From Paraburkholderia caballeronis (lineage in GTDB: Bacteria; Pseudomonadota; Gammaproteobacteria; Burkholderiales; Burkholderiaceae), in the NCBI RefSeq assembly GCF_900104845.1, contig NZ_FNSR01000002.1, positions 248,001 to 312,000 of the forward strand: a DNA stretch of 64,000 nt. The letters are read 5' to 3'. How positions within the stretch are numbered: position 1 is the first letter of the stretch; each line of letters starts with the position of its first letter. Under the pieces are notes generated by a model. That model did no database searches, was not told the DNA's origin, and was given only the letters and a program-made list of their open reading frames with translations. The translations under genes were made by a program, and so were the position numbers. Shown here piece by piece: positions 1-64,000 of this stretch.

Positions 1-366
1 ATAACGCGCGAACGACACGGCCGCGCGCGCCTGCTCGGCGCTCGACACGTTCGGCACGATGACGCCCATCGCGCCGCCGTCGAGCGCGCGCATGATCGAC
101 GCGGCGTCGAGCGACGGCACGCGAAACAGCGGCGTGATGCCCTGCGCGTCGGCCGCGCGGAACATCTCCACGGCGGTTTGCAGGTCGAACGAGCCGTGCT
201 CCGCGTCGATCCAGACGAAATCGAGTCCGGCGGCGCCGCACATCTCGATCACTTCGGGCGACGCAAGCTGCACCGTGATGCCCGACACCGGAGCGGCGTC
301 GGCAGTCAGGAGTTTCGCGCGGTTCGTCCGGTAGACGGACCGCGTCGGTTGATTCTGCATGGTCAT
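1..366 (-). CDS. HpcH/HpaI-type aldolase, N-terminal part (runs off window edge)
   Basis: The first 122 codons of a minus-strand gene are present and the rest lies beyond base 1. The visible protein reads through VSGITVQLASPEVIEMCGAA, then LDFVWIDAEHG and a stretch ending GGAMGVIVPNV, which is the beta-strand pattern of the HpcH/HpaI aldolase (2-oxo-3-deoxy acid aldolase) family. These are class II aldolases that cleave 2-keto-hydroxy diacids, using a divalent metal; the WIDAEHG element is typical of the active-site barrel. The start at 366 lies 8 bases after the stop of the symporter gene, so it is probably the third gene of that operon. A second Met at 360 is an alternative start. The exact substrate cannot be read from this part. 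Confidence 0.85.
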   Translation of the reverse strand, partial: MTMQNQPTRSVYRTNRAKLLTADAAPVSGITVQLASPEVIEMCGAAGLDFVWIDAEHGSFDLQTAVEMFRAADAQGITPLFRVPSLDAASIMRALDGGAMGVIVPNVSSAEQARAAVSFARY

Positions 367-374
367 GCGAGTGC

Positions 375-1970
375 TCAGTTGGCTTGAGTGGGAGAAAGGT
401 CCAGCCCTTCGCCGGCGGTCGCACGCGCCGGCGGCAGATTGCCGAGCGCGCGCTGCATCTCGTCGAAACCGGCGTTCGCCACCGGCTCGGGCCTGAGCAG
501 CGACACGACGATCGCGGACACGAAGGACAGCGGAATCGAGAACAGCGCGGGGTTCTTCATCGGGAAGCACCACCACAGGCGCGCGAACGCTTCGGGACTG
601 CGATGAAGCACGTCGATCTGCACCGTCGGCGACAGCAGGATCAGCACCACCGACACCGCCGCGCCGGCCAGGATGCCGCAGACTGCGCCCACCGTGGTCA
701 GCCGTCGCCAGAACAGCGCGAGCGCGAGCACCGGAAAGTTGGCGGACGCCGCGATCGAGTAGCTCAGGCCCACCATGAACGCGACGTTCTGATGCTCGAA
801 CACCTGCGCGAGCAGCACCGCCGCGATCGACACGACCGTCGCCGCGATCTTCGCGACGCGCGCCTCGTTGGACGCATGCTCGCGCCGCACGACGCCCGCC
901 CAGATGTCGTGGGCGAACGTCGTGGCCGCCGACAGCGTGAGGCCGGCGACGACCGCGAGCGTCGTCGAGAACGACACCGCGCAGATGTAGCCGAAAAACG
1001 CGTTGCCGCCGAGCATCTGGCTCAGCAGCGGCACCGCCATGTTGCCCGCGCCGCCCGCGGCCGCGATCGCCTGCCGGCCGACCAGCGCGAGACAGCCGAA
1101 GCCGAGCAGCAGCACCATCAGGTGGAAAACGCCGACGATGCCCGTGCAGTACAGCGCCGAGCGCCGCGCCTCGACCGGCGAGCCGACCGTCAGGAACCGC
1201 GTGAGGATCTGCGGCATGCCGAGCGCCCCGACCGTCATCGCCAGCGCCAGCGAGATCATGTCCCAGCGCGCGAGCCCCTGGCTCGGGCGCGGCGCGAGCG
1301 TGCCGACGCCATAGGTCGACGTGACGGCGCGGAACATCTCGATCACGCTGAAGTGGAAGCGCGACAGCACGAGCGCGGTCAGCAGCGTCGCGCCGGCCAG
1401 CAGCAGCACGGCCTTGATGATCTGCACCCACGTCGTGGCGCGCATGCCGCCGAACAGCACGTAGCAGAGCATGATCGCGCCGACGCAGACGACGGCCGGA
1501 AAATACGGCAGCCCGAAGATCAGGTTCACGAGGCCGCCGGCCGCGATGAGCTGCGTGATCAGATAGAACAGCACGATCGGAATGCTCGCGATCACCACGG
1601 CGATCCGCACCGGGCGCTTCGACAGCCGCCATGCGATCACGTCGGTCAGCGTGAACGTGCCGAGCCGCTTGATCGGCTGCGCAAGGCCGAACAGGATCAG
1701 CGGCCAGCTCGCGACCACGCAGATGCTGTAGAGGATCGCATCGAAGCCGGTCAGCGCGAGCGCGCCGGTCATGCCGAGCAGCGCGGCGGCGCTCAGGAAC
1801 TCGCCTGCCATCGCGAACGCGTTTTGCCCCGCGCCGATCTGGCCGCCCGCGTTGAAGAACTCGCTCGCCGATTGCGCCTTGCGCGACGCGAACACGGTGA
1901 TGCCGATCGTCACGAGCAGGAATGCGAAGAAGCAGAACAGCGCGGCAACGTTGGTGTGTGCGCCGATCAT
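375..1970 (-). CDS. Sodium:solute symporter (SSS family, acetate permease ActP-like)
   Basis: A 531-residue polytopic membrane protein with about 13 hydrophobic segments, an opening FFAFLLVTIGITVFASRK followed by SASEFFNAGGQIGAGQNAFAMAGEFLSAA, the N-terminal signature of the SSS family close to ActP (cation/acetate symporter). It should import a small carboxylate with sodium or protons across the inner membrane. The ATG at 1970 overlaps the stop of the upstream small membrane protein by four bases (ATGA), the usual arrangement for ActP with its DUF485 partner, so I chose this start over the longer frame that continues upstream into unrelated sequence. The aldolase gene follows after 8 bases, suggesting the imported substrate feeds a 2-keto acid pathway. 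Acetate itself is only one possibility; pyruvate or other short acids fit equally well. Confidence 0.9.
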   Translation of the reverse strand: MIGAHTNVAALFCFFAFLLVTIGITVFASRKAQSASEFFNAGGQIGAGQNAFAMAGEFLSAAALLGMTGALALTGFDAILYSICVVASWPLILFGLAQPIKRLGTFTLTDVIAWRLSKRPVRIAVVIASIPIVLFYLITQLIAAGGLVNLIFGLPYFPAVVCVGAIMLCYVLFGGMRATTWVQIIKAVLLLAGATLLTALVLSRFHFSVIEMFRAVTSTYGVGTLAPRPSQGLARWDMISLALAMTVGALGMPQILTRFLTVGSPVEARRSALYCTGIVGVFHLMVLLLGFGCLALVGRQAIAAAGGAGNMAVPLLSQMLGGNAFFGYICAVSFSTTLAVVAGLTLSAATTFAHDIWAGVVRREHASNEARVAKIAATVVSIAAVLLAQVFEHQNVAFMVGLSYSIAASANFPVLALALFWRRLTTVGAVCGILAGAAVSVVLILLSPTVQIDVLHRSPEAFARLWWCFPMKNPALFSIPLSFVSAIVVSLLRPEPVANAGFDEMQRALGNLPPARATAGEGLDLSPTQAN

Positions 1971-2209
1971 CGCGCCTCCCCGCCCCGGCGTTCGAGCCGG
2001 CCGATCACGACCGCATAGGCGACGCTGAGCGCGAGCGCGACGACGATCAGCAGCGGTTCGACGATCGCGCTCCACGGCACGCCCGGCACCGCCGGTTCGG
2101 CGATGCGGTCGCGGCCGAACGTAAACATGCCGATGAACGCGGCAAAAATCACCACGACGACGGCGGCGAACGCCGCCGAAATCCGGTTCCTGCTCTGGAC
2201 AGAATGCAC
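1967..2209 (-). CDS. Small two-segment membrane protein, DUF485-like partner of symporter
   Basis: An 80-residue protein with two hydrophobic segments (about residues 10-32 and 47-68) joined by a short loop containing GRDRIAEPAVPG. Small proteins of this layout (DUF485, YjcH type) sit immediately before ActP-type symporters and probably assist them in the inner membrane. I chose the GTG at 2209 because a GAGGAG ribosome binding site lies 7 bases upstream; the frame is open further upstream but reads as arginine-rich nonsense. The last four bases overlap the symporter start, implying translational coupling. The assignment to DUF485 rests on size, topology and position rather than on a strong residue motif. 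Confidence 0.7.
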   Translation of the reverse strand: MHSVQSRNRISAAFAAVVVVIFAAFIGMFTFGRDRIAEPAVPGVPWSAIVEPLLIVVALALSVAYAVVIGRLERRGGEAR

Positions 2210-2672
2210 TGCAAGTCTCCTCGATTGTCCCGACGCGCGCCGCGGGTCTCGACGGAGAGCGGCGCACGAACGCCCGGCGCGGGGCCGGTGCAACGGGGAC
2301 GCCTATTCTGGAGTCGCGCTCCGCCACGGCGCAATTGAATAGTTTTCGCGGCCACGCTCAATTTTTTTCCAACTGGGCGCGGCGGGCGTGGGCGAGCAGG
2401 TGCAGGGGAAAGCGGCCTGTTTTCCGCTTTCGGTGCATAGGCACAGGCGAAACGCGCCAGCGTTTGCCCGTATGTACGCAGAATGTATGGAGTGGCCGCG
2501 TGGGATGGATGATCGGGATCGCAAGTCCCGATCGGGCGGATGCGCGCACATTCAGCACAGCGGACATCACGCAGAAGCCCGAGGCAATCGCACGCCTGGG
2601 CGACTGGATCGCGTCGGTCTCGACCGGCAATTCGAGCCAGCAACGGGGATCGTCCTGCTGCCCCGCCCCGGC
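2210..2672. other. Intergenic region, 463 bp, no gene seen
   Basis: This stretch lies between the M61 peptidase gene (which ends at 2673) and the symporter operon (which starts at 2209), all on the minus strand. Open frames here are arginine-rich and lack ribosome binding sites, so I treat them as chance. It must hold the symporter promoter, but I could not pick out a convincing -35/-10 or -24/-12 pair. No hairpin followed by a T tract was evident after the peptidase gene. Confidence 0.5.
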
Positions 2673-4451
2673 TCAAATCACCGTCTCGATCCCATGAAAG
2701 TTCTCATAAAAATCGAGCGGAAACGGCTGCCCCGCCGTGGGCGCGAACGGCTGCTTCAGCCACTGCGAGATCAACGCGGCCTGACGCGCGTTGCCCGCCC
2801 AGCGCAGGCTCACCAGCGTGCTCCGCTCGCCGGGCTGGATCGTATAACGGCGGCGCTGATTCCCGCGCAACACGTCGAGCGTCGTGTCCGCGCCCTGCCG
2901 GACCGCGCCGTTCAACGCCTCCAGCGAGAACGGATAGGAATCCACGGCGACGATCACGTCCTCGGCCGCGAGTCCGCTGCGGCTCGCCGGGCTGCCGTCG
3001 AGCACGCTGTACACGGCCGGCCCGGTGTCGTCCGCGAGCAGCAGGCCGCAATACGGCACCTCCCCTTCGCTGACGTCGAAGCCGAGCGCGCGCAGCCGCT
3101 CCGGCAACGCGAGTTTCGCCGGCTCGACGACCTTCGTTCTCAGACAGTTGCCGAGCCCCGGCCGGTAACGCTCGAAGAACTCGCAGACGTCGTCGATCGT
3201 GTAACCCACGCCCTTGCCCGCGAACGTGTCGTAGAACGCGGCGAACACGGTGTCGAGCGACTGCGCGCCGCCGGTTTCGAGACGCAGTATCGCGTCGAGT
3301 TCGAACGCGATCACCATCCCCGCGTCGTAGTAGTCGATCGCGCTGTTCGCGCGGCCCGGATACTTGTCGTGATTGAGGTACGCCGCCGCGGACGCGTCGG
3401 CCGGGCTCACGTGGCGCCACGCCGGCAGCGCGGCCAGATGCGTGTAGTAGCCGGTCACCGCACTGATGAACTGCGCCGGCGTATAAACGGCGGTGCGCGT
3501 GCACGACAGGAACTCGTAATAACGCGTGAAGCCCTCCGCGACCCACAGCCCCTCGCTGAAGCCGCCGCGCTCGAAATCGAAACGGCCGAGCGGAGCCGGC
3601 CGCAGTCGCCGAACGTTCCACGCATGAAAAAGCTCGTGCGCGCAGACCCGCAGACTGACGTTGTACTGATCGCTGTCGTGGAAGGTCGCCGGGTCGAGCC
3701 CCGCCATCGTGCTCGTCAGATGTTCGAGTCCCCACGCATCGTTCGGATTGAACGACAGCACGAACGTGTAGTCGTCGAACGGGAACGCGCCGAAGATGTC
3801 GTGATAGACGGCGGCGATCTCGCACAGGTCCTCGACGAAGCCCTCGACGTTCGCCTCGAAGCCCAACGCGCGCGTCAGGAACACGTGGTGAAACGGCGTG
3901 CCGCGCACCTCGCGCGTGATCCGGTCGAACGCGCCGAACGACACGGGCGTATCGAGCAGGCGCGCGTAACTGTCGTATTCCCAGCTCTGCGGGGACAACC
4001 TCGTCGCGCCGGACGGATGATGGATCGCCCAGCCGTCCGGCACGTGATAACGCACCGTGCAGCGGCCGTCGTGGGCCGTCACGCGCAGATAACGCGTGCC
4101 GAGCAGCACGCCGTGCTGGTCGCCAAGCACGCCGCACGCCTCGCTCATCGCGACCGACGCGGCCGCCGCGCGATAACGGACCGTCACCGCGCGATCCGCC
4201 GCGCCGCGCGCCGGCACGTCGATCGCATAGGCGGACCAGCCGTGACGGCGCACCGTGAGCGCCGCGCCGGTCGACGCATCCGTCGCGCGCACGTCGAACA
4301 GGTCGCGCGCGAACGGCGCGAACTCGTAAGCGCCCGGCACCCAGGTCGGCGTCGCGAGCACCAGTTGACCGGACGGCACGCCGTCGATCGCGAGTTCGAC
4401 GCCGAGTTCGTGGCTCGTGGGATCGAGCGTGACTTCGTAGTGGACGTTCAT
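2673..4451 (-). CDS. M61-family aminopeptidase with PDZ domain
   Basis: A 592-residue protein with the M61 (glycyl aminopeptidase-like) order: N-terminal beta domain (about 1-180), a GLEH element near 241-244, the zinc site HELFH at 272-276 inside RVCAHELFHAWNVRRLRP, the downstream glutamate in WVAEGFTRYYE near 306, and a C-terminal PDZ domain (about 490-580) ending in a basic-hydrophobic tail. All zinc ligands of the family are present. M61 enzymes remove N-terminal residues, with preference for glycine or alanine in the characterised cases. No signal peptide is visible, so it is probably cytoplasmic. The ATG overlaps the stop of the preceding gene by four bases, so it is translated with the two unknown proteins upstream, which may be its substrates or partners. 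Confidence 0.9.
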   Translation of the reverse strand: MNVHYEVTLDPTSHELGVELAIDGVPSGQLVLATPTWVPGAYEFAPFARDLFDVRATDASTGAALTVRRHGWSAYAIDVPARGAADRAVTVRYRAAAASVAMSEACGVLGDQHGVLLGTRYLRVTAHDGRCTVRYHVPDGWAIHHPSGATRLSPQSWEYDSYARLLDTPVSFGAFDRITREVRGTPFHHVFLTRALGFEANVEGFVEDLCEIAAVYHDIFGAFPFDDYTFVLSFNPNDAWGLEHLTSTMAGLDPATFHDSDQYNVSLRVCAHELFHAWNVRRLRPAPLGRFDFERGGFSEGLWVAEGFTRYYEFLSCTRTAVYTPAQFISAVTGYYTHLAALPAWRHVSPADASAAAYLNHDKYPGRANSAIDYYDAGMVIAFELDAILRLETGGAQSLDTVFAAFYDTFAGKGVGYTIDDVCEFFERYRPGLGNCLRTKVVEPAKLALPERLRALGFDVSEGEVPYCGLLLADDTGPAVYSVLDGSPASRSGLAAEDVIVAVDSYPFSLEALNGAVRQGADTTLDVLRGNQRRRYTIQPGERSTLVSLRWAGNARQAALISQWLKQPFAPTAGQPFPLDFYENFHGIETVI

Positions 4452-5221
4452 AACGCGACCTCGTTCGACGCGGCCAACGCCGAAACGGATCGACCGTTGC
4501 CGGGATCGACCGTATTGAGCATGTTGCCGGCGCTGTACCAGAACGTGTCGCCGATGGTCAGCGGCACGACCGCATTCGCGATGCCCTGGAAACGGACCGA
4601 ATGCGTGCCCGCTTCGACCGGCGGCGACGTGCCGATCGGCGTGCACGGCTGCGGAAAACTGACGAGCACGCCGGTCCGCAGTTGCGTGATGTCGAGCCAG
4701 TCGGGCACGGCCGGCAGCGTCAGCAGATGCTGGAAATCCGGATCGGCCGCGATGTAGTGGTCGAGGTGCGCTTCCTTGCCGTCGCCGAACAGCACGTAGG
4801 TCAGATTCGCGGGACGCGGAATGGTGTGGTCGAACGCGCGGTACACCACGACGCGATCGACGAACACGGTCGCCACGCCGACGATCTTCGTGTCCGGCGC
4901 GCCGTCGCCGTCGTTCGAATAGTCGCGGTAGATCGTGGCCGCGTACTTCCAGACCAGCCCGCACGCGACCTGCGGCAGCGTGAACGGATCGCTCGCGAGA
5001 TTGATCAGGTTGTACGCCGCGCCCGGATGCTGCGCCTTGTCCATCAGATAGGTCGCCATCGACTCGGGGTCGAGCCGCACCTGAAGCGTCATCTGGTAGT
5101 GATGGTCCTCGACGCCGAACATCGGCATATGACACAGATACAGCGTGGTCGTGCCGAGCATGAACATCCCGTGCGTATTCGGCGTGTCCCTGATCGTCCA
5201 GAGTTTCGCATCGTCCTTCAT
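4448..5221 (-). CDS. Protein of unknown function, co-operonic with M61 peptidase
   Basis: A 257-residue protein I do not recognise. It starts MKDDAKLWTIRDTPNTHGMFMLGTTTLYLCHMPMFGVEDHHYQMTL (start part only), with a cluster of Met, His and Cys in residues 15-45 that could bind metal. The remainder is mostly beta-type sequence (FVDRVVVYRAFDH, LTYVLFGDG, VLVSFPQPCTP) without membrane segments or a signal peptide. The ATG at 5221 has a purine-rich GGAGAGG upstream. Its stop overlaps the M61 peptidase start (ATGA), and an 88-base gap separates it from the larger unknown gene before it. Both neighbours and the shared sigma-54 promoter suggest a common job, but none can be named. Confidence 0.75.
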   Translation of the reverse strand: MKDDAKLWTIRDTPNTHGMFMLGTTTLYLCHMPMFGVEDHHYQMTLQVRLDPESMATYLMDKAQHPGAAYNLINLASDPFTLPQVACGLVWKYAATIYRDYSNDGDGAPDTKIVGVATVFVDRVVVYRAFDHTIPRPANLTYVLFGDGKEAHLDHYIAADPDFQHLLTLPAVPDWLDITQLRTGVLVSFPQPCTPIGTSPPVEAGTHSVRFQGIANAVVPLTIGDTFWYSAGNMLNTVDPGNGRSVSALAASNEVAL

Positions 5222-5309
5222 GGCTGCCTCTCCGTGGCATGGGTGGCGCATCGGTCAGGCGACGTTCCCGCTCGTGGCAGGCGTCGCGTCAACGGTTTCG
5301 CGCGCGGCA

Positions 5310-7037
5310 TCATTCGATTCTCAGAAAACCGGGCGCGGCCTGCCCCGCCGCCTGGCCGGAGTTCGCGATGCGCACGCCCCTCAGGCCCGGCAGCGCGTCG
5401 CGATCGACCGTCACCTCGATCGACAGCGCCTGGTTGCACGACGGATACGAATCGCCCGGCACCGTGTACGCGATGTCCTCGATCAGCTCGGTGACGACCG
5501 CGGTCACGCTGCCCGCCGCGCCGTCGAAGCTCACCGTCGGCAATTCGCCGCGCCCGCCGGGTTCCGCGCCGCGGCACACCAGCGTCATCGGCGCGCGCGT
5601 CTGCCCGCGCGCGACGGTCGGCGGCAGGATCACCGAATTGCTCGCGAGCACCATCGGCTGGCCGACCGGATTCGCGGGCGCCGCCGTGCCGTAATACGCG
5701 TTCCACAGCGCGGCGTGCCACATCTGCAGCGGCTGCGGCGTCGGGTTGGCCGGCACGCCCGCGCAGCCCTGGCGGTTCAGCGGCCCGTTGATCGGGATCG
5801 CCGTCGCGTTGACCTGCATGACGAAGGTCGCCGCGACCTGCGCCGCGTACTCGATCGGCGCGCCGCCGATCGTGATGTCGCCGACGCTGAAGCCGAGGTC
5901 GGGCGGCACCTCGAACACCGCGTGCAGGATGAAGTTGCCCGGCAGCGGCGCGCCGTGCACGTCGTTCATCGACAGCGCGCCGCGCACGACCCGCCAGTAG
6001 TCGCACGGGTGCGCGCCGCGCGGCGCGCGGGCGGGCAGCGCGTACTGGCTGAAATCCGGCATCTGCATGTAGACGCCGGGCGGATCGGCGATCGTGATCT
6101 TCCGGCACGTGCCGACCACCTCGTTAACCACGCGCCCGACATGCGGATCGCTGTGGCGATGCGGCTGGCCGAACTGCGCGCAGCAAAGAAGCTGCCTCGG
6201 GTCGGCGCGCTCGCCGATCCGCTGGATCGTCGCGAGTCCGGCGAGTCCGGCGATCCCGGTTTGCAGCGTGTTCGGCGTGCTGGTCAGATGCATCGCGCCG
6301 CCCGAGGTCGCGGTGCGCTCCGGCCCTCGGTTCCAGATGTTCAGCGGGTCGTAGGCGGGCGCGCCGGTCGACGGATCGATCACCGGATTGCCGGCGGCGT
6401 CCCTCACGTACAGGTCGGACAGCCGGATCGACCGGTTGCCGAGCGTCTCGCGATAGAGGTCGGCCACCACGTCCGGCGCGATCCGCCACAGCGTGTACCA
6501 GTATTCGGGGCTCTCGCAGGTGAAGTCGATGCGCACGATCCGGTTCGTGGTCGGGTCGCGCAGCACGCTCCATTCGCAGTATTCGTCCTGCCAGCCGCGC
6601 GGGCCGTAAGGGCCGTACGCCTTCGCGCCGGCCTTGCCCGTGCGCGGATCGGCGCTCAGGTGCGGGAAGGTCCGGCGGTCGGGCGCGCCGGGCGACGGCG
6701 TCCAGCCGTAGTCGGCAAGCTGGCCGATCTGCGCGGCCGACAGCGGGCCGCCCCAGTCCGCCTCGTCGCGACAGCCGATGCGGGCCGGCAGCGCGGGCCA
6801 CTGGATCGGCCGCGTCGGCGCGTCGGCCGGAATCGCGGTGGTCAGCGGATTGAAGTAATACGGCGTGTTCGACGAATTGCTCGCCTGCCACGGATTGCCG
6901 ACGATCGCCTGCTGCGCGATCGCGTCGAGATACTCGCTCCACAGTTCGGTGAACGCCGCGAACGCCGCCGGATCGTCCGAGAAATCCCGGACTGCCTGAT
7001 CGGCCGGCGAACGAAAGGCGCGGAGCGGAAAAACCAT
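5310..7037 (-). CDS. Large protein of unknown function, first gene of sigma-54 operon
   Basis: A 575-residue protein I do not recognise. It is rich in Pro, Tyr, Trp and Cys and looks globular, with a Cys-Cys pair followed by a His-rich stretch (LLCCAQFGQPHRHSDPH) in the middle, a conserved-looking YWYTLWRIAPDVV segment and a beta-rich C-terminal third with several further Cys. No signal peptide or membrane helix is visible. I chose the ATG at 7037 because GAGG lies 5 bases upstream and because the predicted sigma-54 transcript would start near 7123, leaving almost no leader for the other candidate ATG at 7121 (603 residues). A third ATG at 7145 lies inside the promoter. It heads an operon with the 257-residue protein and the M61 peptidase. 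Confidence 0.7.
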   Translation of the reverse strand: MVFPLRAFRSPADQAVRDFSDDPAAFAAFTELWSEYLDAIAQQAIVGNPWQASNSSNTPYYFNPLTTAIPADAPTRPIQWPALPARIGCRDEADWGGPLSAAQIGQLADYGWTPSPGAPDRRTFPHLSADPRTGKAGAKAYGPYGPRGWQDEYCEWSVLRDPTTNRIVRIDFTCESPEYWYTLWRIAPDVVADLYRETLGNRSIRLSDLYVRDAAGNPVIDPSTGAPAYDPLNIWNRGPERTATSGGAMHLTSTPNTLQTGIAGLAGLATIQRIGERADPRQLLCCAQFGQPHRHSDPHVGRVVNEVVGTCRKITIADPPGVYMQMPDFSQYALPARAPRGAHPCDYWRVVRGALSMNDVHGAPLPGNFILHAVFEVPPDLGFSVGDITIGGAPIEYAAQVAATFVMQVNATAIPINGPLNRQGCAGVPANPTPQPLQMWHAALWNAYYGTAAPANPVGQPMVLASNSVILPPTVARGQTRAPMTLVCRGAEPGGRGELPTVSFDGAAGSVTAVVTELIEDIAYTVPGDSYPSCNQALSIEVTVDRDALPGLRGVRIANSGQAAGQAAPGFLRIE

Positions 7038-7133
7038 ATCGACCTCGTAGCGGGGAAAAAGCGCGGCCGCCGACGCGGCATCGTGCGTCGCCGCGCGTGT
7101 CGTCAGCGGCGGCTGACGCATCGCACCCCCTAT

Positions 7134-7149
7134 AGCGAGTCCCATGCCA
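7134..7149 (-). promoter_or_regulatory. Predicted sigma-54 (-24/-12) promoter
   Basis: On the minus strand this reads TGGCATGGGACTCGCT, against the RpoN consensus TGGCACG-N4-TTGCA/T. GG and GC elements have the required 10-base gap, and only two of the consensus bases differ before the final A/T. It lies just upstream of the unknown-protein/M61 operon, and a sigma-54 activator is encoded about 2.3 kb upstream on the same strand. Transcription would begin near 7123. Confidence 0.75.
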
Positions 7150-7188
7150 ATCGCGTAAAACGCGGCGGCATGCGGGTTTGCGGCCGGC

Positions 7189-7298
7189 TGGACGAAACCG
7201 GAGCCGCTCAGGATGGACGCTCGCGTCCACCCCCTGAACGCGAGTGGACGGATTCGTCCACTGCGCGTCCATCGCGCGTCCATCGGCCGACATGGACG
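7189..7298. promoter_or_regulatory. Activator-binding dyads (TGGACG-N4-CGTCCA) upstream of sigma-54 promoter
   Basis: Two perfect inverted repeats, TGGACG-CTCG-CGTCCA at 7214-7229 and GTGGACG-GATT-CGTCCAC at 7244-7261, are 31 bp apart start to start (about three helical turns, so on the same DNA face). Their centres are about 73 and 104 bp upstream of the -24 element. Further half sites occur at 7189-7194, 7266-7271, 7277-7282 and 7293-7298. Position, spacing and symmetry are those of an upstream activating sequence for a sigma-54 enhancer-binding protein. Confidence 0.7.
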
Positions 7299-7316
7299 GA
7301 ACGGTCCGGCCGGACG

Positions 7317-7350
7317 AAAAAAAACGGGACCGCGCATCGCGCGGTCCCGT
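7317..7350 (-). terminator. Rho-independent terminator after racemase-like gene
   Basis: A perfect 12-bp stem (7324-7335 with 7339-7350) around a 3-base loop is followed, on the minus strand, by a run of eight T. It lies 26 bases after the stop of the racemase-like gene and would separate that transcript from the sigma-54 operon downstream. Confidence 0.9.
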
Positions 7351-7375
7351 TCGTCGGGGCCAGCCGGAGCGGCGC

Positions 7376-8125
7376 TCAGGTGCTTTCGGTCACCTTCGAA
7401 TAGGTCGCGCGGCTCGGCCGCACGCGCATCCGCACCAGCGACACGAGCAGCGAAAAACCCGCGTGATTCGGGTCGATCACCGGCACGTAGTAGCCGAGCG
7501 CGTCTTCGAGCAGCGCCGACACGCGCGCCGCGACGTCCACGAAACCCGTGCAGCCGAGCAGGATCGACTGCGCGCCGTCCTGTTCGACCGCCTTGCGCGC
7601 CAGTTCGAAGGTGCGCGCGACGACGACCTCGACGTTGTCCAACTGATCGACCGGGCAGTTGAGCGCGAGGATCGACGCGAACGAGTCCTGCAGACCATAG
7701 GTCAGCGTGTGGCCGCGCTGCATCGCGAGCGTGCTTTGCAGGATCGTGATGATCGAGAACCGCTGGCTCAGCATCAGCGCGGTGAACGCCGAGGTCGGAA
7801 AACCGCCGATGATCGGGATGTCGATCAGCTCGCGCGCGGCCTCGACGCCGCACATGTCGAAGTCGGTCAGCCAGATGCCGTCGAATCCGTCGGCGGCGAT
7901 CTGGCGCGCGAGGTTGACGACCGGCATGCCGTTTTCAAGCCAGTTGGTGCGGTTCTCGATGCACGGATGGCCGGACGTGATGTTGCGCACCTCGACCTGC
8001 ACGTCGGGCGGCACGACCGGCGCGACGGCCTTCATGATCCGCTGGTTGAACTGGTCGGTCGCGACCGGCACGAGCACGCAGATGCGGATCGGCGAAGCAA
8101 GCGGCGGAACAAGCGGCGAACTCAT
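7376..8125 (-). CDS. Asp/Glu/hydantoin racemase-family protein
   Basis: A 249-residue protein with the two-domain fold pattern of the Asp/Glu/hydantoin racemase superfamily: an N-terminal IRICVLVPVATDQFN strand-loop and a C-terminal SILLGCTGFVDVA motif with Cys192. In true racemases a first catalytic Cys sits in a motif like ACFGDPGLDAARE; here the equivalent stretch is TDFDMCGVEAARE (residues 87-99), with Asp88 at the usual Cys position and a Cys four residues later. Loss of the first Cys is known in arylmalonate decarboxylase relatives, so decarboxylation or isomerisation rather than racemisation is possible. The ATG overlaps the stop of the DUF917 gene by four bases. The pairing with DUF917 points to hydantoin-type substrates. 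Confidence 0.85.
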   Translation of the reverse strand: MSSPLVPPLASPIRICVLVPVATDQFNQRIMKAVAPVVPPDVQVEVRNITSGHPCIENRTNWLENGMPVVNLARQIAADGFDGIWLTDFDMCGVEAARELIDIPIIGGFPTSAFTALMLSQRFSIITILQSTLAMQRGHTLTYGLQDSFASILALNCPVDQLDNVEVVVARTFELARKAVEQDGAQSILLGCTGFVDVAARVSALLEDALGYYVPVIDPNHAGFSLLVSLVRMRVRPSRATYSKVTEST

Positions 8126-9354
8126 TGCGCACCTCCTTCGAGCGGCGCGTGCGTCATCGCAAGCGGCACGTACGGTCCGAGATAACCGAGCTTCTGCAAC
8201 TCGTCGAGGAAGCTGTCGAGGATCAGGCCGCCCGCGACGCGCAGTTCCGGCTCGGCCTGCCAGCCGAGCAGCGTCACGCGCCGCCCCTTCACCACCGGGT
8301 TCAGCGAGCCGTCCTCCAGCACCAGGTCGCCGTTCGTGAACACGCGCTGCCCGTCGCCCTCGACGAACCACGCGAGACTGTCCGGCGCGGTCAGGATCGG
8401 CTGCGGCGCGAGGCTGTCCCACGCGAGCAGCGATTCGTTCTCGTAGATCACCGTGTAGGTATGCGCGCCGCTCGTCACGCAGATCCGGCCGACGTCGAAG
8501 CCGCCGCTCGTATCGACGGCCGCCGTGCTGAATTCGCCGGCTTCGGACACGGCCCGCGCGCGGAGCCCGCAACGCGCCGCGAGATAGTCGATCATCTGCG
8601 CCGGCGTGCGGATGTCGCCGGCCGCGACGATCGCGCCGAGTTCGAGCGCGCGCGTGAGCGTGCCGCGGATCGGCGTCGCGCCGCCCAGCTGCGACGGCGT
8701 CATCACCCAGATCGCGAGGCCGCCGAACTGGCCGAACTCGGGATCTCCGACGATCGGCCGCATCATCTGCTCGACGATCACCGACACGTCCTGCTGATGG
8801 CCGGCGTCGCCGCGATTGCCCGACCGCGGCGTCACGTTCAGCTCGACGCACAGGCCGCCCTGGCTGACGAGGAACGCCGGGCGCGGATCGATCTCGCTCG
8901 CGGCGTAGGTCAGCATCGGCAGCGACGGCACCGCGCGGCCCGCGCCGTCCGCGTCGATCACGGCCAGCCCGAGTTTCGCGGCGACGAGGCACGCGACGAC
9001 GAAACCGAGCGCGCCGCTTTCCGGCGGCACGATATAGGCCAGCTTGCGCCCTTCCGACGCGAGCCGGTCGCGCACGTTGCGCACCGCCAGTTCGGGGCCG
9101 GTGGGATATAGCGCCGAATTGATCGCCTCCGGCGCGCCGAGATACGCGACCATCACCGCCTCGCCCTTCGCGTCCGGACCCGACGCTTCCTCGACGCTGA
9201 CCACCTCGACCGTATCGACCGGGTAATAGTCGCCGCGTACGAACTGCGTCGCGAGATGTTGCGCCGATACGATCGTGCCGCCCCCGCCGCTGCCGAAAAA
9301 CGCACCGCCGAGCGCAAGAGACATCAGATCGCGTTGAACCAGTTGTTTTGCCAT
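8122..9354 (-). CDS. DUF917 family protein (S-methyl-thiohydantoin desulfurase-like)
   Basis: A 410-residue protein beginning MAKQLVQRDLMSLALGGAFF and continuing with GSGGGGT, the hallmark start of the DUF917 family, now linked to S-methyl-thiohydantoin desulfurase and often found beside hydantoinases and hydantoin racemases. A Gly-rich element (PPESGALGFVVA) and IDADGAGRAVPSLPM in the first half, and LGAIVAAGDIRTPAQMIDYL in the middle, fit the family. It should act in the cytoplasm on a hydantoin or thiohydantoin ring. The start at 9354 has AAGGA at good spacing. It follows the sigma-54 activator by 110 bases and overlaps the racemase-like gene, so the three may form one transcript. The substrate is an inference from the family. 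Confidence 0.85.
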   Translation of the reverse strand: MAKQLVQRDLMSLALGGAFFGSGGGGTIVSAQHLATQFVRGDYYPVDTVEVVSVEEASGPDAKGEAVMVAYLGAPEAINSALYPTGPELAVRNVRDRLASEGRKLAYIVPPESGALGFVVACLVAAKLGLAVIDADGAGRAVPSLPMLTYAASEIDPRPAFLVSQGGLCVELNVTPRSGNRGDAGHQQDVSVIVEQMMRPIVGDPEFGQFGGLAIWVMTPSQLGGATPIRGTLTRALELGAIVAAGDIRTPAQMIDYLAARCGLRARAVSEAGEFSTAAVDTSGGFDVGRICVTSGAHTYTVIYENESLLAWDSLAPQPILTAPDSLAWFVEGDGQRVFTNGDLVLEDGSLNPVVKGRRVTLLGWQAEPELRVAGGLILDSFLDELQKLGYLGPYVPLAMTHAPLEGGAQ

Positions 9355-9464
9355 TTGCCATCCTTCTCGGGTATTGGGGCTCGCGCCCCGGATTGAGCAA
9401 GCAGGAAACGGGATCAGCGCCAAAGCGCAGGCGGGTCGACGCGAAAAGCGCGGCCCGCGTTCGC

Positions 9465-11771
9465 TCAGGACAACAACGAATGCGAGTGACGCAGTTCGGC
9501 GAGCTTCGCCACGGCGCGCTGCGCGACGGGGCCGGCCTGCAACGGCGGCGTGCCGCGCAGCGCGCGTTCGAGCATCTGGATGCCATCGGCGAGCCGGCCG
9601 ATGCCCGCCAGCAGATCGGCGAGATACGTCGCGGCGGCGATGCGCGCCGGCACCGAGCCGAGCGCCTCCGCCGTCGAGATCGCGCTGCGCAGTTCCTGCT
9701 CGGCCTGCCCGAGTTCGCCGAGCGCATGCAGCGCGCGGGCGCGGACGATCAGCAGTTCGCCCAGGTACACGCGCTCCTGGCGTTCGAGCACGGTGTCGAG
9801 CGCGGCGCGCAGCACCTGTTCGCAGTCGCGGTAGCGGCCCGCGCGCAGCAGCAGTTCGCCGTGATGCCACGCGGTGAACGAATAGAACAGCGCGCCGCCG
9901 TGGCCGATCATCCGGTTGTAGCCGTCGAGCAGCAGCCGCTCGGCTTCGTCGATCGGGCCGTGCGCGCCGAGCCAGCACGCGCGGAACACCTCGCCGACGC
10001 CCTGATAAAACGCGAGCCCGGCGGTTTGCGCCACGCTGACGAGTTCCGCCGCGAGGTCGCCCAGGCGTTCGACGTCGTCGAACAGGCACGCGAGCCATAC
10101 CGCGCCCTGGAGGTTCAGCACGTGCGACAGCGCGTGCTCGTTCGGCAGCCCCGAGCGCGCGATCAGCACGGTCATCGCGTGCCGCGCGCGGTCGTCGGCG
10201 CCGGTCTGATAACAGGCGAGCCCTTCGAAGGTCAGCGCGAGGCCGGCCAGATCGAGGCCCTGCGCGCCGACCCGCCGGTCGTCGAGACCGATGCCGAGCA
10301 GGTTGCCGCGCGCGAGACACGCGAGCGATTCGCTGCTGTCGCCGAGCCAGAACAGCGTGTTGGTCATCGCGACGTGCGCCTCGTCGAGCCGCGCGGGCGC
10401 GTCGATCCGCTGCGCGCGCTGCAACAGGTCCTGCGCGGTCGCGCGCGCGTCGCTCAGTTGCAGCGTCGTCAACTGGGTGGTCCAGATGCCGAACTGCACC
10501 GACGCGAGTTCGCCCGGATCGCAGACGCCGTCGCCCGCCGCGAGCGCGGCCGCGTACGCGGCCGTCGCTTCCGGATAGAGCCAGCCGTGCACGCTGCGCA
10601 GGCTCACCGCCAGCGCGAGATTCGCCTCGAAACGCAGACGCCGCGCATCGGCTTCCTCGCCGCTCTTCAACAGGCTGTCGAGACAGCGGCGCAGCAGCGG
10701 CACCGCTTCGCGGAACTGCGCCGCGCGCACGTGCGCCTCGGCGCGGGCCAGCAGGCGGCGCGCCTCGTCGTCGCGGTCGGCCCGCGCCTTGAGCCGGCGC
10801 TCGACGGTCTTGCGGCTGACGCCCAGCAGCGCGGCCGCCGCGCTCTTGTTGTTGTGGGTGCGTTGAAGCGCGCGATCGATCAGCAGATATTCGGCGGCCG
10901 CGAGCTTGTCGTCGCCGTCGAGCAGCAGCAGCCGGTCGGCCAGTTGCTCGCGCCATTCGCCGCCGACCGTCTCGGTCGCGAGGAACGGGTCGAGCACGTC
11001 GACGTCGACCTGCGTTTCCGGCGCGAGCACGCTGAGCCGGCTGACGAGATTGCGCAACTGCCGCACGTGGCCGGGCCACGCGTGCCGCCGCAGCCGCTGC
11101 ATCGCGGCCGGCGTGAAGTCGATCGCGCGGCGCTGCTGGGCGGCGAAGTGTTTGACGAGCGCGGGAATGTCCTCGCCGCGCTGATCGAGGCCGGGCACCG
11201 CGAGCACGAACACCGCGAGCCGGTAATAGAGGTCCTCGCGAAAGCCGCCCGCGTGCGCCGCGTCGCGCAGATCGCGATGGGTGGCGGCGACCACCCGCCC
11301 TTCGAAGCGCAGCGAGGCCGATGCGCCGATCGGGCGAAAGCTGCCGGTTTCGAGCACGCGCAGCAGCTTCGGCTGCATGGCGAGCGGCAGTTCGCCGATC
11401 TCGTCGAGAAACAGCGTGCCGCGGCCGACCTGCTGGAACACGCCGGCCCGGGTCTCCGACGCGCCGGTGAACGCGCCGCGCACATGGCCGAACAGTTCGG
11501 CCTCGACCAGGTTTTCGGGAATCGCGCCGCAGTTCACGTCGACGAACGGTTCGTCGGGCGTCTCGCTGCGCGCGTGAATGCGGCGTGCGACGACCTCCTT
11601 GCCGGACCCGGTCGGCCCGGTGACGAGCAACGCATGCCGCGTCGGCGCGACGCGGTCGACCATCTGGATCAGTTGCTGGAGCGCCGGCGACTCGCCGACG
11701 AGCAGTGGTTCCGCCGACGGGCGCGACACCGCTCCGGCGCTGAACGGCAACGCGCTGCGCGGTGCGTTCAT
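9465..11771 (-). CDS. Sigma-54 activator with internal Fis-type HTH and long C-terminal repeat domain
   Basis: A 768-residue protein. The AAA+ domain (about 25-265) has Walker A GPTGSGKE at 52-59, the sigma-54 contact loop GAFTGA at 99-104, Walker B LFLDEIGE at 120-127 and WPGHVRQLRN near 232-241. A Fis-type helix-turn-helix (AAALLGVSRKTVERRLKAR) follows at about 296-330. There is no N-terminal receiver or GAF domain; instead about 435 residues after the HTH form helical repeats resembling TPR units as in MalT-like regulators. Control by ligand or partner binding to this tail is likely. Dyads and a -24/-12 site lie about 2.3 kb downstream before the unknown/M61 operon, the probable target. 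The ATG at 11771 was chosen because the AAA+ domain begins shortly after it. Confidence 0.92.
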   Translation of the reverse strand: MNAPRSALPFSAGAVSRPSAEPLLVGESPALQQLIQMVDRVAPTRHALLVTGPTGSGKEVVARRIHARSETPDEPFVDVNCGAIPENLVEAELFGHVRGAFTGASETRAGVFQQVGRGTLFLDEIGELPLAMQPKLLRVLETGSFRPIGASASLRFEGRVVAATHRDLRDAAHAGGFREDLYYRLAVFVLAVPGLDQRGEDIPALVKHFAAQQRRAIDFTPAAMQRLRRHAWPGHVRQLRNLVSRLSVLAPETQVDVDVLDPFLATETVGGEWREQLADRLLLLDGDDKLAAAEYLLIDRALQRTHNNKSAAAALLGVSRKTVERRLKARADRDDEARRLLARAEAHVRAAQFREAVPLLRRCLDSLLKSGEEADARRLRFEANLALAVSLRSVHGWLYPEATAAYAAALAAGDGVCDPGELASVQFGIWTTQLTTLQLSDARATAQDLLQRAQRIDAPARLDEAHVAMTNTLFWLGDSSESLACLARGNLLGIGLDDRRVGAQGLDLAGLALTFEGLACYQTGADDRARHAMTVLIARSGLPNEHALSHVLNLQGAVWLACLFDDVERLGDLAAELVSVAQTAGLAFYQGVGEVFRACWLGAHGPIDEAERLLLDGYNRMIGHGGALFYSFTAWHHGELLLRAGRYRDCEQVLRAALDTVLERQERVYLGELLIVRARALHALGELGQAEQELRSAISTAEALGSVPARIAAATYLADLLAGIGRLADGIQMLERALRGTPPLQAGPVAQRAVAKLAELRHSHSLLS

Positions 11772-12277
11772 CGCCGGACTCCGGCTCGCCGTGGCGGGAT
11801 ATCCGACTTCAGCGCTGCGAACCGACGACGGAATGCACGTTGCCACGCCATGAACTTCACTCCGGAGACAATTTTTCCAGCGACGCCAGCCGGCCTCCGT
11901 TGCTTTGCGCGCGGCGGCCGGCGTCGTCATTCCGTGAATTTCGCGGCCCGCCGTCATTCAGCGGGCATCGCATTGATACCCATTCATACCGTATCGCCCT
12001 GCATTATCGGCGCACGGTGCATTTTCTTTAATTTAATCTATTCGCATCGTTTTACAGTGACACGAAATATTCGCAAAGCGGGCGAATATGGCGTGTTAGC
12101 CGTGGAGTATTCCACACGCGCCGATCGTCCGTTTTGCTGAACGGCGGCAAGCGTTTTACACGGCTTTTATCCAACCCAATTAATGGGATTTCCCGATTAT
12201 CGGGAATACCACGGCAATCGAAGTTTTTGCCATGCCGATGCCGACGTCGATGCCAACGGCAGGCCGCCCCGCGCGCC
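11772..12277. other. Intergenic region, 506 bp, AT-richer than neighbours
   Basis: This region lies between the sigma-54 activator start and the FecR stop. It contains AT-rich stretches around 12020-12120, unusual for this window, which probably hold the activator's promoter, although I could not settle on one -35/-10 pair. A perfect small dyad (TTCCCGA-TTA-TCGGGAA) lies at 12190-12206, about 70 bases after the fecR-like stop, and may be a weak hairpin or an operator. No credible gene was seen. Confidence 0.5.
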
Positions 12278-13252
12278 CTACCGGCGCGAAGCGATCACGA
12301 CCGTGCCGTCCTGCCTGCGCGACACGACCACCGGCGCGACGTGAGGCAGCATGTCGAGCAGCCGGTCCGGGTCCGCGCTCGAAAAACTGCCGGTGATCCG
12401 CGGCTCGCCGGCGCGCGGATCGGCGAGGACGATCGGCTTCGAACGATAACGCTGAAGATCCCTGACGACTTCGGACAGCGGCGTGCCGTTGAACTGGAAA
12501 CGCTGGTCCTTCCAGCTCACCAGGTCGTCGAACGACGACGGATCGACACGGGTGATCGTGTCGCCATCGACCTTGAGCGCCTGGCTCGCATCGAGACGCA
12601 CCGACGCCGGATTGCCGGCCCGGGTGACTTCGACGCTGCCTTCGAGAACCGCGACGCTGACGCGGTCGTCGTCCAGCCGGTGCACGCTGAAGCGCGTGCC
12701 GAGATCGCGGATGTCGGTGGTCCCGGCGGACACGCGAAACGGACGCCACGGGCTATGCGTGACGGAGAACAGCGCCTCGCCGGATTCGAGCGTCCATTCA
12801 CGCGAACGCAGCCGGTTGACGAAACGGCCGGCGGTGTTCGTGTTCAACAGGACTTCGCTGCCGTCGTCCAGATAGACCGTGCGCTGCTGCCCGATCTCGG
12901 ACGAGACTTCCTGCCGGGACAACGCGGGATTGATCGCCCACAGCGCCGACGCCGCCACGGCGAGCGCCAGCAGACTGGTCTGCAACGAGCGGCGCCACGG
13001 GATGGCCCGCACCGGTTCAGGCTTCGCCGCGACATCGGAAGCGCGGACGTAGCGCATCTGCAGGCCGGACAGGTTCCGGTCCAGCGCGCGGTCCGCGGCT
13101 TCGAGTTTCTGCAGGTAGGCCTGGTGCTCGCGGCTCCGGCTGGCCCACTCGTTCAGTTCGGCCCTGGCCGATGCCCTCTGCGCCGTGTCACCGAACTGCA
13201 TGGACACGAGAAGGCTTTCGGCATGGTCCTGCTCTGAAGGGCTTAGAGGCAT
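12278..13252 (-). CDS. FecR-type anti-sigma / sigma regulator
   Basis: A 324-residue protein with the FecR layout: a cytoplasmic N-terminal domain with LNEWASRSREHQAYLQKLEAAD (about 30-52), one membrane segment (SLLALAVAASALWAI near 92-107), then a periplasmic FecR domain with the typical TVYLDDGSEVLLNTNTA and RDLGTRFSVH stretches and a short secretin-like C-terminus. FecR proteins sense the N-terminal signalling domain of a TonB-dependent receptor in the periplasm and control the partner ECF sigma factor. The gene follows the sigma factor by 46 bases on the same strand. The only receptor in the window with a visible signalling (STN) domain is the one at 22949-25267. Confidence 0.92.
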   Translation of the reverse strand: MPLSPSEQDHAESLLVSMQFGDTAQRASARAELNEWASRSREHQAYLQKLEAADRALDRNLSGLQMRYVRASDVAAKPEPVRAIPWRRSLQTSLLALAVAASALWAINPALSRQEVSSEIGQQRTVYLDDGSEVLLNTNTAGRFVNRLRSREWTLESGEALFSVTHSPWRPFRVSAGTTDIRDLGTRFSVHRLDDDRVSVAVLEGSVEVTRAGNPASVRLDASQALKVDGDTITRVDPSSFDDLVSWKDQRFQFNGTPLSEVVRDLQRYRSKPIVLADPRAGEPRITGSFSSADPDRLLDMLPHVAPVVVSRRQDGTVVIASRR

Positions 13253-13298
13253 GGTTGACCGGCATGAATTGAACGAAACCGCGCAGCAAAGCCGCGCG

Positions 13299-13799
13299 TT
13301 ACGACTGCGTCACCTCCCGGCATGCGCGCATCGCCTGCATCAGATACTTGTGCACGACGGCGGCGCTGACGCCCATCTCCGCAGCGGCCTCTTCATAGGA
13401 TAGCCCACGGAGCTTGCACAGGACAAACGCTTCCCGGCAACGCGGCGCCAGTCCGTCCAGGACGTCGCACAGCTTCATGAGTAGCTGACGGCTCACGGCT
13501 TGCTGCTCCGGATCTATCTCGTAGTGGCCGTATTCGTCGGGCTCCTCGTCGGCTTCGCCTGAAGCATGAAACGACTCCCACAACACGAGCGAACGCCGGC
13601 GCAACTGGTCGACGCGAAGGCCGCGCGCGATGCTGAACAGCAAGCCGCGCGGCGACTGCACTTCATGGGTCTGCGCGTAGACCAGCGCCCGTTCGAACGA
13701 CGACTGCGCCACGTCCTTCGCATCGTCCACGTTAAGCTCGCGTGACAAGGTGCGCAGCAGTTCCCGATAACCGTTCACCAACTCATCGACGAAATTCAT
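13299..13799 (-). CDS. FecI-type ECF RNA polymerase sigma factor
   Basis: A 166-residue ECF sigma factor. Region 2 shows DDAKDVAQSSFERALVYA and GLLFSIARGLRVDQLRRR; region 4 shows LAPRCREAFVLCKLRGLSYEEAAAEMGVSAAVVHKYL, the FecI subfamily pattern including the HKYL ending. It should direct RNA polymerase to promoters of a TonB-dependent uptake system when its partner FecR protein is triggered. I chose ATG 13799; a GTG two codons earlier is also possible, and GGAG lies 10 or 4 bases upstream respectively. It pairs with the FecR gene 46 bases downstream. Unusually the matching receptor is not directly behind FecR. Confidence 0.93.
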   Translation of the reverse strand: MNFVDELVNGYRELLRTLSRELNVDDAKDVAQSSFERALVYAQTHEVQSPRGLLFSIARGLRVDQLRRRSLVLWESFHASGEADEEPDEYGHYEIDPEQQAVSRQLLMKLCDVLDGLAPRCREAFVLCKLRGLSYEEAAAEMGVSAAVVHKYLMQAMRACREVTQS

Positions 13800-14782
13800 T
13801 ATCACACGACTCCAGACACGGGCGACGCGCCTTCATGCAGGCGGTATTCTTTTTTGGACCCCGCGGACCGCGAGGACGATGGCGCGAAAGCGGCACTGCG
13901 TGTCCGTCTGCGCGACGGCTCTCCTTGCGGAGCCTTTCGGGCCGGCTATCGTGCCCCGGCCGGAACCGGATGCAAACGAATATCGCGTCACGACCAGAGC
14001 AGCGAGATCACGTTTGCGCCGGCTGCGCAGGCGTCCGCGGCCGGCGCGCGCTTAACGCGGCGCGGCGGCACGGACAGGTATTGCAGGAGCCCCTGTTCAG
14101 CGAATCCGCCGTGTTATTGCCCTCGCGGCGGGATTCATTTCGTTCGGAGCGAAGTGCGGAACGACGCTTCCATTTCCATTACAGCAACACCCATGCCAGG
14201 TTGCGTCGATCCCTCGGGTCGCGGGCAATGGCGTGGGTCGGCGACACCGCTGACAAGAGGCGTTTACCGGCGCGAATGCGCGGAGAAGGCGCGCCGGCAA
14301 GCACCGGCGCGGCTTCGCGTCATGTCACGGACAGGCGGGTCATTCGATGTGTCCGGCAAACGTCGTGCGCTTGCCGCGACCGGCCTGTTTCGACGGCTGC
14401 ACTGTGATGCGGCAAACGGCGATCGCCGGGCCGGCAGCCGCACCAACGAGAGGCAATGCGGCGTCGCGAAGGGGTGACTAAGCATCGTGAAGATGCCTGC
14501 ATACAGGCACTCGATGACGTCGGGCGCGATCCCTCGCGCACAACGGCGTGGAATCCTCAACGAATCGGGAAGGACGACTTGGCTCGCGGGGAGCCGCCGT
14601 TGACCGGAGATGACGCGCGGGTCGTATCGATGCCGCGCGCGAACGCGCGACGAGCGGAACGATTGTTTTCGATGATCGCGATTCCGCGTTGTCAACGCTC
14701 ATGGAAACCGGGCGATTCGAAGCGGCGATAGCGCGGCTCGCCGTCCGTCAACCGGCAAACCGCGCAATCGACCTCACGCGTC
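13800..14782. other. Long non-coding stretch (about 980 bp) between TldE and FecI-type genes
   Basis: No convincing gene is visible on either strand. Short open frames of 140-220 codons exist in several frames at once, but they are arginine-rich, lack ribosome binding sites and show no motif. Base composition is less GC-biased than in the flanking genes and there is no third-position pattern. It may be the decayed remains of a gene, or an unusually long leader and promoter region for the sigma factor gene. No terminator hairpin with a T tract was seen after tldE. Confidence 0.5.
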
Positions 14783-16159
14783 TCAACGGCCCGCGATCGT
14801 CATCTGCTCGATCAGCACCGAACCCGTTTCATGGCTTCCGCGCACGATCGTATCGGCGCCGATCGCGACGATCTGCCGGAACATGTCCTGCAACGTGCTC
14901 GCGACCGTGATCCCCTCGACCGGATACTGGATCGCGCCGTTCTCCACCCAGAAGCCGGCCGCGCCGCACGAATAATCGCCGGTCACGAAATTGACGCCGT
15001 GCCCCATCAGTTCCGTCAGCAGCAGGCCGGTGCCCATCCGCTTCAACATCGCGTCGAAGTCGTCGTCGCCGCGCGTGATCGAACTGCGCAACGCGAGGTT
15101 GTGCGCGCCGCCGGCGTTGCCGGTGCTCCGCATGCCGAGCTTGCGCGCCGTATAACTCGACAGGAAATAACCTTCGACGATGCCGTCCTGCACGACGTGA
15201 CGCGCGCGCGTGCGCACGCCCTCGCGGTCGAACGGCGCGCTGCCCGGCGCGCGCGGGATGTGCGGGTCCTCGACGATCTGCACGTGCGGCGCGAATACCG
15301 GCTTGCCGAGGCTGTCGACGAGGAACGACGCGTGGCGATACAGCAAACCGCCGCTCGCTGCCTGAACGAACGCGCCGAGCAGATTGCCCGCGAGCGCCGC
15401 CTCGAACAGCACCGGCGCGTTGCGGGTGTCGAGGCCGCGCGCGCCGAGACGCGCCAATGCCCGCTCGGCCGCGCGGCGGCCGACCGACTCCGGCGACGCG
15501 AGATCGTCCGCGCTGCGCTGCGCGCTGTACCAGTGGCCGCCCTGCATGTCGAGACCGCTGCCCGCGATCGGCGTGCAGGCGATGGCGTTGCGCGAATCCG
15601 GATAACCGCCGACAAAACCGTGCGACGTGGCAAGCACGAATTGCCGCTGTTGCGCGGATACGTTCGCGCCGTCCGAATTGCGGATCTCCGCGCCGGCCGC
15701 GAACGCGGCCTCCTCCGCGCGGCGCGCGATCTCCACCGCGTCGTCGGCGGACAGCGGCCACGGGTGGTACAGGTCCAGGTCGCGCGGTGCGGTTTCGAGC
15801 AGTTCGACGTCGGCGAGGCCGGCCGCGTCGTCCACGCTCGTGAAGCGCGCGATGTTGCAGGCGGCCGCGACCGCGTCCTTCAGCGACGCGGACGAAAAAT
15901 CCGACGTGCTGGCCGTGCCGCGCTGCTGGCCGATGAAGACCGTGACGTCGAGCTGCTTGTCGCGGTTCTGCTCGATCGTCTCGACTTCGCCGCGCCGCAC
16001 CGAGACCGACAGGCCATCGGATTCGGAGATTTCCGCGTATGCGTCGGTCGCGCCCAATGCGCGCGCATGCCGGAGCATGTCGGAAGCGATGTCCTGCAAC
16101 TGGTCCAGCGCATAGATGAAACGACGCGCGTGCGCGTCGAGGTTGATAGCCGTTGTCAT
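14783..16159 (-). CDS. pmbA: TldE/PmbA-family metalloprotease subunit
   Basis: A 458-residue protein of the TldD/PmbA (U62) family, the partner subunit without the zinc motif. Family features include ATDAYAEISESDGLSVSVRRGEVETIEQ near 40-65, the central SSYTARKLGMRSTGNAGGAHNL and the C-terminal TGDYSCGAAGFWVENGAIQYPVEGITVA. TldE forms a heterodimer with TldD; in Escherichia coli the complex trims the leader of microcin B17 and degrades CcdA. It follows tldD by 106 bases on the same strand, the last gene of the TonB-linked operon. The ATG at 16159 starts directly before the conserved domain. The TldD-TldE pair in one operon supports an active heterodimer here rather than an orphan homologue. 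Confidence 0.92.
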   Translation of the reverse strand: MTTAINLDAHARRFIYALDQLQDIASDMLRHARALGATDAYAEISESDGLSVSVRRGEVETIEQNRDKQLDVTVFIGQQRGTASTSDFSSASLKDAVAAACNIARFTSVDDAAGLADVELLETAPRDLDLYHPWPLSADDAVEIARRAEEAAFAAGAEIRNSDGANVSAQQRQFVLATSHGFVGGYPDSRNAIACTPIAGSGLDMQGGHWYSAQRSADDLASPESVGRRAAERALARLGARGLDTRNAPVLFEAALAGNLLGAFVQAASGGLLYRHASFLVDSLGKPVFAPHVQIVEDPHIPRAPGSAPFDREGVRTRARHVVQDGIVEGYFLSSYTARKLGMRSTGNAGGAHNLALRSSITRGDDDFDAMLKRMGTGLLLTELMGHGVNFVTGDYSCGAAGFWVENGAIQYPVEGITVASTLQDMFRQIVAIGADTIVRGSHETGSVLIEQMTIAGR

Positions 16160-16265
16160 GGTGTCCGTTCGCGGGCCGTTCGCCCGCGTGTCGCAAGTTG
16201 GAAAAGCGGCGGCGCGCGCGTTGCCGACTTCACCGCAGACGCGAACGCGCACGCCCGCCGACGCG

Positions 16266-17735
16266 TCAGCGCGTGCCGCCGACCGTCATCTGATCGATCC
16301 GCAGCGTCGGCTGGCCGAGTCCCACCGGCACGCTCTGCCCGAGTTTTCCGCATACGCCCACGCCGCGATCGAGCGCCATGTCGTTGCCGATCATGCTCAC
16401 GTACTTCAGCGCCTGCGGACCGCTGCCGATCAGCGTCGCGCCCTTCACCGGATACGTGATCCGGCCGTCCTCGATCAGGTACGCCTCGGACGCGGAGAAC
16501 ACGAAATTGCCGGTCGTGATGTCGACCTGGCCGCCGCCGAATTTCGCCGCGTACAACCCGTGCTGCACCGACTCGACGATCTCGCGCGGGTCCTTGTCGC
16601 CGTTCAGCATGTACGTGTTGGTCATGCGCGGCATCGGCAGCGTGGCATACGATTCGCGCCGCGCATTGCCCGTCACCGGCACGTTCAGCAGGCGCGCGCT
16701 CAACGTGTCGTGCAGGTAGCCGGTCAGGATGCCGTCCTCGATCAGCGTCGTGCATTGGGTCGGATTGCCTTCGTCGTCGATGCCGAGCGAGCCGCGATGT
16801 TCCGGCAGCGTGCCGTCGTCGACCACCGTCACGCCCGCCGCCGCGACCCGCTCGCCGAGCCGTCCCGCGAACGCCGACGAGCCCTTGCGGATCGCGTCGC
16901 CCTCCAGGCCGTGGCCGACCGCTTCGTGCAGCAGCACGCCGGGCAGGCCCGGCCCGAGGACGACCGTCATCGCGCCGGCCGGCGCGGGCCGCGCGTCGAG
17001 GTTGGTCAGCGCGACGTGGACCGCTTCGTCGACATAACCCGCGAGCACGTCGTCGCTGAAGCGGCCGTAGTCGAAGCGGCCGCCGCCGCCGCCCGCGCCC
17101 TCGCCGCGGCGGCCGTCCTGCGCGGCGATCACCATCACGGACAGCCGCACCATCGGACGCACGTCGGCCGCGATCACGCCGTCGCTGCGCGCGACCAGCA
17201 TCACGTCGTACGTGCCCGCAAGGCTCGCCATCACCTGCTGGATGCGCGGATCGCGACTGCGCGCCATCTGCTCGACGCGCGTCAGGATCTCGACCTTCGC
17301 GGCCGCGTCGAGCGACGCGAGCGGATCGACGCCCCGGTACAGGTCGCGGCCCGCCACGGGCCTGAACGCCGACGCGGGCCGGACCTTCTGCGCGCCGCCG
17401 CCGGCTTTCGCGATCGCCGTGGTCGCCGCGGCGGCCTGGCGGATCGCCGCGAGCGTCAGGTCGTCGGAATACGCGAACGCCGTGCGGTCGCCCGACACCG
17501 CGCGCACGCCGACGCCCTGGTCGATGCTGAAGCGGCCCGACTGCACGATGCCGTTTTCGAGAGTCCACGCTTCGTTGCGGGTGAACTGGAAATAAAGGTC
17601 GGCGTAGTCGCAGTCGCGAGCGGCGAAGACGCCGGCCAGCAAGCCGCCAAGCACGGTTTCGTCGTGACCGTACGGCGCAAGCAGGATATCGGTCGCGACG
17701 GCCAGGTGTCCGAGGCCGGGTTCGATGAGGTTCAT
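16266..17735 (-). CDS. tldD: TldD-family zinc metalloprotease
   Basis: A 489-residue TldD. The zinc motif HEAVGH (270-275, in LLHEAVGHGLEGD) is intact, and the C-terminal strands NPTQCTTLIEDGILTGYLHDTLSARLL and TNTYMLNGDKDPREIVESV match TldD closely. With TldE it forms a barrel-shaped protease that accepts unfolded peptides. A Gly-rich insertion (GEGAGGGGGRFDYG, about 211-224) is visible. It lies 59 bases after the thioredoxin-fold gene. Housekeeping TldD genes usually stand apart from TonB systems; presence in this operon suggests it processes an imported peptide or protein, which is my inference. Confidence 0.94.
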   Translation of the reverse strand: MNLIEPGLGHLAVATDILLAPYGHDETVLGGLLAGVFAARDCDYADLYFQFTRNEAWTLENGIVQSGRFSIDQGVGVRAVSGDRTAFAYSDDLTLAAIRQAAAATTAIAKAGGGAQKVRPASAFRPVAGRDLYRGVDPLASLDAAAKVEILTRVEQMARSRDPRIQQVMASLAGTYDVMLVARSDGVIAADVRPMVRLSVMVIAAQDGRRGEGAGGGGGRFDYGRFSDDVLAGYVDEAVHVALTNLDARPAPAGAMTVVLGPGLPGVLLHEAVGHGLEGDAIRKGSSAFAGRLGERVAAAGVTVVDDGTLPEHRGSLGIDDEGNPTQCTTLIEDGILTGYLHDTLSARLLNVPVTGNARRESYATLPMPRMTNTYMLNGDKDPREIVESVQHGLYAAKFGGGQVDITTGNFVFSASEAYLIEDGRITYPVKGATLIGSGPQALKYVSMIGNDMALDRGVGVCGKLGQSVPVGLGQPTLRIDQMTVGGTR

Positions 17736-17794
17736 GGCGGAAAGGTAAGAGTGATAGACAGGGATAAACGGCGCGGAAACGCGTTCACCCCGCT

Positions 17795-19132
17795 TCAACC
17801 GGCGGCGACGATCTTCGGCGCGCACGCGCACAGCGCGAAGAACTGCGCGCGCACCGCGTCGCCGAGCCACCGGCATTCGTCTCGTTGCGCGCGCTCCCAT
17901 CCGTCGATGCGCGCCTGCAACTCCGGATGCGTATCGCGAATGGACAGCCGCACCTGCTCCTCGATCGCATTGCGTTTGGCGCGCCACTGCGCGAGCGCGT
18001 CGGCGTCGTCGTCCGACGGCTCCTCGCCGAGCGACGACGACAACGCCTGCCACGTCGCTTCGTAGACGGCCTGCTTCTGCTGGTGATCCTCCACGGTCCA
18101 CTTGCCCGCGTCCATCGCGGCGGACATCCCGAACGAATACAGCAGCAACAGCAGATTCGGCAGGTCGCTGTCCACGAGCGGCAAGACCTTGTCCTCGACC
18201 ATCTTGACGAACCGCAGATCGGCCAACGTCGGACGCAACGCGTCCTGATCCTGATCCGTGTGCTGCGGCGGCGCGTCGGGACGCGCCGCCCATTCGCCGG
18301 CCGCGACGAACTCGCGTTGCAGCGCCAACCACTCCGCGTCCGGCACGCGCTCGCCGTTCAGCTCCCGTCGATGCAGCGCGGCGAGCCGGTCGCACAGCGC
18401 GCGCGCGAAGGCGGTCGCTGCGTAGCGCCGGATGCCGACCACCGGGTCGTGCAGCAGCCAGTTCATCATCACCTGCGACAGCCGCTGCAGGTCGATGCCG
18501 ACCGGCAGCGCGTCCACCAGCGCGACGAACCCGTCGTCGGCCTGCGCGCTCGTCGCCGGGTCGTCGCGAAGCCAGTCCCACAACACCGTGAACATCTTGC
18601 CGAGCACCACCGGACCGCCGATGGTGTCGGCAAACCCGCCGGTTTCCGTCTCCACGCTGTTCGCGGGCAGATGGTCGTCGTCGAACACCGCGTCGCGCAG
18701 ACGGCGCAGCAGATCGGCCTTGCGCGCCGGGTCGCCGCCGAAGCTCGGCACGACCGCGACGGCCGGCAGCGCCGGCGCGTCGGCCGCGGCATCGCTGCCG
18801 GCATGCGTTCCGACCAGATCGTCGAACAGCGCCCTGATCGCCGCCTGCGAGTGGCTGACCTGCGCATGCTTCACTTCGCCGTGGCTGAACAGCATCAGCC
18901 GCGGAATGCTACGGACGTTCATGCGCGCCGCGACTTCGGGGTTCTCGTCGACGTTCAGCTTGACGATCCGGACCCGGCCGTCGTACAGCGCGGCCAGCCG
19001 TTCCATCGTGGGATTGAGCGCGAGGCAGGGGCTGCACCACGGCGCCCAGAAGTCGAGCAGAACCGGAGATCCGGCTTGCAGCACGTCCTGCTCGAACGTC
19101 GCGTCGGTGGTGTCGGTAATCAACAGGCTCAT
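17795..19132 (-). CDS. Thioredoxin-fold protein with large uncharacterised C-terminal domain
   Basis: A 445-residue protein. Residues 1-115 form a thioredoxin domain with WCSPC at 32-36 (Ser in place of the usual Gly of WCGPC) and the cis-proline loop VRSIPRLMLF near 73-82. The remaining 330 residues are helical, begin after an Ala/Pro-rich linker and match nothing I recognise. No signal peptide is visible, so it should act in the cytoplasm, reducing disulfides. It sits between the ABC transporter (22 bases before) and tldD (59 bases after). A sensible role would be to open disulfides of an imported polypeptide before proteolysis, but that is inference from context. An ordinary thioredoxin is only about 110 residues. 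Confidence 0.85.
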   Translation of the reverse strand: MSLLITDTTDATFEQDVLQAGSPVLLDFWAPWCSPCLALNPTMERLAALYDGRVRIVKLNVDENPEVAARMNVRSIPRLMLFSHGEVKHAQVSHSQAAIRALFDDLVGTHAGSDAAADAPALPAVAVVPSFGGDPARKADLLRRLRDAVFDDDHLPANSVETETGGFADTIGGPVVLGKMFTVLWDWLRDDPATSAQADDGFVALVDALPVGIDLQRLSQVMMNWLLHDPVVGIRRYAATAFARALCDRLAALHRRELNGERVPDAEWLALQREFVAAGEWAARPDAPPQHTDQDQDALRPTLADLRFVKMVEDKVLPLVDSDLPNLLLLLYSFGMSAAMDAGKWTVEDHQQKQAVYEATWQALSSSLGEEPSDDDADALAQWRAKRNAIEEQVRLSIRDTHPELQARIDGWERAQRDECRWLGDAVRAQFFALCACAPKIVAAG

Positions 19133-19154
19133 GGTCAATGTATTTCTTTCGGTT

Positions 19155-20957
19155 TCAGTTGAGGGGAACAGCGACGGCGGGCTGCGCGGAACCGTTCCGG
19201 GCGGACCTGCCGTCGTGCACGTGCAATACATGGGTATGGAATACGTCCAGCGCCGGATGGTGCGAGACGCTGAACAGCGTCGTGTCCGGCAGCCGCTCGA
19301 TCAGCAACGCGTACAGATGAAGCTCGGTCTCCGCGTCGAGCGCGCTCGTCGATTCGTCCATCAACAGGTAGTCGGGCCGTTGCAGCAAAACGCGCGCGAT
19401 CGCGAGACGCTGCTGCTCGCCGGGCGACATCCGGTGGCCCCACGGCGCGTGTTCGTCGAGCTGGCCGCAGTAGTGCGCGAGCTGGCAGGCCATCAGCGCG
19501 TCGCGGCACTGCGCATCGGAGAACGCGTCGTCGCCCGACGGATAGCTCAATGCGGCCCTGAGACTGCCCGGCGGCAGATAGTTCTTCTGCGACAGGAACA
19601 GCAGACTCGCGCCGTCCGGAATCCTGACCGTGCCGCTGCCATACGGCCAGATGCCGGCGAGCGCGCGCACCAGCGTGCTCTTGCCGGTGCCCGACGGACC
19701 GCGCACCAGCCAGCGTTCACCCGGCGCCAGCGTGAACGAAAGATCGCGGGCCAGCGTGCGTCCGGCGGGCGTCGTCAGCGTGAGGCCCGTGACGGTCAGC
19801 CCGCGCCCGGCCGTCGCCGCGTGCGCGATTCCTTCGCCGTCCGTCGCATGGCCGGCGGTCCCGGCGGTGCCCGTAGCGGCGGTCGCGCGATCCAGCCCGT
19901 CGAGGCGCGCGACGATGACGCGGAAGTTCTGCAACGCCTGGTAGTTCGTGATGAACCACGACAGCGTCAGCACCAGCGTCGAGAACGCCGACGCCATCAT
20001 CGCCATGTCGCCGAGCGTCACGGCATGCGACAGATAACGCGGCAGCACCGCGAACGTCGGCACGAACACGGCGATGTGCATCAGCACGGTGTTCAGCGGA
20101 AAGAACCGCAGGTTGAAGAACGCGATCTGCCACGAGTTGCGCCACACGGCGTCGAAACCGCGCCGCAGCCGGCGGCTTTCGGTCGGCGCGCCGCCGTACA
20201 GCGCGATCTGCTCCGCGTATTCGCGCACGCCGGTCATCATGAAGCGGCAGTCGGCCTCGGCCCGCTCCTTCGCGAAGTTGAGCCGCATCATCGGCCGTCC
20301 GACCCAGTGGACGAGGCACGAAGTCGCGAACGCGTACAGCAGCGCGACCCAGAACATGTAGCCCGGGACCACGATGGTCCAGCCGAGCACCGTGAAATCG
20401 GCCGGCCCCGACTTGCTCCACAGGATCGACGAGAAGCTGACGAAGCTCACCACCGCGCCGACGAGCCCGATGCTCAGGCTGTAGCTGTGCGACACGAAAT
20501 GATCGACGTCCTGCGAGATGCGCTGATCGGGGTTGTCGACCAGCTGATCGCGCTCGATCCGGTAGAACGCGCCGTTCGACAGCCAGCGGTCGATCAGGCG
20601 TTCGGTGAGCCAGCGTCGCCAGCCGATTTCCAGCGTCGACCGCGACAGGTTCTCCAGCACGGTGGACAGCGCGATGCCGACCATCACCGCGGCCAGTTCG
20701 AGCCCGAGCGAAGGCATCACGGCGGCGTTGTACGCCTGAACCGCGTCCATGAACCGCCCGTGCCAAGCGTTGAGTTCGACCAGCAACTGGTTGCTGACGA
20801 ACGTCAGGCCGATGCACACGGCCAGCAGCGACAGCGCCGGCCACCTGAATCTCGAAGCGAGGATCGGAAAGGCGAGACGCCCGGCCGCGCGCAGCGTGCC
20901 GCCGGGCGGCACGATCGACGACGCGGAAAGTGGGGAAGATGGCTTCACGGATTGCAC
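19155..20957 (-). CDS. ABC transporter, fused permease-ATPase of YddA/SbmA-like type
   Basis: A 600-residue half transporter of the ABC_membrane_2 class. Five or six membrane segments occupy about 30-330, with LVDNPDQRISQDVDHFV in the coupling region, typical of YddA and peroxisomal ABCD proteins. The ATPase domain has Walker A GPSGTGKST near 420, signature MSPGEQQR and Walker B DYLLMDEST. In the Fus and Ydd systems a transporter of this type (FusD, YddA) is encoded beside a TonB-dependent receptor and a protease, and may return peptides or carry them inward. The start is uncertain: GTG 20957, 11 bases after exbD, or GTG 20948; neither has a good ribosome binding site. It is the fifth gene of the operon. 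Confidence 0.88.
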   Translation of the reverse strand: MQSVKPSSPLSASSIVPPGGTLRAAGRLAFPILASRFRWPALSLLAVCIGLTFVSNQLLVELNAWHGRFMDAVQAYNAAVMPSLGLELAAVMVGIALSTVLENLSRSTLEIGWRRWLTERLIDRWLSNGAFYRIERDQLVDNPDQRISQDVDHFVSHSYSLSIGLVGAVVSFVSFSSILWSKSGPADFTVLGWTIVVPGYMFWVALLYAFATSCLVHWVGRPMMRLNFAKERAEADCRFMMTGVREYAEQIALYGGAPTESRRLRRGFDAVWRNSWQIAFFNLRFFPLNTVLMHIAVFVPTFAVLPRYLSHAVTLGDMAMMASAFSTLVLTLSWFITNYQALQNFRVIVARLDGLDRATAATGTAGTAGHATDGEGIAHAATAGRGLTVTGLTLTTPAGRTLARDLSFTLAPGERWLVRGPSGTGKSTLVRALAGIWPYGSGTVRIPDGASLLFLSQKNYLPPGSLRAALSYPSGDDAFSDAQCRDALMACQLAHYCGQLDEHAPWGHRMSPGEQQRLAIARVLLQRPDYLLMDESTSALDAETELHLYALLIERLPDTTLFSVSHHPALDVFHTHVLHVHDGRSARNGSAQPAVAVPLN

Positions 20958-20968
20958 GCGGGATTCGG

Positions 20969-21376
20969 TCAGGACTTCGGCGACGTGATGAAGTTGATGT
21001 TGGTGAGCCCCGCGCGCTGCGCCGCCGCCAGCAACGTCGCGACCGCCTCGTAGCGGGTCGCGCGGTCGGCGTACAACTGCAACGCCGGCTGCGGCTGCTG
21101 GCCGGCCGCGGCCGCCAGCTTCGCGGCCAGCGCGGCCTCGTCGACCGGCTGCGCGTTCCACATCACCACGCCGCCCGCGTCCACCGACAGCTCGATGCGC
21201 TGCGGCTGGCTCTCGCTCGGCGCGCTGTCCGCGCGCGGCAGCTCCAGCTTCACGGTGTTCGTGATCGCCGGCAGCGTCACCATGAAGACGATCAGCAGCA
21301 CCAGCATCACGTCGATCAGCGGCGTCATGTTGATCTCGGTAATCATGTCGTCCTGCTCGTTGAACGAAGCCGCCAT
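20969..21376 (-). CDS. exbD: ExbD, TonB energy-transducing subunit
   Basis: A 135-residue ExbD/TolR protein with one membrane helix near the N-terminus containing the proton-carrying aspartate in the motif ITEINMTPLIDVMLVLLIVFMV (Asp near 22), followed by a periplasmic domain (LELPRADSAPSES to NINFITSPKS). With ExbB it converts the proton gradient into motion of TonB. It begins one base after exbB ends, so the pair is translationally coupled, and the ABC transporter gene follows. Length is normal for the family. Confidence 0.96.
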   Translation of the reverse strand: MAASFNEQDDMITEINMTPLIDVMLVLLIVFMVTLPAITNTVKLELPRADSAPSESQPQRIELSVDAGGVVMWNAQPVDEAALAAKLAAAAGQQPQPALQLYADRATRYEAVATLLAAAQRAGLTNINFITSPKS

Positions 21377-21377
21377 C

Positions 21378-22106
21378 TCACACCTCCTGCTGGACGAGGA
21401 TCGACGTCACGGTGATCGACGAGCGGTCGATGTTCGTGCCCATGCTCGGACGGCCGCGCTCGCCGCGCATGAAGAACGAATGCAGCTCGTGCCTGAAGCG
21501 GTGCAGCTTGTGCGCGACGCCGCGATGGTTGCGCGCGATCGTGTTGTAGCCGAGCACCGCCGGAATCGCGACGAACAGCCCGAACGCGGTCATCACCAGC
21601 GATTCGCCGACCGGACCCGCGACCTGCGACAGGCTCGACTGCCCCGCCGCGCTGATCCCGACCAGCGCGTGGTAGATCCCCCAGACGGTGCCGAACAGCC
21701 CGATGAACGGCGACGTGCTGCCGATCGACGCGAGCACGCCGAGGCCGCCCGCGAGCCGCGCGAGATGGTCGTCGAGCGCGATGCCGAGGCAGCGGTGCAG
21801 CCATTCGTCGGGCGCGAGCATGTCGTCCGAGCGGGCGCTGCGATACGCCCCGTGCGCGGCTTCGACCAGATCGAGATGCGGATTGCCCGGTCCGGCGCGG
21901 CCGAGCGACGCCTGCGCGTCGGCGAGCGAACCGGCCAGCCAGAAGTTGCGTTCGGCGGCCGTCGTGCGCCGCTTCAGGCGGATCAGCTCGGCCCCCTTGT
22001 AGAAGATGACGCCCCATGACAGCACCGACATGAGGATGAGCAGCAACATGATGGCGCGCGTGATGGCGTCGCCCTGTTGCCAGACGGCATTCAGTCCGAA
22101 TTGCAT
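21378..22106 (-). CDS. exbB: ExbB, TonB energy-transducing subunit
   Basis: A 242-residue MotA/TolQ/ExbB-family channel protein with three membrane segments: AIMLLLILMSVLSWGVIFYK at about 18-37, then two in the C-terminal half including LGVLASIGSTSPFIGLFGTVWGIYHALVGI and GESLVMTAFGLFVAIPAVLGYN, which are the family's most conserved regions. It forms the pentameric pore that drives TonB. The C-terminal tail (RGRPSMGTNIDRSS) is longer than average. It lies 28 bases after tonB. Confidence 0.96.
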   Translation of the reverse strand: MQFGLNAVWQQGDAITRAIMLLLILMSVLSWGVIFYKGAELIRLKRRTTAAERNFWLAGSLADAQASLGRAGPGNPHLDLVEAAHGAYRSARSDDMLAPDEWLHRCLGIALDDHLARLAGGLGVLASIGSTSPFIGLFGTVWGIYHALVGISAAGQSSLSQVAGPVGESLVMTAFGLFVAIPAVLGYNTIARNHRGVAHKLHRFRHELHSFFMRGERGRPSMGTNIDRSSITVTSILVQQEV

Positions 22107-22134
22107 GACGAGGTTCTCCTGAAAGGCGGGGAAA

Positions 22135-22941
22135 TCAGTGGGTCAGATTGAAGGTCAGCGGCTGGACGGCGCGCACGCTGGCCGGCCGGCCGTTGTCGAG
22201 ATACGGCTCGCACTGGCCGGCGCGCAGCGTCTGCACGGCGGCGGCATCGAGTTCGGGGAAACCGCTGCTGGTGTCCACGTCGACCTGGGACGGCTTGCCG
22301 GCGGCGTCGATCGTGACGCGCAGCGTCACCGTGCCTTCGTGATGCAGCCGGCGCGCCACCGACGGATAAGGCGGCTGGCCGAAATGGCAGACGATGCGGG
22401 CCACGTCCTTCACCGCCTGCGACCCCGGCAGATCGAGTTCGCGGCTGGCCGCGGCCGGCGCGCTCTGCGCGGCGGCCGCCGAGGTCGTCGCGGCTGCGGG
22501 CGTCGCCGGCGCGGACGGTTCGGCCACCGCATCGGGAGCCGGCGTCGTGTCGGGTGCCGGCTCGACGTTCACGCGGTGCTGCGACTGCGACCGGTCCGAA
22601 GCCAGCACCGGCGCGCGGCGCGGCGCGGCGTGCCGCGGCGTCAGCGGTTTGGCGACTGGCTTCGGCTCGACGGGTTTCGGCTCGACGGGCGCGGGCGTTG
22701 GGGTCGGCGCGGGCGCCGAAATCAGCGTGACCTGCACGCTCGTTCCCGACGCCGGGCGGCCGGCGGCTTCCGTCGTCAAGGTCGGCGTGTAGCGCACGAG
22801 CGTCAGCAGCGCGAGGCCGTGCAGCAGCAGCGCGAGCGCAATCGCGGTGCCGAGACCGAAACGCATCCGGATCGATGGCCGGATCGCGCGGCCGGTCAAC
22901 GGACGCGACTGCCACGGCAGGCGGGACGACAATGGCTCCAT
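22135..22941 (-). CDS. tonB: TonB energy transducer
   Basis: A 268-residue TonB. One membrane anchor (LGTAIALALLLHGLALLTLV, about 29-48) carries the conserved His of the SHLS-type region, followed by a Pro/Lys-rich spacer (PAPVEPKPVEPKPVAKP) that spans the periplasm, an Ala-rich linker and a C-terminal TonB domain (QPPYPSVARRLHHEGTVTLRVTIDAAGKPSQVDVDTSSG, cut here to its ends). It should contact the TonB box of the receptor encoded 7 bases upstream. Its inclusion in the same operon as one receptor suggests a dedicated transducer, as FusB is in Pectobacterium. Confidence 0.95.
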   Translation of the reverse strand: MEPLSSRLPWQSRPLTGRAIRPSIRMRFGLGTAIALALLLHGLALLTLVRYTPTLTTEAAGRPASGTSVQVTLISAPAPTPTPAPVEPKPVEPKPVAKPLTPRHAAPRRAPVLASDRSQSQHRVNVEPAPDTTPAPDAVAEPSAPATPAAATTSAAAAQSAPAAASRELDLPGSQAVKDVARIVCHFGQPPYPSVARRLHHEGTVTLRVTIDAAGKPSQVDVDTSSGFPELDAAAVQTLRAGQCEPYLDNGRPASVRAVQPLTFNLTH

Positions 22942-22948
22942 GGGCGCC

Positions 22949-25267
22949 TCAGAAATCGTAGACCGCGGTGAGGTAGATCAGCCGACCCGGCAGGACTTCC
23001 ACCAGCGACGTCGCGTAGTCGCCGTACAGCGTCCGGTTCAGCAGGTTCTTCACGCCGAGCGTCGCGCTCCAGTTCCTCGCGTGGTAATAAACGCTCGCGT
23101 CGACGCGGGCCTGGCCGGGTATCGAATGCTCGTTGCCGTCGATGTCGTAGGACACGTAACTGGACCGCGCCAGCACGCCCGCGCCGACGCCCCACCCGTG
23201 CAGCGCCTCGCCCGGCAGGTCGTAGGTCGTCCACAGGCTGACGGCGTGTTTCGGCAACTGGCTGAAGCTGTTCGTCGCGGTCGGCGGCTGATTGCTGTAC
23301 GTGTAGCTCGCGATGACGTTCCAGCCCGGCATCAGGCGTCCGGCGACGTCCGCCTCGATGCCCCGGCTGATGATCCCGGTCGACAGAAACGAAAACCCCG
23401 GATGCAGCGGATCGCCCATCGGCACGTTGTACTGCGCCGCGCGAAACACGGAGACCGAGCCGGTCAGGCGATCGTCGAGCAGATTCAGCTTGACGCCGGC
23501 CTCCACCGAACGGCCGGTGGACGGCGGCGCGCCCGCGCCGCCCACCAGCAGCACGTTGTTCTGCGGCTTGAAGCTGCGCAGCGCGTTCGCGTAGAGCCCG
23601 ACCGTGTCGGTGAGCTGGTACACGACCCCGAGGTTCGGCGACCACGCGCTCTGCGACGCCATCGTGTTGGACCACGCCTGGCCGCGGCTCACGCTCGCGA
23701 GCACGTTGAGCCGCCCCCACCTCAGCTGGTCCTGGAAATACAGGATGTTCTGGAAGTTGTGCTGGTCCGACGACAGCGACGGCGCCGGCGTCGTCGCCAC
23801 TTCGTTCAGCGGCGGCATGCCCGACTGCGGGAACGTCCCGAACGTCATGCCGCCCGAACTTCCGCGCGCCGTAAACCACGACACCGAATAAGCCACGCCC
23901 GCCAGCAGCGTATGGTTGATCGGGCCGGTGTTGAATTTCGCCTGCAGGTTGTTGTCGAGATCGAACGACCGCCCGCGGAATTCGTCCTGATAGCCGACGT
24001 AGATCGCCAGCGGGTCCGAGCCGGGCATCGCGATCGGGATGGCCGAATAGGCGTCGTACGTGCTCTTCTCCGCGTAGTAGCGGGCCTTGCTCTGAAACGT
24101 CAGCGCGGGCGTCAGCTTCTGCTTCAGGTCGTAATAGACGGACGTGCTGTTCACGGACAGATGGTCGTCCGCGCGGCCGGATAATGCCGTGAGCGGCGCG
24201 GGGCCGTCCGCCAGCGCGAAGGTCCACGCGGGCGGCGCCTGCCGGGCCGTGTGCTGCTCGAATCCGACCACCAGGTCGGTGCCGCCGCTGCGCCAGCCGA
24301 CCGACGGCGCGAGATAAAAATCGCGCTTGCCGTCGTGGCCGGTGAAGTCCTGCCCCGCCCGCTGTCCCGACACCACGAAACGATAGGTGAGCTTCTTGTC
24401 GTCGGTGACCGCGCCGGCCAGATCGAGCGCGGCCATGTAGTCGCCGTACGAGCCGACCTGCACGGTCGTTTCGCGAACCCGTTCCGCCTGCGGACGCTTG
24501 AGGTTCACGTTGACGATGCCGGCCGGGTCCGCCGCGCCGGCCAGAATCGCGCTCGCGCCTTTCAGCACCTCGACGCTTGCGAGCGCAACTGTCGGCAGCG
24601 CGAGCGCGGAGTCCGCCATCGAACCGAGGCCCATCCCGCCGTTGAGCGTGACGGACGCCGACATGCCGCGGATCGTCGGCGTGCCGCCGATCGACGTCGA
24701 GCCGGAATTCGAGATCGTGACGCTGCTGACGTTGCGCAGCACGTCGCCGACCGACTGGGCCTGCTGGCTCGTGATGACGTCCTGGGTCACGACCTGCACC
24801 GACTGCGGAATCTCCGACAGCGGCGTGTCGGTGCGCGTGGCCGTCGACGTGGACTCCGCGATGAAACCGCGCGTCGGCTCCGCCGCGCTGTCGGTCACCG
24901 TGATGGTCGGCAACACGCTGGGCGCGGCATTCGCGCCCGGCTCCTTGCGCGGCGGCGGCGACGTCTCGATCACGAAGGTCCGCGGATCCTGCTGGCGGGC
25001 CGTCAGCCCGCTGCCCAACAACAGGTGATCGAGCGCCTGCGGCACCGTCAACGCGCCGGACACCGCCGGCGCGCTGCGGCCGGCGACGAGGCCGTCCGGC
25101 GCGAGAATATCGACGCCGCGTTCCCGCGCAAGCTGGGACAACGCTGTCGACAACGGCTGCGCCGGCAGGTTGATCGCCGTCTGCGCGAACAGCCCGGCGC
25201 TCGCCGTGCTCGCGGCCACCCACACGACGCGGCATGCGAGCGTCTTCTGACTCCATCCGAAAAACAT
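22949..25267 (-). CDS. TonB-dependent outer membrane receptor with STN signalling domain
   Basis: A 772-residue receptor. A signal peptide (about 1-28, ending GLFAQ) precedes an STN domain (TAINLPAQPLSTALSQLARERGVDIL to DPRTFVIE), then a plug with TDTPLSEIPQSVQVVTQDVI and a 22-strand barrel ending in YLTAVYDF with terminal Phe. The STN domain links it to FecR-type signalling, so the FecI/FecR pair at 12278-13799 may respond to it. It is annotated by sequence type as a siderophore-type receptor, but its operon partners (TonB-ExbBD, YddA-like ABC, TldD/E) resemble protein-import systems, so the ligand is open. The ATG at 25267 has AGAAGG 9 bases upstream. It heads the operon. Confidence 0.93.
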   Translation of the reverse strand: MFFGWSQKTLACRVVWVAASTASAGLFAQTAINLPAQPLSTALSQLARERGVDILAPDGLVAGRSAPAVSGALTVPQALDHLLLGSGLTARQQDPRTFVIETSPPPRKEPGANAAPSVLPTITVTDSAAEPTRGFIAESTSTATRTDTPLSEIPQSVQVVTQDVITSQQAQSVGDVLRNVSSVTISNSGSTSIGGTPTIRGMSASVTLNGGMGLGSMADSALALPTVALASVEVLKGASAILAGAADPAGIVNVNLKRPQAERVRETTVQVGSYGDYMAALDLAGAVTDDKKLTYRFVVSGQRAGQDFTGHDGKRDFYLAPSVGWRSGGTDLVVGFEQHTARQAPPAWTFALADGPAPLTALSGRADDHLSVNSTSVYYDLKQKLTPALTFQSKARYYAEKSTYDAYSAIPIAMPGSDPLAIYVGYQDEFRGRSFDLDNNLQAKFNTGPINHTLLAGVAYSVSWFTARGSSGGMTFGTFPQSGMPPLNEVATTPAPSLSSDQHNFQNILYFQDQLRWGRLNVLASVSRGQAWSNTMASQSAWSPNLGVVYQLTDTVGLYANALRSFKPQNNVLLVGGAGAPPSTGRSVEAGVKLNLLDDRLTGSVSVFRAAQYNVPMGDPLHPGFSFLSTGIISRGIEADVAGRLMPGWNVIASYTYSNQPPTATNSFSQLPKHAVSLWTTYDLPGEALHGWGVGAGVLARSSYVSYDIDGNEHSIPGQARVDASVYYHARNWSATLGVKNLLNRTLYGDYATSLVEVLPGRLIYLTAVYDF

Positions 25268-25604
25268 GAGTGAATTTCCTTCTATCCCGTTGGCCCGCTT
25301 TCACACTGCACTGCCGGCAGAGATGCAGTCCTCACTGTTAAAGCCGAGCGGATGAAGGAAACGGTACCGTCGCGGGTGGTAAATTTTTTTAATTCATTTG
25401 CGGATGGCGATAGTTTTTTTAAACGCCGCCCGTCATGCGCGGTACGTGCGTTCACTCAATAGCGGCGCGCAAGCCGGCCCTGTCCCTCCCCGCTCCTGTC
25501 TGCAAAGCGCCTATTACCGGTGGCCGCGACAAGCATATTGGCCCACCAATTCCCATGGCCACGCCCCACAAAAGCGATACGGGTATTCCCAGGTACGCCA
25601 TTCG
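25268..25604. other. Intergenic region upstream of the TonB receptor operon
   Basis: This divergent spacer holds the promoter of the receptor operon on the minus strand and leads to the porin promoter on the plus strand. Poly-T/A tracts around 25384-25425 and a 10-bp palindrome ACGGTACCGT at 25361-25370 stand out. I looked for a Fur box and for a FecI-type -35/-10 pair and could not identify either with confidence. No gene is seen. Confidence 0.5.
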
Positions 25605-25634
25605 TTGACATGAATCATGGCGAGACCCTAGCAT
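25605..25634 (+). promoter_or_regulatory. Predicted promoter of porin gene
   Basis: TTGACA at 25605-25610 and TAGCAT at 25629-25634 are separated by 18 bases. The -35 element is a perfect match. The predicted start near 25641 falls inside the operator-like sequence below. Confidence 0.6.
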
Positions 25635-25649
25635 CTGGTGGTGCCAATT
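25633..25649. promoter_or_regulatory. GntR (FadR-type) operator-like site before porin
   Basis: ATCTGGTGGTGCCAATT matches the FadR-subfamily pattern AATTGGT-N3-ACCAATT at 11 of 14 defined positions. It overlaps the -10 region of the porin promoter, the expected place for repression. Better versions of the same site lie before the Rieske operon and the MFS gene. Confidence 0.55.
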
Positions 25650-25754
25650 TGGACTTCCAATTTGATGGGTCCACCTCGCGATGCCGCGATTGCGTTCCTT
25701 CGCAAGCCGGCGGCGAGCGAAACGCACACGACAATTCGAACCATTGGAGACAAG

Positions 25755-26987
25755 ATGAAAAAGCCACTGTTGGCTGGCGCAGCCATGGCTGGAATGATGA
25801 CGACGCCGGTATTCGCGCAAAGCAGCGTGACGCTGTATGGGCTCATCGATCAGGGCGTGAACTACGTCAGCAACGTCCAGACGGGACGAAGCGGCGCGGG
25901 AGCGTTGCAAGGCCAGCATCAGATCGCGCTGTCGGACGGCGCAACCGGCATCGGCGGCAGCCGCTGGGGGCTGAAGGGCAGCGAGGACCTCGGCGGCGGC
26001 CTGCGCGCGATCTTCACGCTCGAAAACGGCTTCAACATCAACACCGGCGGACTGGCGCAAGGCGGCCTGCTGTTCGGGCGGCAGGCGTTCGTCGGGCTCG
26101 CGAATCCGTACGGGCAACTGACGTTCGGGCGGCAGTACAGCATCGTCAGCGACATGCTCGCGCCGCTGTCTCAGGCCGGCGAGATTCCCGGCCACATGGG
26201 CGCGAATCCGGACGACCTCGACGACCTCGGCCACTCGATCCGGATCAACAACAGCATCAAGTTCAGAAGCACGTCATACGGCGGCTTCGTGTTCGGCGCG
26301 ATGTATTCGCTCGGCGGCGTCGCGGGCGCGACGGGACGCAACCAGTTGTGGGCGCTGAGCGGCACGTACGCGAACGGGCCGCTGTCCGCAGGGGTCGGCT
26401 ACCTGAATGCGCGCAACCCGAACCTGTCGTACTTCGGCACGAACGGCAACTCAGGCGGCGACACGGTGAACAACATGGGATCGGCCGGTTCGGCCACGGC
26501 CGGCCAGACCAATACGCTGTATGCGGGGTTTGCGTCCGCGCGCTCGATGCAACTCGCCGTCGCCGGCGCGAAGTACAAATTCGGCGCGGCGACGATCGGC
26601 GCGACCGTTTCGCATCTGAGCTTCGACGATCTCGGCGACGCGACCTCCGGCCCGAATCCGCTGCACTACAGCGGCACCGCCGTGTTCAACAACGGCGAAG
26701 TCAACGCGACCTGGGCGTTCACGTCCGCCTTCAGCGTGAACGCGGCGTACAGCTATACGCGCAAGGCGAGTGTCGGCCAGTACGGATCGGCAACCTATCA
26801 CCAGGGCGAACTGTCGGCCGCGTATTTCCTGTCGAAGCGCACCGAACTGTATGCGCTCGCGATCTACCAGCAGGCGAGCGGCACCGACTCGCTGGGCCAG
26901 TCGGCGGTTGCGTCGATCACGCAGTTGACCGCGTCGTCGACCAACAAGCAGGCGCTCGTCAGGCTCGGCATCCTGCATCTGTTCTGA
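25755..26987 (+). CDS. Gram-negative porin (Burkholderiales trimeric type)
   Basis: A 410-residue outer membrane porin. The signal peptide is residues 1-22 (KKPLLAGAAMAGMMTTPVFAQ) and the mature protein begins with SSVTLYGLIDQGVNYV, the standard start of this family. Internal family motifs include GSRWGLKGSEDLGGGLRAIFTLENGF and LFGRQAFVGL, and the protein ends KQALVRLGILHLF with the C-terminal Phe needed for outer membrane assembly. It probably admits the aromatic or other acid degraded by the neighbouring operon. GGAGACAAG precedes the start. A GntR-type operator overlaps its promoter, and a hairpin terminator follows. Confidence 0.95.
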   Translation: MKKPLLAGAAMAGMMTTPVFAQSSVTLYGLIDQGVNYVSNVQTGRSGAGALQGQHQIALSDGATGIGGSRWGLKGSEDLGGGLRAIFTLENGFNINTGGLAQGGLLFGRQAFVGLANPYGQLTFGRQYSIVSDMLAPLSQAGEIPGHMGANPDDLDDLGHSIRINNSIKFRSTSYGGFVFGAMYSLGGVAGATGRNQLWALSGTYANGPLSAGVGYLNARNPNLSYFGTNGNSGGDTVNNMGSAGSATAGQTNTLYAGFASARSMQLAVAGAKYKFGAATIGATVSHLSFDDLGDATSGPNPLHYSGTAVFNNGEVNATWAFTSAFSVNAAYSYTRKASVGQYGSATYHQGELSAAYFLSKRTELYALAIYQQASGTDSLGQSAVASITQLTASSTNKQALVRLGILHLF

Positions 26988-26993
26988 GGGATC

Positions 26994-27024
26994 AAAAAAG
27001 GCCGGCCGTGCAACGGCCGGCCTT
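26994..27024. terminator. Hairpin terminator shared by porin and GntR genes
   Basis: A perfect 12-bp stem (26998-27009 with 27013-27024) with loop GCA sits between two converging genes. On the minus strand it is followed by a T6 run, making a good Rho-independent terminator for the GntR gene; for the porin transcript the T run is short. Confidence 0.85.
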
Positions 27025-27054
27025 CGCGCGTGAGGCAATCACGCGAACGAAGAA

Positions 27055-27816
27055 CTACTTCGTCGCGCGTGCGGCCTTGCCGTCGCGCTCCGGGTCCTTT
27101 TCGTCGCCGAGCACTTCGCTCCACGCTTCGACGGCGCGAGCGAAGTGCGTTTCCATCATCGCGGTCGCCTTCTTCAGGTCGCGTTTGCGGATCGCTTCGT
27201 ACAGACGCTCGTGCTGCGCGGCCGACAACGCGCCGCGCTCGGGATCGGCGAACAGCGCGAAGCGCCGGCTCTCGGAGATGCGATAGAACGAATTCAGCAA
27301 ACGGACCAGCACGTCGTTGTGCGTGCTGCGCGCCAGCGCGATATGGAACGCGGTGTCCTGCGCGGAAATGTTGCCCTTGTTCGCGAGCACCGCGCGCGTG
27401 GCCTCGATGATCGACGCGAGGCTGTCGAGGTCCGCTTCGGTGCGCCGCTCGCACGCGAGCTGAACCGCGCGCATTTCGAGCGCCCAGCGCACTTCGAGCG
27501 TCTCCTTCACTTCCTTCATCGACGGCTCGGACCCCATTTCGGTCAGCAGCACGATCGTCTCGAAGCTGCTGTCCGTGGACATGCGGCGCAGATAGATGCC
27601 GGAGTTCGGCCGGGACTCGACGACCCGCAGCGCGCTCAGCGTCGACAACGCCTCGCGCAGCGCATTGCGCCCGACGCCGAAGCGTTCGGCAAGCGCGCGC
27701 TCGGACGGCAACCGTTCGCCGCTCTCGTAGCCGCGTTCCTTGAAGAACGCGAGCATCTTGCCGACAAGCTCCGACCGCGAGGTCGATTCACGCGTGATAG
27801 GCGACGACAGATCCAT
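27055..27816 (-). CDS. GntR-family regulator, FadR/FCD subfamily
   Basis: A 253-residue repressor-type protein. The winged HTH spans about 35-77 (LPSERALAERFGVGRNALREALSTLSALRVVES), followed by an all-helical FCD ligand domain with EVRWALEMRAVQLACERRTEAD and an FHIALARSTHNDVLVRLLNSFYRI metal/ligand region including conserved His residues. Members bind sites of the AATTGGT-N3-ACCAATT type and release them with an organic acid or acyl-CoA. Three such sites lie in this island (25633, 33301, 33582), before the porin, the Rieske operon and the MFS gene. A TATAAT -10 element at 27856-27861 on the minus strand suggests its own promoter besides read-through from the operon upstream. Confidence 0.93.
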   Translation of the reverse strand: MDLSSPITRESTSRSELVGKMLAFFKERGYESGERLPSERALAERFGVGRNALREALSTLSALRVVESRPNSGIYLRRMSTDSSFETIVLLTEMGSEPSMKEVKETLEVRWALEMRAVQLACERRTEADLDSLASIIEATRAVLANKGNISAQDTAFHIALARSTHNDVLVRLLNSFYRISESRRFALFADPERGALSAAQHERLYEAIRKRDLKKATAMMETHFARAVEAWSEVLGDEKDPERDGKAARATK

Positions 27817-27961
27817 GTTGCAGAGGCCAATGAACCCGCTCGGGGCAATGAAAGGATTATACAGATGCGGGGTGCCGGATCAGCGGGCTTCGGAAGCGCC
27901 ATGACCGCGTGTGCGGCCGGCATGGCGCACGTCGCCGCGTCCTGCACGCGCCGCATGCGAG

Positions 27962-28426
27962 TCAGCCGGCGACGGTCCAGTGAAGCAGGCTGTATGGCCT
28001 CGGCGCGTCGCCGTGATGCTCGAAGACGCCGCGCACCGAAGCGCCGATCTCGACCGGCTGCGCGGGGTCGCCGAGCAGGTTGCCGATCATCCGCACGTTG
28101 CCCGCATGCGGCAGTTCGACGAGCACGACGAGGTACGGCGTCGCGTTCGCGAGAACCGGATGCGACGGATGCCACACGCGTTCCCAACTGTAGATGCGGC
28201 CGGACGGCTCGACGTCGTGCCAGGCCGGATCGAACGCATGGCACCCGTGACAGATCCATTCGGGGCCGAACTGCCACGTGCCGCAATGAGCGCACCGCTG
28301 CACGCGCAGCCGCGATTCGCGCAGTCCGTCCCAGTACGGCGCGGACAGTCCGTCCGGCTCGGGCGCCGGCGCCGGCAGGCCTTCGGGCAGATAGAACGTC
28401 GTAGTGGATGCAGGGGATGAAGTCAT
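27962..28426 (-). CDS. DUF35 OB-fold/zinc-ribbon acyl-CoA-binding protein
   Basis: A 154-residue protein with a zinc ribbon (Cys45, Cys48, Cys59, Cys62 in CAHCGTWQFGPEWICHGC) followed by an OB-fold (SGRIYSWERVWHPSHPVLANATPYLVVLVEL). Such DUF35 proteins partner thiolase-like enzymes; the best known case is the ChsH2-type domain with the Ltp2 retro-aldolase in steroid side-chain breakdown, where DUF35 closes the active site around acyl-CoA. Its start overlaps the stop of the thiolase-like gene by four bases, so the two are made together. It is the last gene of the Rieske operon before the GntR gene. Confidence 0.9.
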   Translation of the reverse strand: MTSSPASTTTFYLPEGLPAPAPEPDGLSAPYWDGLRESRLRVQRCAHCGTWQFGPEWICHGCHAFDPAWHDVEPSGRIYSWERVWHPSHPVLANATPYLVVLVELPHAGNVRMIGNLLGDPAQPVEIGASVRGVFEHHGDAPRPYSLLHWTVAG

Positions 28427-29604
28427 CGTGCGGCCTCCGAGCCGAACAGCAGGCTGCTTGCCGGCGACACCATCGGGCCGCCGATCACGAGCGCGACGTC
28501 GTGGCGCCGCGCCTGGCTCGTCGACGTGCCGCGCACCTGCCGCGCGGCTTCCACGAGCAGTTCGAAACCGTGCACGTAGCATTCGCCAAGATTGCCGCCG
28601 CTCGTGTTCAACGGCAGCGCGCCGTGCGGCGCGATCAGGTTGTCGAACGTGAGGAACGCATTCGCTTCTTCGGGCGCGAAGAAGCCATGTTCGGAAAGCG
28701 CCATCGCAACGCCGCCGGTGAAGTTCTCGTAACACTGCACGACGCCGACGTCCGCCGGTCCGACGCACGCCATCCGGTACAGGTCGGCGGCCACCGTCGC
28801 ATAACCGGCGCTCGCATACTGCGGGCCGTTGTGCGGCGACGCCGCCGCGCGCCAGCCCGCGCCGCCCGCCGCGCCGAGCAGATACACCGGCCGGTTCGGA
28901 AAGTCCTTCGCGCGTTCGGCCGGCACCAGCAGCAGCGCCGCCGCGCCGTCGTTCTCCATGCAGCAGTCGAACAGCCGGAACGGCTCGACGATCCAGCGCG
29001 CGTCGTCGTACTGTTCCGCGCTCAGCGGCTTGCCGTATCGCACCGCGCGCGGATTGGCCTGCGCGTGGTGCTGGGACGCGAGCGCAATCGCGCGCATCGC
29101 TTCCTGCCGCACGCCGTGGTCATGCATGAAGCGCGTGACCTTCATCGCGAACTTCTGCGGCGGCGCGAGCACGCCGTACGGCATCTGGTAAGCCATGTCG
29201 CCCGACACCGTCGTCGTGTCGGCCGCCTGGCCGAAGCGGCCGTATTGCCCCTGCGCGAGTCCGCGATAGACGACCACGCAGTCGGCCAGCCCGCCTGCGA
29301 TCGCCGCCGCTCCATTCGCGACGGCCGCCGCGCAGCCGCCGCCTCCGCCGCCCCACTGCATCGTCGCGGACCGGAGCTGCCGCACGCCCAATGCCGTCGC
29401 GAGCCGCGTCGCCTCGGCGCGGTCGTTCGCATAGGACGCGAAGCCGTCGATGTCGCGCGGGTCCATCTGCGCATCGCGGCAGGCGGCGAGAACCGCCTGA
29501 AGCACAAGCCTGAATTCCGGATCGGGCGACTTACCGAACCGGTAGTACGCGCTTTCCCCGACGCCGACGACCGCGACCTTGCCGCGTAGCGTGCGTTCGC
29601 TCAT
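28423..29604 (-). CDS. Thiolase-like (SCPx/lipid-transfer type) protein
   Basis: A 393-residue protein of the thiolase superfamily, SCPx/Ltp branch. Features include KVAVVGVGESAYYRFG at the start, MQWGGGGGGCAAAVANGAAAI (about 82-102) in the place of the nucleophile loop, and C-terminal GALPLNTSGGNLGECYVHGFELLVEAARQVRG, typical of this branch (TSGG). The usual CxxG-type nucleophile context is not obvious, which fits the Ltp2-like aldolases that cleave beta-hydroxyacyl-CoA without a thiolase Cys. Together with the DUF35 protein it may split an acyl-CoA derived from the substrate. It overlaps its neighbours on both sides by four bases (ATGA), showing tight coupling. Confidence 0.88.
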   Translation of the reverse strand: MSERTLRGKVAVVGVGESAYYRFGKSPDPEFRLVLQAVLAACRDAQMDPRDIDGFASYANDRAEATRLATALGVRQLRSATMQWGGGGGGCAAAVANGAAAIAGGLADCVVVYRGLAQGQYGRFGQAADTTTVSGDMAYQMPYGVLAPPQKFAMKVTRFMHDHGVRQEAMRAIALASQHHAQANPRAVRYGKPLSAEQYDDARWIVEPFRLFDCCMENDGAAALLLVPAERAKDFPNRPVYLLGAAGGAGWRAAASPHNGPQYASAGYATVAADLYRMACVGPADVGVVQCYENFTGGVAMALSEHGFFAPEEANAFLTFDNLIAPHGALPLNTSGGNLGECYVHGFELLVEAARQVRGTSTSQARRHDVALVIGGPMVSPASSLLFGSEAAR

Positions 29605-30908
29605 GATGAAACGGTCGCCGCTTGCGGGTCGTCGGCGCGGCAACCGCGGCAACTATAGGCGGCGCCGCTTTGCAGCAGCGCGCCGACGGCCTCGGCCGGA
29701 TAACCGAGCATGTCGCCGAGAATCTCGCGCGTATGCTCGCCGATTCCCGGCGCGGGCGCCGGGTCCGCGATCGGCGTGCCGTGAAAGCGGAACGGCAGGC
29801 TGATGTTCGGCAGCCATCCGAGTTCCGGATGATCGATGCGGCTGACGAGCCGCCGTTCGCGCGCCTCGGCCGAGCGCAACGCCTCGCCGACGGTGCGGAC
29901 CTCGCCGCAAGGAATCGACGCGGTGCGCATGCGCTGCTGCCAGTGCGACCACGGCTGTTTCGCGAACGCGTCGTCGAGGATGCGGAACAGTTCCGCGCGC
30001 CGCGCGATGCGGCCGTTGCGGTCCGCCAGCACCGGGTCCGCGCCGAGTTCCGGCATTTCCAGCACCTGCGTGACGAGCCGGTTGAAGATCTTGTTGTTCC
30101 CGCAATTGATGTAGAACGCCGCATCGGCTGCCTGGAACACGCCGGACGGACACGTGTCCGGACTCGTGTTGCCGTGGCGCTGCGGCTCTTCGCCGGTGAA
30201 CAGATGCTGCAACGTCGCATAACCCGTCATCAGCACCGCATTGTCGAACAGCGACACCTCCACCGCCTGGCCGTGGCCGGTGCGCTCGCGCGCGACCAGC
30301 GCGCCGAGCATCGCGTTGCACGCCATCATCGCGGTGCTGATGTCCATCACCGGCGACAGCGCGCGCACGCCGAGCCGGTCCGGATAGCCGTTCATCGACA
30401 CGAAACCGCTTTCGGCCTGCGCGACCGGATCGAACCCGAGCCGGTCAGCGAACGCGCCGTCGCGGCCGTATGCGGACACCGAGCAATAGATGAGCCGCGG
30501 ATTCGCTTCCCGGCAGACCTCGTAACCGAGCCCGAGGCGCTCCATCACGCCGGTCGAGAAATTCTCGGCGACGATGTCGGCGGTCGCGATCAGTTCGCGC
30601 GCGATGCGCCGTCCGTCGTCCGACTTCAGGTCGAGCGCGATGCTGCGCTTGTTGCGGTTGGCCCATAGATACGGCGCGCCGAGGCTTTCGTCGGCCGGAT
30701 GCGCGGGCGGATAGTAGCGGAACTCGTCGCCGCGTCCCGGCGCTTCGACCTTGATGACGTCCGCGCCCATGTCGGCGAGCATCATCGTCGCGAACGGGCC
30801 GGCGATGAAGTGCGTGAAGTCCACGATCCGGATGCCGTCGAGCGCCTTCGGCGCATGGACGGGACGCGGTTCGTGGGCGGGGAATTCCTGTTCGAGCCTG
30901 GATAACAT
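29601..30908 (-). CDS. CoA-transferase family III (CaiB/BaiF type)
   Basis: A 435-residue family III CoA-transferase. The N-terminal pattern IRIVDFTHFIAGPFATMMLADMGADVIKVEAPGRGDEFR and NRNKRSIALDLKSDDGR, and the middle FDPVAQAESGFVSMNGYPD, are family hallmarks; the catalytic aspartate is expected in LSPVMDISTAMMA (Asp near 192). It would move CoA onto the carboxylic acid substrate so that later enzymes can act on a thioester. It lies 68 bases after the reductase gene and overlaps the thiolase-like gene. The Cys-rich end (YSCRGC) is not a usual feature. The donor and acceptor acids are unknown. Confidence 0.92.
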   Translation of the reverse strand: MLSRLEQEFPAHEPRPVHAPKALDGIRIVDFTHFIAGPFATMMLADMGADVIKVEAPGRGDEFRYYPPAHPADESLGAPYLWANRNKRSIALDLKSDDGRRIARELIATADIVAENFSTGVMERLGLGYEVCREANPRLIYCSVSAYGRDGAFADRLGFDPVAQAESGFVSMNGYPDRLGVRALSPVMDISTAMMACNAMLGALVARERTGHGQAVEVSLFDNAVLMTGYATLQHLFTGEEPQRHGNTSPDTCPSGVFQAADAAFYINCGNNKIFNRLVTQVLEMPELGADPVLADRNGRIARRAELFRILDDAFAKQPWSHWQQRMRTASIPCGEVRTVGEALRSAEARERRLVSRIDHPELGWLPNISLPFRFHGTPIADPAPAPGIGEHTREILGDMLGYPAEAVGALLQSGAAYSCRGCRADDPQAATVSS

Positions 30909-30976
30909 CAATGCTCCTTGGCGGCGCGAGCGCGGATGCCGCGCGCCCTGGTTGGGATCGTGAGAGTCGGGAGAGT

Positions 30977-31939
30977 TCAGAGGTCCAGCACCAGCGTGTC
31001 GGACAGCGACCCGGAGCAGCACACCATGATCGCGCTGTTGGCCTGCCGCTCCGCGTCGGTCAGATAGTCGTCGCGATGGTCCGGCGTGCCGTCGATCACG
31101 CGCGTCTTGCAGGTCCCGCACACGCCTGACGAGCACGCGTACTGCACGTCCACGCCGTTGTCGAGCAGCGCGTCGAGGATCGTCTTGCCGGCGGCGACCG
31201 GAATGCGGCGTCCGCAGCGATGCAGCAGCACGTCGAAGCCGCCCGCGGTCGCGCTTTCGCTCGCCGCAGCGAACCGTTCGTAATGCACGTGTTCGGCCGG
31301 GCGCTGCGCGCAGACCGCGACGAAGTCGTCGATCATGCCGCGCGGTCCGCAGCAGTACAGATGCGCGTCGCTTGCCGCTGCGTCGACGATGCTGCGCAGG
31401 TCGAGCCGGTTGCCGTCCGACTCGAAATGCAGCGACACGCGCCCGCGGCCGCCGGCCGCGCGCGCGAGTTCGTCGAGGTACGCGGCGCGCTGCGGCGAAC
31501 GGGCCGCATAGTGCAGCCGCCACGCGCCGCCGAGCCGGTTCAGCCGGTGAATCATCGACACGACCGGCGTGATGCCGATGCCGCCGCAGACAAACACCGA
31601 CTCGCGCGCGTCGTCGCGAAGCGGAAAGTCGTTGGCGGGCGGCGCGATCTCGAAGAGGTCGCCGACGCGCGGCACCGCGTGCATCCAGCGCGAGCCGCCG
31701 CGGCCGTGGTCGTCGCGCTGCACCGCGATCACATAGCGATGACGTTCGGCGGGATCGTTGACGAGCGAATAACTGCGGACGCGGTTCTCCGGCAGCAGCA
31801 GATCGATGTGCGCGCCGGCCGCGAACGCCGGCAGTTCCACCGCCTCGACGGGACGGAATTCATACGATGCGACGCCGTCCGCCTCCAGGCGGATCCGGCT
31901 TAGCCGCACGCTCACGCGCGCGGCGTCTGGCTTGGACAT
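30977..31939 (-). CDS. Oxygenase reductase component (FMN, NAD, 2Fe-2S; VanB/phthalate reductase type)
   Basis: A 320-residue class IA reductase. The flavin site RSYSLV is at 55-60, the NAD-binding region CGGIGITPVVSMI at 118-130, and a plant-type 2Fe-2S domain is at the C-terminus with Cys269, Cys274, Cys277 (CSSGVCGTC) and Cys307 or Cys308. It passes electrons from NADH to the Rieske oxygenase encoded 22 bases upstream. The order flavin-NAD-ferredoxin is that of phthalate and vanillate reductases. Start ATG 31939 follows the oxygenase stop closely. Confidence 0.95.
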   Translation of the reverse strand: MSKPDAARVSVRLSRIRLEADGVASYEFRPVEAVELPAFAAGAHIDLLLPENRVRSYSLVNDPAERHRYVIAVQRDDHGRGGSRWMHAVPRVGDLFEIAPPANDFPLRDDARESVFVCGGIGITPVVSMIHRLNRLGGAWRLHYAARSPQRAAYLDELARAAGGRGRVSLHFESDGNRLDLRSIVDAAASDAHLYCCGPRGMIDDFVAVCAQRPAEHVHYERFAAASESATAGGFDVLLHRCGRRIPVAAGKTILDALLDNGVDVQYACSSGVCGTCKTRVIDGTPDHRDDYLTDAERQANSAIMVCCSGSLSDTLVLDL

Positions 31940-31961
31940 GACAGGGTCTTCCGTTTCTCGT

Positions 31962-33278
31962 TCACGGCGTGTAGCCGAAGTCCTTGCCGACCTGCGCGAC
32001 CATGTGCTCCGCGCCGTCGGTTTGCCACGATGCGCCGGACGGCAGCGTCAGCGACACCGCGCGGACCATCCACAGGTCGGCGTCGTCGTAACGCGCGGGC
32101 GCGGTTTGCGCGGACGCCAGCCGCCGCACGTTTTCGAGCAGCAGGCGGCGCGTCATCGCAATGCCGGTATCGCTGATGCCGAGGTTCTCGTGGCGGCGGT
32201 CGTAGACCGGCGCGACCCCGGACTGGCACGCGGCGTCCTGCACCCACAGCCCGGGCAGACCGGAGAACCAGGTTTTCGTCTGCGCGTCGTAGTTGAACTG
32301 GAAACCCGATTCGAGGTTGTACTTCGTCCAGTATTTCGCGTACGGCTGCGTGACCGGGCGCGGTTCGAACGCGTTCGCGCTCGCATGACCGGTTTCGCGG
32401 CCCGCGTGGCCGGCCTCGAAGATCCGCCGGGTCTTTTCGTACAGCGGCTGCGACGGGTGATACGAGAACATGATGCAGAGCGTGTTCTCGTCGTCGATCG
32501 GCACCCATGCGTGCCCGCTCAGCTCCGGATATTGCGACTGCGGCGGCACCAGCGTGTAGAACGGGAACAGGAACTGGTTCACGCGCCAGTAGTGACGCTC
32601 GTCGTCGAGGATCCGGCGCGACGCGATGCTGATGCCGAACTCGCGCCGCTGGCATTCGAACAGCGGCCGCAGATCGCGTTTCGCCACCCAGTCGTTGATC
32701 GCGCCTTGCGCGTCGATCCGGCCGTGCAGGATCGGCGCGTGCGCGGAATCGATTTCGCCTTCGACCGCCTGCAGCCAGTTGCACTCCTGCACGCGGAAGC
32801 TCACGTGCACGTTCTCCGCGGGCACCTTGTTCCATTCGACGTTGGGCAGCGGCGGCAGCGGGTCCGCGTTGCCGAGATACGCCCACACGATGCCGTTGCG
32901 CTCCTGGCACGGATAACTCTTGATCCGCACCTTCTCCTTCAGCCGGCTGTCCTCCGGCTCGGCCGGCGTATCCATCACGCGGCCGTCCACGCCGAACTGC
33001 CAGCCGTGATACACGCAGCGCAGACCGCAGCGTTCGTTGCGGCCGAAAATCAGCGGCGCGCCGCGATGCGGACACACGTGATCGACGAGACCGACGCGGC
33101 CTTCGCTGTCACGGAACGCGATGAGGTCTTCCCCGAGCAGGCGCACCCGCTGCGGCTGGCCGTCGACCGCGAGATCCGACGACGGCAGGAACGGAATCCA
33201 GTAAAGCCGCATGAACTGACCCATCGCCGTGCCGGGGCCGACGCGCACGAGCGTCTCGTTGTCTTCCAGAGAAAGCAT
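31962..33278 (-). CDS. Rieske non-heme iron oxygenase, large subunit (phthalate dioxygenase-like)
   Basis: A 438-residue oxygenase. The Rieske cluster ligands are Cys69-x-His71 (HVCPHRG) and Cys88-x2-His91 (CVYHGW). The catalytic domain includes EGEIDSAHAPILHGR, the region of the mononuclear iron ligands. The order MGQFMRLYWIPFLPSSDL before the Rieske domain is typical of the phthalate 4,5-dioxygenase/vanillate demethylase group of single-component-type oxygenases. It would hydroxylate or demethylate an aromatic acid in the cytoplasm with the adjacent reductase. It heads a minus-strand operon running to 27962, under a promoter with a GntR operator at 33301-33317. Confidence 0.95.
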   Translation of the reverse strand: MLSLEDNETLVRVGPGTAMGQFMRLYWIPFLPSSDLAVDGQPQRVRLLGEDLIAFRDSEGRVGLVDHVCPHRGAPLIFGRNERCGLRCVYHGWQFGVDGRVMDTPAEPEDSRLKEKVRIKSYPCQERNGIVWAYLGNADPLPPLPNVEWNKVPAENVHVSFRVQECNWLQAVEGEIDSAHAPILHGRIDAQGAINDWVAKRDLRPLFECQRREFGISIASRRILDDERHYWRVNQFLFPFYTLVPPQSQYPELSGHAWVPIDDENTLCIMFSYHPSQPLYEKTRRIFEAGHAGRETGHASANAFEPRPVTQPYAKYWTKYNLESGFQFNYDAQTKTWFSGLPGLWVQDAACQSGVAPVYDRRHENLGISDTGIAMTRRLLLENVRRLASAQTAPARYDDADLWMVRAVSLTLPSGASWQTDGAEHMVAQVGKDFGYTP

Positions 33279-33300
33279 TCAAGTCTCCGTTGGTTTTCCA

Positions 33301-33317
33301 AATTGGTGGTACCAATT
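33301..33317. promoter_or_regulatory. GntR operator AATTGGTGGTACCAATT before Rieske operon
   Basis: A perfect inverted repeat AATTGGT-GGT-ACCAATT, the classic FadR-subfamily (PdhR/LldR-type) operator. On the minus strand it starts within the -10 box of the Rieske operon promoter and runs over the expected transcription start, so bound repressor would block RNA polymerase. The GntR regulator encoded at 27055-27816 is the obvious candidate. Confidence 0.85.
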
Positions 33318-33342
33318 ATAAAAAGTTTTGGCGGATGGTCAA
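33315..33342 (-). promoter_or_regulatory. Predicted promoter of Rieske operon
   Basis: On the minus strand TTGACC (33342-33337) and a perfect TATAAT (33320-33315) are 16 bases apart. The -10 box overlaps the GntR operator. The start codon of the oxygenase follows at 33278. Confidence 0.8.
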
Positions 33343-33543
33343 CCAGGATAGATAGCGGGTTACGTGCCTTTGGCGCTCCTTTTTGCAACGGAATGCGCGA
33401 ATCCACCGGCACCTTTCCGGCCCGTCATTCATGCATATACCCATGAAAACACGGAGTTATTTTTCTCATCCAGACGCCTGCCGGCATGGTTCAGGGGCAA
33501 ACAACGCGGCCCCGCAACGGATCGTTCAGGGATTTCCCGGACT

Positions 33544-33571
33544 TTGACTCGCCGGTCGGGTGACTTATAGT
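33544..33571 (+). promoter_or_regulatory. Predicted promoter of MFS/CoA-transferase operon
   Basis: TTGACT at 33544-33549 and TATAGT at 33566-33571 are separated by 16 bases. The start of transcription is expected near 33578, just before a GntR operator, and the MFS start codon is at 33641. The rest of the spacer between 33343 and 33543 shows nothing recognisable. Confidence 0.75.
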
Positions 33572-33581
33572 GAGCCTACCA

Positions 33582-33598
33582 AATCGGTCCTACCAAAT
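33582..33598. promoter_or_regulatory. GntR operator-like site before MFS gene
   Basis: AATCGGTCCTACCAAAT matches AATTGGT-N3-ACCAATT at 12 of 14 positions and sits at about +5 to +21 of the predicted transcript. The half site CTACCAAAT is repeated directly upstream (33576-33584). Confidence 0.7.
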
Positions 33599-33640
33599 GT
33601 GAGTCAGGCCCAATAACACAAGAACGGAGACGGAGAGAGC

Positions 33641-34993
33641 ATGAGCGTGTCCCCCCAGTCAGCCACGGCTGCCGCATCCCCCGGCGATGCGATTCCGATG
33701 TCGGGCGCGGTCGACGGCGACCGCGTCGTCACGCGCGTCGGGCGACGCATGATGTGGTATCTGATCGCGCTCTACGTGGTGTCGGTGCTCGATCGCGGCA
33801 ATCTGAGCTTCGCGTCGTTCTCGATGAACCGGCAGCTCGGCCTCACGCCGCAGATGTACGGGGTCGGCGTCGGCATCCTGTTTCTCGGTTATTCGCTGTT
33901 CGAGCTGCCGAGCAACCTCGCGCTCGCGCGCTACGGCGCGCGCGTGACGCTGACGAGAATCGCGATCCTGTTCGGCCTCGTCACGATGTCGATGGCGTTC
34001 GTCACCGGCCCGTACAGCTTCTATACCGTGCGCGGCCTGCTCGGCATCGCGGAGGCCGGGCTCACGCCGGGCGTGTTCCTGTTTCTCAGCTACTGGATTC
34101 CGCAGAATCATCGGGCGCGCTATAACGCGATGTTCACGTATGCGATCCCGTCCGCCTACGTCGTGTCGTCGCTGATCTCCGGCACCATCATGCAGCTCGA
34201 CGGCCTGTGGAGCATTCCCGGCTGGAAATGGCTGTTCGTGCTCGAAGGGCTGCCGGCGGTCGCGCTCGGCGTGTTCGGCATCTTCTATCTGACCGACCGT
34301 CCGCACCAGGCGAAGTGGCTGAGCGACGACGAAAAACGCTGGCTGCAGAAGCAGCTCGACGACACCGATACCGCCGCGACCGCGCCGCACCTGCCGACGG
34401 ACTTGCGCTCGGTGCTGGCCCGCCCGGCGCTGTGGGTGCTGACGCTCGGCTACGTCGGCATCTTCGCGGGCAATGCGACGGTCGGCGCATGGGCGCCGCA
34501 GATCCTGCACGGCAACGGCGTGTCGCTCGGCGCGATCGGACTCGTGGCCGCGCTGCCGCCGCTGGCCGGCATCGTCGGGATGACGTTCCTGTCGCGCCGC
34601 TCGGATCGCAGGAAGGAACGCGTGAACCACACGGTCGCGTGCATGGTGATCGCGGCGGCCGGTTATCTGATGGTGGCGGTGTCGGCCAACCTCGGCACCG
34701 CGATCGTCGGCTTCATGCTCGCGAACATCGGCGTGTATGCGTCGCTCGCGATCTTCTGGTCGATTCCGCAGACCTACCTGCCGACGCGCGCAAAACCGGC
34801 GGCCATTGCGATCATCAGTTCGTGCGGCGCGATTCTCGGCGGCTGGGTCATCCCGATTCTCGTCGGACGCGTGCAGGGGCAGATGCACAGCCTTCCCGCC
34901 GGGATGGTCGTGATCGCGGCCAGCTTCGTCGGCTCGGCGGTCTGCATCCTGTTCGCGGGCCGCAGACTGGCCGCGACGAATACCGGCGCATGA
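33641..34993 (+). CDS. MFS transporter, anion:cation symporter family
   Basis: A 450-residue permease with twelve predicted membrane segments. Family traits are VTRVGRRMMWYLIALYVVSVLDRGNLSFA at the start, GVGIGILFLGYSLFELPSNLALARYGARV-like sequence after it, a long cytoplasmic loop (LTDRPHQAKWLSDDEKRWLQKQLD) and a second half with MTFLSRRSDRRKER. This is the anion:cation symporter type used for phthalate, tartrate and similar organic acids. It is divergently transcribed from the Rieske operon with a matching GntR operator, so it likely imports the substrate of that operon. A GGAGAGAGC site precedes the start. Confidence 0.94.
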   Translation: MSVSPQSATAAASPGDAIPMSGAVDGDRVVTRVGRRMMWYLIALYVVSVLDRGNLSFASFSMNRQLGLTPQMYGVGVGILFLGYSLFELPSNLALARYGARVTLTRIAILFGLVTMSMAFVTGPYSFYTVRGLLGIAEAGLTPGVFLFLSYWIPQNHRARYNAMFTYAIPSAYVVSSLISGTIMQLDGLWSIPGWKWLFVLEGLPAVALGVFGIFYLTDRPHQAKWLSDDEKRWLQKQLDDTDTAATAPHLPTDLRSVLARPALWVLTLGYVGIFAGNATVGAWAPQILHGNGVSLGAIGLVAALPPLAGIVGMTFLSRRSDRRKERVNHTVACMVIAAAGYLMVAVSANLGTAIVGFMLANIGVYASLAIFWSIPQTYLPTRAKPAAIAIISSCGAILGGWVIPILVGRVQGQMHSLPAGMVVIAASFVGSAVCILFAGRRLAATNTGA

Positions 34994-36126
34994 GCGGCGC
35001 GATGTCTGAAGAACGACGGAACGACGATATGAGCGCGGGGCCGCTGGCGGGACTGAAGGTGCTCGAATTCGCCGCGCTCGGCCCGGTGCCGTTCTGCGCG
35101 ATGCTGCTGGCCGACATGGGCGCGGACGTCGTGCATGTCGCGAGGCCGGCCGCGCCGCCCGATCCGCGCGACGTGATGCTTCGCGGCCGCCGGGTGGTCA
35201 CGCTCGATCTCAAGGACGAACGAGACCGCGGCGCGGCGCTGAACCTGGCGGCCAGCGCCGACATCCTGCTGGAAGGAAACCGGCCCGGCGTGATGGAGAA
35301 ACTGGGGCTCGGCCCGGACGTCTGCGCCGCGCGCAATCCGAAGCTCGTCTACGGACGGATGACCGGCTGGGGACAACATGGGCCGCTCGCCGCGACGGCC
35401 GGCCACGACATCAACTACATCGCGCTGACCGGCGCGCTCGATGCGATCGGCAACCGCGACGGTGCGCCGGTGCCGCCGCTGAACCTCGTCGGCGACTATG
35501 GCGGCGGCGCGATGTTCCTCGCGTTCGGCGTGCTGTGCGCGTATCACGAGGCTCGCAACAGCGGGGCCGGCCAGGTGGTCGACGCGGCGATGGTCGACGG
35601 TTCCGCCACGCTGATGTCGCTGTTTTGCCGGATGCAGACGCAGCGCGGATGGAATGGCCGACGCGGCGAGAATCTGCTGGACGGCGGCGCGCCGTGGTAC
35701 ACGACCTATGCGACGGCGGACGGTCGGTACATGGCGGTCGGCGCGCTCGAAGAGCCGTTCTGGAACGCACTGCTGGAACGGCTCGGCATTGCGCCGGAAG
35801 CCCTTCCTTCGCGAAAGGATCGCTCGGGTTGGGAAACGATCAGGCAGGTGCTTGCGAGCCGCTTTCTTCAACGGACGCGCGATGAATGGGCAGCCGTGTT
35901 CGACGCTTCGGACGCGTGCGTGACGCCCGTGATGCGTCTCGACGAAGCAGGGAGCCATGCGCATATCCGCGAGCGGGGCACCTTTGTCGAGCTTGCCGGA
36001 AGCATGCAGCCGGCGCCCGCGCCGCGCTTCAGCCGGACGCCGGGTGCCACGCGGTCGCTGTCGGCGCGGCAGGATGTGGGGGCCGTGCTTGCGGCGTGGG
36101 ACGCGCCGGCCGTGCCAGGTAGCTGA
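34990..36126 (+). CDS. CoA-transferase family III, alpha-methylacyl-CoA racemase-like
   Basis: A 378-residue family III protein closest in pattern to alpha-methylacyl-CoA racemase: GPLAGLKVLEFAALGPVPFCAMLLADMGADVVHV, LEGNRPGVMEKLGLGPD, TAGHDINYIALTGAL (catalytic His), NLVGDYGGGAMFLAFGVL (catalytic Asp) and GGAPWYTTYATADGRYMAVGALEEPFW. It may invert a methyl-branched acyl-CoA or transfer CoA; the racemase motifs favour the former. The ATG at 34990 overlaps the MFS stop (ATGA); ATG 35002 or 35029 are possible and the conserved domain begins at 35035. Presence with a thiolase-like/DUF35 pair suggests a branched side chain in the pathway. Confidence 0.88.
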   Translation: MSGAMSEERRNDDMSAGPLAGLKVLEFAALGPVPFCAMLLADMGADVVHVARPAAPPDPRDVMLRGRRVVTLDLKDERDRGAALNLAASADILLEGNRPGVMEKLGLGPDVCAARNPKLVYGRMTGWGQHGPLAATAGHDINYIALTGALDAIGNRDGAPVPPLNLVGDYGGGAMFLAFGVLCAYHEARNSGAGQVVDAAMVDGSATLMSLFCRMQTQRGWNGRRGENLLDGGAPWYTTYATADGRYMAVGALEEPFWNALLERLGIAPEALPSRKDRSGWETIRQVLASRFLQRTRDEWAAVFDASDACVTPVMRLDEAGSHAHIRERGTFVELAGSMQPAPAPRFSRTPGATRSLSARQDVGAVLAAWDAPAVPGS

Positions 36127-36195
36127 ACGCTGTTGGCGTGCGCTGTTGGCGGGATATCCGGATCGCGGTCATCCGGTTTCCGGCAGGCCGGGGCG

Positions 36196-36219
36196 AGACT
36201 GCGCCAGCAGGCGCAGTCT
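36196..36219. terminator. Hairpin between convergent genes
   Basis: AGACTGCGCC-AGCA-GGCGCAGTCT forms a perfect 10-bp stem with a 4-base loop in the 158-bp spacer between the racemase-like gene and the AraC-type gene, which converge. No T tract follows on either strand, so it is a possible bidirectional terminator but not a textbook one. Confidence 0.5.
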
Positions 36220-36284
36220 GGACGATAACAACAGCTATTCCGACCTGCCGGCACACCTGTAGATTCAGTCCGCCTCACGCCCCC

Positions 36285-37091
36285 TCACCCCTCACCCGTC
36301 CCGCGTTTCTGAAACTGCTGCGGCGTGCATCCGAACGTGCGCCGGAACATGGCCGAAAACGTGCGCACATCCGCATAGCCGAGTTCCTGCGCGATGCGCA
36401 CGAGCGAATGCCCCACTTCCAGCTTCGACATCGCTTCCGCGAGTCGCAGTTGCTCCCGCCATTGACCGAACGTCATACCGGTCTCCTGACGAAACAGCCT
36501 CGCCACCGTGCGGGCGCTCGCGCCCACCTCGTCCGCCCAGTCGTCCAGCGTGTCGTTGCTGGCCGGCTGCGCAATCAGACGCTCGCAAATCCGGCGCAGA
36601 CGCGGATGCGCCGGCAGCGGCAAACGCTTGTCCGGCGCGTGCGCGCAGGCGAGCTTGAGGAGCCGCAGGATCAGCGGCACGAGCAGCGTCTCGCGCGTCG
36701 TGCCGGCGCCGGACTCCTCCTCGCCTTCGTCCAGCGCGGGATCGAACATGCCGAGTATCGACGCGCGCAACAGCGCATCGACCGGCAGCAGCCGGCATTC
36801 GACGCCGTTGACCGGCAGCGCGGCCGGGTCGATGTACAACGTGCGCATCGACACCTTGCCGACCATATGCAGTTCGTGTTCGATCTGCGAGCCGATCAGC
36901 AGCGCGTGGTCGGGCGTCAGCGTCCAGAGGCCGAGCGGCGTCATCGTGCGGACGATGCCGGTCGTCGCGTAAACGAGTTGCAGGCGGTGATGGACGTGCG
37001 AGATTTCGTGAGTGCCGTCGTCGTAGTCGATCGACTGCGCGATCACCTTGCGCTCACCGGGAAGCGCGCCGAAGGTTTGAAGTTTGGGCAT
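36285..37091 (-). CDS. AraC-family transcriptional regulator
   Basis: A 268-residue regulator with an N-terminal cupin-like sensor domain (DDGTHEISHVHHRLQLVYATTGIVR, His-rich; LTPDHALLIGSQIEHELHMVG) and a C-terminal double HTH (SARTVARLFRQETGMTFGQWREQLRLAEAM, then IAQELGYADVRTFSAMFRRTFGCTPQQF). It is divergent from the siderophore receptor gene with 260 bases between the starts, so it probably controls that uptake operon, perhaps sensing the ferric siderophore as PchR-type regulators do. The ATG at 37091 starts the cupin domain; the open frame upstream has no ribosome site. Confidence 0.9.
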   Translation of the reverse strand: MPKLQTFGALPGERKVIAQSIDYDDGTHEISHVHHRLQLVYATTGIVRTMTPLGLWTLTPDHALLIGSQIEHELHMVGKVSMRTLYIDPAALPVNGVECRLLPVDALLRASILGMFDPALDEGEEESGAGTTRETLLVPLILRLLKLACAHAPDKRLPLPAHPRLRRICERLIAQPASNDTLDDWADEVGASARTVARLFRQETGMTFGQWREQLRLAEAMSKLEVGHSLVRIAQELGYADVRTFSAMFRRTFGCTPQQFQKRGTGEG

Positions 37092-37298
37092 GGCTCTTGT
37101 CAGTTTTAACGACCAATTTTCACTTTTTTCTTTTAACACGACAACCTTGGCTGCATTCTTGCCAAGATTGTCCGGACGGTGCCGGAACACCGCGGCTATA
37201 GTAGCGCCTGAGCGGTACTTCCCTGTCTGCTTGTCCCCATCCAGCTTCGAATGCGCAGAGGACCATCAAGAGTCCTTCAGAAGGCCGTTTAATTTTTT

Positions 37299-37317
37299 AA
37301 CAAGAATCATTCGCACT
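37299..37317. promoter_or_regulatory. Fur-box-like sequence before siderophore receptor
   Basis: AACAAGAATCATTCGCACT reads on the other strand as AGTGCGAATGATTCTTGTT, close to the GATAATGATTATC-type core often found before iron uptake genes. It lies 35 bases before the receptor start. The match is partial. Confidence 0.45.
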
Positions 37318-37351
37318 TATATTAACATTCATGCTAGATGGAGATTTCCGT

Positions 37352-39550
37352 ATGAAAACCGGGGTGGGCAGCACGACTGCCTTTGCGCTACTGCTTTATT
37401 TACTCGGCGGCGGCACGGCCGCAATGGCGCAGGCGACTGACGGCACCGCGCCGTCCAGCGGCACGGCAACGGGTTCGGCCACGCAGTTGCCGGCCGTCAA
37501 GGTGAGCAGCCAGCGCGATCAGACCGTCACAGGTACCGCCGACGGTTATGTACCTGTTTCTGCCACGACTGCCACTAAAACGGACACACCGCTGATCGAA
37601 ACACCCCAGTCGGTTTCGGTCGTCACCCGCGATCAGATGACCGATCAGAACGCGCAGACCGTCACCGAGGCGCTGCGCTACACGGCCAGCGTCGTGTCGG
37701 AGATCCGCGGCGCGTCGGCCGCCGGCGCGCCCTATCTGATGAGCCGCGGCTTCTACCTCGAACAGTTTCTCGACGGCGCGCGGATGCCGAGCGACGTCAG
37801 TTTCGGTTACGCGATCCCGAGCTTCGATCCTTATGGGCTGGAGCGCATCGACGTGCTGCATGGGCCGTCGTCGGTGCTCTACGGGCAGGCGAACCCGGGC
37901 GGCGTCGCGAACCTGGTCAGCAAACAGCCGACCACCACGCCGGTCCACGAAGTGTTCTTCACGACCGGCAGCCACAACCGCGTGGAAGGCGGCTTCGATC
38001 TCGGCGGCGCGCTCACGCCGGATGGAAGCCTCTCCTACCGCCTGACGGGCACCGCCAACCAGAACGACAGCCAGGTCGACGATGCAAGGCAGAAGCACGT
38101 CTATATCGCGCCCGCGATCACGTGGAAGCCGGACGCGAACACGACGCTGACCCTGCTCGCGAAGTACCAGCGCGACCCCGACGTCGGTTACTACAACTTC
38201 GTGCCGGCGGTCGGCAGTCTGTTCGACACGCCCAACGGCAAGATTTCGACGCACACGAATCTCGGCGATCCGAACTTCGACTCGCATTCGCGGACCCAGG
38301 CGTCAGTCGGCTACGAGTTCGAGCACCGCTTCGACGACGTGTGGACCGTCCGCCAGAACCTGCGTTACACCTATGTGCGCGACGAGTTCTCGAACGTGTT
38401 CGCGAACGGTTTCGCGGACGCCACCGACACGACGCTGAACCGCTATTCGTTCTTCAACGACGAGAGCGCGAAGTTCTTCACCGTCGACAACCAGGCGCAG
38501 GCGAAATTCTCGACCGGTCCGGTCAGCCACACGGCGCTGTTCGGCTTCGACTATCAGCGGGTGCTCTATCGCGAGCGCGTGGGCCTCGGCGCCGCGCCGC
38601 AGCTCGATCCGTTCGCGCCGGTCTATCCGGGCGTGACGATGCCGAACGCGTTCTCGGACGACAACATCCGCATGAAGCAGTTCGGCGTCTATGCGCAGGA
38701 CCAGCTCGCATGGAACAAGTGGCGTTTCCTCGTCGGCGTGCGCGAGGACTGGGCGTCGGCCGACGACAACAATCCGCTGACGTCGTCGTACACGTCGCAG
38801 TCCGAGCGCGCGTTCACGTGGCGCGCGGGTCTCGTGTATCTGTTCGACAACGGCCTCGCGCCTTATGCGAGCTTCGCGAAGTCGTTCGATCCGCAGGCCG
38901 GCGTGCTCGCGGACGGCTCGGCCGCGAAACCGACCACCGCCGAGCAGTACGAGGTGGGCATCAAGTACCAGCCGCGCGGCTACAACAGCTTCATCACGGC
39001 ATCCGCATTCGATCTGCGCGAGCGCAACGTCCTCACGTCCGACCCCGAGCATCCCGGCTTCAGCACCCAGGCCGGCCAGGTACGCGCACGCGGCTTCGAA
39101 CTCGAAGGCCATGCGAGCCTGTCGGACAGCCTCAACGTCACGGCTTCGTACACGTACCTGAACAACGTCACGACCGATTCGAACGACTCCGCGACGACGC
39201 TCGACGGCGGCTCGACCCCGCTAGAGGGCAAGCAGGTATGGGGGATTCCGCGCAACATCGCGTCCGCGTGGGTCGACTACACGCTGCACGGCGGCTCGCT
39301 GCGCGGCCTCGGCTTCGGCGGCGGCATCCGCTACCTCGGTTCGAGCTATGACGAGTCGAATACGATCCGCGTGCCGTCCGTCACGCTCGTCGACGCCGCG
39401 ATTCATTACGACACCGGGCGTCACTGGCTGCTGTCGCTAAACGGCACCAACCTGTTCAATCGCCAGTACGTGGCGTCGTGCTTCAGCGCGAGCACCTGTA
39501 CCTACGGTGACGGCGTCGAGGTGCTCGCCACCGCGCGTTATCGCTGGTGA
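37352..39550 (+). CDS. TonB-dependent siderophore receptor
   Basis: A 732-residue outer membrane receptor. The signal peptide covers about residues 1-29 (ending GTAAMAQ). The plug contains TKTDTPLIETPQSVSVVTRDQM and IDVLHGPSSVLYGQANPGGVANLVSK, motifs of the hydroxamate/ferrichrome receptor group, and the barrel ends in ATARYRW with terminal aromatic residue. No STN domain is present, so it does not signal through a FecR protein. I chose ATG 37352 with GGAG 8 bases upstream over ATG 37331. Genes for a periplasmic binding protein, double permease and ATPase follow at once, giving a full ferric-siderophore route. Confidence 0.95.
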   Translation: MKTGVGSTTAFALLLYLLGGGTAAMAQATDGTAPSSGTATGSATQLPAVKVSSQRDQTVTGTADGYVPVSATTATKTDTPLIETPQSVSVVTRDQMTDQNAQTVTEALRYTASVVSEIRGASAAGAPYLMSRGFYLEQFLDGARMPSDVSFGYAIPSFDPYGLERIDVLHGPSSVLYGQANPGGVANLVSKQPTTTPVHEVFFTTGSHNRVEGGFDLGGALTPDGSLSYRLTGTANQNDSQVDDARQKHVYIAPAITWKPDANTTLTLLAKYQRDPDVGYYNFVPAVGSLFDTPNGKISTHTNLGDPNFDSHSRTQASVGYEFEHRFDDVWTVRQNLRYTYVRDEFSNVFANGFADATDTTLNRYSFFNDESAKFFTVDNQAQAKFSTGPVSHTALFGFDYQRVLYRERVGLGAAPQLDPFAPVYPGVTMPNAFSDDNIRMKQFGVYAQDQLAWNKWRFLVGVREDWASADDNNPLTSSYTSQSERAFTWRAGLVYLFDNGLAPYASFAKSFDPQAGVLADGSAAKPTTAEQYEVGIKYQPRGYNSFITASAFDLRERNVLTSDPEHPGFSTQAGQVRARGFELEGHASLSDSLNVTASYTYLNNVTTDSNDSATTLDGGSTPLEGKQVWGIPRNIASAWVDYTLHGGSLRGLGFGGGIRYLGSSYDESNTIRVPSVTLVDAAIHYDTGRHWLLSLNGTNLFNRQYVASCFSASTCTYGDGVEVLATARYRW

Positions 39551-39558
39551 GGCAACGG

Positions 39559-40404
39559 ATGAGCACGATGCAGGCGGCACGCACGCCGGACCTCGCGGAT
39601 CGCGCACGGCAAGACGAACGCGCGGACGCCTCCGCGTTGTACGAGATCGAAGACGCGTCGTTCGAAGTGGACGGCCGCCCGCTGCTGCAACGGCTCACGC
39701 TCACGCTGGGCGCGGGCCGCATGATCGCGCTCGTCGGCCACAACGGCTCGGGGAAAAGCACGCTGCTCAAGCTGCTGGCGCGGCAGCAGGCGCCGTCGCG
39801 CGGCTCGCTCCGGTTCGCGGGCCGCGAACTCGGCGCGTGGCCCGCGCGCGAATTCGCGCGGCGGGTAGCCTATCTGCCGCAGCATCCGCCGCTGACCACC
39901 GGCCTGACCGTGCGCGAACTCGTCGCCCTCGGCCGTTATCCGTGGCATGGCGCGCTGGGCCGTCTGCGCGACGAAGACCGCGCGACGATCGACGATGCAT
40001 TGCAGGTGACGGACACGGCGCGTTTCGCGTCGCAGCTTGCCGATCCGCTGTCGGGCGGCGAGCGGCAGCGTGCGTGGCTCGCGATGCTCGTCGCGCAGCG
40101 CGCGTCGTGCCTGCTGCTCGACGAACCGATCTCGGCGCTCGACATCACCCACCAGATCGACGTGCTGCGCCTGTTGCGCCGGCTCACCGACGACCATGCG
40201 CTGACCGTCGTGATCGTGCTGCACGACATCAACCTCGCCGCCCGCTTCTGCGACGAACTCGTCGCGCTGCACAGCGGCCGGCTGCTGACGTCCGGGCCGC
40301 CGGCGCAACTGATGCAGGCCGACGTGCTCGAAGCGATCTACGGCATTCCGATGGATATCGTCGCGCACCCGCGCGGCGGCAGCCCGATTGCGGTTGCGCG
40401 GTGA
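39559..40404 (+). CDS. fhuC: Iron-siderophore ABC transporter ATPase (FhuC type)
   Basis: A 281-residue ATPase with Walker A VGHNGSGKST, Q-loop VAYLPQHPP, signature LSGGERQRAWLAM and Walker B SCLLLDEPISALD, followed by the H-loop VIVLHDINLAARFCD. FhuC-type sequences share LGRYPWHG and DITHQI. The first 30 residues are a disordered extension. GAGG lies 6 bases before ATG 39559; a GTG at 39547 overlapping the receptor stop is also possible. It energises import by the FhuB-like permease. Confidence 0.93.
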   Translation: MSTMQAARTPDLADRARQDERADASALYEIEDASFEVDGRPLLQRLTLTLGAGRMIALVGHNGSGKSTLLKLLARQQAPSRGSLRFAGRELGAWPAREFARRVAYLPQHPPLTTGLTVRELVALGRYPWHGALGRLRDEDRATIDDALQVTDTARFASQLADPLSGGERQRAWLAMLVAQRASCLLLDEPISALDITHQIDVLRLLRRLTDDHALTVVIVLHDINLAARFCDELVALHSGRLLTSGPPAQLMQADVLEAIYGIPMDIVAHPRGGSPIAVAR

Positions 40405-40415
40405 AGGGGCCGACG

Positions 40416-41333
40416 ATGCAGCGGCGGGCGTTCCTGCTTTCGATGGCGGCCGGCGCGGCGGCGCTCCGCTGCGCGAGGCCGATGGCGTCGTCTTCGCCGG
40501 TTTCGTCGCGTCGCGCGGGGCCGCGCGTCGTCGTGCTCGACTGGGGCCTTGCCGAAACGCTGCTTGCGCTCGGCATCATCCCGGCCGGCATCGCCGAGAT
40601 CGACGACTACAACGCGAACGTGGTCACGCCGCGCATTCCGCGCGGCGTCAGCGACGTGGGCCTGCGGCTCGCGCCGAGCCTCGAATGGCTCGCGCAGCTC
40701 GCCCCGGATTTCATCCTGATCAATTCGAGCCAGGAGTCGCAGCGCCCGATGCTCGAACGTATCGCGCCGGTTCGCGCGTTCGCGATCTATACCGATGCCG
40801 GCTCACCTTACCCACGCTCGCAGGAAGTCACGCGCGAACTGGGCGGGTTATGCGGATGCGAAACCGCCGCCGAAACGCTCATCGCCGATACCGCGCAAAC
40901 GCTCGATAAAAACCGCGTGCGCCTCGCCACGACGGGCGCGCGGCCGCTGTACGTGATCCGCTTCTTCGACGGACGGCACATCGGCGTCTACGGCGCGCAC
41001 AGCCTGTTTCAGCACGTGCTCGACGCGCAGGGGCTCGTCAATGCGTGGCATGGTCCGACCGACTACTGGGGCATCGGCGTCGCGCCGCTCGAAGCGCTGG
41101 CCGTGACGCCCGAAGCGCAGCTGCTCTATTTCGAGCCGCTGCCCGGCGGCGTGGCCGACAAGCTCGCGTCGAACCGCTTGTGGCGCGCGCTGCCGCCCGT
41201 CGCCAGCGGCCGCGTCGGCGCGCTGCCGCCGTTCTGGGGCTTCGGCATGCTGCCGTCTGCCCGCCGCTTCAGCGACGCGCTGACACAGGCGTTGCTCGCG
41301 GGCGCTGCGCCGATGGGAGCCGCACGCTCATGA
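40416..41333 (+). CDS. fhuD: Periplasmic iron-siderophore binding protein (FhuD type)
   Basis: A 305-residue binding protein of the FhuD class. It begins MQRRAFLLSMAAGAAALRCA, a twin-arginine-type signal (RRAFL), as in Escherichia coli FhuD, rather than a lipoprotein signal. The mature part shows VVVLDWGLAETLLALGIIPAGIAE, VSDVGLRLAPSLEWLAQLAPDFILIN and VAPLEALAVTPEAQLLYFEPLPGG, all typical. It delivers the ferric siderophore to FhuB. ATG 40416 has AAGGGG 6 bases upstream; GTG 40401 overlapping the ATPase stop is an alternative. A 4-base overlap joins it to the permease gene. Confidence 0.92.
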   Translation: MQRRAFLLSMAAGAAALRCARPMASSSPVSSRRAGPRVVVLDWGLAETLLALGIIPAGIAEIDDYNANVVTPRIPRGVSDVGLRLAPSLEWLAQLAPDFILINSSQESQRPMLERIAPVRAFAIYTDAGSPYPRSQEVTRELGGLCGCETAAETLIADTAQTLDKNRVRLATTGARPLYVIRFFDGRHIGVYGAHSLFQHVLDAQGLVNAWHGPTDYWGIGVAPLEALAVTPEAQLLYFEPLPGGVADKLASNRLWRALPPVASGRVGALPPFWGFGMLPSARRFSDALTQALLAGAAPMGAARS

Positions 41334-43378
41334 CCGCCGTCGATCGCGCTGCCCGCCCCGCCGTTGCACACGCGAACGACTCGCGCACACGCGTGCCCGC
41401 CGCGCTCGTCGCGGCGCTGCTGGCCGTCGCGCTCATGGCGGCGCTCGGCCTGTCGGCGGTCAATCTCGCGGCCATCGCGCCGCGCGCGCTGTGGTGGCCG
41501 GCGCTCTTCTCGCCCGACCTGCACGACATCCGCCAGATCATCGTCCACGATAGCTGGCTGCCGCGCATCGTCACCGCGTGGCTGGCCGGCGCGACGCTCG
41601 GGCTCGCCGGCACGATCTTCCAGCAGGTGCTGCGCAATCCGCTCGCGGAGCCGATGACGCTCGGCGTATCGGCGGGCGCCCAGCTTGCGCTGACGCTCGC
41701 CGCGCTGTGGGCGCCCGCCACCCTCGGCGTCCTGCATCAGAGCGTCGCGCTCGCGGGCGCGCTGGTCGCGGCCGCCGCGGTGTTCGGCCTCGCATGGCGC
41801 AGCGGCCTCGCGCCGGTGACGGTCGCCATCGCGGGACTCGTCGTGACGCTCTGGTGCGGATCGATCGGCGTCGCGCTGCAACTCTTCCATGCCCCGTATC
41901 TGCGCGGACTGTTCATCTGGGGCGGCGGCTCGCTCGTCCAGCAGGACTGGAGCGACGTCGTATCGCTCGCGCCCCGGCTGGCCGTCGGCGGCCTGCTCGC
42001 GTGGCTGCTGCTGCGCCCGCTGACACTGCTCGGCCTCGACGACGCCAACGCCCGCAGCCTCGGCCTCGCGCTGCGCCGGATGCGAATCGCGGCGCTCGCG
42101 CTCGCCGTGATGCTGAGCGCCGCCGTGGTGAGCGCGGTCGGCGTGATCGGCTTCATCGGGCTCGCCGCGCCGACGCTCGCGCAACTCGCGGGCGCGCGCC
42201 GCGTCGCGCACCGTCTCGTGCTGGCGCCGCTGTGCGGCGCGCTGCTGTTGTGGCTGACGGACCAGGCCGTGCAGCCGCTCGCCAACGCGCTCGGTGAGCT
42301 GGTGCCGGCCGGCGCCGCAAGCGCGCTGTTCGGCGCGCCGCTGATGCTGTTCGTCCTTGCGCGCATGCGCTCCGTGCAGCGGCTCGACGCCGCCGCGCCG
42401 CTGGCGCAGCGTCTCCGGTCGAGCCGATCGATCAGGCGTCGTTTCGCGCTGATCGTGCTCGTGACCGCCGCCGCACTGGTGCTCGCGCTCGATCTTGGCC
42501 GCGGCGTGCACGGCTGGCAGTTCAGCAGTGTCGCCGATCTCTCGCGCATCGCGATCTGGCGGGTCCCGCGTGAAGTCGCTGCGTTCGCCGCCGGCATCAT
42601 GCTCGCGCTGGCCGGGACGCTGCTGCAACGACTCACCGGCAACCCGCTGGCGAGCCCCGAGGTGCTCGGCGTATCGGCGGGAGCCGCGCTCGGACTGATC
42701 GCGCTCGTGCTCTGCGCGGCCGACGCCGGCCACGGTGCGCGGCTCGCGGCCACGGCGGGCGGCGCGTTCGCGACATTGATCGCGATCCTCTGGTTCGCGC
42801 GGCGCTCCGGCTATCTGCCGCAACGCGTGCTGCTGGCCGGCATCGCGATCGGCGCGCTGTTCCAGGCGGTGGTCGCCGTGGTGATCGCCGGCGGCGGCGA
42901 GCGCGCGACGACGCTGCTCGCATGGCTCGCAGGATCGACCTATACGGTCACGCCCGCCGATGCGATAACCGCGCTCGTTCTGTGCCTGCTGATTGGCCTG
43001 CTCACGCCGTTCACCGGCCGGCTGCTGGAGATCCTGCCGCTCGGCGACGCCGAGGCGCGCGCGCTCGGCATGCGCTCGTCGCTCGCGCGCGGCGCGCTGC
43101 TGGCCCTCACCGCCTTGCTGACCGCCGCCGCGACGCTGATCGTCGGGCCGCTGTCGTTCATCGGCCTGACCGCCCCGCATTTCGCGCGGCTCGCCGGCGC
43201 GCGCCGTCCGCTCGAACAACTCGCGCTCGCCGCGCCGATCGGCGGACTCACGATCGTCGTCGCGGACTGGCTCGGACGCACGCTGCTATTGCCGCGCGAA
43301 TTGCCCGCCGGCCTCGTCGCGACGCTGCTCGGCGCGCCATGGCTCATGTGGCTGCTCGCGCGGCGACACGCCGCCTGA
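41330..43378 (+). CDS. fhuB: Double-length iron-siderophore permease (FhuB type)
   Basis: A 682-residue permease made of two homologous halves, each like one FecCD subunit. The repeat is plain: LPRIVTAWLAGATLGLAGTIFQQVLRNPLAEPMTLGVSAGAQLALT in the first half (about 75-125) and VPREVAAFAAGIMLALAGTLLQRLTGNPLASPEVLGVSAGAALGLI in the second (about 410-450). Each half has a GFIGL(A/T)AP coupling motif. This single-chain double permease is the hallmark of FhuB. It starts inside the fhuD stop (ATGA). About twenty membrane segments are expected. Confidence 0.95.
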   Translation: MTAVDRAARPAVAHANDSRTRVPAALVAALLAVALMAALGLSAVNLAAIAPRALWWPALFSPDLHDIRQIIVHDSWLPRIVTAWLAGATLGLAGTIFQQVLRNPLAEPMTLGVSAGAQLALTLAALWAPATLGVLHQSVALAGALVAAAAVFGLAWRSGLAPVTVAIAGLVVTLWCGSIGVALQLFHAPYLRGLFIWGGGSLVQQDWSDVVSLAPRLAVGGLLAWLLLRPLTLLGLDDANARSLGLALRRMRIAALALAVMLSAAVVSAVGVIGFIGLAAPTLAQLAGARRVAHRLVLAPLCGALLLWLTDQAVQPLANALGELVPAGAASALFGAPLMLFVLARMRSVQRLDAAAPLAQRLRSSRSIRRRFALIVLVTAAALVLALDLGRGVHGWQFSSVADLSRIAIWRVPREVAAFAAGIMLALAGTLLQRLTGNPLASPEVLGVSAGAALGLIALVLCAADAGHGARLAATAGGAFATLIAILWFARRSGYLPQRVLLAGIAIGALFQAVVAVVIAGGGERATTLLAWLAGSTYTVTPADAITALVLCLLIGLLTPFTGRLLEILPLGDAEARALGMRSSLARGALLALTALLTAAATLIVGPLSFIGLTAPHFARLAGARRPLEQLALAAPIGGLTIVVADWLGRTLLLPRELPAGLVATLLGAPWLMWLLARRHAA

Positions 43379-43419
43379 GTCCCCACCTGCAAATTCCTCG
43401 AAAAAAAACGGAGAAAACG

Positions 43420-45117
43420 ATGCTTGCGGAACTGTTCCGGCTGCTGCGCCGATTGTGGCCGATCTCGGCGCTCGCGACGCTGATGGGCACGGCGAGCGGC
43501 ATCGCCACGGCGGCGCTGCTCGCCGTGACGAATCGCGCGCTTCACGACGGCGCTGCGTCGCTGCCCGCCCTGCTCGCGAGTTTCGCCGGCCTCTGCGCGC
43601 TCGCGCTCGCGGGCGAAGTCATCTCCGACATCGGCAACAACCTCGTCGGCCAGCGCGTGATCGCGGCGCTGCGCAAGAACCTGTGCGCGAAGATCATCGC
43701 CGCGCCGATCAGCGAGATCGAACAGTTCCGCAGCCACCGGCTGATCGCCGCGCTCAACCAGGACATCGATACGATCAGCGCGTTCTCGTTCATGTTTTCG
43801 AGCCTCGCGATCGCGACCGCCACCGTCGCCGGCTGTCTCGGTTATCTGTTCGTGCTGTCGCCGCTGCTGTTCCTGATCGCGCTGGCCGCCCTCGCGCTCG
43901 GCTCCATCGCGCAGTCGCTCGCCCGGCGCGTCGGCATCCGCCGCTTCGGCGCCGCGCGCGAAGCCGAGGACCGGTTGCAGAAACACTATCGCGCGATGGT
44001 CGACGGCGCGAAGGAGTTGCGCATCAACCGCGAACGGCGCACGTTCGTGTACGGCAGCGAACTGTCCGGCACCATCGACGCGATCTTCCGGCTGCGGGTG
44101 CGCGCCGCCAACGTGTTCGTGACGGCCAACGCGTTCGGCTCGCTGCTGTTCTTCGTCGTGATTGGCCTGATGCTCGCGCTGCACGGCGGCGTGGCCGGCG
44201 CGGATCGCGCCGCGCTGACCGGATTCGTGCTCGTGCTGCTTTACATGAAAGGACCCATTCAGGAGATCGTCGGCGCGCTGCCTTCCATCGGACGCGCACA
44301 GGTCGCGTTCCGGCGCGTGGCAGAACTGTCCGCACGGTTCGCGAGCGGCGAGACGGCATTGCTCGACGCGCGCGCGGCGACGCCCGGGTATGGCGAACGG
44401 TTTTCCACCATCGCGCTGTCCGATGTCGCATACCGCTTTCCCGCGCCGCTCGACGACAGCCTCGTCGCCACGCAACCGGACGCCCGCGGCTTCGCACTGG
44501 GGCCGCTGTCGCTCACGGTTCAGCGCGGCGAAACGCTCTTCATCGTCGGAGAGAACGGCTGCGGCAAGACCACGCTGATCAAGCTACTGCTCGGCCTGTA
44601 CGAGCCCGAAACCGGCACGCTGCTGGTCGATGGCGCACCGGTTCGCGCCGACCAACGCGATGCTTACCGCCAGCTTTTTTCGGTCGTCTTCTCCGATTAC
44701 TATCTGTTCGACACGCTGCTGCCCGGCGACGACACGCTGCGCGCCGACGCGCAGCGCTATCTCGAACGCCTCGCGCTGGCCCACAAGGTATCGGTGCGCG
44801 ACGGCGCGTTCAGCACGACGGACCTGTCGACCGGGCAGCGCAAGCGGCTCGCGCTCGTGCATGCGTATCTGGAGAACCGGCCGGTGCTGGTGCTCGACGA
44901 ATGGGCCGCCGATCAGGACCCGACCTTCCGCCGGATCTTTTACGCCGAGATCCTGCCGGACCTGAAGCGGCAAGGTAAGACGCTGATCGTGATTTCTCAC
45001 GATGACCGTTATTTCGGGGCCGCCGACCGGTATGTCCGGATCGAGGACGGGCGCATCGTCGAGGAGGTGCGGCCGGGAGAGGCGGTCGAGGCGGCGGCTG
45101 CGTCGCGCGCGACGTGA
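43420..45117 (+). CDS. Cyclic-peptide/siderophore exporter ABC transporter (PvdE type)
   Basis: A 565-residue fused permease-ATPase. Six membrane segments fill about 15-300, with AKIIAAPISEIEQFRSHRLIAALNQDIDTI in the coupling region. The ATPase has Walker A VGENGCGKTT, the D-loop region VLVLDEWAADQDPTFRRIFY and FSDYYLFDTLL, which are specific to the PvdE/OrbE-like export family used for pyoverdine and ornibactin precursors. It starts 41 bases after fhuB with ACGGAGAAAACG upstream. No peptide synthetase, hydroxylase or MbtH gene is present within the window, so here the exporter stands with uptake genes only. Confidence 0.92.
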   Translation: MLAELFRLLRRLWPISALATLMGTASGIATAALLAVTNRALHDGAASLPALLASFAGLCALALAGEVISDIGNNLVGQRVIAALRKNLCAKIIAAPISEIEQFRSHRLIAALNQDIDTISAFSFMFSSLAIATATVAGCLGYLFVLSPLLFLIALAALALGSIAQSLARRVGIRRFGAAREAEDRLQKHYRAMVDGAKELRINRERRTFVYGSELSGTIDAIFRLRVRAANVFVTANAFGSLLFFVVIGLMLALHGGVAGADRAALTGFVLVLLYMKGPIQEIVGALPSIGRAQVAFRRVAELSARFASGETALLDARAATPGYGERFSTIALSDVAYRFPAPLDDSLVATQPDARGFALGPLSLTVQRGETLFIVGENGCGKTTLIKLLLGLYEPETGTLLVDGAPVRADQRDAYRQLFSVVFSDYYLFDTLLPGDDTLRADAQRYLERLALAHKVSVRDGAFSTTDLSTGQRKRLALVHAYLENRPVLVLDEWAADQDPTFRRIFYAEILPDLKRQGKTLIVISHDDRYFGAADRYVRIEDGRIVEEVRPGEAVEAAAASRAT

Positions 45118-45121
45118 GCCA

Positions 45122-45907
45122 TCAATTCATTTCGGCGGTTTCCTTCCGCATGGCCTGGGAAACAGCCGTTCTCAAATGAAAAAACGAACTGCTGTCGCGC
45201 AGTTCAAGCGAGCGCACGCTACCCAGTTGAGCCGTTACGTCAATGTCCGCGACGATGCGGGCCGGCCGGTTGGAGAATACGATGATCCGGTCGGCGAGAA
45301 AAACCGCTTCCTCCACGTCGTGAGTCACGAAGATGATCGTGCGCGACTCCTCGCTCTGAATACGCCGCAGTTCGAGTTGCAGCTGTTCGCGTCGTATCGC
45401 GTCAAGCGCGCCGAACGGCTCGTCCATCAGCAACACCTCCGACCCGGCCGCCAGCGTGCGCGCAATCGCCACCCGCTGACGCATGCCGCCCGACAGCCGG
45501 TTCGGGTAAACCTGCGCGAATTCGTGCAGGCCGACGAGCCGCAGATAATGATCGGTACGGCGACGCTTCTCGTCACGTCCGAGATCCAGCCGGTAGCGCA
45601 TCCCGAATGCGACGTTCTCCCCGACCGTCAGCCACGGAAACGACGAATAGGACTGAAACACCATCCCGCGTCGCTGGTCGGGTTTGCCGACGGCCTCGCC
45701 TTCGAGCCGGATCTCGCCCGCGCTCGGCGTATCGAGGCCGCCGGACATCCGCATCAAGGTCGTCTTGCCGCATCCGGACGGTCCCAGAAAAACGACGAAC
45801 TGGCCGCGCGGGATGGTCAGATCGAAGGGCGTTTCCACGACCGGCAACGCGCCGAAGGATTTCGTGACGCCGTCGAAAACGAGGTAGTCCGTGGTTCGGA
45901 TGTTCAT
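45122..45907 (-). CDS. Nitrate/sulfonate/taurine-type ABC transporter ATPase
   Basis: A 261-residue ATPase of the SsuB/TauB class. Walker A GPSGCGKTT, the Q-loop GMVFQSYSSFPWLTVGENVAFG, signature LSGGMRQRVAIARTL and Walker B LLMDEPFGALD are intact, followed by FVTHDVEEAVFLADRI. It pairs with the permease whose stop it overlaps by one base. The gene ends four bases from the convergent exporter gene, so the two transcripts meet almost end to end without a visible terminator. Confidence 0.93.
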   Translation of the reverse strand: MNIRTTDYLVFDGVTKSFGALPVVETPFDLTIPRGQFVVFLGPSGCGKTTLMRMSGGLDTPSAGEIRLEGEAVGKPDQRRGMVFQSYSSFPWLTVGENVAFGMRYRLDLGRDEKRRRTDHYLRLVGLHEFAQVYPNRLSGGMRQRVAIARTLAAGSEVLLMDEPFGALDAIRREQLQLELRRIQSEESRTIIFVTHDVEEAVFLADRIIVFSNRPARIVADIDVTAQLGSVRSLELRDSSSFFHLRTAVSQAMRKETAEMN

Positions 45908-46710
45908 CAGTTCACCGGTTTCAGATAACGGAACAGGCGGCGATGCAATGCGCGGATCAACTGGTCGCTGACGAGGCCGATGAGCCCGATCACGAATACG
46001 CCCGCCATGACCTGATCGGTCTGCATGTAACGGCGCGCATTCCAGATCACGTACCCGAGCCCGCTATCGGATGCGACGATTTCCGCCACGATCAGATAGG
46101 TCCAGCACCAGCCCAGCGTAATGCGCAGGTTGTCGACGAGGTTCGGCAGCATCGCGCGCCACGAGATGTCGACGAGAATCTGGAACGGCCGGGCGCCGAG
46201 CGTGCGCGCGATCTCGACGTACTCGCCGGGCACGCGGTTCGCGTCGTCCACGACCAGCAGCACGAGCTGAAAAAAAGTCCCGAGCCACAGCAGGAATATC
46301 TTGGTTTCCTCGCCGATGCCGAACCAGATGATGCTGATCGGCACCAAGGCAGGCGTCGGCAGATAACGAACGAAATCCACGATGGGTTCGAGCGCGGCGT
46401 TCACGGGCCGGTAACTGCTCATCAGCAAACCGATCGGGATGGCCATCGCCGCCGACAGCGCAAAAGCGACCAGAATCCGGCCGAGCGACACGAGCGCGTT
46501 GCCGACGATCTGCCCTTCCCGCGTCATCGTCCAGAGACTCCGGCCGATATCGATCGGCGACGGCAGAAACGTCGGATCGACGAAGCCCCTCCACGACACG
46601 ATCTGCCATGCCGCCAGAACCGCGAAACTCGCGCCCAGGCCGACGAGTACGCTGGCCCGCCGGCTTATGCTGCCCCTGAACGCGAATGCGTCGATGAACG
46701 GCTTGTTCAC
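45907..46710 (-). CDS. Nitrate/sulfonate/taurine-type ABC transporter permease
   Basis: A 267-residue permease of the SsuC/TauC class with about six membrane segments. The EAA-type coupling motif appears as VEIARTLGARPFQILVDISWRAMLPNLVDNLRI. The protein starts at a GTG (46710) that overlaps the binding-protein stop (GTGA), so translation is coupled. FLPSPIDIGRSLW near residue 50 is typical of the family. It forms the membrane channel for the adjacent ATPase and binding protein. Confidence 0.92.
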   Translation of the reverse strand: MNKPFIDAFAFRGSISRRASVLVGLGASFAVLAAWQIVSWRGFVDPTFLPSPIDIGRSLWTMTREGQIVGNALVSLGRILVAFALSAAMAIPIGLLMSSYRPVNAALEPIVDFVRYLPTPALVPISIIWFGIGEETKIFLLWLGTFFQLVLLVVDDANRVPGEYVEIARTLGARPFQILVDISWRAMLPNLVDNLRITLGWCWTYLIVAEIVASDSGLGYVIWNARRYMQTDQVMAGVFVIGLIGLVSDQLIRALHRRLFRYLKPVN

Positions 46711-47717
46711 TTGAGATCGGCGTCGTGGATGGATTGCAGCACCGAGTTGTCGAACGATCCGGCCGCCGACAGGGTCTGGTCCGACGCGCCGTTGGCAAGA
46801 TTCATCTTCATCAGCGTATCGAACGTGGAGTAAATCGAGCCGGGTCGAGCCGCGCTGCCAAAATACCGCTTCGCGGTATCGAGCGAGGTGTAGGCAAGAC
46901 TTCCGTCGATGCTCGCCTTGAACGCCTCGTCGGTCTGGCTGAAATGGGGGGCGGCGAGATGGATGAACGCGTCCGGCTTCGCGTTGTAGTACGCGATCGC
47001 CTTGTAGACGCCAATCAGGAAACCGCGGTACGCCTGCGGATTCGCCTTGAGTCGGGTCTGGTTGACGATGATCGCGTCCACGATCGTCCCCGGATAACTG
47101 GCCGACGAAACGAGGATGTGCGCTCCGCGCTTCTTGCCCAGCTCGACGGCCTTGTTCATGAACGGCTGGAACGTCCCTATCGCGGCGACGCCCGGGTCGG
47201 AGAACACCGAAAGCGCATCGGAGCCCGCGGTCTGCTTGATCTTCAGGTCCTTGTAGCCGATCCCCGCCTTGCTCAGTTCCAGTTGCAGCAGCAGATAGGC
47301 GGGAATGTCCGTCTCCATCGCCACGGTCTTGCCCTTGAGGTCGGCGACCGTCTTGATCGAGCCGTCCGCCACGACACCGTCGCCGCCATTCGACTCATCG
47401 ATGGTTCCGATCATCACGCCGGGTGTCGACGGACGACGCGGGCGCCGTTGATAGTCGTCAACGGTGCGCATGTCCACCTCGACGTCGCCGTTCGCGATGC
47501 CGGCCAGCGCATCGGCCTGCTCGTCGTCGAACTTGACCGATACGTTGAGCCCGAGCTGTTTGAAATAACCCAGATCGTTGGCGACGAACACTGGCGCGAA
47601 CCCGGACCAGTTATTGCAGATCACCCGGATCGTCTGGTCCTGCGCATACGCATGTTGTGCGGCAAAGGAGCTGGCGAGCAACAGCGTGCACGCGAGAGGC
47701 TTGAAATGGATCTTCAC
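46707..47717 (-). CDS. ABC transporter substrate-binding protein (SsuA/NMT1-like)
   Basis: A 336-residue periplasmic protein. I chose the GTG at 47717 because GGGAG lies 8 bases upstream and the product then starts with a clean signal peptide (KIHFKPLACTLLLASSFAAQHAYA). The alternative ATG at 47747 lacks a ribosome site and adds a hydrophilic head. Family traits are IRVICNNWSGFAPVFVANDLGYFKQLGLNVSVKF at the mature start and VADLKGKTVAMETDIPAYLLLQ. Such NMT1/SsuA-type proteins bind sulfonates, nitrate, pyrimidine precursors or amines. Next to an amidohydrolase, a nitrogen heterocycle is a reasonable guess for the ligand. Confidence 0.88.
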   Translation of the reverse strand: MKIHFKPLACTLLLASSFAAQHAYAQDQTIRVICNNWSGFAPVFVANDLGYFKQLGLNVSVKFDDEQADALAGIANGDVEVDMRTVDDYQRRPRRPSTPGVMIGTIDESNGGDGVVADGSIKTVADLKGKTVAMETDIPAYLLLQLELSKAGIGYKDLKIKQTAGSDALSVFSDPGVAAIGTFQPFMNKAVELGKKRGAHILVSSASYPGTIVDAIIVNQTRLKANPQAYRGFLIGVYKAIAYYNAKPDAFIHLAAPHFSQTDEAFKASIDGSLAYTSLDTAKRYFGSAARPGSIYSTFDTLMKMNLANGASDQTLSAAGSFDNSVLQSIHDADLK

Positions 47718-47773
47718 GGATTTCACTCCCAATTGATTGACAACCATAACGTCATGAAAAACGACCGAAAACG

Positions 47774-49363
47774 TCAGGGACGAGCCGGCTTCGCATCGCC
47801 GATCCAGCGATTCATGCCGACGTCGACATCGAGCGCCCGCCGATACATCTCGCGGTAGTAGGGCATCCACACGGACGCATCGCGCATCAGCGCATCGCGC
47901 TGCGCGGCATGGGCGGCCACTATTTCGCGCGCTTCCTGCCGCAGCGCGCGTTCGTCAATCGTCAGGAGACGGCCCTGCTCCGCCACGACGCGGCCGGCAA
48001 CCATCGTCATCACGACAGCGCGGCTTGCATCGGTGTAGACGAGCTGCCTCGCGAGGTCGTTCAGCGGCGTGAACGGCAACGTGTCGAGGTCGAGCATGAT
48101 GAGGTCTGCCTGAAAATCCGCGGCGATGCGTCCGACGCGATCCGCCTGGCGCATCGCCTGGGCGCCGCCCGCATACATGCAGCCGAGAATCTCGCGGGCC
48201 ACCGGCCAGCGGTCCGGGTCCGGGTCGCCGATCGTATGGACGAGGGCCGCGGTCTTCATCACCGACCACATGTTGACCGCGTCGTCGGCAATGATCTCGT
48301 CGGAGCCGAGCGCGATCGGAACGCCCGCGTCCATCAGCCGCCGAAACGGCATGACGCCGCTGCCGAGCCGCAGATTGCTGATCGGGTTGTGAATGACCTG
48401 GGCGCCGGCGTTCGCGAGCCGCGCGATGTCGTCGTCGTCGATCCAGACCGCGTGGATGACGTTCATGCGCGCCGACAGCAACCCGCATTCGTCGACATGG
48501 CGGATCAGCGATCGGCCGTTCAGGCACACCTCGCCGAACACGCGTTGCAGGCGCGTCTCCAGCATATGGATGTAGAGCGGCAAGTCGTGCGCCCGGCTGA
48601 TGTCGTCGAGGGCGGACAGATATTCGACGCTGACCCGCTGAGGCGCGGAGCACGAGACCGCTGCACGCAGCCGGCCGTCCGCGCTGCCGTGCCACGTGTC
48701 GATCAGGTAGGCGTAGTGACGCAGCAGTTCCTCTGCGGGCATGGGCGCAGGGGCCGTGAGCCTGGCCTTCAACGATGCGGGGACGAGTTCGCCGAGAAAC
48801 GGCAACTTCGCTATCTCCGGCAATTCGGGTTGATCCAGCGCGACCGTCGCGCGCATGCCGATGTCCCCGTATGCGCTCATGACCGCGTCTATCTCCGCCC
48901 GGCTCGGTGCAGGCAGAAAAAAGGCGTCGTCCTGTACCGACGTAATGCCGACCTTCAGCATTTCGGCCGCGCCGAGCTGGGTGCGCACGTATGCCGTGCG
49001 TGCGGAGACCGCTGCCTCCGGCGTACCCGGCACTTCATAGAGCATGAAGAGTTCGAGCGGAAGGCTATCCAGCGCGCCTTTCAGGAAATTGGTCGGAGAA
49101 TGGAAATGCGCATTGATCAGGCCGGGCATGACCAGATGGCCCGCGCCGTCGATCACCTTGCACGGTCCGTCTGTTCCGGCGGACGCGCCCGGCCCCACCG
49201 CGCGGATCGTGTCGCCCTCGATCACGACGTCCGCCTCGGGCCATTCCGGGCAGGCCGGATCCATCGTGAGAATGCGGGCGTTCCTGATGACGGTACGGGA
49301 CACTGCACCGTCGTTTGCCCTGGCCGAACTGGTAGGCGCCGGCCCAACAGAGTAGTCGCTCAT
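47774..49363 (-). CDS. Amidohydrolase family (ATZ/TRZ-type deaminase/hydrolase)
   Basis: A 529-residue metal-dependent amidohydrolase. The HxH metal motif is in PGLINAHFHSPTNFLKGA, the barrel includes the His of DLPLYIHMLETRLQ, the later His in MNVIHAVWIDDDDIARLA and the Asp in VPIALGSDEIIADDAVNMW. This is the subgroup of cytosine/guanine deaminases and chloro-triazine hydrolases (ATZ/TRZ). It is longer than most members (about 450-480), with an extra C-terminal tail of helices. It heads the transporter operon, so it likely hydrolyses the imported compound. A good promoter lies at 49444-49472, and AAAGG precedes the ATG. Confidence 0.9.
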   Translation of the reverse strand: MSDYSVGPAPTSSARANDGAVSRTVIRNARILTMDPACPEWPEADVVIEGDTIRAVGPGASAGTDGPCKVIDGAGHLVMPGLINAHFHSPTNFLKGALDSLPLELFMLYEVPGTPEAAVSARTAYVRTQLGAAEMLKVGITSVQDDAFFLPAPSRAEIDAVMSAYGDIGMRATVALDQPELPEIAKLPFLGELVPASLKARLTAPAPMPAEELLRHYAYLIDTWHGSADGRLRAAVSCSAPQRVSVEYLSALDDISRAHDLPLYIHMLETRLQRVFGEVCLNGRSLIRHVDECGLLSARMNVIHAVWIDDDDIARLANAGAQVIHNPISNLRLGSGVMPFRRLMDAGVPIALGSDEIIADDAVNMWSVMKTAALVHTIGDPDPDRWPVAREILGCMYAGGAQAMRQADRVGRIAADFQADLIMLDLDTLPFTPLNDLARQLVYTDASRAVVMTMVAGRVVAEQGRLLTIDERALRQEAREIVAAHAAQRDALMRDASVWMPYYREMYRRALDVDVGMNRWIGDAKPARP

Positions 49364-49443
49364 AGCGATAACCTTTTGCTGGACGGGCACGCCAACCCAA
49401 TGTCCTCCACCGACCGGGAGGAGCGCTGAAATCTATGGACTGC

Positions 49444-49472
49444 AAGTTAAGGCAAACGATTTTTTTCGTCAA
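49444..49472 (-). promoter_or_regulatory. Predicted promoter of amidohydrolase/ABC operon
   Basis: On the minus strand TTGACG (49472-49467) and TAACTT (49449-49444) are 17 bases apart, in an AT-rich stretch that contrasts with its surroundings. The amidohydrolase start at 49363 follows after about 70 bases. Confidence 0.65.
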
Positions 49473-49547
49473 CACGTAAAATTCGCGCCATCGCGAGACG
49501 CCTGAAAACGGATACGCCGCGAATGCGCCAGCGTATCCACGGCCGAC

Positions 49548-50213
49548 TCAATCTTCAGGCACCCACGTTTGCGTCCCCGGCAGATCGGAATGAAACCCGT
49601 CGATCACCACGATATCGACCGGCTTCGGCGTGTTGTCGCCCTGCCCCTGGATCTTCACGATGTCCTGCGGACACGCTGAAAACGCAACGAAGCAGTCCAT
49701 CTCCGCGCGCAGCGTGATGTATTCGCCCGGCTTCGTGACCGTCGGCAACGTATGCAGCGTGATGCCGTCGGGCTGCACGCGAATGTTCATGAAGATGTTG
49801 AACGACGCGAGATTCGCGCGCGGCGGCGTCACGCCCAGCTCGAACATGCCTTCGAACATGTTGTCGCAACAGTTGCGGTGATAACCGCGCACGCCGAGCA
49901 GTTCGTAACGCTTGCGGTCGCACGCGGCCATGAACGTGTCGTGCACGCCCGGCGTCGTGTCCTCCACGACGGTGAGGATCGGATGCCGCTGGTTCGTGAC
50001 GAAGCTGTCGCCGGTCAGCGGATTGAGCCGCTGGTTCCAGACGCGCGTCGTCTCCATGCACATGTATTCGGACAGGTCGTACGCATTCCAGGCCCAGCAG
50101 TCGACCACCTGCGTGCCGTGCGTGTTGACCACGCGCACGGCCTGCCCGGCGGCGAGGCGAACGGCCTTGCCATGACCGGCCGGCACAGTGATCGAAGGAG
50201 ATGAAGAAGTCAT
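49548..50213 (-). CDS. DUF1989 (urea-carboxylase-associated / CgdA-B-like) protein, copy C
   Basis: A 221-residue DUF1989 protein with the complete set of family residues: [22 protein letters not shown] (30-57), [17 protein letters not shown] with His91, Asp92 and Cys98, and [12 protein letters not shown] with His112 and Cys115. A pair of DUF1989 proteins (CgdAB) was shown to be carboxyguanidine deiminase, acting between guanidine carboxylase and allophanate hydrolase. Neither of those enzymes is in this window, so the substrate may differ. Its start overlaps the ATPase stop by four bases, making it the last gene of the ABC transporter operon. Confidence 0.88.
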
Positions 50214-51037
50214 GAGCGTGAGTCTTCCGGAGTGAAACGGTGAAGGAACTGGCGCAGACGCGCCGATGAAGGATGATCGATGACCTGCGCGGGCGGCCCC
50301 ATTTCGACGATCTTGCCGCCGTCCATGAACACCACGCGGTCGGCCACCTCGCGCGCGAAGCGGACCTCGTGCGTCACGACGATCATCGTCGTCCGCGCCG
50401 CCGCCAGGCCGCGCATGACCGCGAGCACTTCGCCGACGAGTTCGGGATCGAGCGCGCTCGTCGGCTCGTCGAAGAGGATCACTTCCGGCGCCATCGCGAG
50501 CGTGCGCGCAATGCCCACGCGCTGCTGCTGGCCGCCGGACAGGTTCGCGGGCATCGCGGCGTGCTTGCCGGACAGCCCGACCTTGCGCAGCGCCTCGACG
50601 GCGATGTCGCTCGCTTCCAGGCGGGACATGCGTTTAACGGAAAGCAGGCCTTCCATCACGTTTTCCAGCGCGGTCATATGCGGCCACAGATTGAAGCTCT
50701 GGAACACCATGCCGATGCGGCTGCGCTGCGCGCGAATCTCCCGCTCCGGACGCGGCACGGACACGCCGCCGCGAGCAGCGTTGCGCATGCCGACGCGTTC
50801 GTCACCGATCCAGACTTCCCCCGCGTCGGGCGGCGCAAGCCAGTTCAGGCAGCGCAGCAGCGTCGATTTGCCGGACCCCGACGGTCCGAGCAGGCAGACC
50901 AATTCGCCGCGCGCGACGTCGAAGCTCACGCCGTCGAGCACGCGCTGCGCGCCGAACGACTTGACGATGCCGCGCGCGCTGATCGCACAGGATGCGGCGG
51001 ATGCAGGAGTTTCGTTCCGGTTCATCATGACTCTCAT
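50210..51037 (-). CDS. Polar amino-acid-type ABC transporter ATPase
   Basis: A 275-residue ATPase of the GlnQ/HisP class with Walker [11 protein letters not shown]-loop [23 protein letters not shown], signature [17 protein letters not shown] and Walker [16 protein letters not shown]. It starts [12 protein letters not shown] chose ATG 51037, just after the second permease ends, though ATG 51028 and 51025 are also possible. It powers the two permeases before it and is coupled by overlap to the DUF1989 gene after it. Confidence 0.93.
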
Positions 51038-51042
51038 CGTGC

Positions 51043-51717
51043 TCAACGGGCTGGCGCGATCTGCTGGGCGCGCGCGAGACGGCGCTCCCACCGGCGCGTG
51101 ACGAAATGGAGCGACGCGGTCGCCGCCCAGTAGACGAGCGCCACCACGCCATACACTTCGAGCGGCGCATAGGTATCGGAGACGACGCCCTTCGCGGCGA
51201 ACATGAACTCATGCACGGAAATCACCGAAAGCAGCGCCGAATCCTTGAACAACCCGATCATCAGGCCGGTCATCGTGGGCAGCAGAAGCGGCAGCGCCTG
51301 CGGCATGGCGATGCGCCGCGCGATCGCGAACGGCGACATGCCGATCGCCACGCCCGCTTCGAGCGTGCCGGCCGGCACGGCGTCGATGGCCGCCTGAATC
51401 ACCTGCGCGACGTACGGCGCGTAATAGATCGCGAGCGTGACCACGCCGACCACCGGCGGCGGCAACAGCAGTCCGAAGTCGGGCAGCACGTAGAACGTCA
51501 CATAGAGCAGCACGAGCAGCGGCAGCGCGAGCGTCAAGGCGATATAAACGTCGATCAGCGCCGCGAGCGGGCGCGGGCCGCGCCGCCGCCCGGCGATCAG
51601 CACGACGCCCAGCGCGCAGGCCAGCAGGCCGCTCAACGCGCACAGCCACAACGTGCCGCCGAAACCGCTCAGCAGCGCGGGCAGGTACGGGATCACGACG
51701 CCGGGATCGAACCTCAT
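51043..51717 (-). CDS. Polar amino-acid-type ABC transporter permease 2
   Basis: A 224-residue HisM/GlnP-class permease with about five membrane segments ([35 protein letters not shown] at the start) and the EAA-type loop [32 protein letters not shown]. It begins one base after the stop of the first permease gene and ends 5 bases before the ATPase start. A GTG/ATG further upstream would run into the neighbouring gene, so ATG 51717 is preferred. Confidence 0.92.
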
Positions 51718-51718
51718 C

Positions 51719-52378
51719 TCAGGTCCCCCGCGACGCAGACGGCTCACGCCGCAGATGTCTGCCGAGCCAGATCACCGGCAGCACCACCGCGAGATAACCG
51801 ACGCTCACGAGCAGCATGATCTGCGACGACGTATAGATGCGCGCGATCACCATCTGGCCCGCGTAGGTCAGTTCCGTGACGGCGACCACCGATGCGAGCG
51901 GCGTCGTCTTCAGCAGGATCGTGAACTCGTTGACGAGCGCGGGCACGCTGGCCTTGAGCATCTGCGGCAGCGCGATGCGCAGTGCGATGCGCCACGGCGC
52001 CATGCCCAACGCGGTAGCCGCCTCGATCTGCCCGCGCGTGACCACGCGCATGTTGCCGCGCAGGATTTCGGCGGTGTACGCGCCGCTGTTCAGGCCGAGC
52101 GTGAGCGCGGCGGCCAGCATCGGCCGCCCGCCCAGCCCGATCAGCGGCAGCGCGAAAAACACCAGAAAAAGCTGGACGAGCGACGGCGTGCCCCGCATGA
52201 AGCCGATGTACAGACGCGCCGCGATACGCAGCGGCGCACAACGCGTCAGTTGCATCGCGAGCGCGAGATGGCCGCAGGCGAGACTGCCGGCCGCGCCGAG
52301 CAGCGTCAGCTCCACGGTGATGAGCCAGCCGTCGAGCAGCGACGGCACGCTGCGGACGACCTCGGGATCGAGCCACAT
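51719..52378 (-). CDS. Polar amino-acid-type ABC transporter permease 1
   Basis: A 219-residue HisQ/GlnP-class permease. Typical are LDGWLITVELTLLGAAGSLACGHLALAMQL, FMRGTPSLVQLFLVFFALPLIGLG and the EAA loop QIEAATALGMAPWRIALRIALPQMLKASVPAL. It forms a heterodimeric channel with the second permease. It lies 17 bases after the divergent DUF1989 copy B. Two distinct permeases suggest a glutamine/histidine-like ligand size. Confidence 0.92.
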   Translation of the reverse strand: MWLDPEVVRSVPSLLDGWLITVELTLLGAAGSLACGHLALAMQLTRCAPLRIAARLYIGFMRGTPSLVQLFLVFFALPLIGLGGRPMLAAALTLGLNSGAYTAEILRGNMRVVTRGQIEAATALGMAPWRIALRIALPQMLKASVPALVNEFTILLKTTPLASVVAVTELTYAGQMVIARIYTSSQIMLLVSVGYLAVVLPVIWLGRHLRREPSASRGT

Positions 52379-52395
52379 GCGGTCGGTTCCGTTCG

Positions 52396-53031
52396 CTACA
52401 GTTCGACCAGTTCTTCGGCGGCCGCGAGTTCCAGCCCGCCGGGCCGGTCGTTGCCGGGAATGCCGGTGCAGCAGGCGGACACGACGAACACCATGTCGGC
52501 GACCACGCGGCACGCGACGAAGCCGCCCGCGCGCGTGGCGTTGGGCTGCGGCTCGATGGCGCCGTCCTGATGCAGGTCCACGTGCATGAACAGATTGATC
52601 GGGTCCGGCAGTTTCGGCGGCGTCAGGCCTTGTTCGGCGATCACCCGCGCGACCGATTCGACGCAGCCGGTCTGCCCCGCGTAACCGTTCGCTTCGAGAA
52701 ACGCGCTGGTCGATGCAGGCAACAGTAGATCGTGACGGCCCACCGAGTCCTTGCCGAGCACCATCAGCGCCCGACGCCGGTTGCTGACGATCCGCATGCC
52801 CGCCTGCAGCACATACGAATTGCTGAACACACGCGTGTGATGCACGGACAGAAAAATATCCGGATTCGCGCGGCTGAAACCGAACAGCGCGGCCGTCGCG
52901 CCGTCCTCTTTCGCTTCGATGCGCAGGATCTGTCCGGCCTTCACGTCGATGGCGCGGCTTTCGCCAGCCGGCACGAACACGCGGGCGGGCGGCAGCGGCG
53001 CGCGATCGGGAGTGTCTTTGAGAAGCAGCAT
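52396..53031 (-). CDS. DUF1989 protein, divergent copy B
   Basis: A 211-residue DUF1989 homologue recognisable from VPAGESRAIDVKAGQILRIEA, HHTRVFSNSYVLQAGMRIVSNRRRALMVLGKDSVGRHD and NLFMHVDLHQDGAI. It keeps His100-Asp101 but has Ala-Ser where the other two copies have the Cys, and QTGCVES where they have HRNC-DN. It may therefore be a non-catalytic partner, like one subunit of a heteromeric CgdAB-type enzyme, or act on a different substrate. It lies 14 bases after copy A and 17 before permease 1, in the same operon. Confidence 0.82.
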   Translation of the reverse strand: MLLLKDTPDRAPLPPARVFVPAGESRAIDVKAGQILRIEAKEDGATAALFGFSRANPDIFLSVHHTRVFSNSYVLQAGMRIVSNRRRALMVLGKDSVGRHDLLLPASTSAFLEANGYAGQTGCVESVARVIAEQGLTPPKLPDPINLFMHVDLHQDGAIEPQPNATRAGGFVACRVVADMVFVVSACCTGIPGNDRPGGLELAAAEELVEL

Positions 53032-53045
53032 GGGTGTCGATAAGC

Positions 53046-53672
53046 TCAGACGGCGGCGCGCGCGGACGGGTCCGCGTCGTGAATCGAAATGGCGATGTCG
53101 GTCACGCGCAGACCGTTGCCCGGAATGATGTCCTGCGGACACGACGACACCGCGCACAGCAGGTCGTCGAGCACCTCGAACGTGATGTGATCGCCGGGCC
53201 GGCTCGTCGGATCGGTCACCTGCATCCGGCGGTCGGGCGTGACGGGGCCGTTCTGGAACAGGTTGAACGGCTCCGGTACGTCGAACGGCGAAAGACCGTG
53301 CAGCGCGAGTCCCGCGTGCATGTTGTCGAGACAGTTGCGATGGCCGGTCACGTTGAAGTCGACGGTGAAACGCGTGTCGTCGCAGGCGGGTACGTTCGCA
53401 TCGTGCACGCCCACCGTGTCCTCGATCACGCGCAGCAGCGGGCGACCGTGTGACGAATACAGCGCGTCGCCGACCGCGAAGAACAGCGAACGCAACTGGC
53501 GGCGCGTATGGGTCGGCGACAGCTTTTCGCTTTTGTCCACGGCGGCCACGGCGACGAAGTCGGCGGCCTGCTGCCCTTCGACGTCGGTGATCGTCAGGAA
53601 CTGGCCCGCCTTGACTTCGAACGTGCGGCCATGACCGGCCTCGACGGTCAGCGACAGAATCGGTTCGCTCAT
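53046..53672 (-). CDS. DUF1989 protein, copy A
   Basis: A 208-residue DUF1989 protein with the full residue set: LSPTHTRRQLRSLFFAVGDALYSSHGRPLLRVIEDTVGVHDANVPACD (split here; His90, Asp91, Cys97) and GHRNCLDNMHAGLALHGL (His111, Cys114). It corresponds to the urea-carboxylase-associated/CgdA-B group. It is the second gene of the transporter operon, 11 bases after the binding-protein gene. ATG 53672 starts the conserved domain; ATG 53687 would overlap the binding-protein gene. Confidence 0.88.
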   Translation of the reverse strand: MSEPILSLTVEAGHGRTFEVKAGQFLTITDVEGQQAADFVAVAAVDKSEKLSPTHTRRQLRSLFFAVGDALYSSHGRPLLRVIEDTVGVHDANVPACDDTRFTVDFNVTGHRNCLDNMHAGLALHGLSPFDVPEPFNLFQNGPVTPDRRMQVTDPTSRPGDHITFEVLDDLLCAVSSCPQDIIPGNGLRVTDIAISIHDADPSARAAV

Positions 53673-53683
53673 GCTGCCGGGCC

Positions 53684-54532
53684 TCATTGCGCCGGAATGA
53701 AATCGGCGGCCGGCGTATCGAAGGTCACGCCGAGATACTGCTTTTGCAGACGCGCGAGTTCGCCGCTCTTCTTCATCGCGAGAATCTGGTCGCTGATCGC
53801 CTGGTTCAGACGCGCATCGTCGGGGCGCGTGGCCAGCGAGATCCATTGCGACGGACCCAGCTCGCCAGTCAGCTTCATCTTGCCGGGGTTCTGCTTGATG
53901 ACCCCTGCAAGCACGGTCAGGTCGTCGAACACGAAATCCGCGCGGCGCGTCATCAGCGCGGCCACGGTTTGATCGACGCTATCCACGCTCAACAGATTGA
54001 TCGGCGCGAGGCCCTTCGCCTTCAGCGTCTCGTTGAACTGCTTGAGGATCTGCTCGGGCGCGCTGCCGGTCTTGACCGCGCCGGTCAGGCCCGCCAGCGA
54101 TTCGGGCGTCGGCTGCGCCGCGATCTTCGAGAAATCCGCCCGCACCAGCGCGCCGTTGACGGTCTTGCTGGTCGGCACGACGTATGCGATCCGCTTCGCG
54201 CGCTCCGCCGTGACATTCAGCGCGGAGCCTTCGAGATCGAACGAATGCGACAGCAGGCCGGGAATGATGCCGCTGAACGCCATGCGCTGGTATTCGATCG
54301 TCACGCCGAGATGCTTTGCCACCGCCGCCAGAATCGCGGGATCGTAGCCGACGATCGCGTTGTTCGCATCGGTGTACTCGTACGGGGCGAAGGTCGGATC
54401 GATCGCGACGATCATCTTGCCGCGGCTCTTGATGTCGTCGAGCGTATCGGCGTGAGCGGCAACGGTATGGCAAAACGCGGCGACCGGAAGAACGGCCGCG
54501 AGCGCAAAACGTGAGAGGCGCAGCGAGAACAT
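53684..54532 (-). CDS. Amino-acid-type ABC transporter substrate-binding protein
   Basis: A 282-residue periplasmic binding protein of family 3 (SBP_bac_3). The signal peptide is about 1-28 (ending AAHAD). Family traits are LDDIKSRGKMIVAIDPTFAPYEYTDANNAIVGYDPAILAAVAKHLGV and the hinge region SPLSDAAL-like RRADFVFDDL. It supplies ligand to the permeases encoded downstream. GGAG lies 8 bases before the ATG. It heads the seven-gene operon and is divergent from the RpiR gene, with dyad sites in between that overlap the likely -35 region. Confidence 0.92.
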   Translation of the reverse strand: MFSLRLSRFALAAVLPVAAFCHTVAAHADTLDDIKSRGKMIVAIDPTFAPYEYTDANNAIVGYDPAILAAVAKHLGVTIEYQRMAFSGIIPGLLSHSFDLEGSALNVTAERAKRIAYVVPTSKTVNGALVRADFSKIAAQPTPESLAGLTGAVKTGSAPEQILKQFNETLKAKGLAPINLLSVDSVDQTVAALMTRRADFVFDDLTVLAGVIKQNPGKMKLTGELGPSQWISLATRPDDARLNQAISDQILAMKKSGELARLQKQYLGVTFDTPAADFIPAQ

Positions 54533-54626
54533 CGTATGGGCTCCGTAAATTTTTTCCGTGTGGTTCGTTGGGTCCGGCATGTCGGCAACGGAACCGGTAA
54601 TGCACGATCCATACCACCCTCGCCGT

Positions 54627-54689
54627 GAAACACAAGTTTCCACTCCGCATACGTAGAAACACACGATTCCCAAAGGAGTTTCTGGAAAC
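54627..54689. promoter_or_regulatory. Cluster of GAAAC/GTTTC dyads between RpiR gene and ABC operon
   Basis: GAAAC-ACAA-GTTTC is a perfect dyad at 54627-54640; an imperfect copy GAAAC-ACAC-GATTC lies 29 bases on at 54656-54669; and GTTTC-TG-GAAAC is at 54678-54689. They fall in the 311-bp divergent spacer and the first overlaps a possible minus-strand -35 (TTGTGT, 16 bases from TATGGA). RpiR proteins are known to bind GAAA/TTTC-type dyads, so this is a candidate operator. Confidence 0.55.
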
Positions 54690-54843
54690 GGCAGTTCCGC
54701 GATCCGCGCCGTCTGTGACAGAATACGAACGCGGACAGCGGCAACGCACGCACAACACGCGTGCAAATCCGGTGCCGCGCACCGGCACGGTGCCGGTCTC
54801 GCACTGCCGCATGCCCTTCCCTCTTCCGGATCAAACCCGCTTC

Positions 54844-55725
54844 ATGCCTTCACCCCAGCCCAGGAAAAACCGGCGCCCGGCGTCCATCGAGAGCCGTATC
54901 GCGGAACACTACGAGCAGTTGTCGGAGATCGATCAGCGGCTCGCGGACGTGATCCTCAGTTCGCCCGGCCAGCTCGCGATGCAGACGGCGACCGAACTCG
55001 CCGCGAACGCGCGGGTGTCCAAGGCGACCGCGACGCGGTTCTTCCAGAAACTCGGCTACGCGTCATACGACGATGCGCGCGAGACGGCCCGCGCGGCGCT
55101 GGTAGGCGGCTCGCCGCTCTATCTACAGGAACGCGGAAACAAGGAATCGGGCGGCGCGCTCGACGAGGTGATCGAGGCGCACCTGAATCACGAGGTGACG
55201 AACCTCGCCAACACGTACCGCTCGCTCGACCGCCAGGTGTTGGCCGACGTGGTGAGCAGCATCGCGAGCGCGCGGCGGGTGGTCGTCATCGGCTACCGGC
55301 ACAGCCATACGATCGCGATGATGATTCGCCGCGAACTGGTTCAGGTGCGCAGCGACGTGATCGTGCTGCCGACGCCGGGCGACACGCTGGCGGAGTACGT
55401 CGGCGATCTCGGCGGCAAGGATCTCGCGATCGTGATCGGCTTCCGGCGCCGCGTCCCGGCCGTGTCGCTGGCGGTGGCGGCGCTCGCCGACGCGGGCGTC
55501 GACACGCTGTATCTATCGGATGTGATCGCGGGGAAACCGGCGCGTCTGGCGCGCTGGGTGATTCGCTGCCATACGGACGGCTTCATGCTGTTCGACAGCG
55601 TGATAGCCGTGTCCGCGCTGGTGAACCTGATCTGCTCGCTGGTCGCCGAGCGTTTGCGCGAGCATGGCAACGGGCACCTTCAGCGGGTCGAGGTATTGCA
55701 TCAGCGCCTGCGCGAACTGGAATAG
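54844..55725 (+). CDS. RpiR/MurR-family transcriptional regulator
   Basis: A 293-residue regulator. The N-terminal HTH_6 domain (about 15-90) shows YEQLSEIDQRLADVILSSPGQLAMQTATELAANARVSKATATRFFQKLGYASYDDARE (split across its helices), and the C-terminal SIS-like domain has RRVVVIGYRHSHTIAMMIRRELVQ and DLAIVIGFRRRVPAVSLAVAALADAG. SIS domains normally bind phospho-sugars, but many RpiR members near amino-acid and purine transporters respond to nitrogen compounds. It is divergent from the DUF1989/ABC operon. ATG 54844 starts a conserved-looking head; ATG 54811 is possible. Confidence 0.92.
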   Translation: MPSPQPRKNRRPASIESRIAEHYEQLSEIDQRLADVILSSPGQLAMQTATELAANARVSKATATRFFQKLGYASYDDARETARAALVGGSPLYLQERGNKESGGALDEVIEAHLNHEVTNLANTYRSLDRQVLADVVSSIASARRVVVIGYRHSHTIAMMIRRELVQVRSDVIVLPTPGDTLAEYVGDLGGKDLAIVIGFRRRVPAVSLAVAALADAGVDTLYLSDVIAGKPARLARWVIRCHTDGFMLFDSVIAVSALVNLICSLVAERLREHGNGHLQRVEVLHQRLRELE

Positions 55726-55770
55726 GCGACCGGGTGCGCGTTCGACCTCAATGCGGTTGTTGCTGCAACC

Positions 55771-55798
55771 CCGGCCCGCCTCTCACGGGGCGGGCCGG
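55771..55798. terminator. Hairpin between convergent RpiR and FMN reductase genes
   Basis: CCGGCCCGCC and GGCGGGCCGG form a perfect 10-bp stem around an 8-base loop in the 108-bp spacer between two convergent genes. There is no clear T run, so it is a probable but not textbook bidirectional terminator. Confidence 0.6.
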
Positions 55799-55833
55799 AA
55801 TGCCTTCTCGAACTTCTCTTTGGCAACCCCCTT

Positions 55834-56469
55834 TCACGTTGCCGGGACCGCGTCAAGAACGCGCTTGTCCGCGGCCGCCGTATCGCCCGACGCCGCCGCG
55901 CCGCAACTCGCATTGGCGAACATGACGACCTCCTTCGCGAGAATGCCGAGTTGTCCGGCAGAGGATGCATCGACGCACGCGCCGTCCGCATCGAACAACG
56001 GCATCGACGTGTTCAGCATGACGCCGAGCGGCGTCGGCCAGCCGCGCAGCGCATGGACGATCGAACGCAGCGTCGCGAGCGTCGAAGCGCCGGCCTGCAC
56101 GCCGCCCGCGCACGCGATGCAACCGACTGCGCGCCCGCTCAGATACGTGCGCTCGTCGGTCCGCATGTCCTCCGTATAGTCGAGCGCGTTCTTGAGCAGC
56201 CCCGACAGCGAGCCGTGATAGGCCGGCGACGCGACGATCACGCCGTGCGCGCGCCGCAGCGCGGTCAGCAGACGGATCGCCTGCGGCGTCCGTGCCGCCG
56301 CTTCCGGCGAATACATCGGCATCACCAGATCCGGGCCGACGATCGCCTCGGTGGTCGCGCCGAGCTTCTGCGCCTCGCACAGCGCGGCGCGCACGACCAG
56401 TTCCGAACTCGATCCCGCCCGCAGCGTGCCGCCGATGCCGACGATGTGAGGAACGAATGCACGAGTCAT
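55834..56469 (-). CDS. NADPH-dependent FMN reductase
   Basis: A 211-residue flavodoxin-fold reductase. The flavin phosphate loop is GIGGTLRAGSSSELV near residues 11-25, followed by the typical ASPAYHGSLSGLLKNALDY (about 79-97) that defines the NADPH:FMN reductase family. It supplies reduced FMN to the luciferase-like monooxygenase encoded 47 bases upstream, the usual two-component arrangement. GGAG lies 5 bases before the ATG. It is the last gene of the MarR-linked operon. Confidence 0.93.
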   Translation of the reverse strand: MTRAFVPHIVGIGGTLRAGSSSELVVRAALCEAQKLGATTEAIVGPDLVMPMYSPEAAARTPQAIRLLTALRRAHGVIVASPAYHGSLSGLLKNALDYTEDMRTDERTYLSGRAVGCIACAGGVQAGASTLATLRSIVHALRGWPTPLGVMLNTSMPLFDADGACVDASSAGQLGILAKEVVMFANASCGAAASGDTAAADKRVLDAVPAT

Positions 56470-56516
56470 GATTTCTCCATCCGGTTCAAGAGGTACGGAA
56501 GCGCAAGCCGCGGCGA

Positions 56517-57614
56517 TCAAACTGCCGCGCCCGCATGCTGCCCGAACTGCGCGGAAAAATTCGGCGCCACTTCGCGCGCGAAGCGGGAGAGCCACTCGCG
56601 CCGCTTCTGCTGCGGAATGCCCGGCGTGGCCGCCATCACGATCAGATGGTTGAAGCCGACGTCCAGATATTCCTGAACGCGTTCGCTGACGGTCTCCGGC
56701 GAGCCGAACAGTTGCAGGCGGCTGAACGGACCGAGATTGTCCGGATTGCAGTACGCCATGCGCCGCTCGTGAACGGCCGCGAACGACTGGTAGTCGGGAA
56801 TGGTCGGAAAGCCGTTTTCGTCGGGACGGTAGTGCTCGACCTGCAGTTCGAACCAGCGCGGCATATAGGCGCGGGCCAGCGCCTCGGCTTCGTCGTCGCT
56901 GTCCGCGATGATGCAACTGATCGCCACCGGCTTCGTCACGTCCGTATTGCCGCCGCGCCGCAGCGTGACGTCATGCCAGGTGTTCAGCACGCGTCGCTGC
57001 ACGTCCATCGGCAACGTGCCGTTGGAGATCGGCGGCAGATCGAGTTCGGCGATCTTCGTCGCGCTGTCCGGGCTGCCGATCGCGCCGTAGAAATGGATGT
57101 TCTCGCGCCGCGCATCCGGCCGCAACCGCACTTCGAGCGGCACGCGAACGTGCTTGCCTTCATAGGTGAACGGCTTGCCCGACAGCGCCCGATCGAGCAC
57201 CTCCCACACTTCCTGGAACCGCTCCTTCGCATGTTCGAGCTTCAGATCGAACGCATCGTATTCGAGCGGCGCCGCGCCGCGGCCGAGACCGAGATGAAGC
57301 GGCGCATCGGACATCAGGCTGAGCATCGCGATCTCGCCCGCGAGGCGTACCGGGTTGTGCCACGGCGTCACCAGCACCATCGTGCCGAGCCCGAGGCCGG
57401 GGCAGCGCGCAGCGATGTTCGACATCAGCATCAGCGGGCTGGGCGTCGGAAAATAGCTCGAAAAATGATGCTCAGGCGTCCATACCGTGCGGAAGCCCAA
57501 TTCGTAGCCGAAGCGGGCATCCTCGATCATGCCGCGATACAGATCGAGGTCCGGCGTCGGCTCGACGTCCGACGCCGCAATCATGAAACCGAATTCCACC
57601 TGCTGCCCCATCAT
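56517..57614 (-). CDS. Luciferase-like (LLM class) flavin monooxygenase
   Basis: A 365-residue bacterial-luciferase-like monooxygenase. Family traits are FGFMIAASD at the start, YELGFRTVWTPEHHFSSYFPTPSPLMLMSNIAARCPGLGLGTMVLVTPWHNPVRLAGEIAMLSLMS (quoted in part) and LGLGRGAAPLEYDAFD. It oxidises an organic substrate with O2 and reduced FMN from the neighbouring reductase. I chose ATG 57614, with GAGGA 5 bases upstream, over ATG 57629 which lies in the operator. The promoter and a MarR-type operator lie directly upstream. Confidence 0.93.
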   Translation of the reverse strand: MMGQQVEFGFMIAASDVEPTPDLDLYRGMIEDARFGYELGFRTVWTPEHHFSSYFPTPSPLMLMSNIAARCPGLGLGTMVLVTPWHNPVRLAGEIAMLSLMSDAPLHLGLGRGAAPLEYDAFDLKLEHAKERFQEVWEVLDRALSGKPFTYEGKHVRVPLEVRLRPDARRENIHFYGAIGSPDSATKIAELDLPPISNGTLPMDVQRRVLNTWHDVTLRRGGNTDVTKPVAISCIIADSDDEAEALARAYMPRWFELQVEHYRPDENGFPTIPDYQSFAAVHERRMAYCNPDNLGPFSRLQLFGSPETVSERVQEYLDVGFNHLIVMAATPGIPQQKRREWLSRFAREVAPNFSAQFGQHAGAAV

Positions 57615-57630
57615 TTTTATCCTCGTCATT

Positions 57631-57649
57631 TACATGCATTTACATATGT
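57631..57649. promoter_or_regulatory. MarR-type operator copy 1 (before monooxygenase)
   Basis: TACATGCATTTACATATGT agrees with the sequence at 61189-61207 at 16 of 19 positions and contains nested palindromes (ATGCAT, CATATG). It overlaps the -10 region of the monooxygenase promoter and lies just before its ribosome binding site. Confidence 0.65.
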
Positions 57650-57673
57650 TATTTCATTCGCATTCTGTGTCAA
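57646..57673 (-). promoter_or_regulatory. Predicted promoter of monooxygenase/FMN reductase genes
   Basis: On the minus strand TTGACA (57673-57668) overlaps the stop codon of the permease gene, and TAACAT (57651-57646) follows after 16 bases. This gives the monooxygenase pair its own promoter inside the gene group. Confidence 0.6.
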
Positions 57674-58980
57674 GCGGATTTTCGCGGCTCGATCGTCAGC
57701 GCGGTCAGCGTGGTGATGAGGCCGAGCACCGCGAGGTAAATGACGATCGGCCAGTACGAATGCCACACAGCCAGCAGCGATGTCGCGATGAGCGGAGACA
57801 GGCCGCCGCTGAAGATCGCGGCGATCTCGTGTCCGAGCGCGAGTCCGGAATAACGCGTGCTGGTGCCGAAAAAGCTGCTGAACAGCGTCGGCTGGGTCGC
57901 CACCATCGCCGCATAGCTGATCGTGTTGGTCAGGAAGAACGCGAGCATCATCAGCGCCGGATTGCCTGTGCCGATCAGATGGAAGAACGGATAGGCGAAC
58001 GCCACCATCGTCACCGCGCCGAACAGATAGACGGGCCGCGTGCCGATGCGGTCCGAAAGCCGCCCCATCCATACGATCACCGGCAACTGCACGACGAACG
58101 AGACGATCATCGCGCCGAGCACGAGCCCGGCCGGTACGCCGGCGAATTTCGCGTAGGTCAGCGAGAACGCGACGAACACGTACGAACTGCCGTTCTCGGC
58201 AACCCGCAGGCCCATCGCTTTCAGCACGGCGCGCGGATGCTCGCGCAGCACCTGCAACACCGGCGCTTTCGACTGACGCCCCTGCGCGGCCAGCTCCCGG
58301 AACGCCTGGGTTTCCGGCACGGTTCGCCGGATGTAGGTGCCGAGTCCGAAGATCACCACGCTCGCGAGAAACGGCAGGCGCCATCCCCATTCGAGAAACG
58401 CCGCGTCGGGCAACTGGCGCACGAGCCATACCGCGGCGGCCGACAGCAGGAACCCGAGGCTCAACCCCGCCTGCCCGTAGGCGGAGAAATAGCCGACTTT
58501 GCCGGCCGGCGCGCTTTCGGTAATCATCAGCACGGAGCCGCCCCATTCGCCGCCCGCCGCGAGCCCTTGCACGACGCGCAACGCGACGAGCAGCGCCGGC
58601 GCAAGCACGCCGATCTGGCCGTACGACGGCAAGAGGCCCATCAGGAACGTCGCGCCGCCCATCAGCGCAAGCGTCCAGATCAGCGCAACGCGGCGTCCGT
58701 ACCGGTCGCCGATGTGCGAGAACAGGATGCCGCCGAAAGGCCGCGCGAGAAAGCCCACCGCAAAACCCGCGAATACGCCGAGCGCGGCGACCAGCGGTTC
58801 GGTTCCTTTCGGAAAGAACACCTGCCCGAACACCAGCGCGGCGGCGGTGCCGTACAGAAAGAAGTCGTACCACTCCAGCGCATTGCCGAGCGCGCACGAC
58901 ACGACCACGCGCCTGAGCGCGCGCCCTTGCAGCGAAACGGGCCGTTCCGCGGCCCCGGATAACGTATCCGACACTTCCAT
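57670..58980 (-). CDS. MFS permease, metabolite:H+ symporter (MHS) family
   Basis: A 436-residue permease with twelve membrane segments. The signatures are CALGNALEWYDFFLYGTAAALVFGQVFFP near 30-58, RPFGGILFSHIGDRYGRRVALIWTLALMG and LRVVQGLAAGGEWGGSVLMITES, which define the MHS group (shikimate, proline/betaine, alpha-ketoglutarate permeases). It probably imports the substrate of the neighbouring monooxygenase. GGAG lies 7 bases before the ATG. The stop overlaps the -35 of the next promoter. Confidence 0.94.
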   Translation of the reverse strand: MEVSDTLSGAAERPVSLQGRALRRVVVSCALGNALEWYDFFLYGTAAALVFGQVFFPKGTEPLVAALGVFAGFAVGFLARPFGGILFSHIGDRYGRRVALIWTLALMGGATFLMGLLPSYGQIGVLAPALLVALRVVQGLAAGGEWGGSVLMITESAPAGKVGYFSAYGQAGLSLGFLLSAAAVWLVRQLPDAAFLEWGWRLPFLASVVIFGLGTYIRRTVPETQAFRELAAQGRQSKAPVLQVLREHPRAVLKAMGLRVAENGSSYVFVAFSLTYAKFAGVPAGLVLGAMIVSFVVQLPVIVWMGRLSDRIGTRPVYLFGAVTMVAFAYPFFHLIGTGNPALMMLAFFLTNTISYAAMVATQPTLFSSFFGTSTRYSGLALGHEIAAIFSGGLSPLIATSLLAVWHSYWPIVIYLAVLGLITTLTALTIEPRKSA

Positions 58981-59064
58981 ACCGATCTCCAGTGGGCAGG
59001 GACGGTCGCCCCTGCGATGAGTTGACGTCGAGCCGACGATGCCGAGGCCAGGGCCGCAGCGTGC

Positions 59065-60192
59065 TCAAAACAGGTGGCGTATGCCCGTGAGCAGCAGTAG
59101 CTGGCTGCGAGTGCTCGAAGGAGTGGCCTGGAAGATGACGGCGGGCGCAAGCGGACCATTGGACGCCCGGACGTAGTTCGCGAACGCGAACACGTCGGTC
59201 CGCTTCGACAGGTAGTAGTCGACGCTCGCCTGGGCCTGATTCCAGTGCGGATCCGCGCTCACGCCCTGATAGTGGCCGCTGGTGTAGAGCCACGCCGCGG
59301 ACACTACCCATGCCGGCGTCAGCTGATACACGCCGATCACGTCGAAGTTGTTCAGGTTGACGCCGGTGTTGTCGAGGTACGAGAAATGCACGTTCGAATA
59401 CATGCTCGCCACGCTGAACGCGCCCATCCGGTACAGGCCGCCCACCGCCGCGACCTCCTGATGCCTCACGCCGACCTTGCTGTCGAGCGGACTCGTATGG
59501 AACAGCGCGAACGGCGCACCCGCATAGTCGTCGGTGACCGCGCCATTGGCGTTCGCCGTCCCCGGCTGGTCGATCGACAGATAGGCCGCCGCCAGCCGAA
59601 CACTCCCGTTGTCGTAGCCGACGCCCGCGCTCCATGCGCGGTTCTGCGAAAAATCGCCGGCCTTGTTGCTGAACGCATACAGCCCCTCGAAAGTCAGTCC
59701 GCCGAAATTCGGGCTCACGTACTTGACGGAGTTGTTGTAGCGGAAATTGCCTTCGACGTTGTCGCTGTCGCCGAGCGTGGTTCCGAAGCCCGGCCCGAAC
59801 GCCTGCGGCTCGTAGCGGTCCAGATAGTCCCACATCATGTCGTACTGCCGGCCGAAGGTCATCGTGCCATAGCGATTGCTGCCGAGGCCGACGAACGCCT
59901 GACGGCCGAACATGCGTCCGCCCTGACCGAGCGTGCCGTTCGTCGAGCTGAAGCCGTTTTCGAGCTGCGCGAGCGCGGCGAGGCCGCCGCCCAGATCCTC
60001 GCGGATCTTCAGCCCCCAGCGGTTGTTCTGGTTCGCGCCGCTGAACATCTGGACCGCACTCTTGCCCCCCTCGTTGTTCACATAGCCGATGCCGGTTGAA
60101 ATGATCCCGTAAAGCGTCACGCTGCTCTGCGCCCACGACGGCGACGAGCACATCCCGGAACATAAAATCAGTAGGACTAATCTAGTTTTCAT
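59065..60192 (-). CDS. Gram-negative porin (second copy)
   Basis: A 375-residue outer membrane porin with a 21-residue signal peptide ending SSPSWA and the mature start QSSVTLYGIISTGIGYVNNEGG. Family motifs are NRWGLKIREDLGGGLAALAQLENGF and MFGRQAFVGLGSNRYGTMTFGRQYD, and it ends LLLLTGIRHLF with terminal Phe. It is clearly a separate paralogue of the porin at 25755-26987. It is transcribed with the permease and monooxygenase genes and probably admits their substrate. GGAGAG lies 7 bases before the ATG. The 84 bases between it and the permease show no hairpin. Confidence 0.95.
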   Translation of the reverse strand: MKTRLVLLILCSGMCSSPSWAQSSVTLYGIISTGIGYVNNEGGKSAVQMFSGANQNNRWGLKIREDLGGGLAALAQLENGFSSTNGTLGQGGRMFGRQAFVGLGSNRYGTMTFGRQYDMMWDYLDRYEPQAFGPGFGTTLGDSDNVEGNFRYNNSVKYVSPNFGGLTFEGLYAFSNKAGDFSQNRAWSAGVGYDNGSVRLAAAYLSIDQPGTANANGAVTDDYAGAPFALFHTSPLDSKVGVRHQEVAAVGGLYRMGAFSVASMYSNVHFSYLDNTGVNLNNFDVIGVYQLTPAWVVSAAWLYTSGHYQGVSADPHWNQAQASVDYYLSKRTDVFAFANYVRASNGPLAPAVIFQATPSSTRSQLLLLTGIRHLF

Positions 60193-60283
60193 GAACTCTC
60201 CGTTGATTTTCGTTGACGACCGATTTTTTTGACGACAGGAACGAAAGCGCCGGCCTGCGGCGGCTCGCACCCGGTACTACGCA

Positions 60284-61120
60284 CTACAGAAGCGGCTTCA
60301 GAAACGCGCCCAGACAAGCGTTGAATGCCGACGCGTTTTCGATGTTCGACAGGTGTCCGGCGCCGGGAACCACGCGCAGGACGGCGCCCGGAATACAGGC
60401 TGCAAGCTCTTGCGCCAGCGGAAGGGGCGTGAGCGTATCGTGCTCGCCGACCATCACGAGCGTCGGCGCGGAAATCGATGACAGGTCGCCCGCGAAGTCG
60501 TCGTCCAGATTCGCCTTGATGGTCTTCAGATAACTGCCGGCGCGCAGCATCGAAATGCTGGCCACGAGTTCCTGCATCGCGGCGTCGGCGATGTCCGGGC
60601 CGGCGAGCCCGCGCGCGACCGCGGGCGCGATATCGGCCGGGGTCCGGCCCGCGAGCAGCGGCTCGGCGCGCGCCGCGAGAAAGGCCGCGCGCTCGTCGGG
60701 CGAGCGGGTGTCGCGCGTGTCCGGCCGGGTATCGACGAGGGTCAGCGACGCGACGCGCTGCGGATACAGCAGCGCGAAACGCTGCGCAATCCGCCCGCCG
60801 AGCGAGAGGCCGACCAGATGCACGCGGGCCGCGCCGCAGTGGTCGATCAGCCGCCGCACGTCGTGCGCAAAATCGGCGATCGTCACGTCTCCGTCGTAGT
60901 CGTCGCTTGCGCCGTAACCGCGGGCGTCCCAGCTCGCCGCGCGCGCGAACGCGCCGACTGCGGTCAGTTGGCGATACCAGTTCGACCGGTTGCCGCCGAT
61001 CCCATGCAGGAACAGCACCAGTTCGCCGCTGCCGCATGCGGAAAATGCAATGCGCGGCGAACCGGGCACCTGCACGAACGGCCAGGGCGGCGGCGCGCCG
61101 GGATAGCTGACTTCATCCAT
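60284..61120 (-). CDS. Alpha/beta hydrolase (3-oxoadipate enol-lactonase-like)
   Basis: A 278-residue hydrolase. The oxyanion region is LFLHGIGGNRSNWYRQL, the nucleophile elbow is HLVGLSLGGRIAQ (Ser in GLSLGG, near 117), the acid is expected in VMVGEHDTLTPL, and the catalytic His is in VPGAGHLSNIENASAF. This is the pattern of carboxyl-ester hydrolases and enol-lactonases such as PcaD. ATG 61120 has GGAGG 6 bases upstream. It is divergent from the MarR gene and its promoter carries the MarR-type operator, so it is likely part of the same pathway as the monooxygenase. Confidence 0.92.
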   Translation of the reverse strand: MDEVSYPGAPPPWPFVQVPGSPRIAFSACGSGELVLFLHGIGGNRSNWYRQLTAVGAFARAASWDARGYGASDDYDGDVTIADFAHDVRRLIDHCGAARVHLVGLSLGGRIAQRFALLYPQRVASLTLVDTRPDTRDTRSPDERAAFLAARAEPLLAGRTPADIAPAVARGLAGPDIADAAMQELVASISMLRAGSYLKTIKANLDDDFAGDLSSISAPTLVMVGEHDTLTPLPLAQELAACIPGAVLRVVPGAGHLSNIENASAFNACLGAFLKPLL

Positions 61121-61188
61121 TTCTGCCTCCAGAATAGGCAAACCCGTTGCCGCATCGCAGTTGCATCGATCCGGCGAAACATGGAAAA

Positions 61189-61207
61189 TACATGTAATTT
61201 CATATGT
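61189..61207. promoter_or_regulatory. MarR-type operator copy 2 (before hydrolase)
   Basis: TACATGTAATTTCATATGT lies just downstream of the start expected from the promoter at 61218-61246, the right place for repression of the hydrolase gene. It matches the copy at 57631-57649 at 16 of 19 positions. Both belong to the spacer region of the adjacent MarR-family gene or its presumed targets. Confidence 0.65.
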
Positions 61208-61217
61208 ATATGAAGCA

Positions 61218-61246
61218 ACACTAGGGCATCAATTTTTGCGTGTCAA
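61218..61246 (-). promoter_or_regulatory. Predicted promoter of hydrolase gene
   Basis: On the minus strand a perfect TTGACA (61246-61241) and TAGTGT (61223-61218) are 17 bases apart. Transcription would start near 61211, at the edge of operator copy 2. Confidence 0.65.
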
Positions 61247-61314
61247 CGGGCGCGGGCCGTCGTTGGGGATGACTCCCAGCCGCCGCGGCGAACTTTTCGA
61301 ACAGGGGAAAATGG

Positions 61315-61881
61315 ATGAATGCGTCGAGGCGTAACCGGTCAGCCGGCGAGAAGAACGAAACGCCCGTAAAAAACGCCGTACCCAGAAACGCGTCGTCGAG
61401 CGTATCGGACAACCCGGACGCCCCGGACAGCGCCGCCGCGCCGCCCGACCCCGCGTACTTCACCGATCAGTTCGTGCCGTATCTGATCAACCATGCGGCA
61501 AGCCTCTTCAACCTGCAGTTCAAGAAGGACCTGCGCAAGCTGGACATCTCGGTGATCCAGTGGCGCGTGCTGGCTGTGCTGCACGGCTCGCCGGGGCTGG
61601 CGCTGCGGGAGATCGTCGAGAAGACCGCGATCGATCAGCCGACGCTCAGCCGCGTCATCGACCAGTTGCACGAGCGGGCGCTGCTCGAACGCAGCGCCCG
61701 CGAATCGGATGGGCGCTACCTGTCGCTGTCACTGACGAAGGAAGGGGATGCGTTGTACGAGCGCCTGTGGCAACTCGCATGGAAGCACTATCAGCGCGGC
61801 ACGGCCAATCTGACCGAGAGCGAGACCGATACGCTGATCAGCCTGCTGCGCAAGACGATCAGCAGCCTCAAGAACGAATGA
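61315..61881 (+). CDS. MarR-family transcriptional regulator
   Basis: A 188-residue MarR protein. After a 45-residue disordered head, the dimer helix (FTDQFVPYLINHAASLFNLQFKKDLRKLDIS) is followed by a winged HTH: QWRVLAVLHGSPGLALREIVEKTAIDQPTLSRVIDQLHERALLERSARESDGRYLSLSLT (quoted for its order). It is divergent from the hydrolase gene; a 19-bp operator between them recurs before the monooxygenase gene, so it probably represses both and is released by an aromatic or other small ligand. AGGGGA precedes the ATG. Confidence 0.94.
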   Translation: MNASRRNRSAGEKNETPVKNAVPRNASSSVSDNPDAPDSAAAPPDPAYFTDQFVPYLINHAASLFNLQFKKDLRKLDISVIQWRVLAVLHGSPGLALREIVEKTAIDQPTLSRVIDQLHERALLERSARESDGRYLSLSLTKEGDALYERLWQLAWKHYQRGTANLTESETDTLISLLRKTISSLKNE

Positions 61882-61975
61882 CAGCCGGTTCAGGACGTCC
61901 GCTGAAACAGCCGGCGCCAGCGTCGCTGGTCAGCGGTTCGTGCAGCAGCGTCGGCCGGTCGTTGCGACCGGGCCG

Positions 61976-63214
61976 CTACCGGCCGTGGCCTGTCGATTCG
62001 TCGAGCGCATCCTCGACGAGTTCGATCCAGTGCCGCACGCCGGTGCGGTTCGCGCCGGCCAGATGCGTCTGGCAGCCGATATTCGCCGTCACGATCAACT
62101 CGGGCGTCCCGCTTTCCAGCGCATCGAGCTTGCGTTCGCGCAGCTGCACGGCAAGCTCGGGCTGCGTGATCGAATACGTTCCCGCTGACCCGCAGCACAG
62201 GTGGGAATCGGGCACGTCGGTCAGGTCGTAGCCGAGTTTCGTCAGCAGCCCCTCGACTGCGCCGCCCAGCTTCTGCGCATGCTGCAACGTACACGGACAG
62301 TGGAACGCGATCCGCCGGCGCGTCGCCGTCTCCAGTGCATCCAGCGGCTCTGCGCCGAGCACTTCGACAAGATCGCGAGCCAGTTCGCTGACCCGCGCCG
62401 CCTTATCCGCATAGGCCGGATCGTCCCGCAACAGATGCGCATACTCTTTGACGAACGCGCCGCATCCGCTCGCGGTCTGCACGATCGCCTCCGCGCCGGC
62501 CTCGATCGCCGGCCACCACGCGTCGATGTTGCGGCGCGCGCGTTGCAGGCCGTCCTGCTGCGCGTTCAGGTGATACTCGGCCGCGCCGCAGCAGCCGGCC
62601 TGCGGCGCGGCGACGACGCTGATACCGAGCCGGTCGAGCACCCGCGCGGCAGCGGCGTTCGTATTCGGCGACAGCGACGGCTGCACGCAGCCTTCCAGCA
62701 TCAACATGCGGCGCGCGTGCCGTGCACCCGGACGCGGTTTCGCCGCCACGGGTACGGCCGGAATCTTTTGTCTAATCCGTCGCGGCAGCAACGGACGCGC
62801 GATACGGCCAGCCCTGAGCAACGCGTCGAACGCGGCCGGCCGCGGAATGATCCGCCGCAGTCCGGCACGCAGCATCCGCTCGCCGGCGGGCCGGCTCACC
62901 CGCCGCTCGATTTCCGCGCGGCCGATATCGAGCAGCGAGTGATACGTGACGCCGGACGGACAGGTGGTCTCGCAGTTCCGGCACGTCAGGCAGCGATCGA
63001 GATGCAGCTGCGTCTTTTGCGTGACCTCCTCGCCCTCCAGCAGTTGCTTGATCAGGTAGATCCGGCCGCGCGGTCCATCGAGTTCGTTGCCGAGCAACTG
63101 ATAGGTCGGACAGGTTGCATTGCAGAAGCCGCAATGCACGCAACTGCGCAGGATCGATTCCGCTTCGTCGGCGCGCGACAAGGTCTGCGCTTCGGCGCTG
63201 AGACGGGTTTGCAT
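61976..63214 (-). CDS. glcF: Glycolate oxidase iron-sulfur subunit GlcF
   Basis: A 412-residue protein with two 4Fe-4S ferredoxin motifs at the N-terminus (CVHCGFCNATCPTYQ near 25-39 and CLTCRNCETTCPSG near 75-88), followed by two CCG domains with GCCGAAEYHL and LCCGSAGTYSITQPELA. This is the layout of GlcF, which passes electrons from the flavin subunits GlcD/GlcE to the membrane quinone pool during glycolate oxidation. It lies 32 bases after glcE. The spacer to the convergent MarR gene has only a short 7-bp hairpin (61955-61971). Confidence 0.96.
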   Translation of the reverse strand: MQTRLSAEAQTLSRADEAESILRSCVHCGFCNATCPTYQLLGNELDGPRGRIYLIKQLLEGEEVTQKTQLHLDRCLTCRNCETTCPSGVTYHSLLDIGRAEIERRVSRPAGERMLRAGLRRIIPRPAAFDALLRAGRIARPLLPRRIRQKIPAVPVAAKPRPGARHARRMLMLEGCVQPSLSPNTNAAAARVLDRLGISVVAAPQAGCCGAAEYHLNAQQDGLQRARRNIDAWWPAIEAGAEAIVQTASGCGAFVKEYAHLLRDDPAYADKAARVSELARDLVEVLGAEPLDALETATRRRIAFHCPCTLQHAQKLGGAVEGLLTKLGYDLTDVPDSHLCCGSAGTYSITQPELAVQLRERKLDALESGTPELIVTANIGCQTHLAGANRTGVRHWIELVEDALDESTGHGR

Positions 63215-63246
63215 GGTCGCTTCCTCGGCTTCCGGTCGATGATGGG

Positions 63247-64000
63247 TCAGCAGTTGCCGTAGAGCCGGCCGGGATTGAAGATGCCGTGCGGATCGAGCCG
63301 GCGCTTCAGTTCGCCATGCAGCCGCGCAAGCGGCGCCGCCAGCGGCATGAACGGACCGTCGCCGGCCGCTTCGTCTTCGTTGGCGGGCGACACGGGTTTC
63401 GTGTAGCAGGTCGCGTGGCCGCCGGCCGCCGCGGCGATCGCGCGTATCGCCGCGGCCGGCGCATCGCTCTTCAGCCAGCGCTGCGCGCCGCCCCAGTCGA
63501 GCAGCACGTCGCCCGGCAGCGGCATCAGCGGCGTCGCGTTGGGCAACGACAGGCGCCACAACGGACGCGGATCGTCGAAGAACGGCAGACGCCGTTCGCG
63601 CAGCCCGGTCCAGAACGGCATGGGGACGTGCATGCCGCCGATGCGGTCGCGCGCGGAGGACACCGCCCCTTCCCCGCCTTCGAGCCGCACGTGCAGCAGG
63701 CCGTCGACGTAACACGCGCCCGTCACCGGCAGCGCGGCGCGACGCCAGCCCGACAGTTCCGCGAGCGCCTCGGCGGCCGTCATGTCGAGCGCGGCACAGT
63801 GGGTCGCGCGCGGCTTCGGCAGCACCTTCATCGACACCTCGGTGATCAGCGCAAGACAGCCGAAACTGCCGGCCGTGAGCCGCGACATGTCGTAACCGGC
63901 GACGTTCTTCATCACTTCGCCGCCGAAACGCAGGTGCTTCGCTTCCCCCGTAATCAGCCGGCAGCCGAGCACGAAGTCGCGCACCGCGCCGGCCCACGGC
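63247..64000 (-). CDS. glcE: Glycolate oxidase FAD-binding subunit GlcE (partial, runs off window edge)
   Basis: The C-terminal part of GlcE, 250 codons, continuing past base 64000. The visible sequence contains PWAGAVRDFVLGCRLITGEAKHLRFGGEVMKNVAGYDMSRLTAGSFGCLALITEVSMKVLPKP (quoted for its order), the FAD-binding PCMH segment typical of GlcD/GlcE, and ends LDPHGIFNPGRLYGNC. It forms the glycolate dehydrogenase complex with GlcD and GlcF. glcD is expected just beyond the window edge. The nearest internal Met is not a real start because the conserved domain continues upstream of it. Confidence 0.95.
   Translation of the reverse strand, partial: PWAGAVRDFVLGCRLITGEAKHLRFGGEVMKNVAGYDMSRLTAGSFGCLALITEVSMKVLPKPRATHCAALDMTAAEALAELSGWRRAALPVTGACYVDGLLHVRLEGGEGAVSSARDRIGGMHVPMPFWTGLRERRLPFFDDPRPLWRLSLPNATPLMPLPGDVLLDWGGAQRWLKSDAPAAAIRAIAAAAGGHATCYTKPVSPANEDEAAGDGPFMPLAAPLARLHGELKRRLDPHGIFNPGRLYGNC

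Follow-up and report, generated by a model that had tools for sequence, protein, structure and literature searches.

A recurring gene set of a TonB-dependent receptor, an SbmA/BacA-domain ABC transporter, a thioredoxin and TldD/TldE suggests a pathway for peptide import and digestion

Why would a TonB-dependent receptor with its own energiser share an operon with an ABC transporter, a thioredoxin and the TldD/TldE protease? This arrangement occurs in a 64,000-nucleotide stretch of the Paraburkholderia caballeronis genome, here called the window. A preliminary description had proposed it as an import system resembling Fus of Pectobacterium and YddAB-PqqL of Escherichia coli.

Gene content and domain families of the operon

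Pfam and NCBIfam agree with the gene contents given in that description for the eight genes on the minus strand (25267..14783; Table 1), and the intergenic gaps, claimed to be 1 to about 106 bases, measure 7, 28, 1, 11, 22, 59 and 106. On the same strand, FecI-like and FecR-like genes follow tldE after 977 bases. Given this pair and the STN domain of the receptor (Pfam 36.1, cut-off 28.4), the unit likely extends past 14783..25267.

Table 1. Genes of the operon and the adjoining regulators, with positions in the window.
Product	Position	Strand	Supporting match
TonB-dependent receptor, TonB-siderophor subfamily, 772 aa	22949..25267	-	STN + plug + barrel (Pfam)
TonB, 268 aa	22135..22941	-	TonB_C (Pfam)
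ExbB/TolQ-like, 242 aa	21378..22106	-	MotA_ExbB (Pfam)
ExbD/TolR-like, 135 aa	20969..21376	-	ExbD (Pfam)
ABC transporter, membrane and ATPase domains fused, 600 aa	19155..20957	-	ABC_membrane_2, SbmA_BacA, ABC_tran, all above cut-off
Thioredoxin (WCSPC) with new helical C-terminal domain (CTD), 445 aa	17795..19132	-	Thioredoxin 85.6 bits (Pfam)
TldD metalloprotease, 489 aa	16266..17735	-	NF008006 620.8 vs 513; HEAVGH at residue 270
TldE/PmbA, without HExxxH, 458 aa	14783..16159	-	NF008268 460.6 vs 438
FecI-like ECF sigma factor, 168 aa	13299..13805	-	Sigma70_r4_2 (Pfam)
FecR-like anti-sigma regulator, 324 aa	12278..13252	-	FecR + FecR_C (Pfam)

The components of FecIR cell-surface signalling (STN receptor, FecI and FecR) are all present by Pfam. 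The receptor exceeds the cut-off of the TonB-siderophor model TIGR01783 (266.8 vs 223.5), and its closest solved chains are the enantio-pyochelin receptor 3qlb, FoxA (8b43/6z8a) and CntO (6i97). A siderophore-type receptor together with FecIR suggests that iron may be involved, and only these two features point to the iron- or cofactor-bearing substrate suggested earlier; both FecIR and TIGR01783-type receptors also serve ligands other than siderophores. Among the 26 loci described below, a FecI-like gene is in view at 19 and a FecR-like gene at 21, and FecI is likewise placed after TldE at L073. In type B loci, an Lrp/AsnC regulator precedes the receptor. Upstream of the receptor at six loci, no 10-mer was common to three or more.

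The ABC transporter matches PF06472 (156.7, cut-off 24.4), PF05992 (68.0, cut-off 24.0) and PF00005 (68.7, cut-off 25.0) and carries Walker A, Walker B and signature motifs. Its gene has a GTG start, the placement of which is uncertain. The closest solved structure is 6tqe (E 1.2e-86), presumably Rv1819c. Transporters of the SbmA/BacA, BclA and Rv1819c type have the same three Pfam domains, and the known ones each work as a lone protein of the inner membrane, whereas the window transporter is tied to a receptor, an energiser, a reductase and proteases.

Both protease subunits exceed their NCBIfam cut-offs, with HExxxH in TldD only, and the window TldD matches the solved structure 5nj5 (E 6e-168). 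The HExxGH motif is missing from only one of 18 operonic TldD frames, a shortened copy. All 26 genomes searched have a further TldD outside the operon. In two genomes, DNA identity to the other tldD of the genome is 97.8-98.6% for three operonic copies and 96.1% for a shortened fourth. In Novosphingobium, start and stop codons overlap between the ABC and TldE genes and between TldE and TldD. For the TldE of L181, a search of 149 genomes of its family gave 11 matches, namely itself and 10 at 41-43% identity, which we take to be ordinary PmbA. The window subunits belong to the same family (M103) as the TldD/TldE of microcin B17 maturation and differ from that case in being an extra copy inside an uptake operon, besides the TldD elsewhere.

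Recurrence of the gene set and its relation to known systems

Recurrence in other genomes had been set beforehand as the main test of the proposal. Counting the window, 26 loci were found that combine receptor, ABC transporter, TldD and TldE; they belong to Burkholderiaceae, to a second family within its class and to two sphingomonads. At least five gene orders occur among them, and two loci share one genome, the second copy lying elsewhere in the genome of the window. None of 26 ordinary thioredoxin loci (L011-L036) and none of 26 TldD loci outside operons had another component within about 1.5 kb, and 25 of the 28 best-matching ABC-family loci (outside G000 and G642) had none either, the remaining three being true members; these control windows span about 1.5 kb on each side, as against about 10 kb for member loci. 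The ABC gene was rejected as a marker of the system: a phylum-wide draw of 398 genomes contained 82 with a strong relative, and those 25 of the 28 loci inspected had no such neighbours.

Of the 29 loci with the thioredoxin-CTD gene, 16 have receptor, ABC, TldD and TldE, and 11 are without tldDE nearby, although one of these (L091) joins a tldDE-bearing locus further on, being part of the L147 locus. The count of 26 leaves out loci without intact tldDE (L038, L041, L074, L075, L076, L082, L083, L091, L095, L096 and L097, the last with a 77-aa TldE piece), L148 with a partial TldD, and L103 (a Burkholderia glumae plasmid), L108, L109 and L110, where no tldDE lies in the stretch seen. Also left out were L093 and L094, cut by contig ends, and L105 and L114, near-identical to L040. 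The partly degenerate tandem pair L077 and L078 was counted as one locus.

The claimed close kinship with Fus and YddAB found no support. At a BLASTP threshold of E 1e-3, none of six system receptors (window, L037, L039, L040, Novosphingobium and G642) matched E. coli YddB. The transporter is closest to 6tqe among solved ABC structures, whereas E. coli YddA is 25-33% identical to six system ABCs, within the same Pfam family. The E. coli cluster pqqL-yddB-yddA was itself seen. An M16 protease, described beforehand as missing from the operon, is indeed absent by Pfam from the ten window proteins, and none occurred among the further window neighbours scanned. With neither a YddB match nor an M16 protease in the window, membership of the Fus/Ydd-PqqL group was rejected. 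What remains is a general likeness: in Fus (PMC6793856) and YddAB-PqqL clusters, too, a protease gene accompanies a TonB receptor and an ABC_membrane_2-type transporter. Their protease is a periplasmic M16 enzyme, whereas TldD/E and the other peptidases of the present system would be cytoplasmic. A passage of the Fus survey notes that FusA relatives are sometimes accompanied by other proteases, and its main text does not name thioredoxin (PMC6793856).

Systems with FecIR signalling have the STN domain, FecI and FecR in common with the window, where the ligand would in addition proceed to the cytoplasm and be digested. Lasso-peptide clusters carry a receptor, FecIR and an isopeptidase, and so resemble it in pairing receptor and FecIR with a hydrolase for a peptide. 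They differ in using other hydrolases, and the window operon has no maturation genes. No description of this operon was found in the open-licence PubMed Central literature, and the uptake pathway is likely undescribed.

The thioredoxin, its C-terminal domain and added genes

The thioredoxin domain (PF00085, 85.6, cut-off 23.5) has the active site WCSPC. Its score of 91.6 against the TrxA equivalog model TIGR01068 falls short of the cut-off of 96.8, so it is a relative of TrxA rather than TrxA itself. The domain is followed by about 320 residues (about 126-445, the CTD) with no Pfam match, predicted to be all-alpha (pLDDT 78, pTM 0.73). Against solved structures, the best E value was only 0.23 for the CTD sequence and 0.55 for its model by Foldseek; one middling match by fold was to DUF416. 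The full-length model matched thioredoxins, plus other structures that fit poorly.

The gene belongs to the set at 22 of the 26 loci, with a weak CTD match at L180; in G213 it precedes the receptor by about 10 kb, a distance that includes other genes. At the other four (L145, L146, L181 and L182), where it was not seen, the stretches covered end close by. Of 30 frames called for the full protein or the CTD, 23 retain CXXC and six exclude that region as called (CTD-only or short at the front). The last, at L038, has lost the first Cys, and tldDE is absent from view there. Of 398 genomes of the family, 22 have the CTD (G348 weakly, E 3e-4), as do four of 399 genomes of the order, G000 included; the Novosphingobium CTD as query found one of 398 genomes of the phylum. 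Protein-cluster searches, with 7,998 candidates scored in each, gave at least 10 and at least seven clusters, at least 14 of them different. A scan of named genomes in the taxonomic survey yielded solely Paraburkholderia sp. BCC1885.

Genes added to the set at other loci hint at its function. Thioredoxin reductase (TrxB) occurs at three of the 26 loci: with an M3 peptidase in the two sphingomonads (in two pieces at L111) and with cysteine dioxygenase in G213. A cysteine dioxygenase, Cds1-like or IscS-like enzyme occurs at six, the Cds1-like and IscS-like proteins scoring below curated cut-offs. M1, M24 and M81 peptidases are also among the added genes. PepN accompanies an IscS-like enzyme at L040 and cysteine dioxygenase at L081 and L087; L081 also has M81, and the M24 mark at L087 is a 99-aa piece that was not counted. 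In G642, a relative without tldDE, an S9 peptidase is fused to the CTD, and Cds1-like, M17 and M24 proteins are present. TrxB, further peptidases and cysteine enzymes are all absent from the window operon itself, and such genes are found at a minority of loci.

Proposed pathway and alternatives

Judging from this gene content, the operon probably encodes a peptide import-and-digestion pathway of induced uptake, reduction, digestion and cysteine disposal. A peptide ligand would bind the STN receptor, signal through FecR and FecI and raise expression, as expected for the family. The dedicated TonB-ExbB-ExbD would power its passage across the outer membrane, and the SbmA/BacA-domain transporter would move the peptide, still folded and with its disulfide bonds, into the cytoplasm. 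There the thioredoxin, recycled by TrxB, would reduce it, with the CTD as a putative peptide-binding or peptidase-linking part. The linearised peptide would then thread into TldD/E and be cut into small pieces, to be finished by aminopeptidases and oligopeptidases, and freed cysteine would be cleared by dioxygenase, desulfhydrase or desulfurase enzymes. The gain might be nutrition, sulfur, iron or clearing a toxic peptide. Published accounts report that TldD/E processes only unfolded peptides, independently of sequence, and modelling there indicates that about 15 residues are required (PMC10885120). An adjoining reductase makes sense in light of this restriction, which also makes the folded protein suggested earlier an unlikely substrate for TldD/E. 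The idea of a single import-and-digest pathway thus stands on the recurrence and on the TrxB, peptidase and cysteine genes at a minority of loci, and loses the close kinship with Fus and YddAB. Points against the pathway are the siderophore subfamily of the receptor, the want of such added genes in the window operon, the four loci at which thioredoxin-CTD was not seen, the thioredoxin-CTD genes that lie apart from tldDE, and the many other uses of thioredoxin.

The same steps of import, reduction and digestion could also serve protection, by removing cysteine-rich antimicrobial peptides or bacteriocins. This role, which does not exclude the pathway, is rather unlikely. Disulfide-rich peptides would require reduction ahead of TldD/E, and the related SbmA/BacA/BclA transporters are reported to be required for the survival of several pathogens and symbionts exposed to antimicrobial peptides (PMC12003926). 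However, taking up a toxic compound through a high-affinity receptor and a dedicated TonB would increase exposure to it, cysteine disposal and many peptidases look nutritional, and the CTD gene, an accessory one, is rare in the family. In siderophore or metallophore uptake, a peptidic chelator-metal complex would be imported, cytoplasmic reduction and hydrolysis would free the metal, iron or another, as the gain, and peptidases would destroy the chelator. The receptor's TIGR01783 score, closest solved receptors that by their names bind pyochelin-, ferrioxamine- or pseudopaline-type ligands, and the adjoining FecI/FecR all fit. We nevertheless consider it unlikely: the neighbours scanned with Pfam, a part of all neighbours, include no siderophore-synthesis or ferric-siderophore enzyme, type B loci have the Lrp/AsnC regulator before the receptor, and TldD/E, PepN, M17, M24, S9 and the cysteine enzymes suit ordinary peptides.

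Far less probable is that the operon makes and exports a modified peptide: TldD/E would remove a leader, the transporter would export the product and the receptor would sense or re-import it. Some lasso-peptide loci do carry a receptor and FecIR, but the ABC group of the window transporter is regarded as importers, TonB-ExbBD is built in, and aminopeptidases at other loci would destroy the product. The reported role of TldD/E in maturing modified peptides, microcin B17 among them (PMC10885120), would fit, yet gaps among the eight genes do not exceed 106 bases and none of the eight encodes a peptide-modifying enzyme. Chance adjacency of unrelated genes has a negligible probability. Orphan thioredoxin-CTD genes exist, but the 26 loci, which differ in gene order and include two from one genome, and controls empty save for true members rule it out.

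A broader form of the import-and-digestion pathway is put forward more tentatively. From receptor to amino acids, it could be a distinct class of modular uptake machine for disulfide-bonded peptides, in which the thioredoxin-CTD protein reduces the substrate and passes it to exchangeable peptidases (TldD/E or the CTD-fused S9), followed by aminopeptidases and cysteine disposal; bacteria with it might eat cysteine-rich fungal or plant peptides or those of other bacteria.

The predicted substrates are disulfide-containing peptides at least about 15 residues long. The TonB pathway and SbmA are the entry points of some peptide antibiotics, and a dedicated uptake-reduce-digest operon would, if true, provide a natural role for these transporter families. 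It would also account for the extra TldD/E copies in some genomes and give this widespread, ill-understood protease a physiological setting, and peptide drugs could enter through the operon's products or be cleared by them.

Composition of the window operon

The eight-gene, minus-strand operon proposed in the preliminary description stands, its gene contents and spacing confirmed. From the receptor to TldE the intergenic gaps are 7, 28, 1, 11, 22, 59, and 106 bases, with FecI and FecR lying 977 bases downstream of TldE. The source genome totals 7.1 Mb in three contigs, of which C2 carries the window (C2:248001-312000). The sixth gene encodes a thioredoxin fused to a C-terminal domain (CTD; the fusion is Trx-CTD), which is predicted to be all-alpha (pLDDT 78, pTM 0.73) and gave no convincing match in a fold search. 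The window operon has no thioredoxin reductase (TrxB), extra peptidases, or cysteine enzymes of its own, and would therefore rely on those of the cell.

Features of the window and of related loci (L, numbered loci)
Feature	Position	Strand	Remarks
TonB-dependent receptor	window 22949-25267	minus	STN signalling domain; exceeds TIGR01783 siderophore-receptor subfamily cut-off
TonB, ExbB, ExbD	between receptor and ABC	minus	
ABC transporter	after ExbD	minus	over cut-offs of PF06472, PF05992 (SbmA_BacA), PF00005
Trx-CTD	after ABC	minus	WCSPC, then ~320 residues without Pfam match (CTD)
TldD	after Trx-CTD	minus	exceeds NCBIfam cut-off; HExxxH present
TldE	window 14783-16159	minus	exceeds NCBIfam cut-off; HExxxH absent
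M61 glycyl aminopeptidase, Asp/Glu racemase, S-Me-THD-like protein, sigma-54 activator	window 2673-5240, 7376-11957	minus	downstream of FecR
Porin	window 25794-26987		with the Rieske oxygenase gene group
Rieske oxygenase, reductase, CoA-transferase, thiolase-like genes	window 28423-33278	minus	possible aromatic degradation cluster
Second TonB-dependent receptor, then ABC ATPase	window 37637-40404	plus	apparently unrelated to operon
tldD of C1 operon	L037:9369-10840		
Conserved ~145-aa protein	L040:14822-15241		after TldD; no Pfam match; also at ten other type-B loci
Thioredoxin-less CTD-like protein	L039:10553-11749		after Trx-CTD; also at L093; at L097 after a thioredoxin
DUF2891 protein	L180:3553-4587, L147:11899-12921		near TldD; by Pfam; also at L084, L085 (BLASTP) and L148 (by eye)
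CTD-S9 prolyl oligopeptidase fusion	L109:9669-12476		935 aa; sole such fusion seen

Recurrence and gene order

The preliminary description named lack of recurrence in other genomes as one possible refutation, which did not come about: receptor, ABC, TldD, and TldE occur together at 26 loci, the window included. When the thioredoxin protein was compared with 146 genomes, a few of the matches listed extended into the CTD, namely a second copy in the window's genome and copies in four others (G048, G052, G055, G057). A complete paralogous operon in a different gene order is present on contig C1 of the window's genome (L037). Of 398 genomes from the family, 22 matched a CTD profile, one of them weakly, and the CTD was found in 4 of 399 genomes of an order-wide draw (G000, the window's genome, included).

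When 29 loci were viewed together with roughly 10 kb of flanking DNA to either side, the four genes were together at 16; two of the others were cut by contig ends and 11 lacked intact tldDE there. Beyond these 16 and the window, the count takes in plasmids of Burkholderia cenocepacia (L112) and of two sphingomonads (Novosphingobium capsulatum L104/L106 and Sphingomonas parapaucimobilis L111), three loci reached via extra TldD copies (L145, L146, L147), and three from a further family within the same class (L180, L181, L182). The 26 loci are not 26 independent events, as TldD is nearly identical within L086/L088/L089 and within L092/L112. Lineages are family and genus labels in most cases. Pfam and NCBIfam scans covered chosen neighbours; the remainder took their labels from BLASTP comparison with our reference proteins.

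Gene orders of the operon and its relatives
Type or locus	Loci	Order
A1	window, L073	receptor TonB ExbB ExbD ABC Trx-CTD TldD TldE FecI FecR
A2	L037, L079, L080	after ExbD: Trx-CTD TldD ABC TldE (L037 in full: FecI FecR receptor TonB ExbB ExbD Trx-CTD TldD ABC TldE)
B	11: L040, L081, L084-L090, L092, L112	Lrp/AsnC regulator, receptor TonB ExbB ExbD ABC Trx-CTD TldE TldD, conserved ~145-aa protein
	L039	TonB ExbB ExbD TldE TldD receptor ABC Trx Trx-CTD CTD-like
Sphingomonads		receptor ABC TldE TldD TrxA CTD TrxB M3
	L180	receptor ABC Trx-CTD TldE TldD DUF2891; divergent from FecI FecR TonB ExbB ExbD
	L181, L182	receptor ABC; divergent from FecI FecR TonB ExbB ExbD TldE TldD
	L109	receptor, ABC, thioredoxin, CTD-S9 protein, Cds1-like enzyme, ExbB ExbD ExbD, M17 + M24 aminopeptidases

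A thioredoxin with the CTD, fused or adjoining, is present at 22 of the 26 loci. In G213 (the genome holding L147) the pair precedes the receptor by about 10 kb, and the CTD of L180 is a remote relative at best (E ~1e-7 against a five-sequence set). Apparent absences at L145, L146, L181, and L182 are not firm, since several stretches end within operons. In Novosphingobium, start and stop codons overlap at ABC-TldE and TldE-TldD. Among control loci, another operon component was nearby at none of 26 ordinary thioredoxin loci and none of 26 TldD loci outside the operons; 25 of 28 related ABC loci were without one and the remaining three turned out to be members. Control windows were about 1.5 kb on each side, narrower than for member loci, so these neighbours are shown not to be general and no exact probability is given.

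Partial copies were also seen. A Burkholderia glumae plasmid (L103, NZ_CP052134.1) carries an operon copy with a short TonB and no tldDE in view, adjoining sfnG/msuE sulfur genes, and the Trx-CTD gene is present on many B. glumae plasmids. Orphan Trx-CTD genes at L074, L075, and L076 lie near transposase or conjugation genes and have further genes in common, including a NUDIX-methyltransferase and a PhyH protein.

History of the operonic TldD

In the TldD tree, type-B, L039, and L145-L147 proteins form a single clade of 15 rows (100/99), where the tool flags long branches. Five type-A TldDs (window, L073, L037, L077, L080) fall among TldDs from outside the operons; L079 and L094 were not resolved. 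All 26 genomes searched have a TldD outside the operons, which we take to be the housekeeping copy. At the DNA level the tldD of L037 shares 98.5% identity with its genome's other tldD, over the gene only, while tldE reaches only 77%. The situation at L077 and L080 is similar. Genome G465 has two operonic tldDs with 98.6% and 97.8% DNA identity to its other copy (a shortened one, 96.1%). Judging from these sequences, gene conversion or replacement has apparently taken place in at least two genomes, the operonic tldD having traded sequence with the cell's own copy or given way to it. This suggests a need for ordinary TldD activity.

Added genes and a possible import route

Genes added to the operon hint at its function. 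They were tallied in 26 rows, comprising 25 of the 26 loci (L077/L078 left out) and L109 of genome G642. TrxB occurs in three rows (G213, Novosphingobium, Sphingomonas); that of L104 and L147 passes the TIGR01292 cut-off, and that of L111 is in two pieces. Peptidases include M3 (two rows), PepN on the operon strand (L040, L081, L087, G213), M24 (G213, G642), M81 (L081), and M17 and S9 (G642). At L037 and L073 pepN is on the opposite strand and may be just the ordinary copy. Cysteine-handling enzymes appear in six rows, with none in view in the other 20, the window among them. These are cysteine dioxygenase at L081 (by Pfam) and at L087 and G213 (by similarity to the L081 protein), Cds1-like cysteine desulfhydrases at L109 (518 bits) and L111 (542 bits), both short of the 600-bit cut-off, and, at L040, an IscS-like enzyme (443.5 bits, below the cut-off of 548). 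Upstream of the Novosphingobium operon lie a cystathionine-gamma-synthase family protein and an S15 peptidase.

The most telling locus for function is L109, where the CTD is fused to an S9 peptidase and no tldDE was found in the stretch fetched. The CTD can thus partner another peptidase, and its fusion hints at a role in binding either peptide or peptidase.

TldD/E is reported to cleave peptides that enter its narrow channel as unfolded chains, with no sequence preference and, by modelling, a requirement for about 15 residues (PMC10885120). A disulfide-bonded peptide should not fit. In the route we propose from gene content, such a peptide would be imported, reduced by the thioredoxin encoded beside TldD/E (with its own reductase in some lineages), and threaded into TldD/E and cut; aminopeptidases would finish digestion, and cysteine-removing enzymes would dispose of the cysteine. 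The thioredoxin by TldD/E, TrxB in some lineages, and the cysteine enzymes fit one such route, the order and nature of whose steps are putative.

The nearest described systems are Fus and Ydd-PqqL. Import, reduction, and digestion, as first suggested, appear right in outline, but the accompanying likeness of the receptor to that of Ydd was not supported: six receptors of the system had no BLASTP match to YddB. YddA is 25-33% identical to six of its ABC proteins, and no M16 protease was present among the proteins scanned. A 2019 survey of Fus clusters reports other protease genes accompanying FusA relatives in some cases (PMC6793856); that alternative proteases can take part is therefore, as a general idea, no novelty. 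The transporter falls in the SbmA/BacA domain family, in a survey of which the main text searched leaves TldD unmentioned and has TonB once, in the reference list (PMC12003926). Transcriptome data for Burkholderia terrae confronted with a fungus include upregulated peptidases, likened to microcin B17 processing, and, separately, a TonB family protein (PMC5209427). We found no description of the operon in the open-licence literature. The system is best read as a form of TonB-linked import, and there is a substantial probability that it makes up a separate class.
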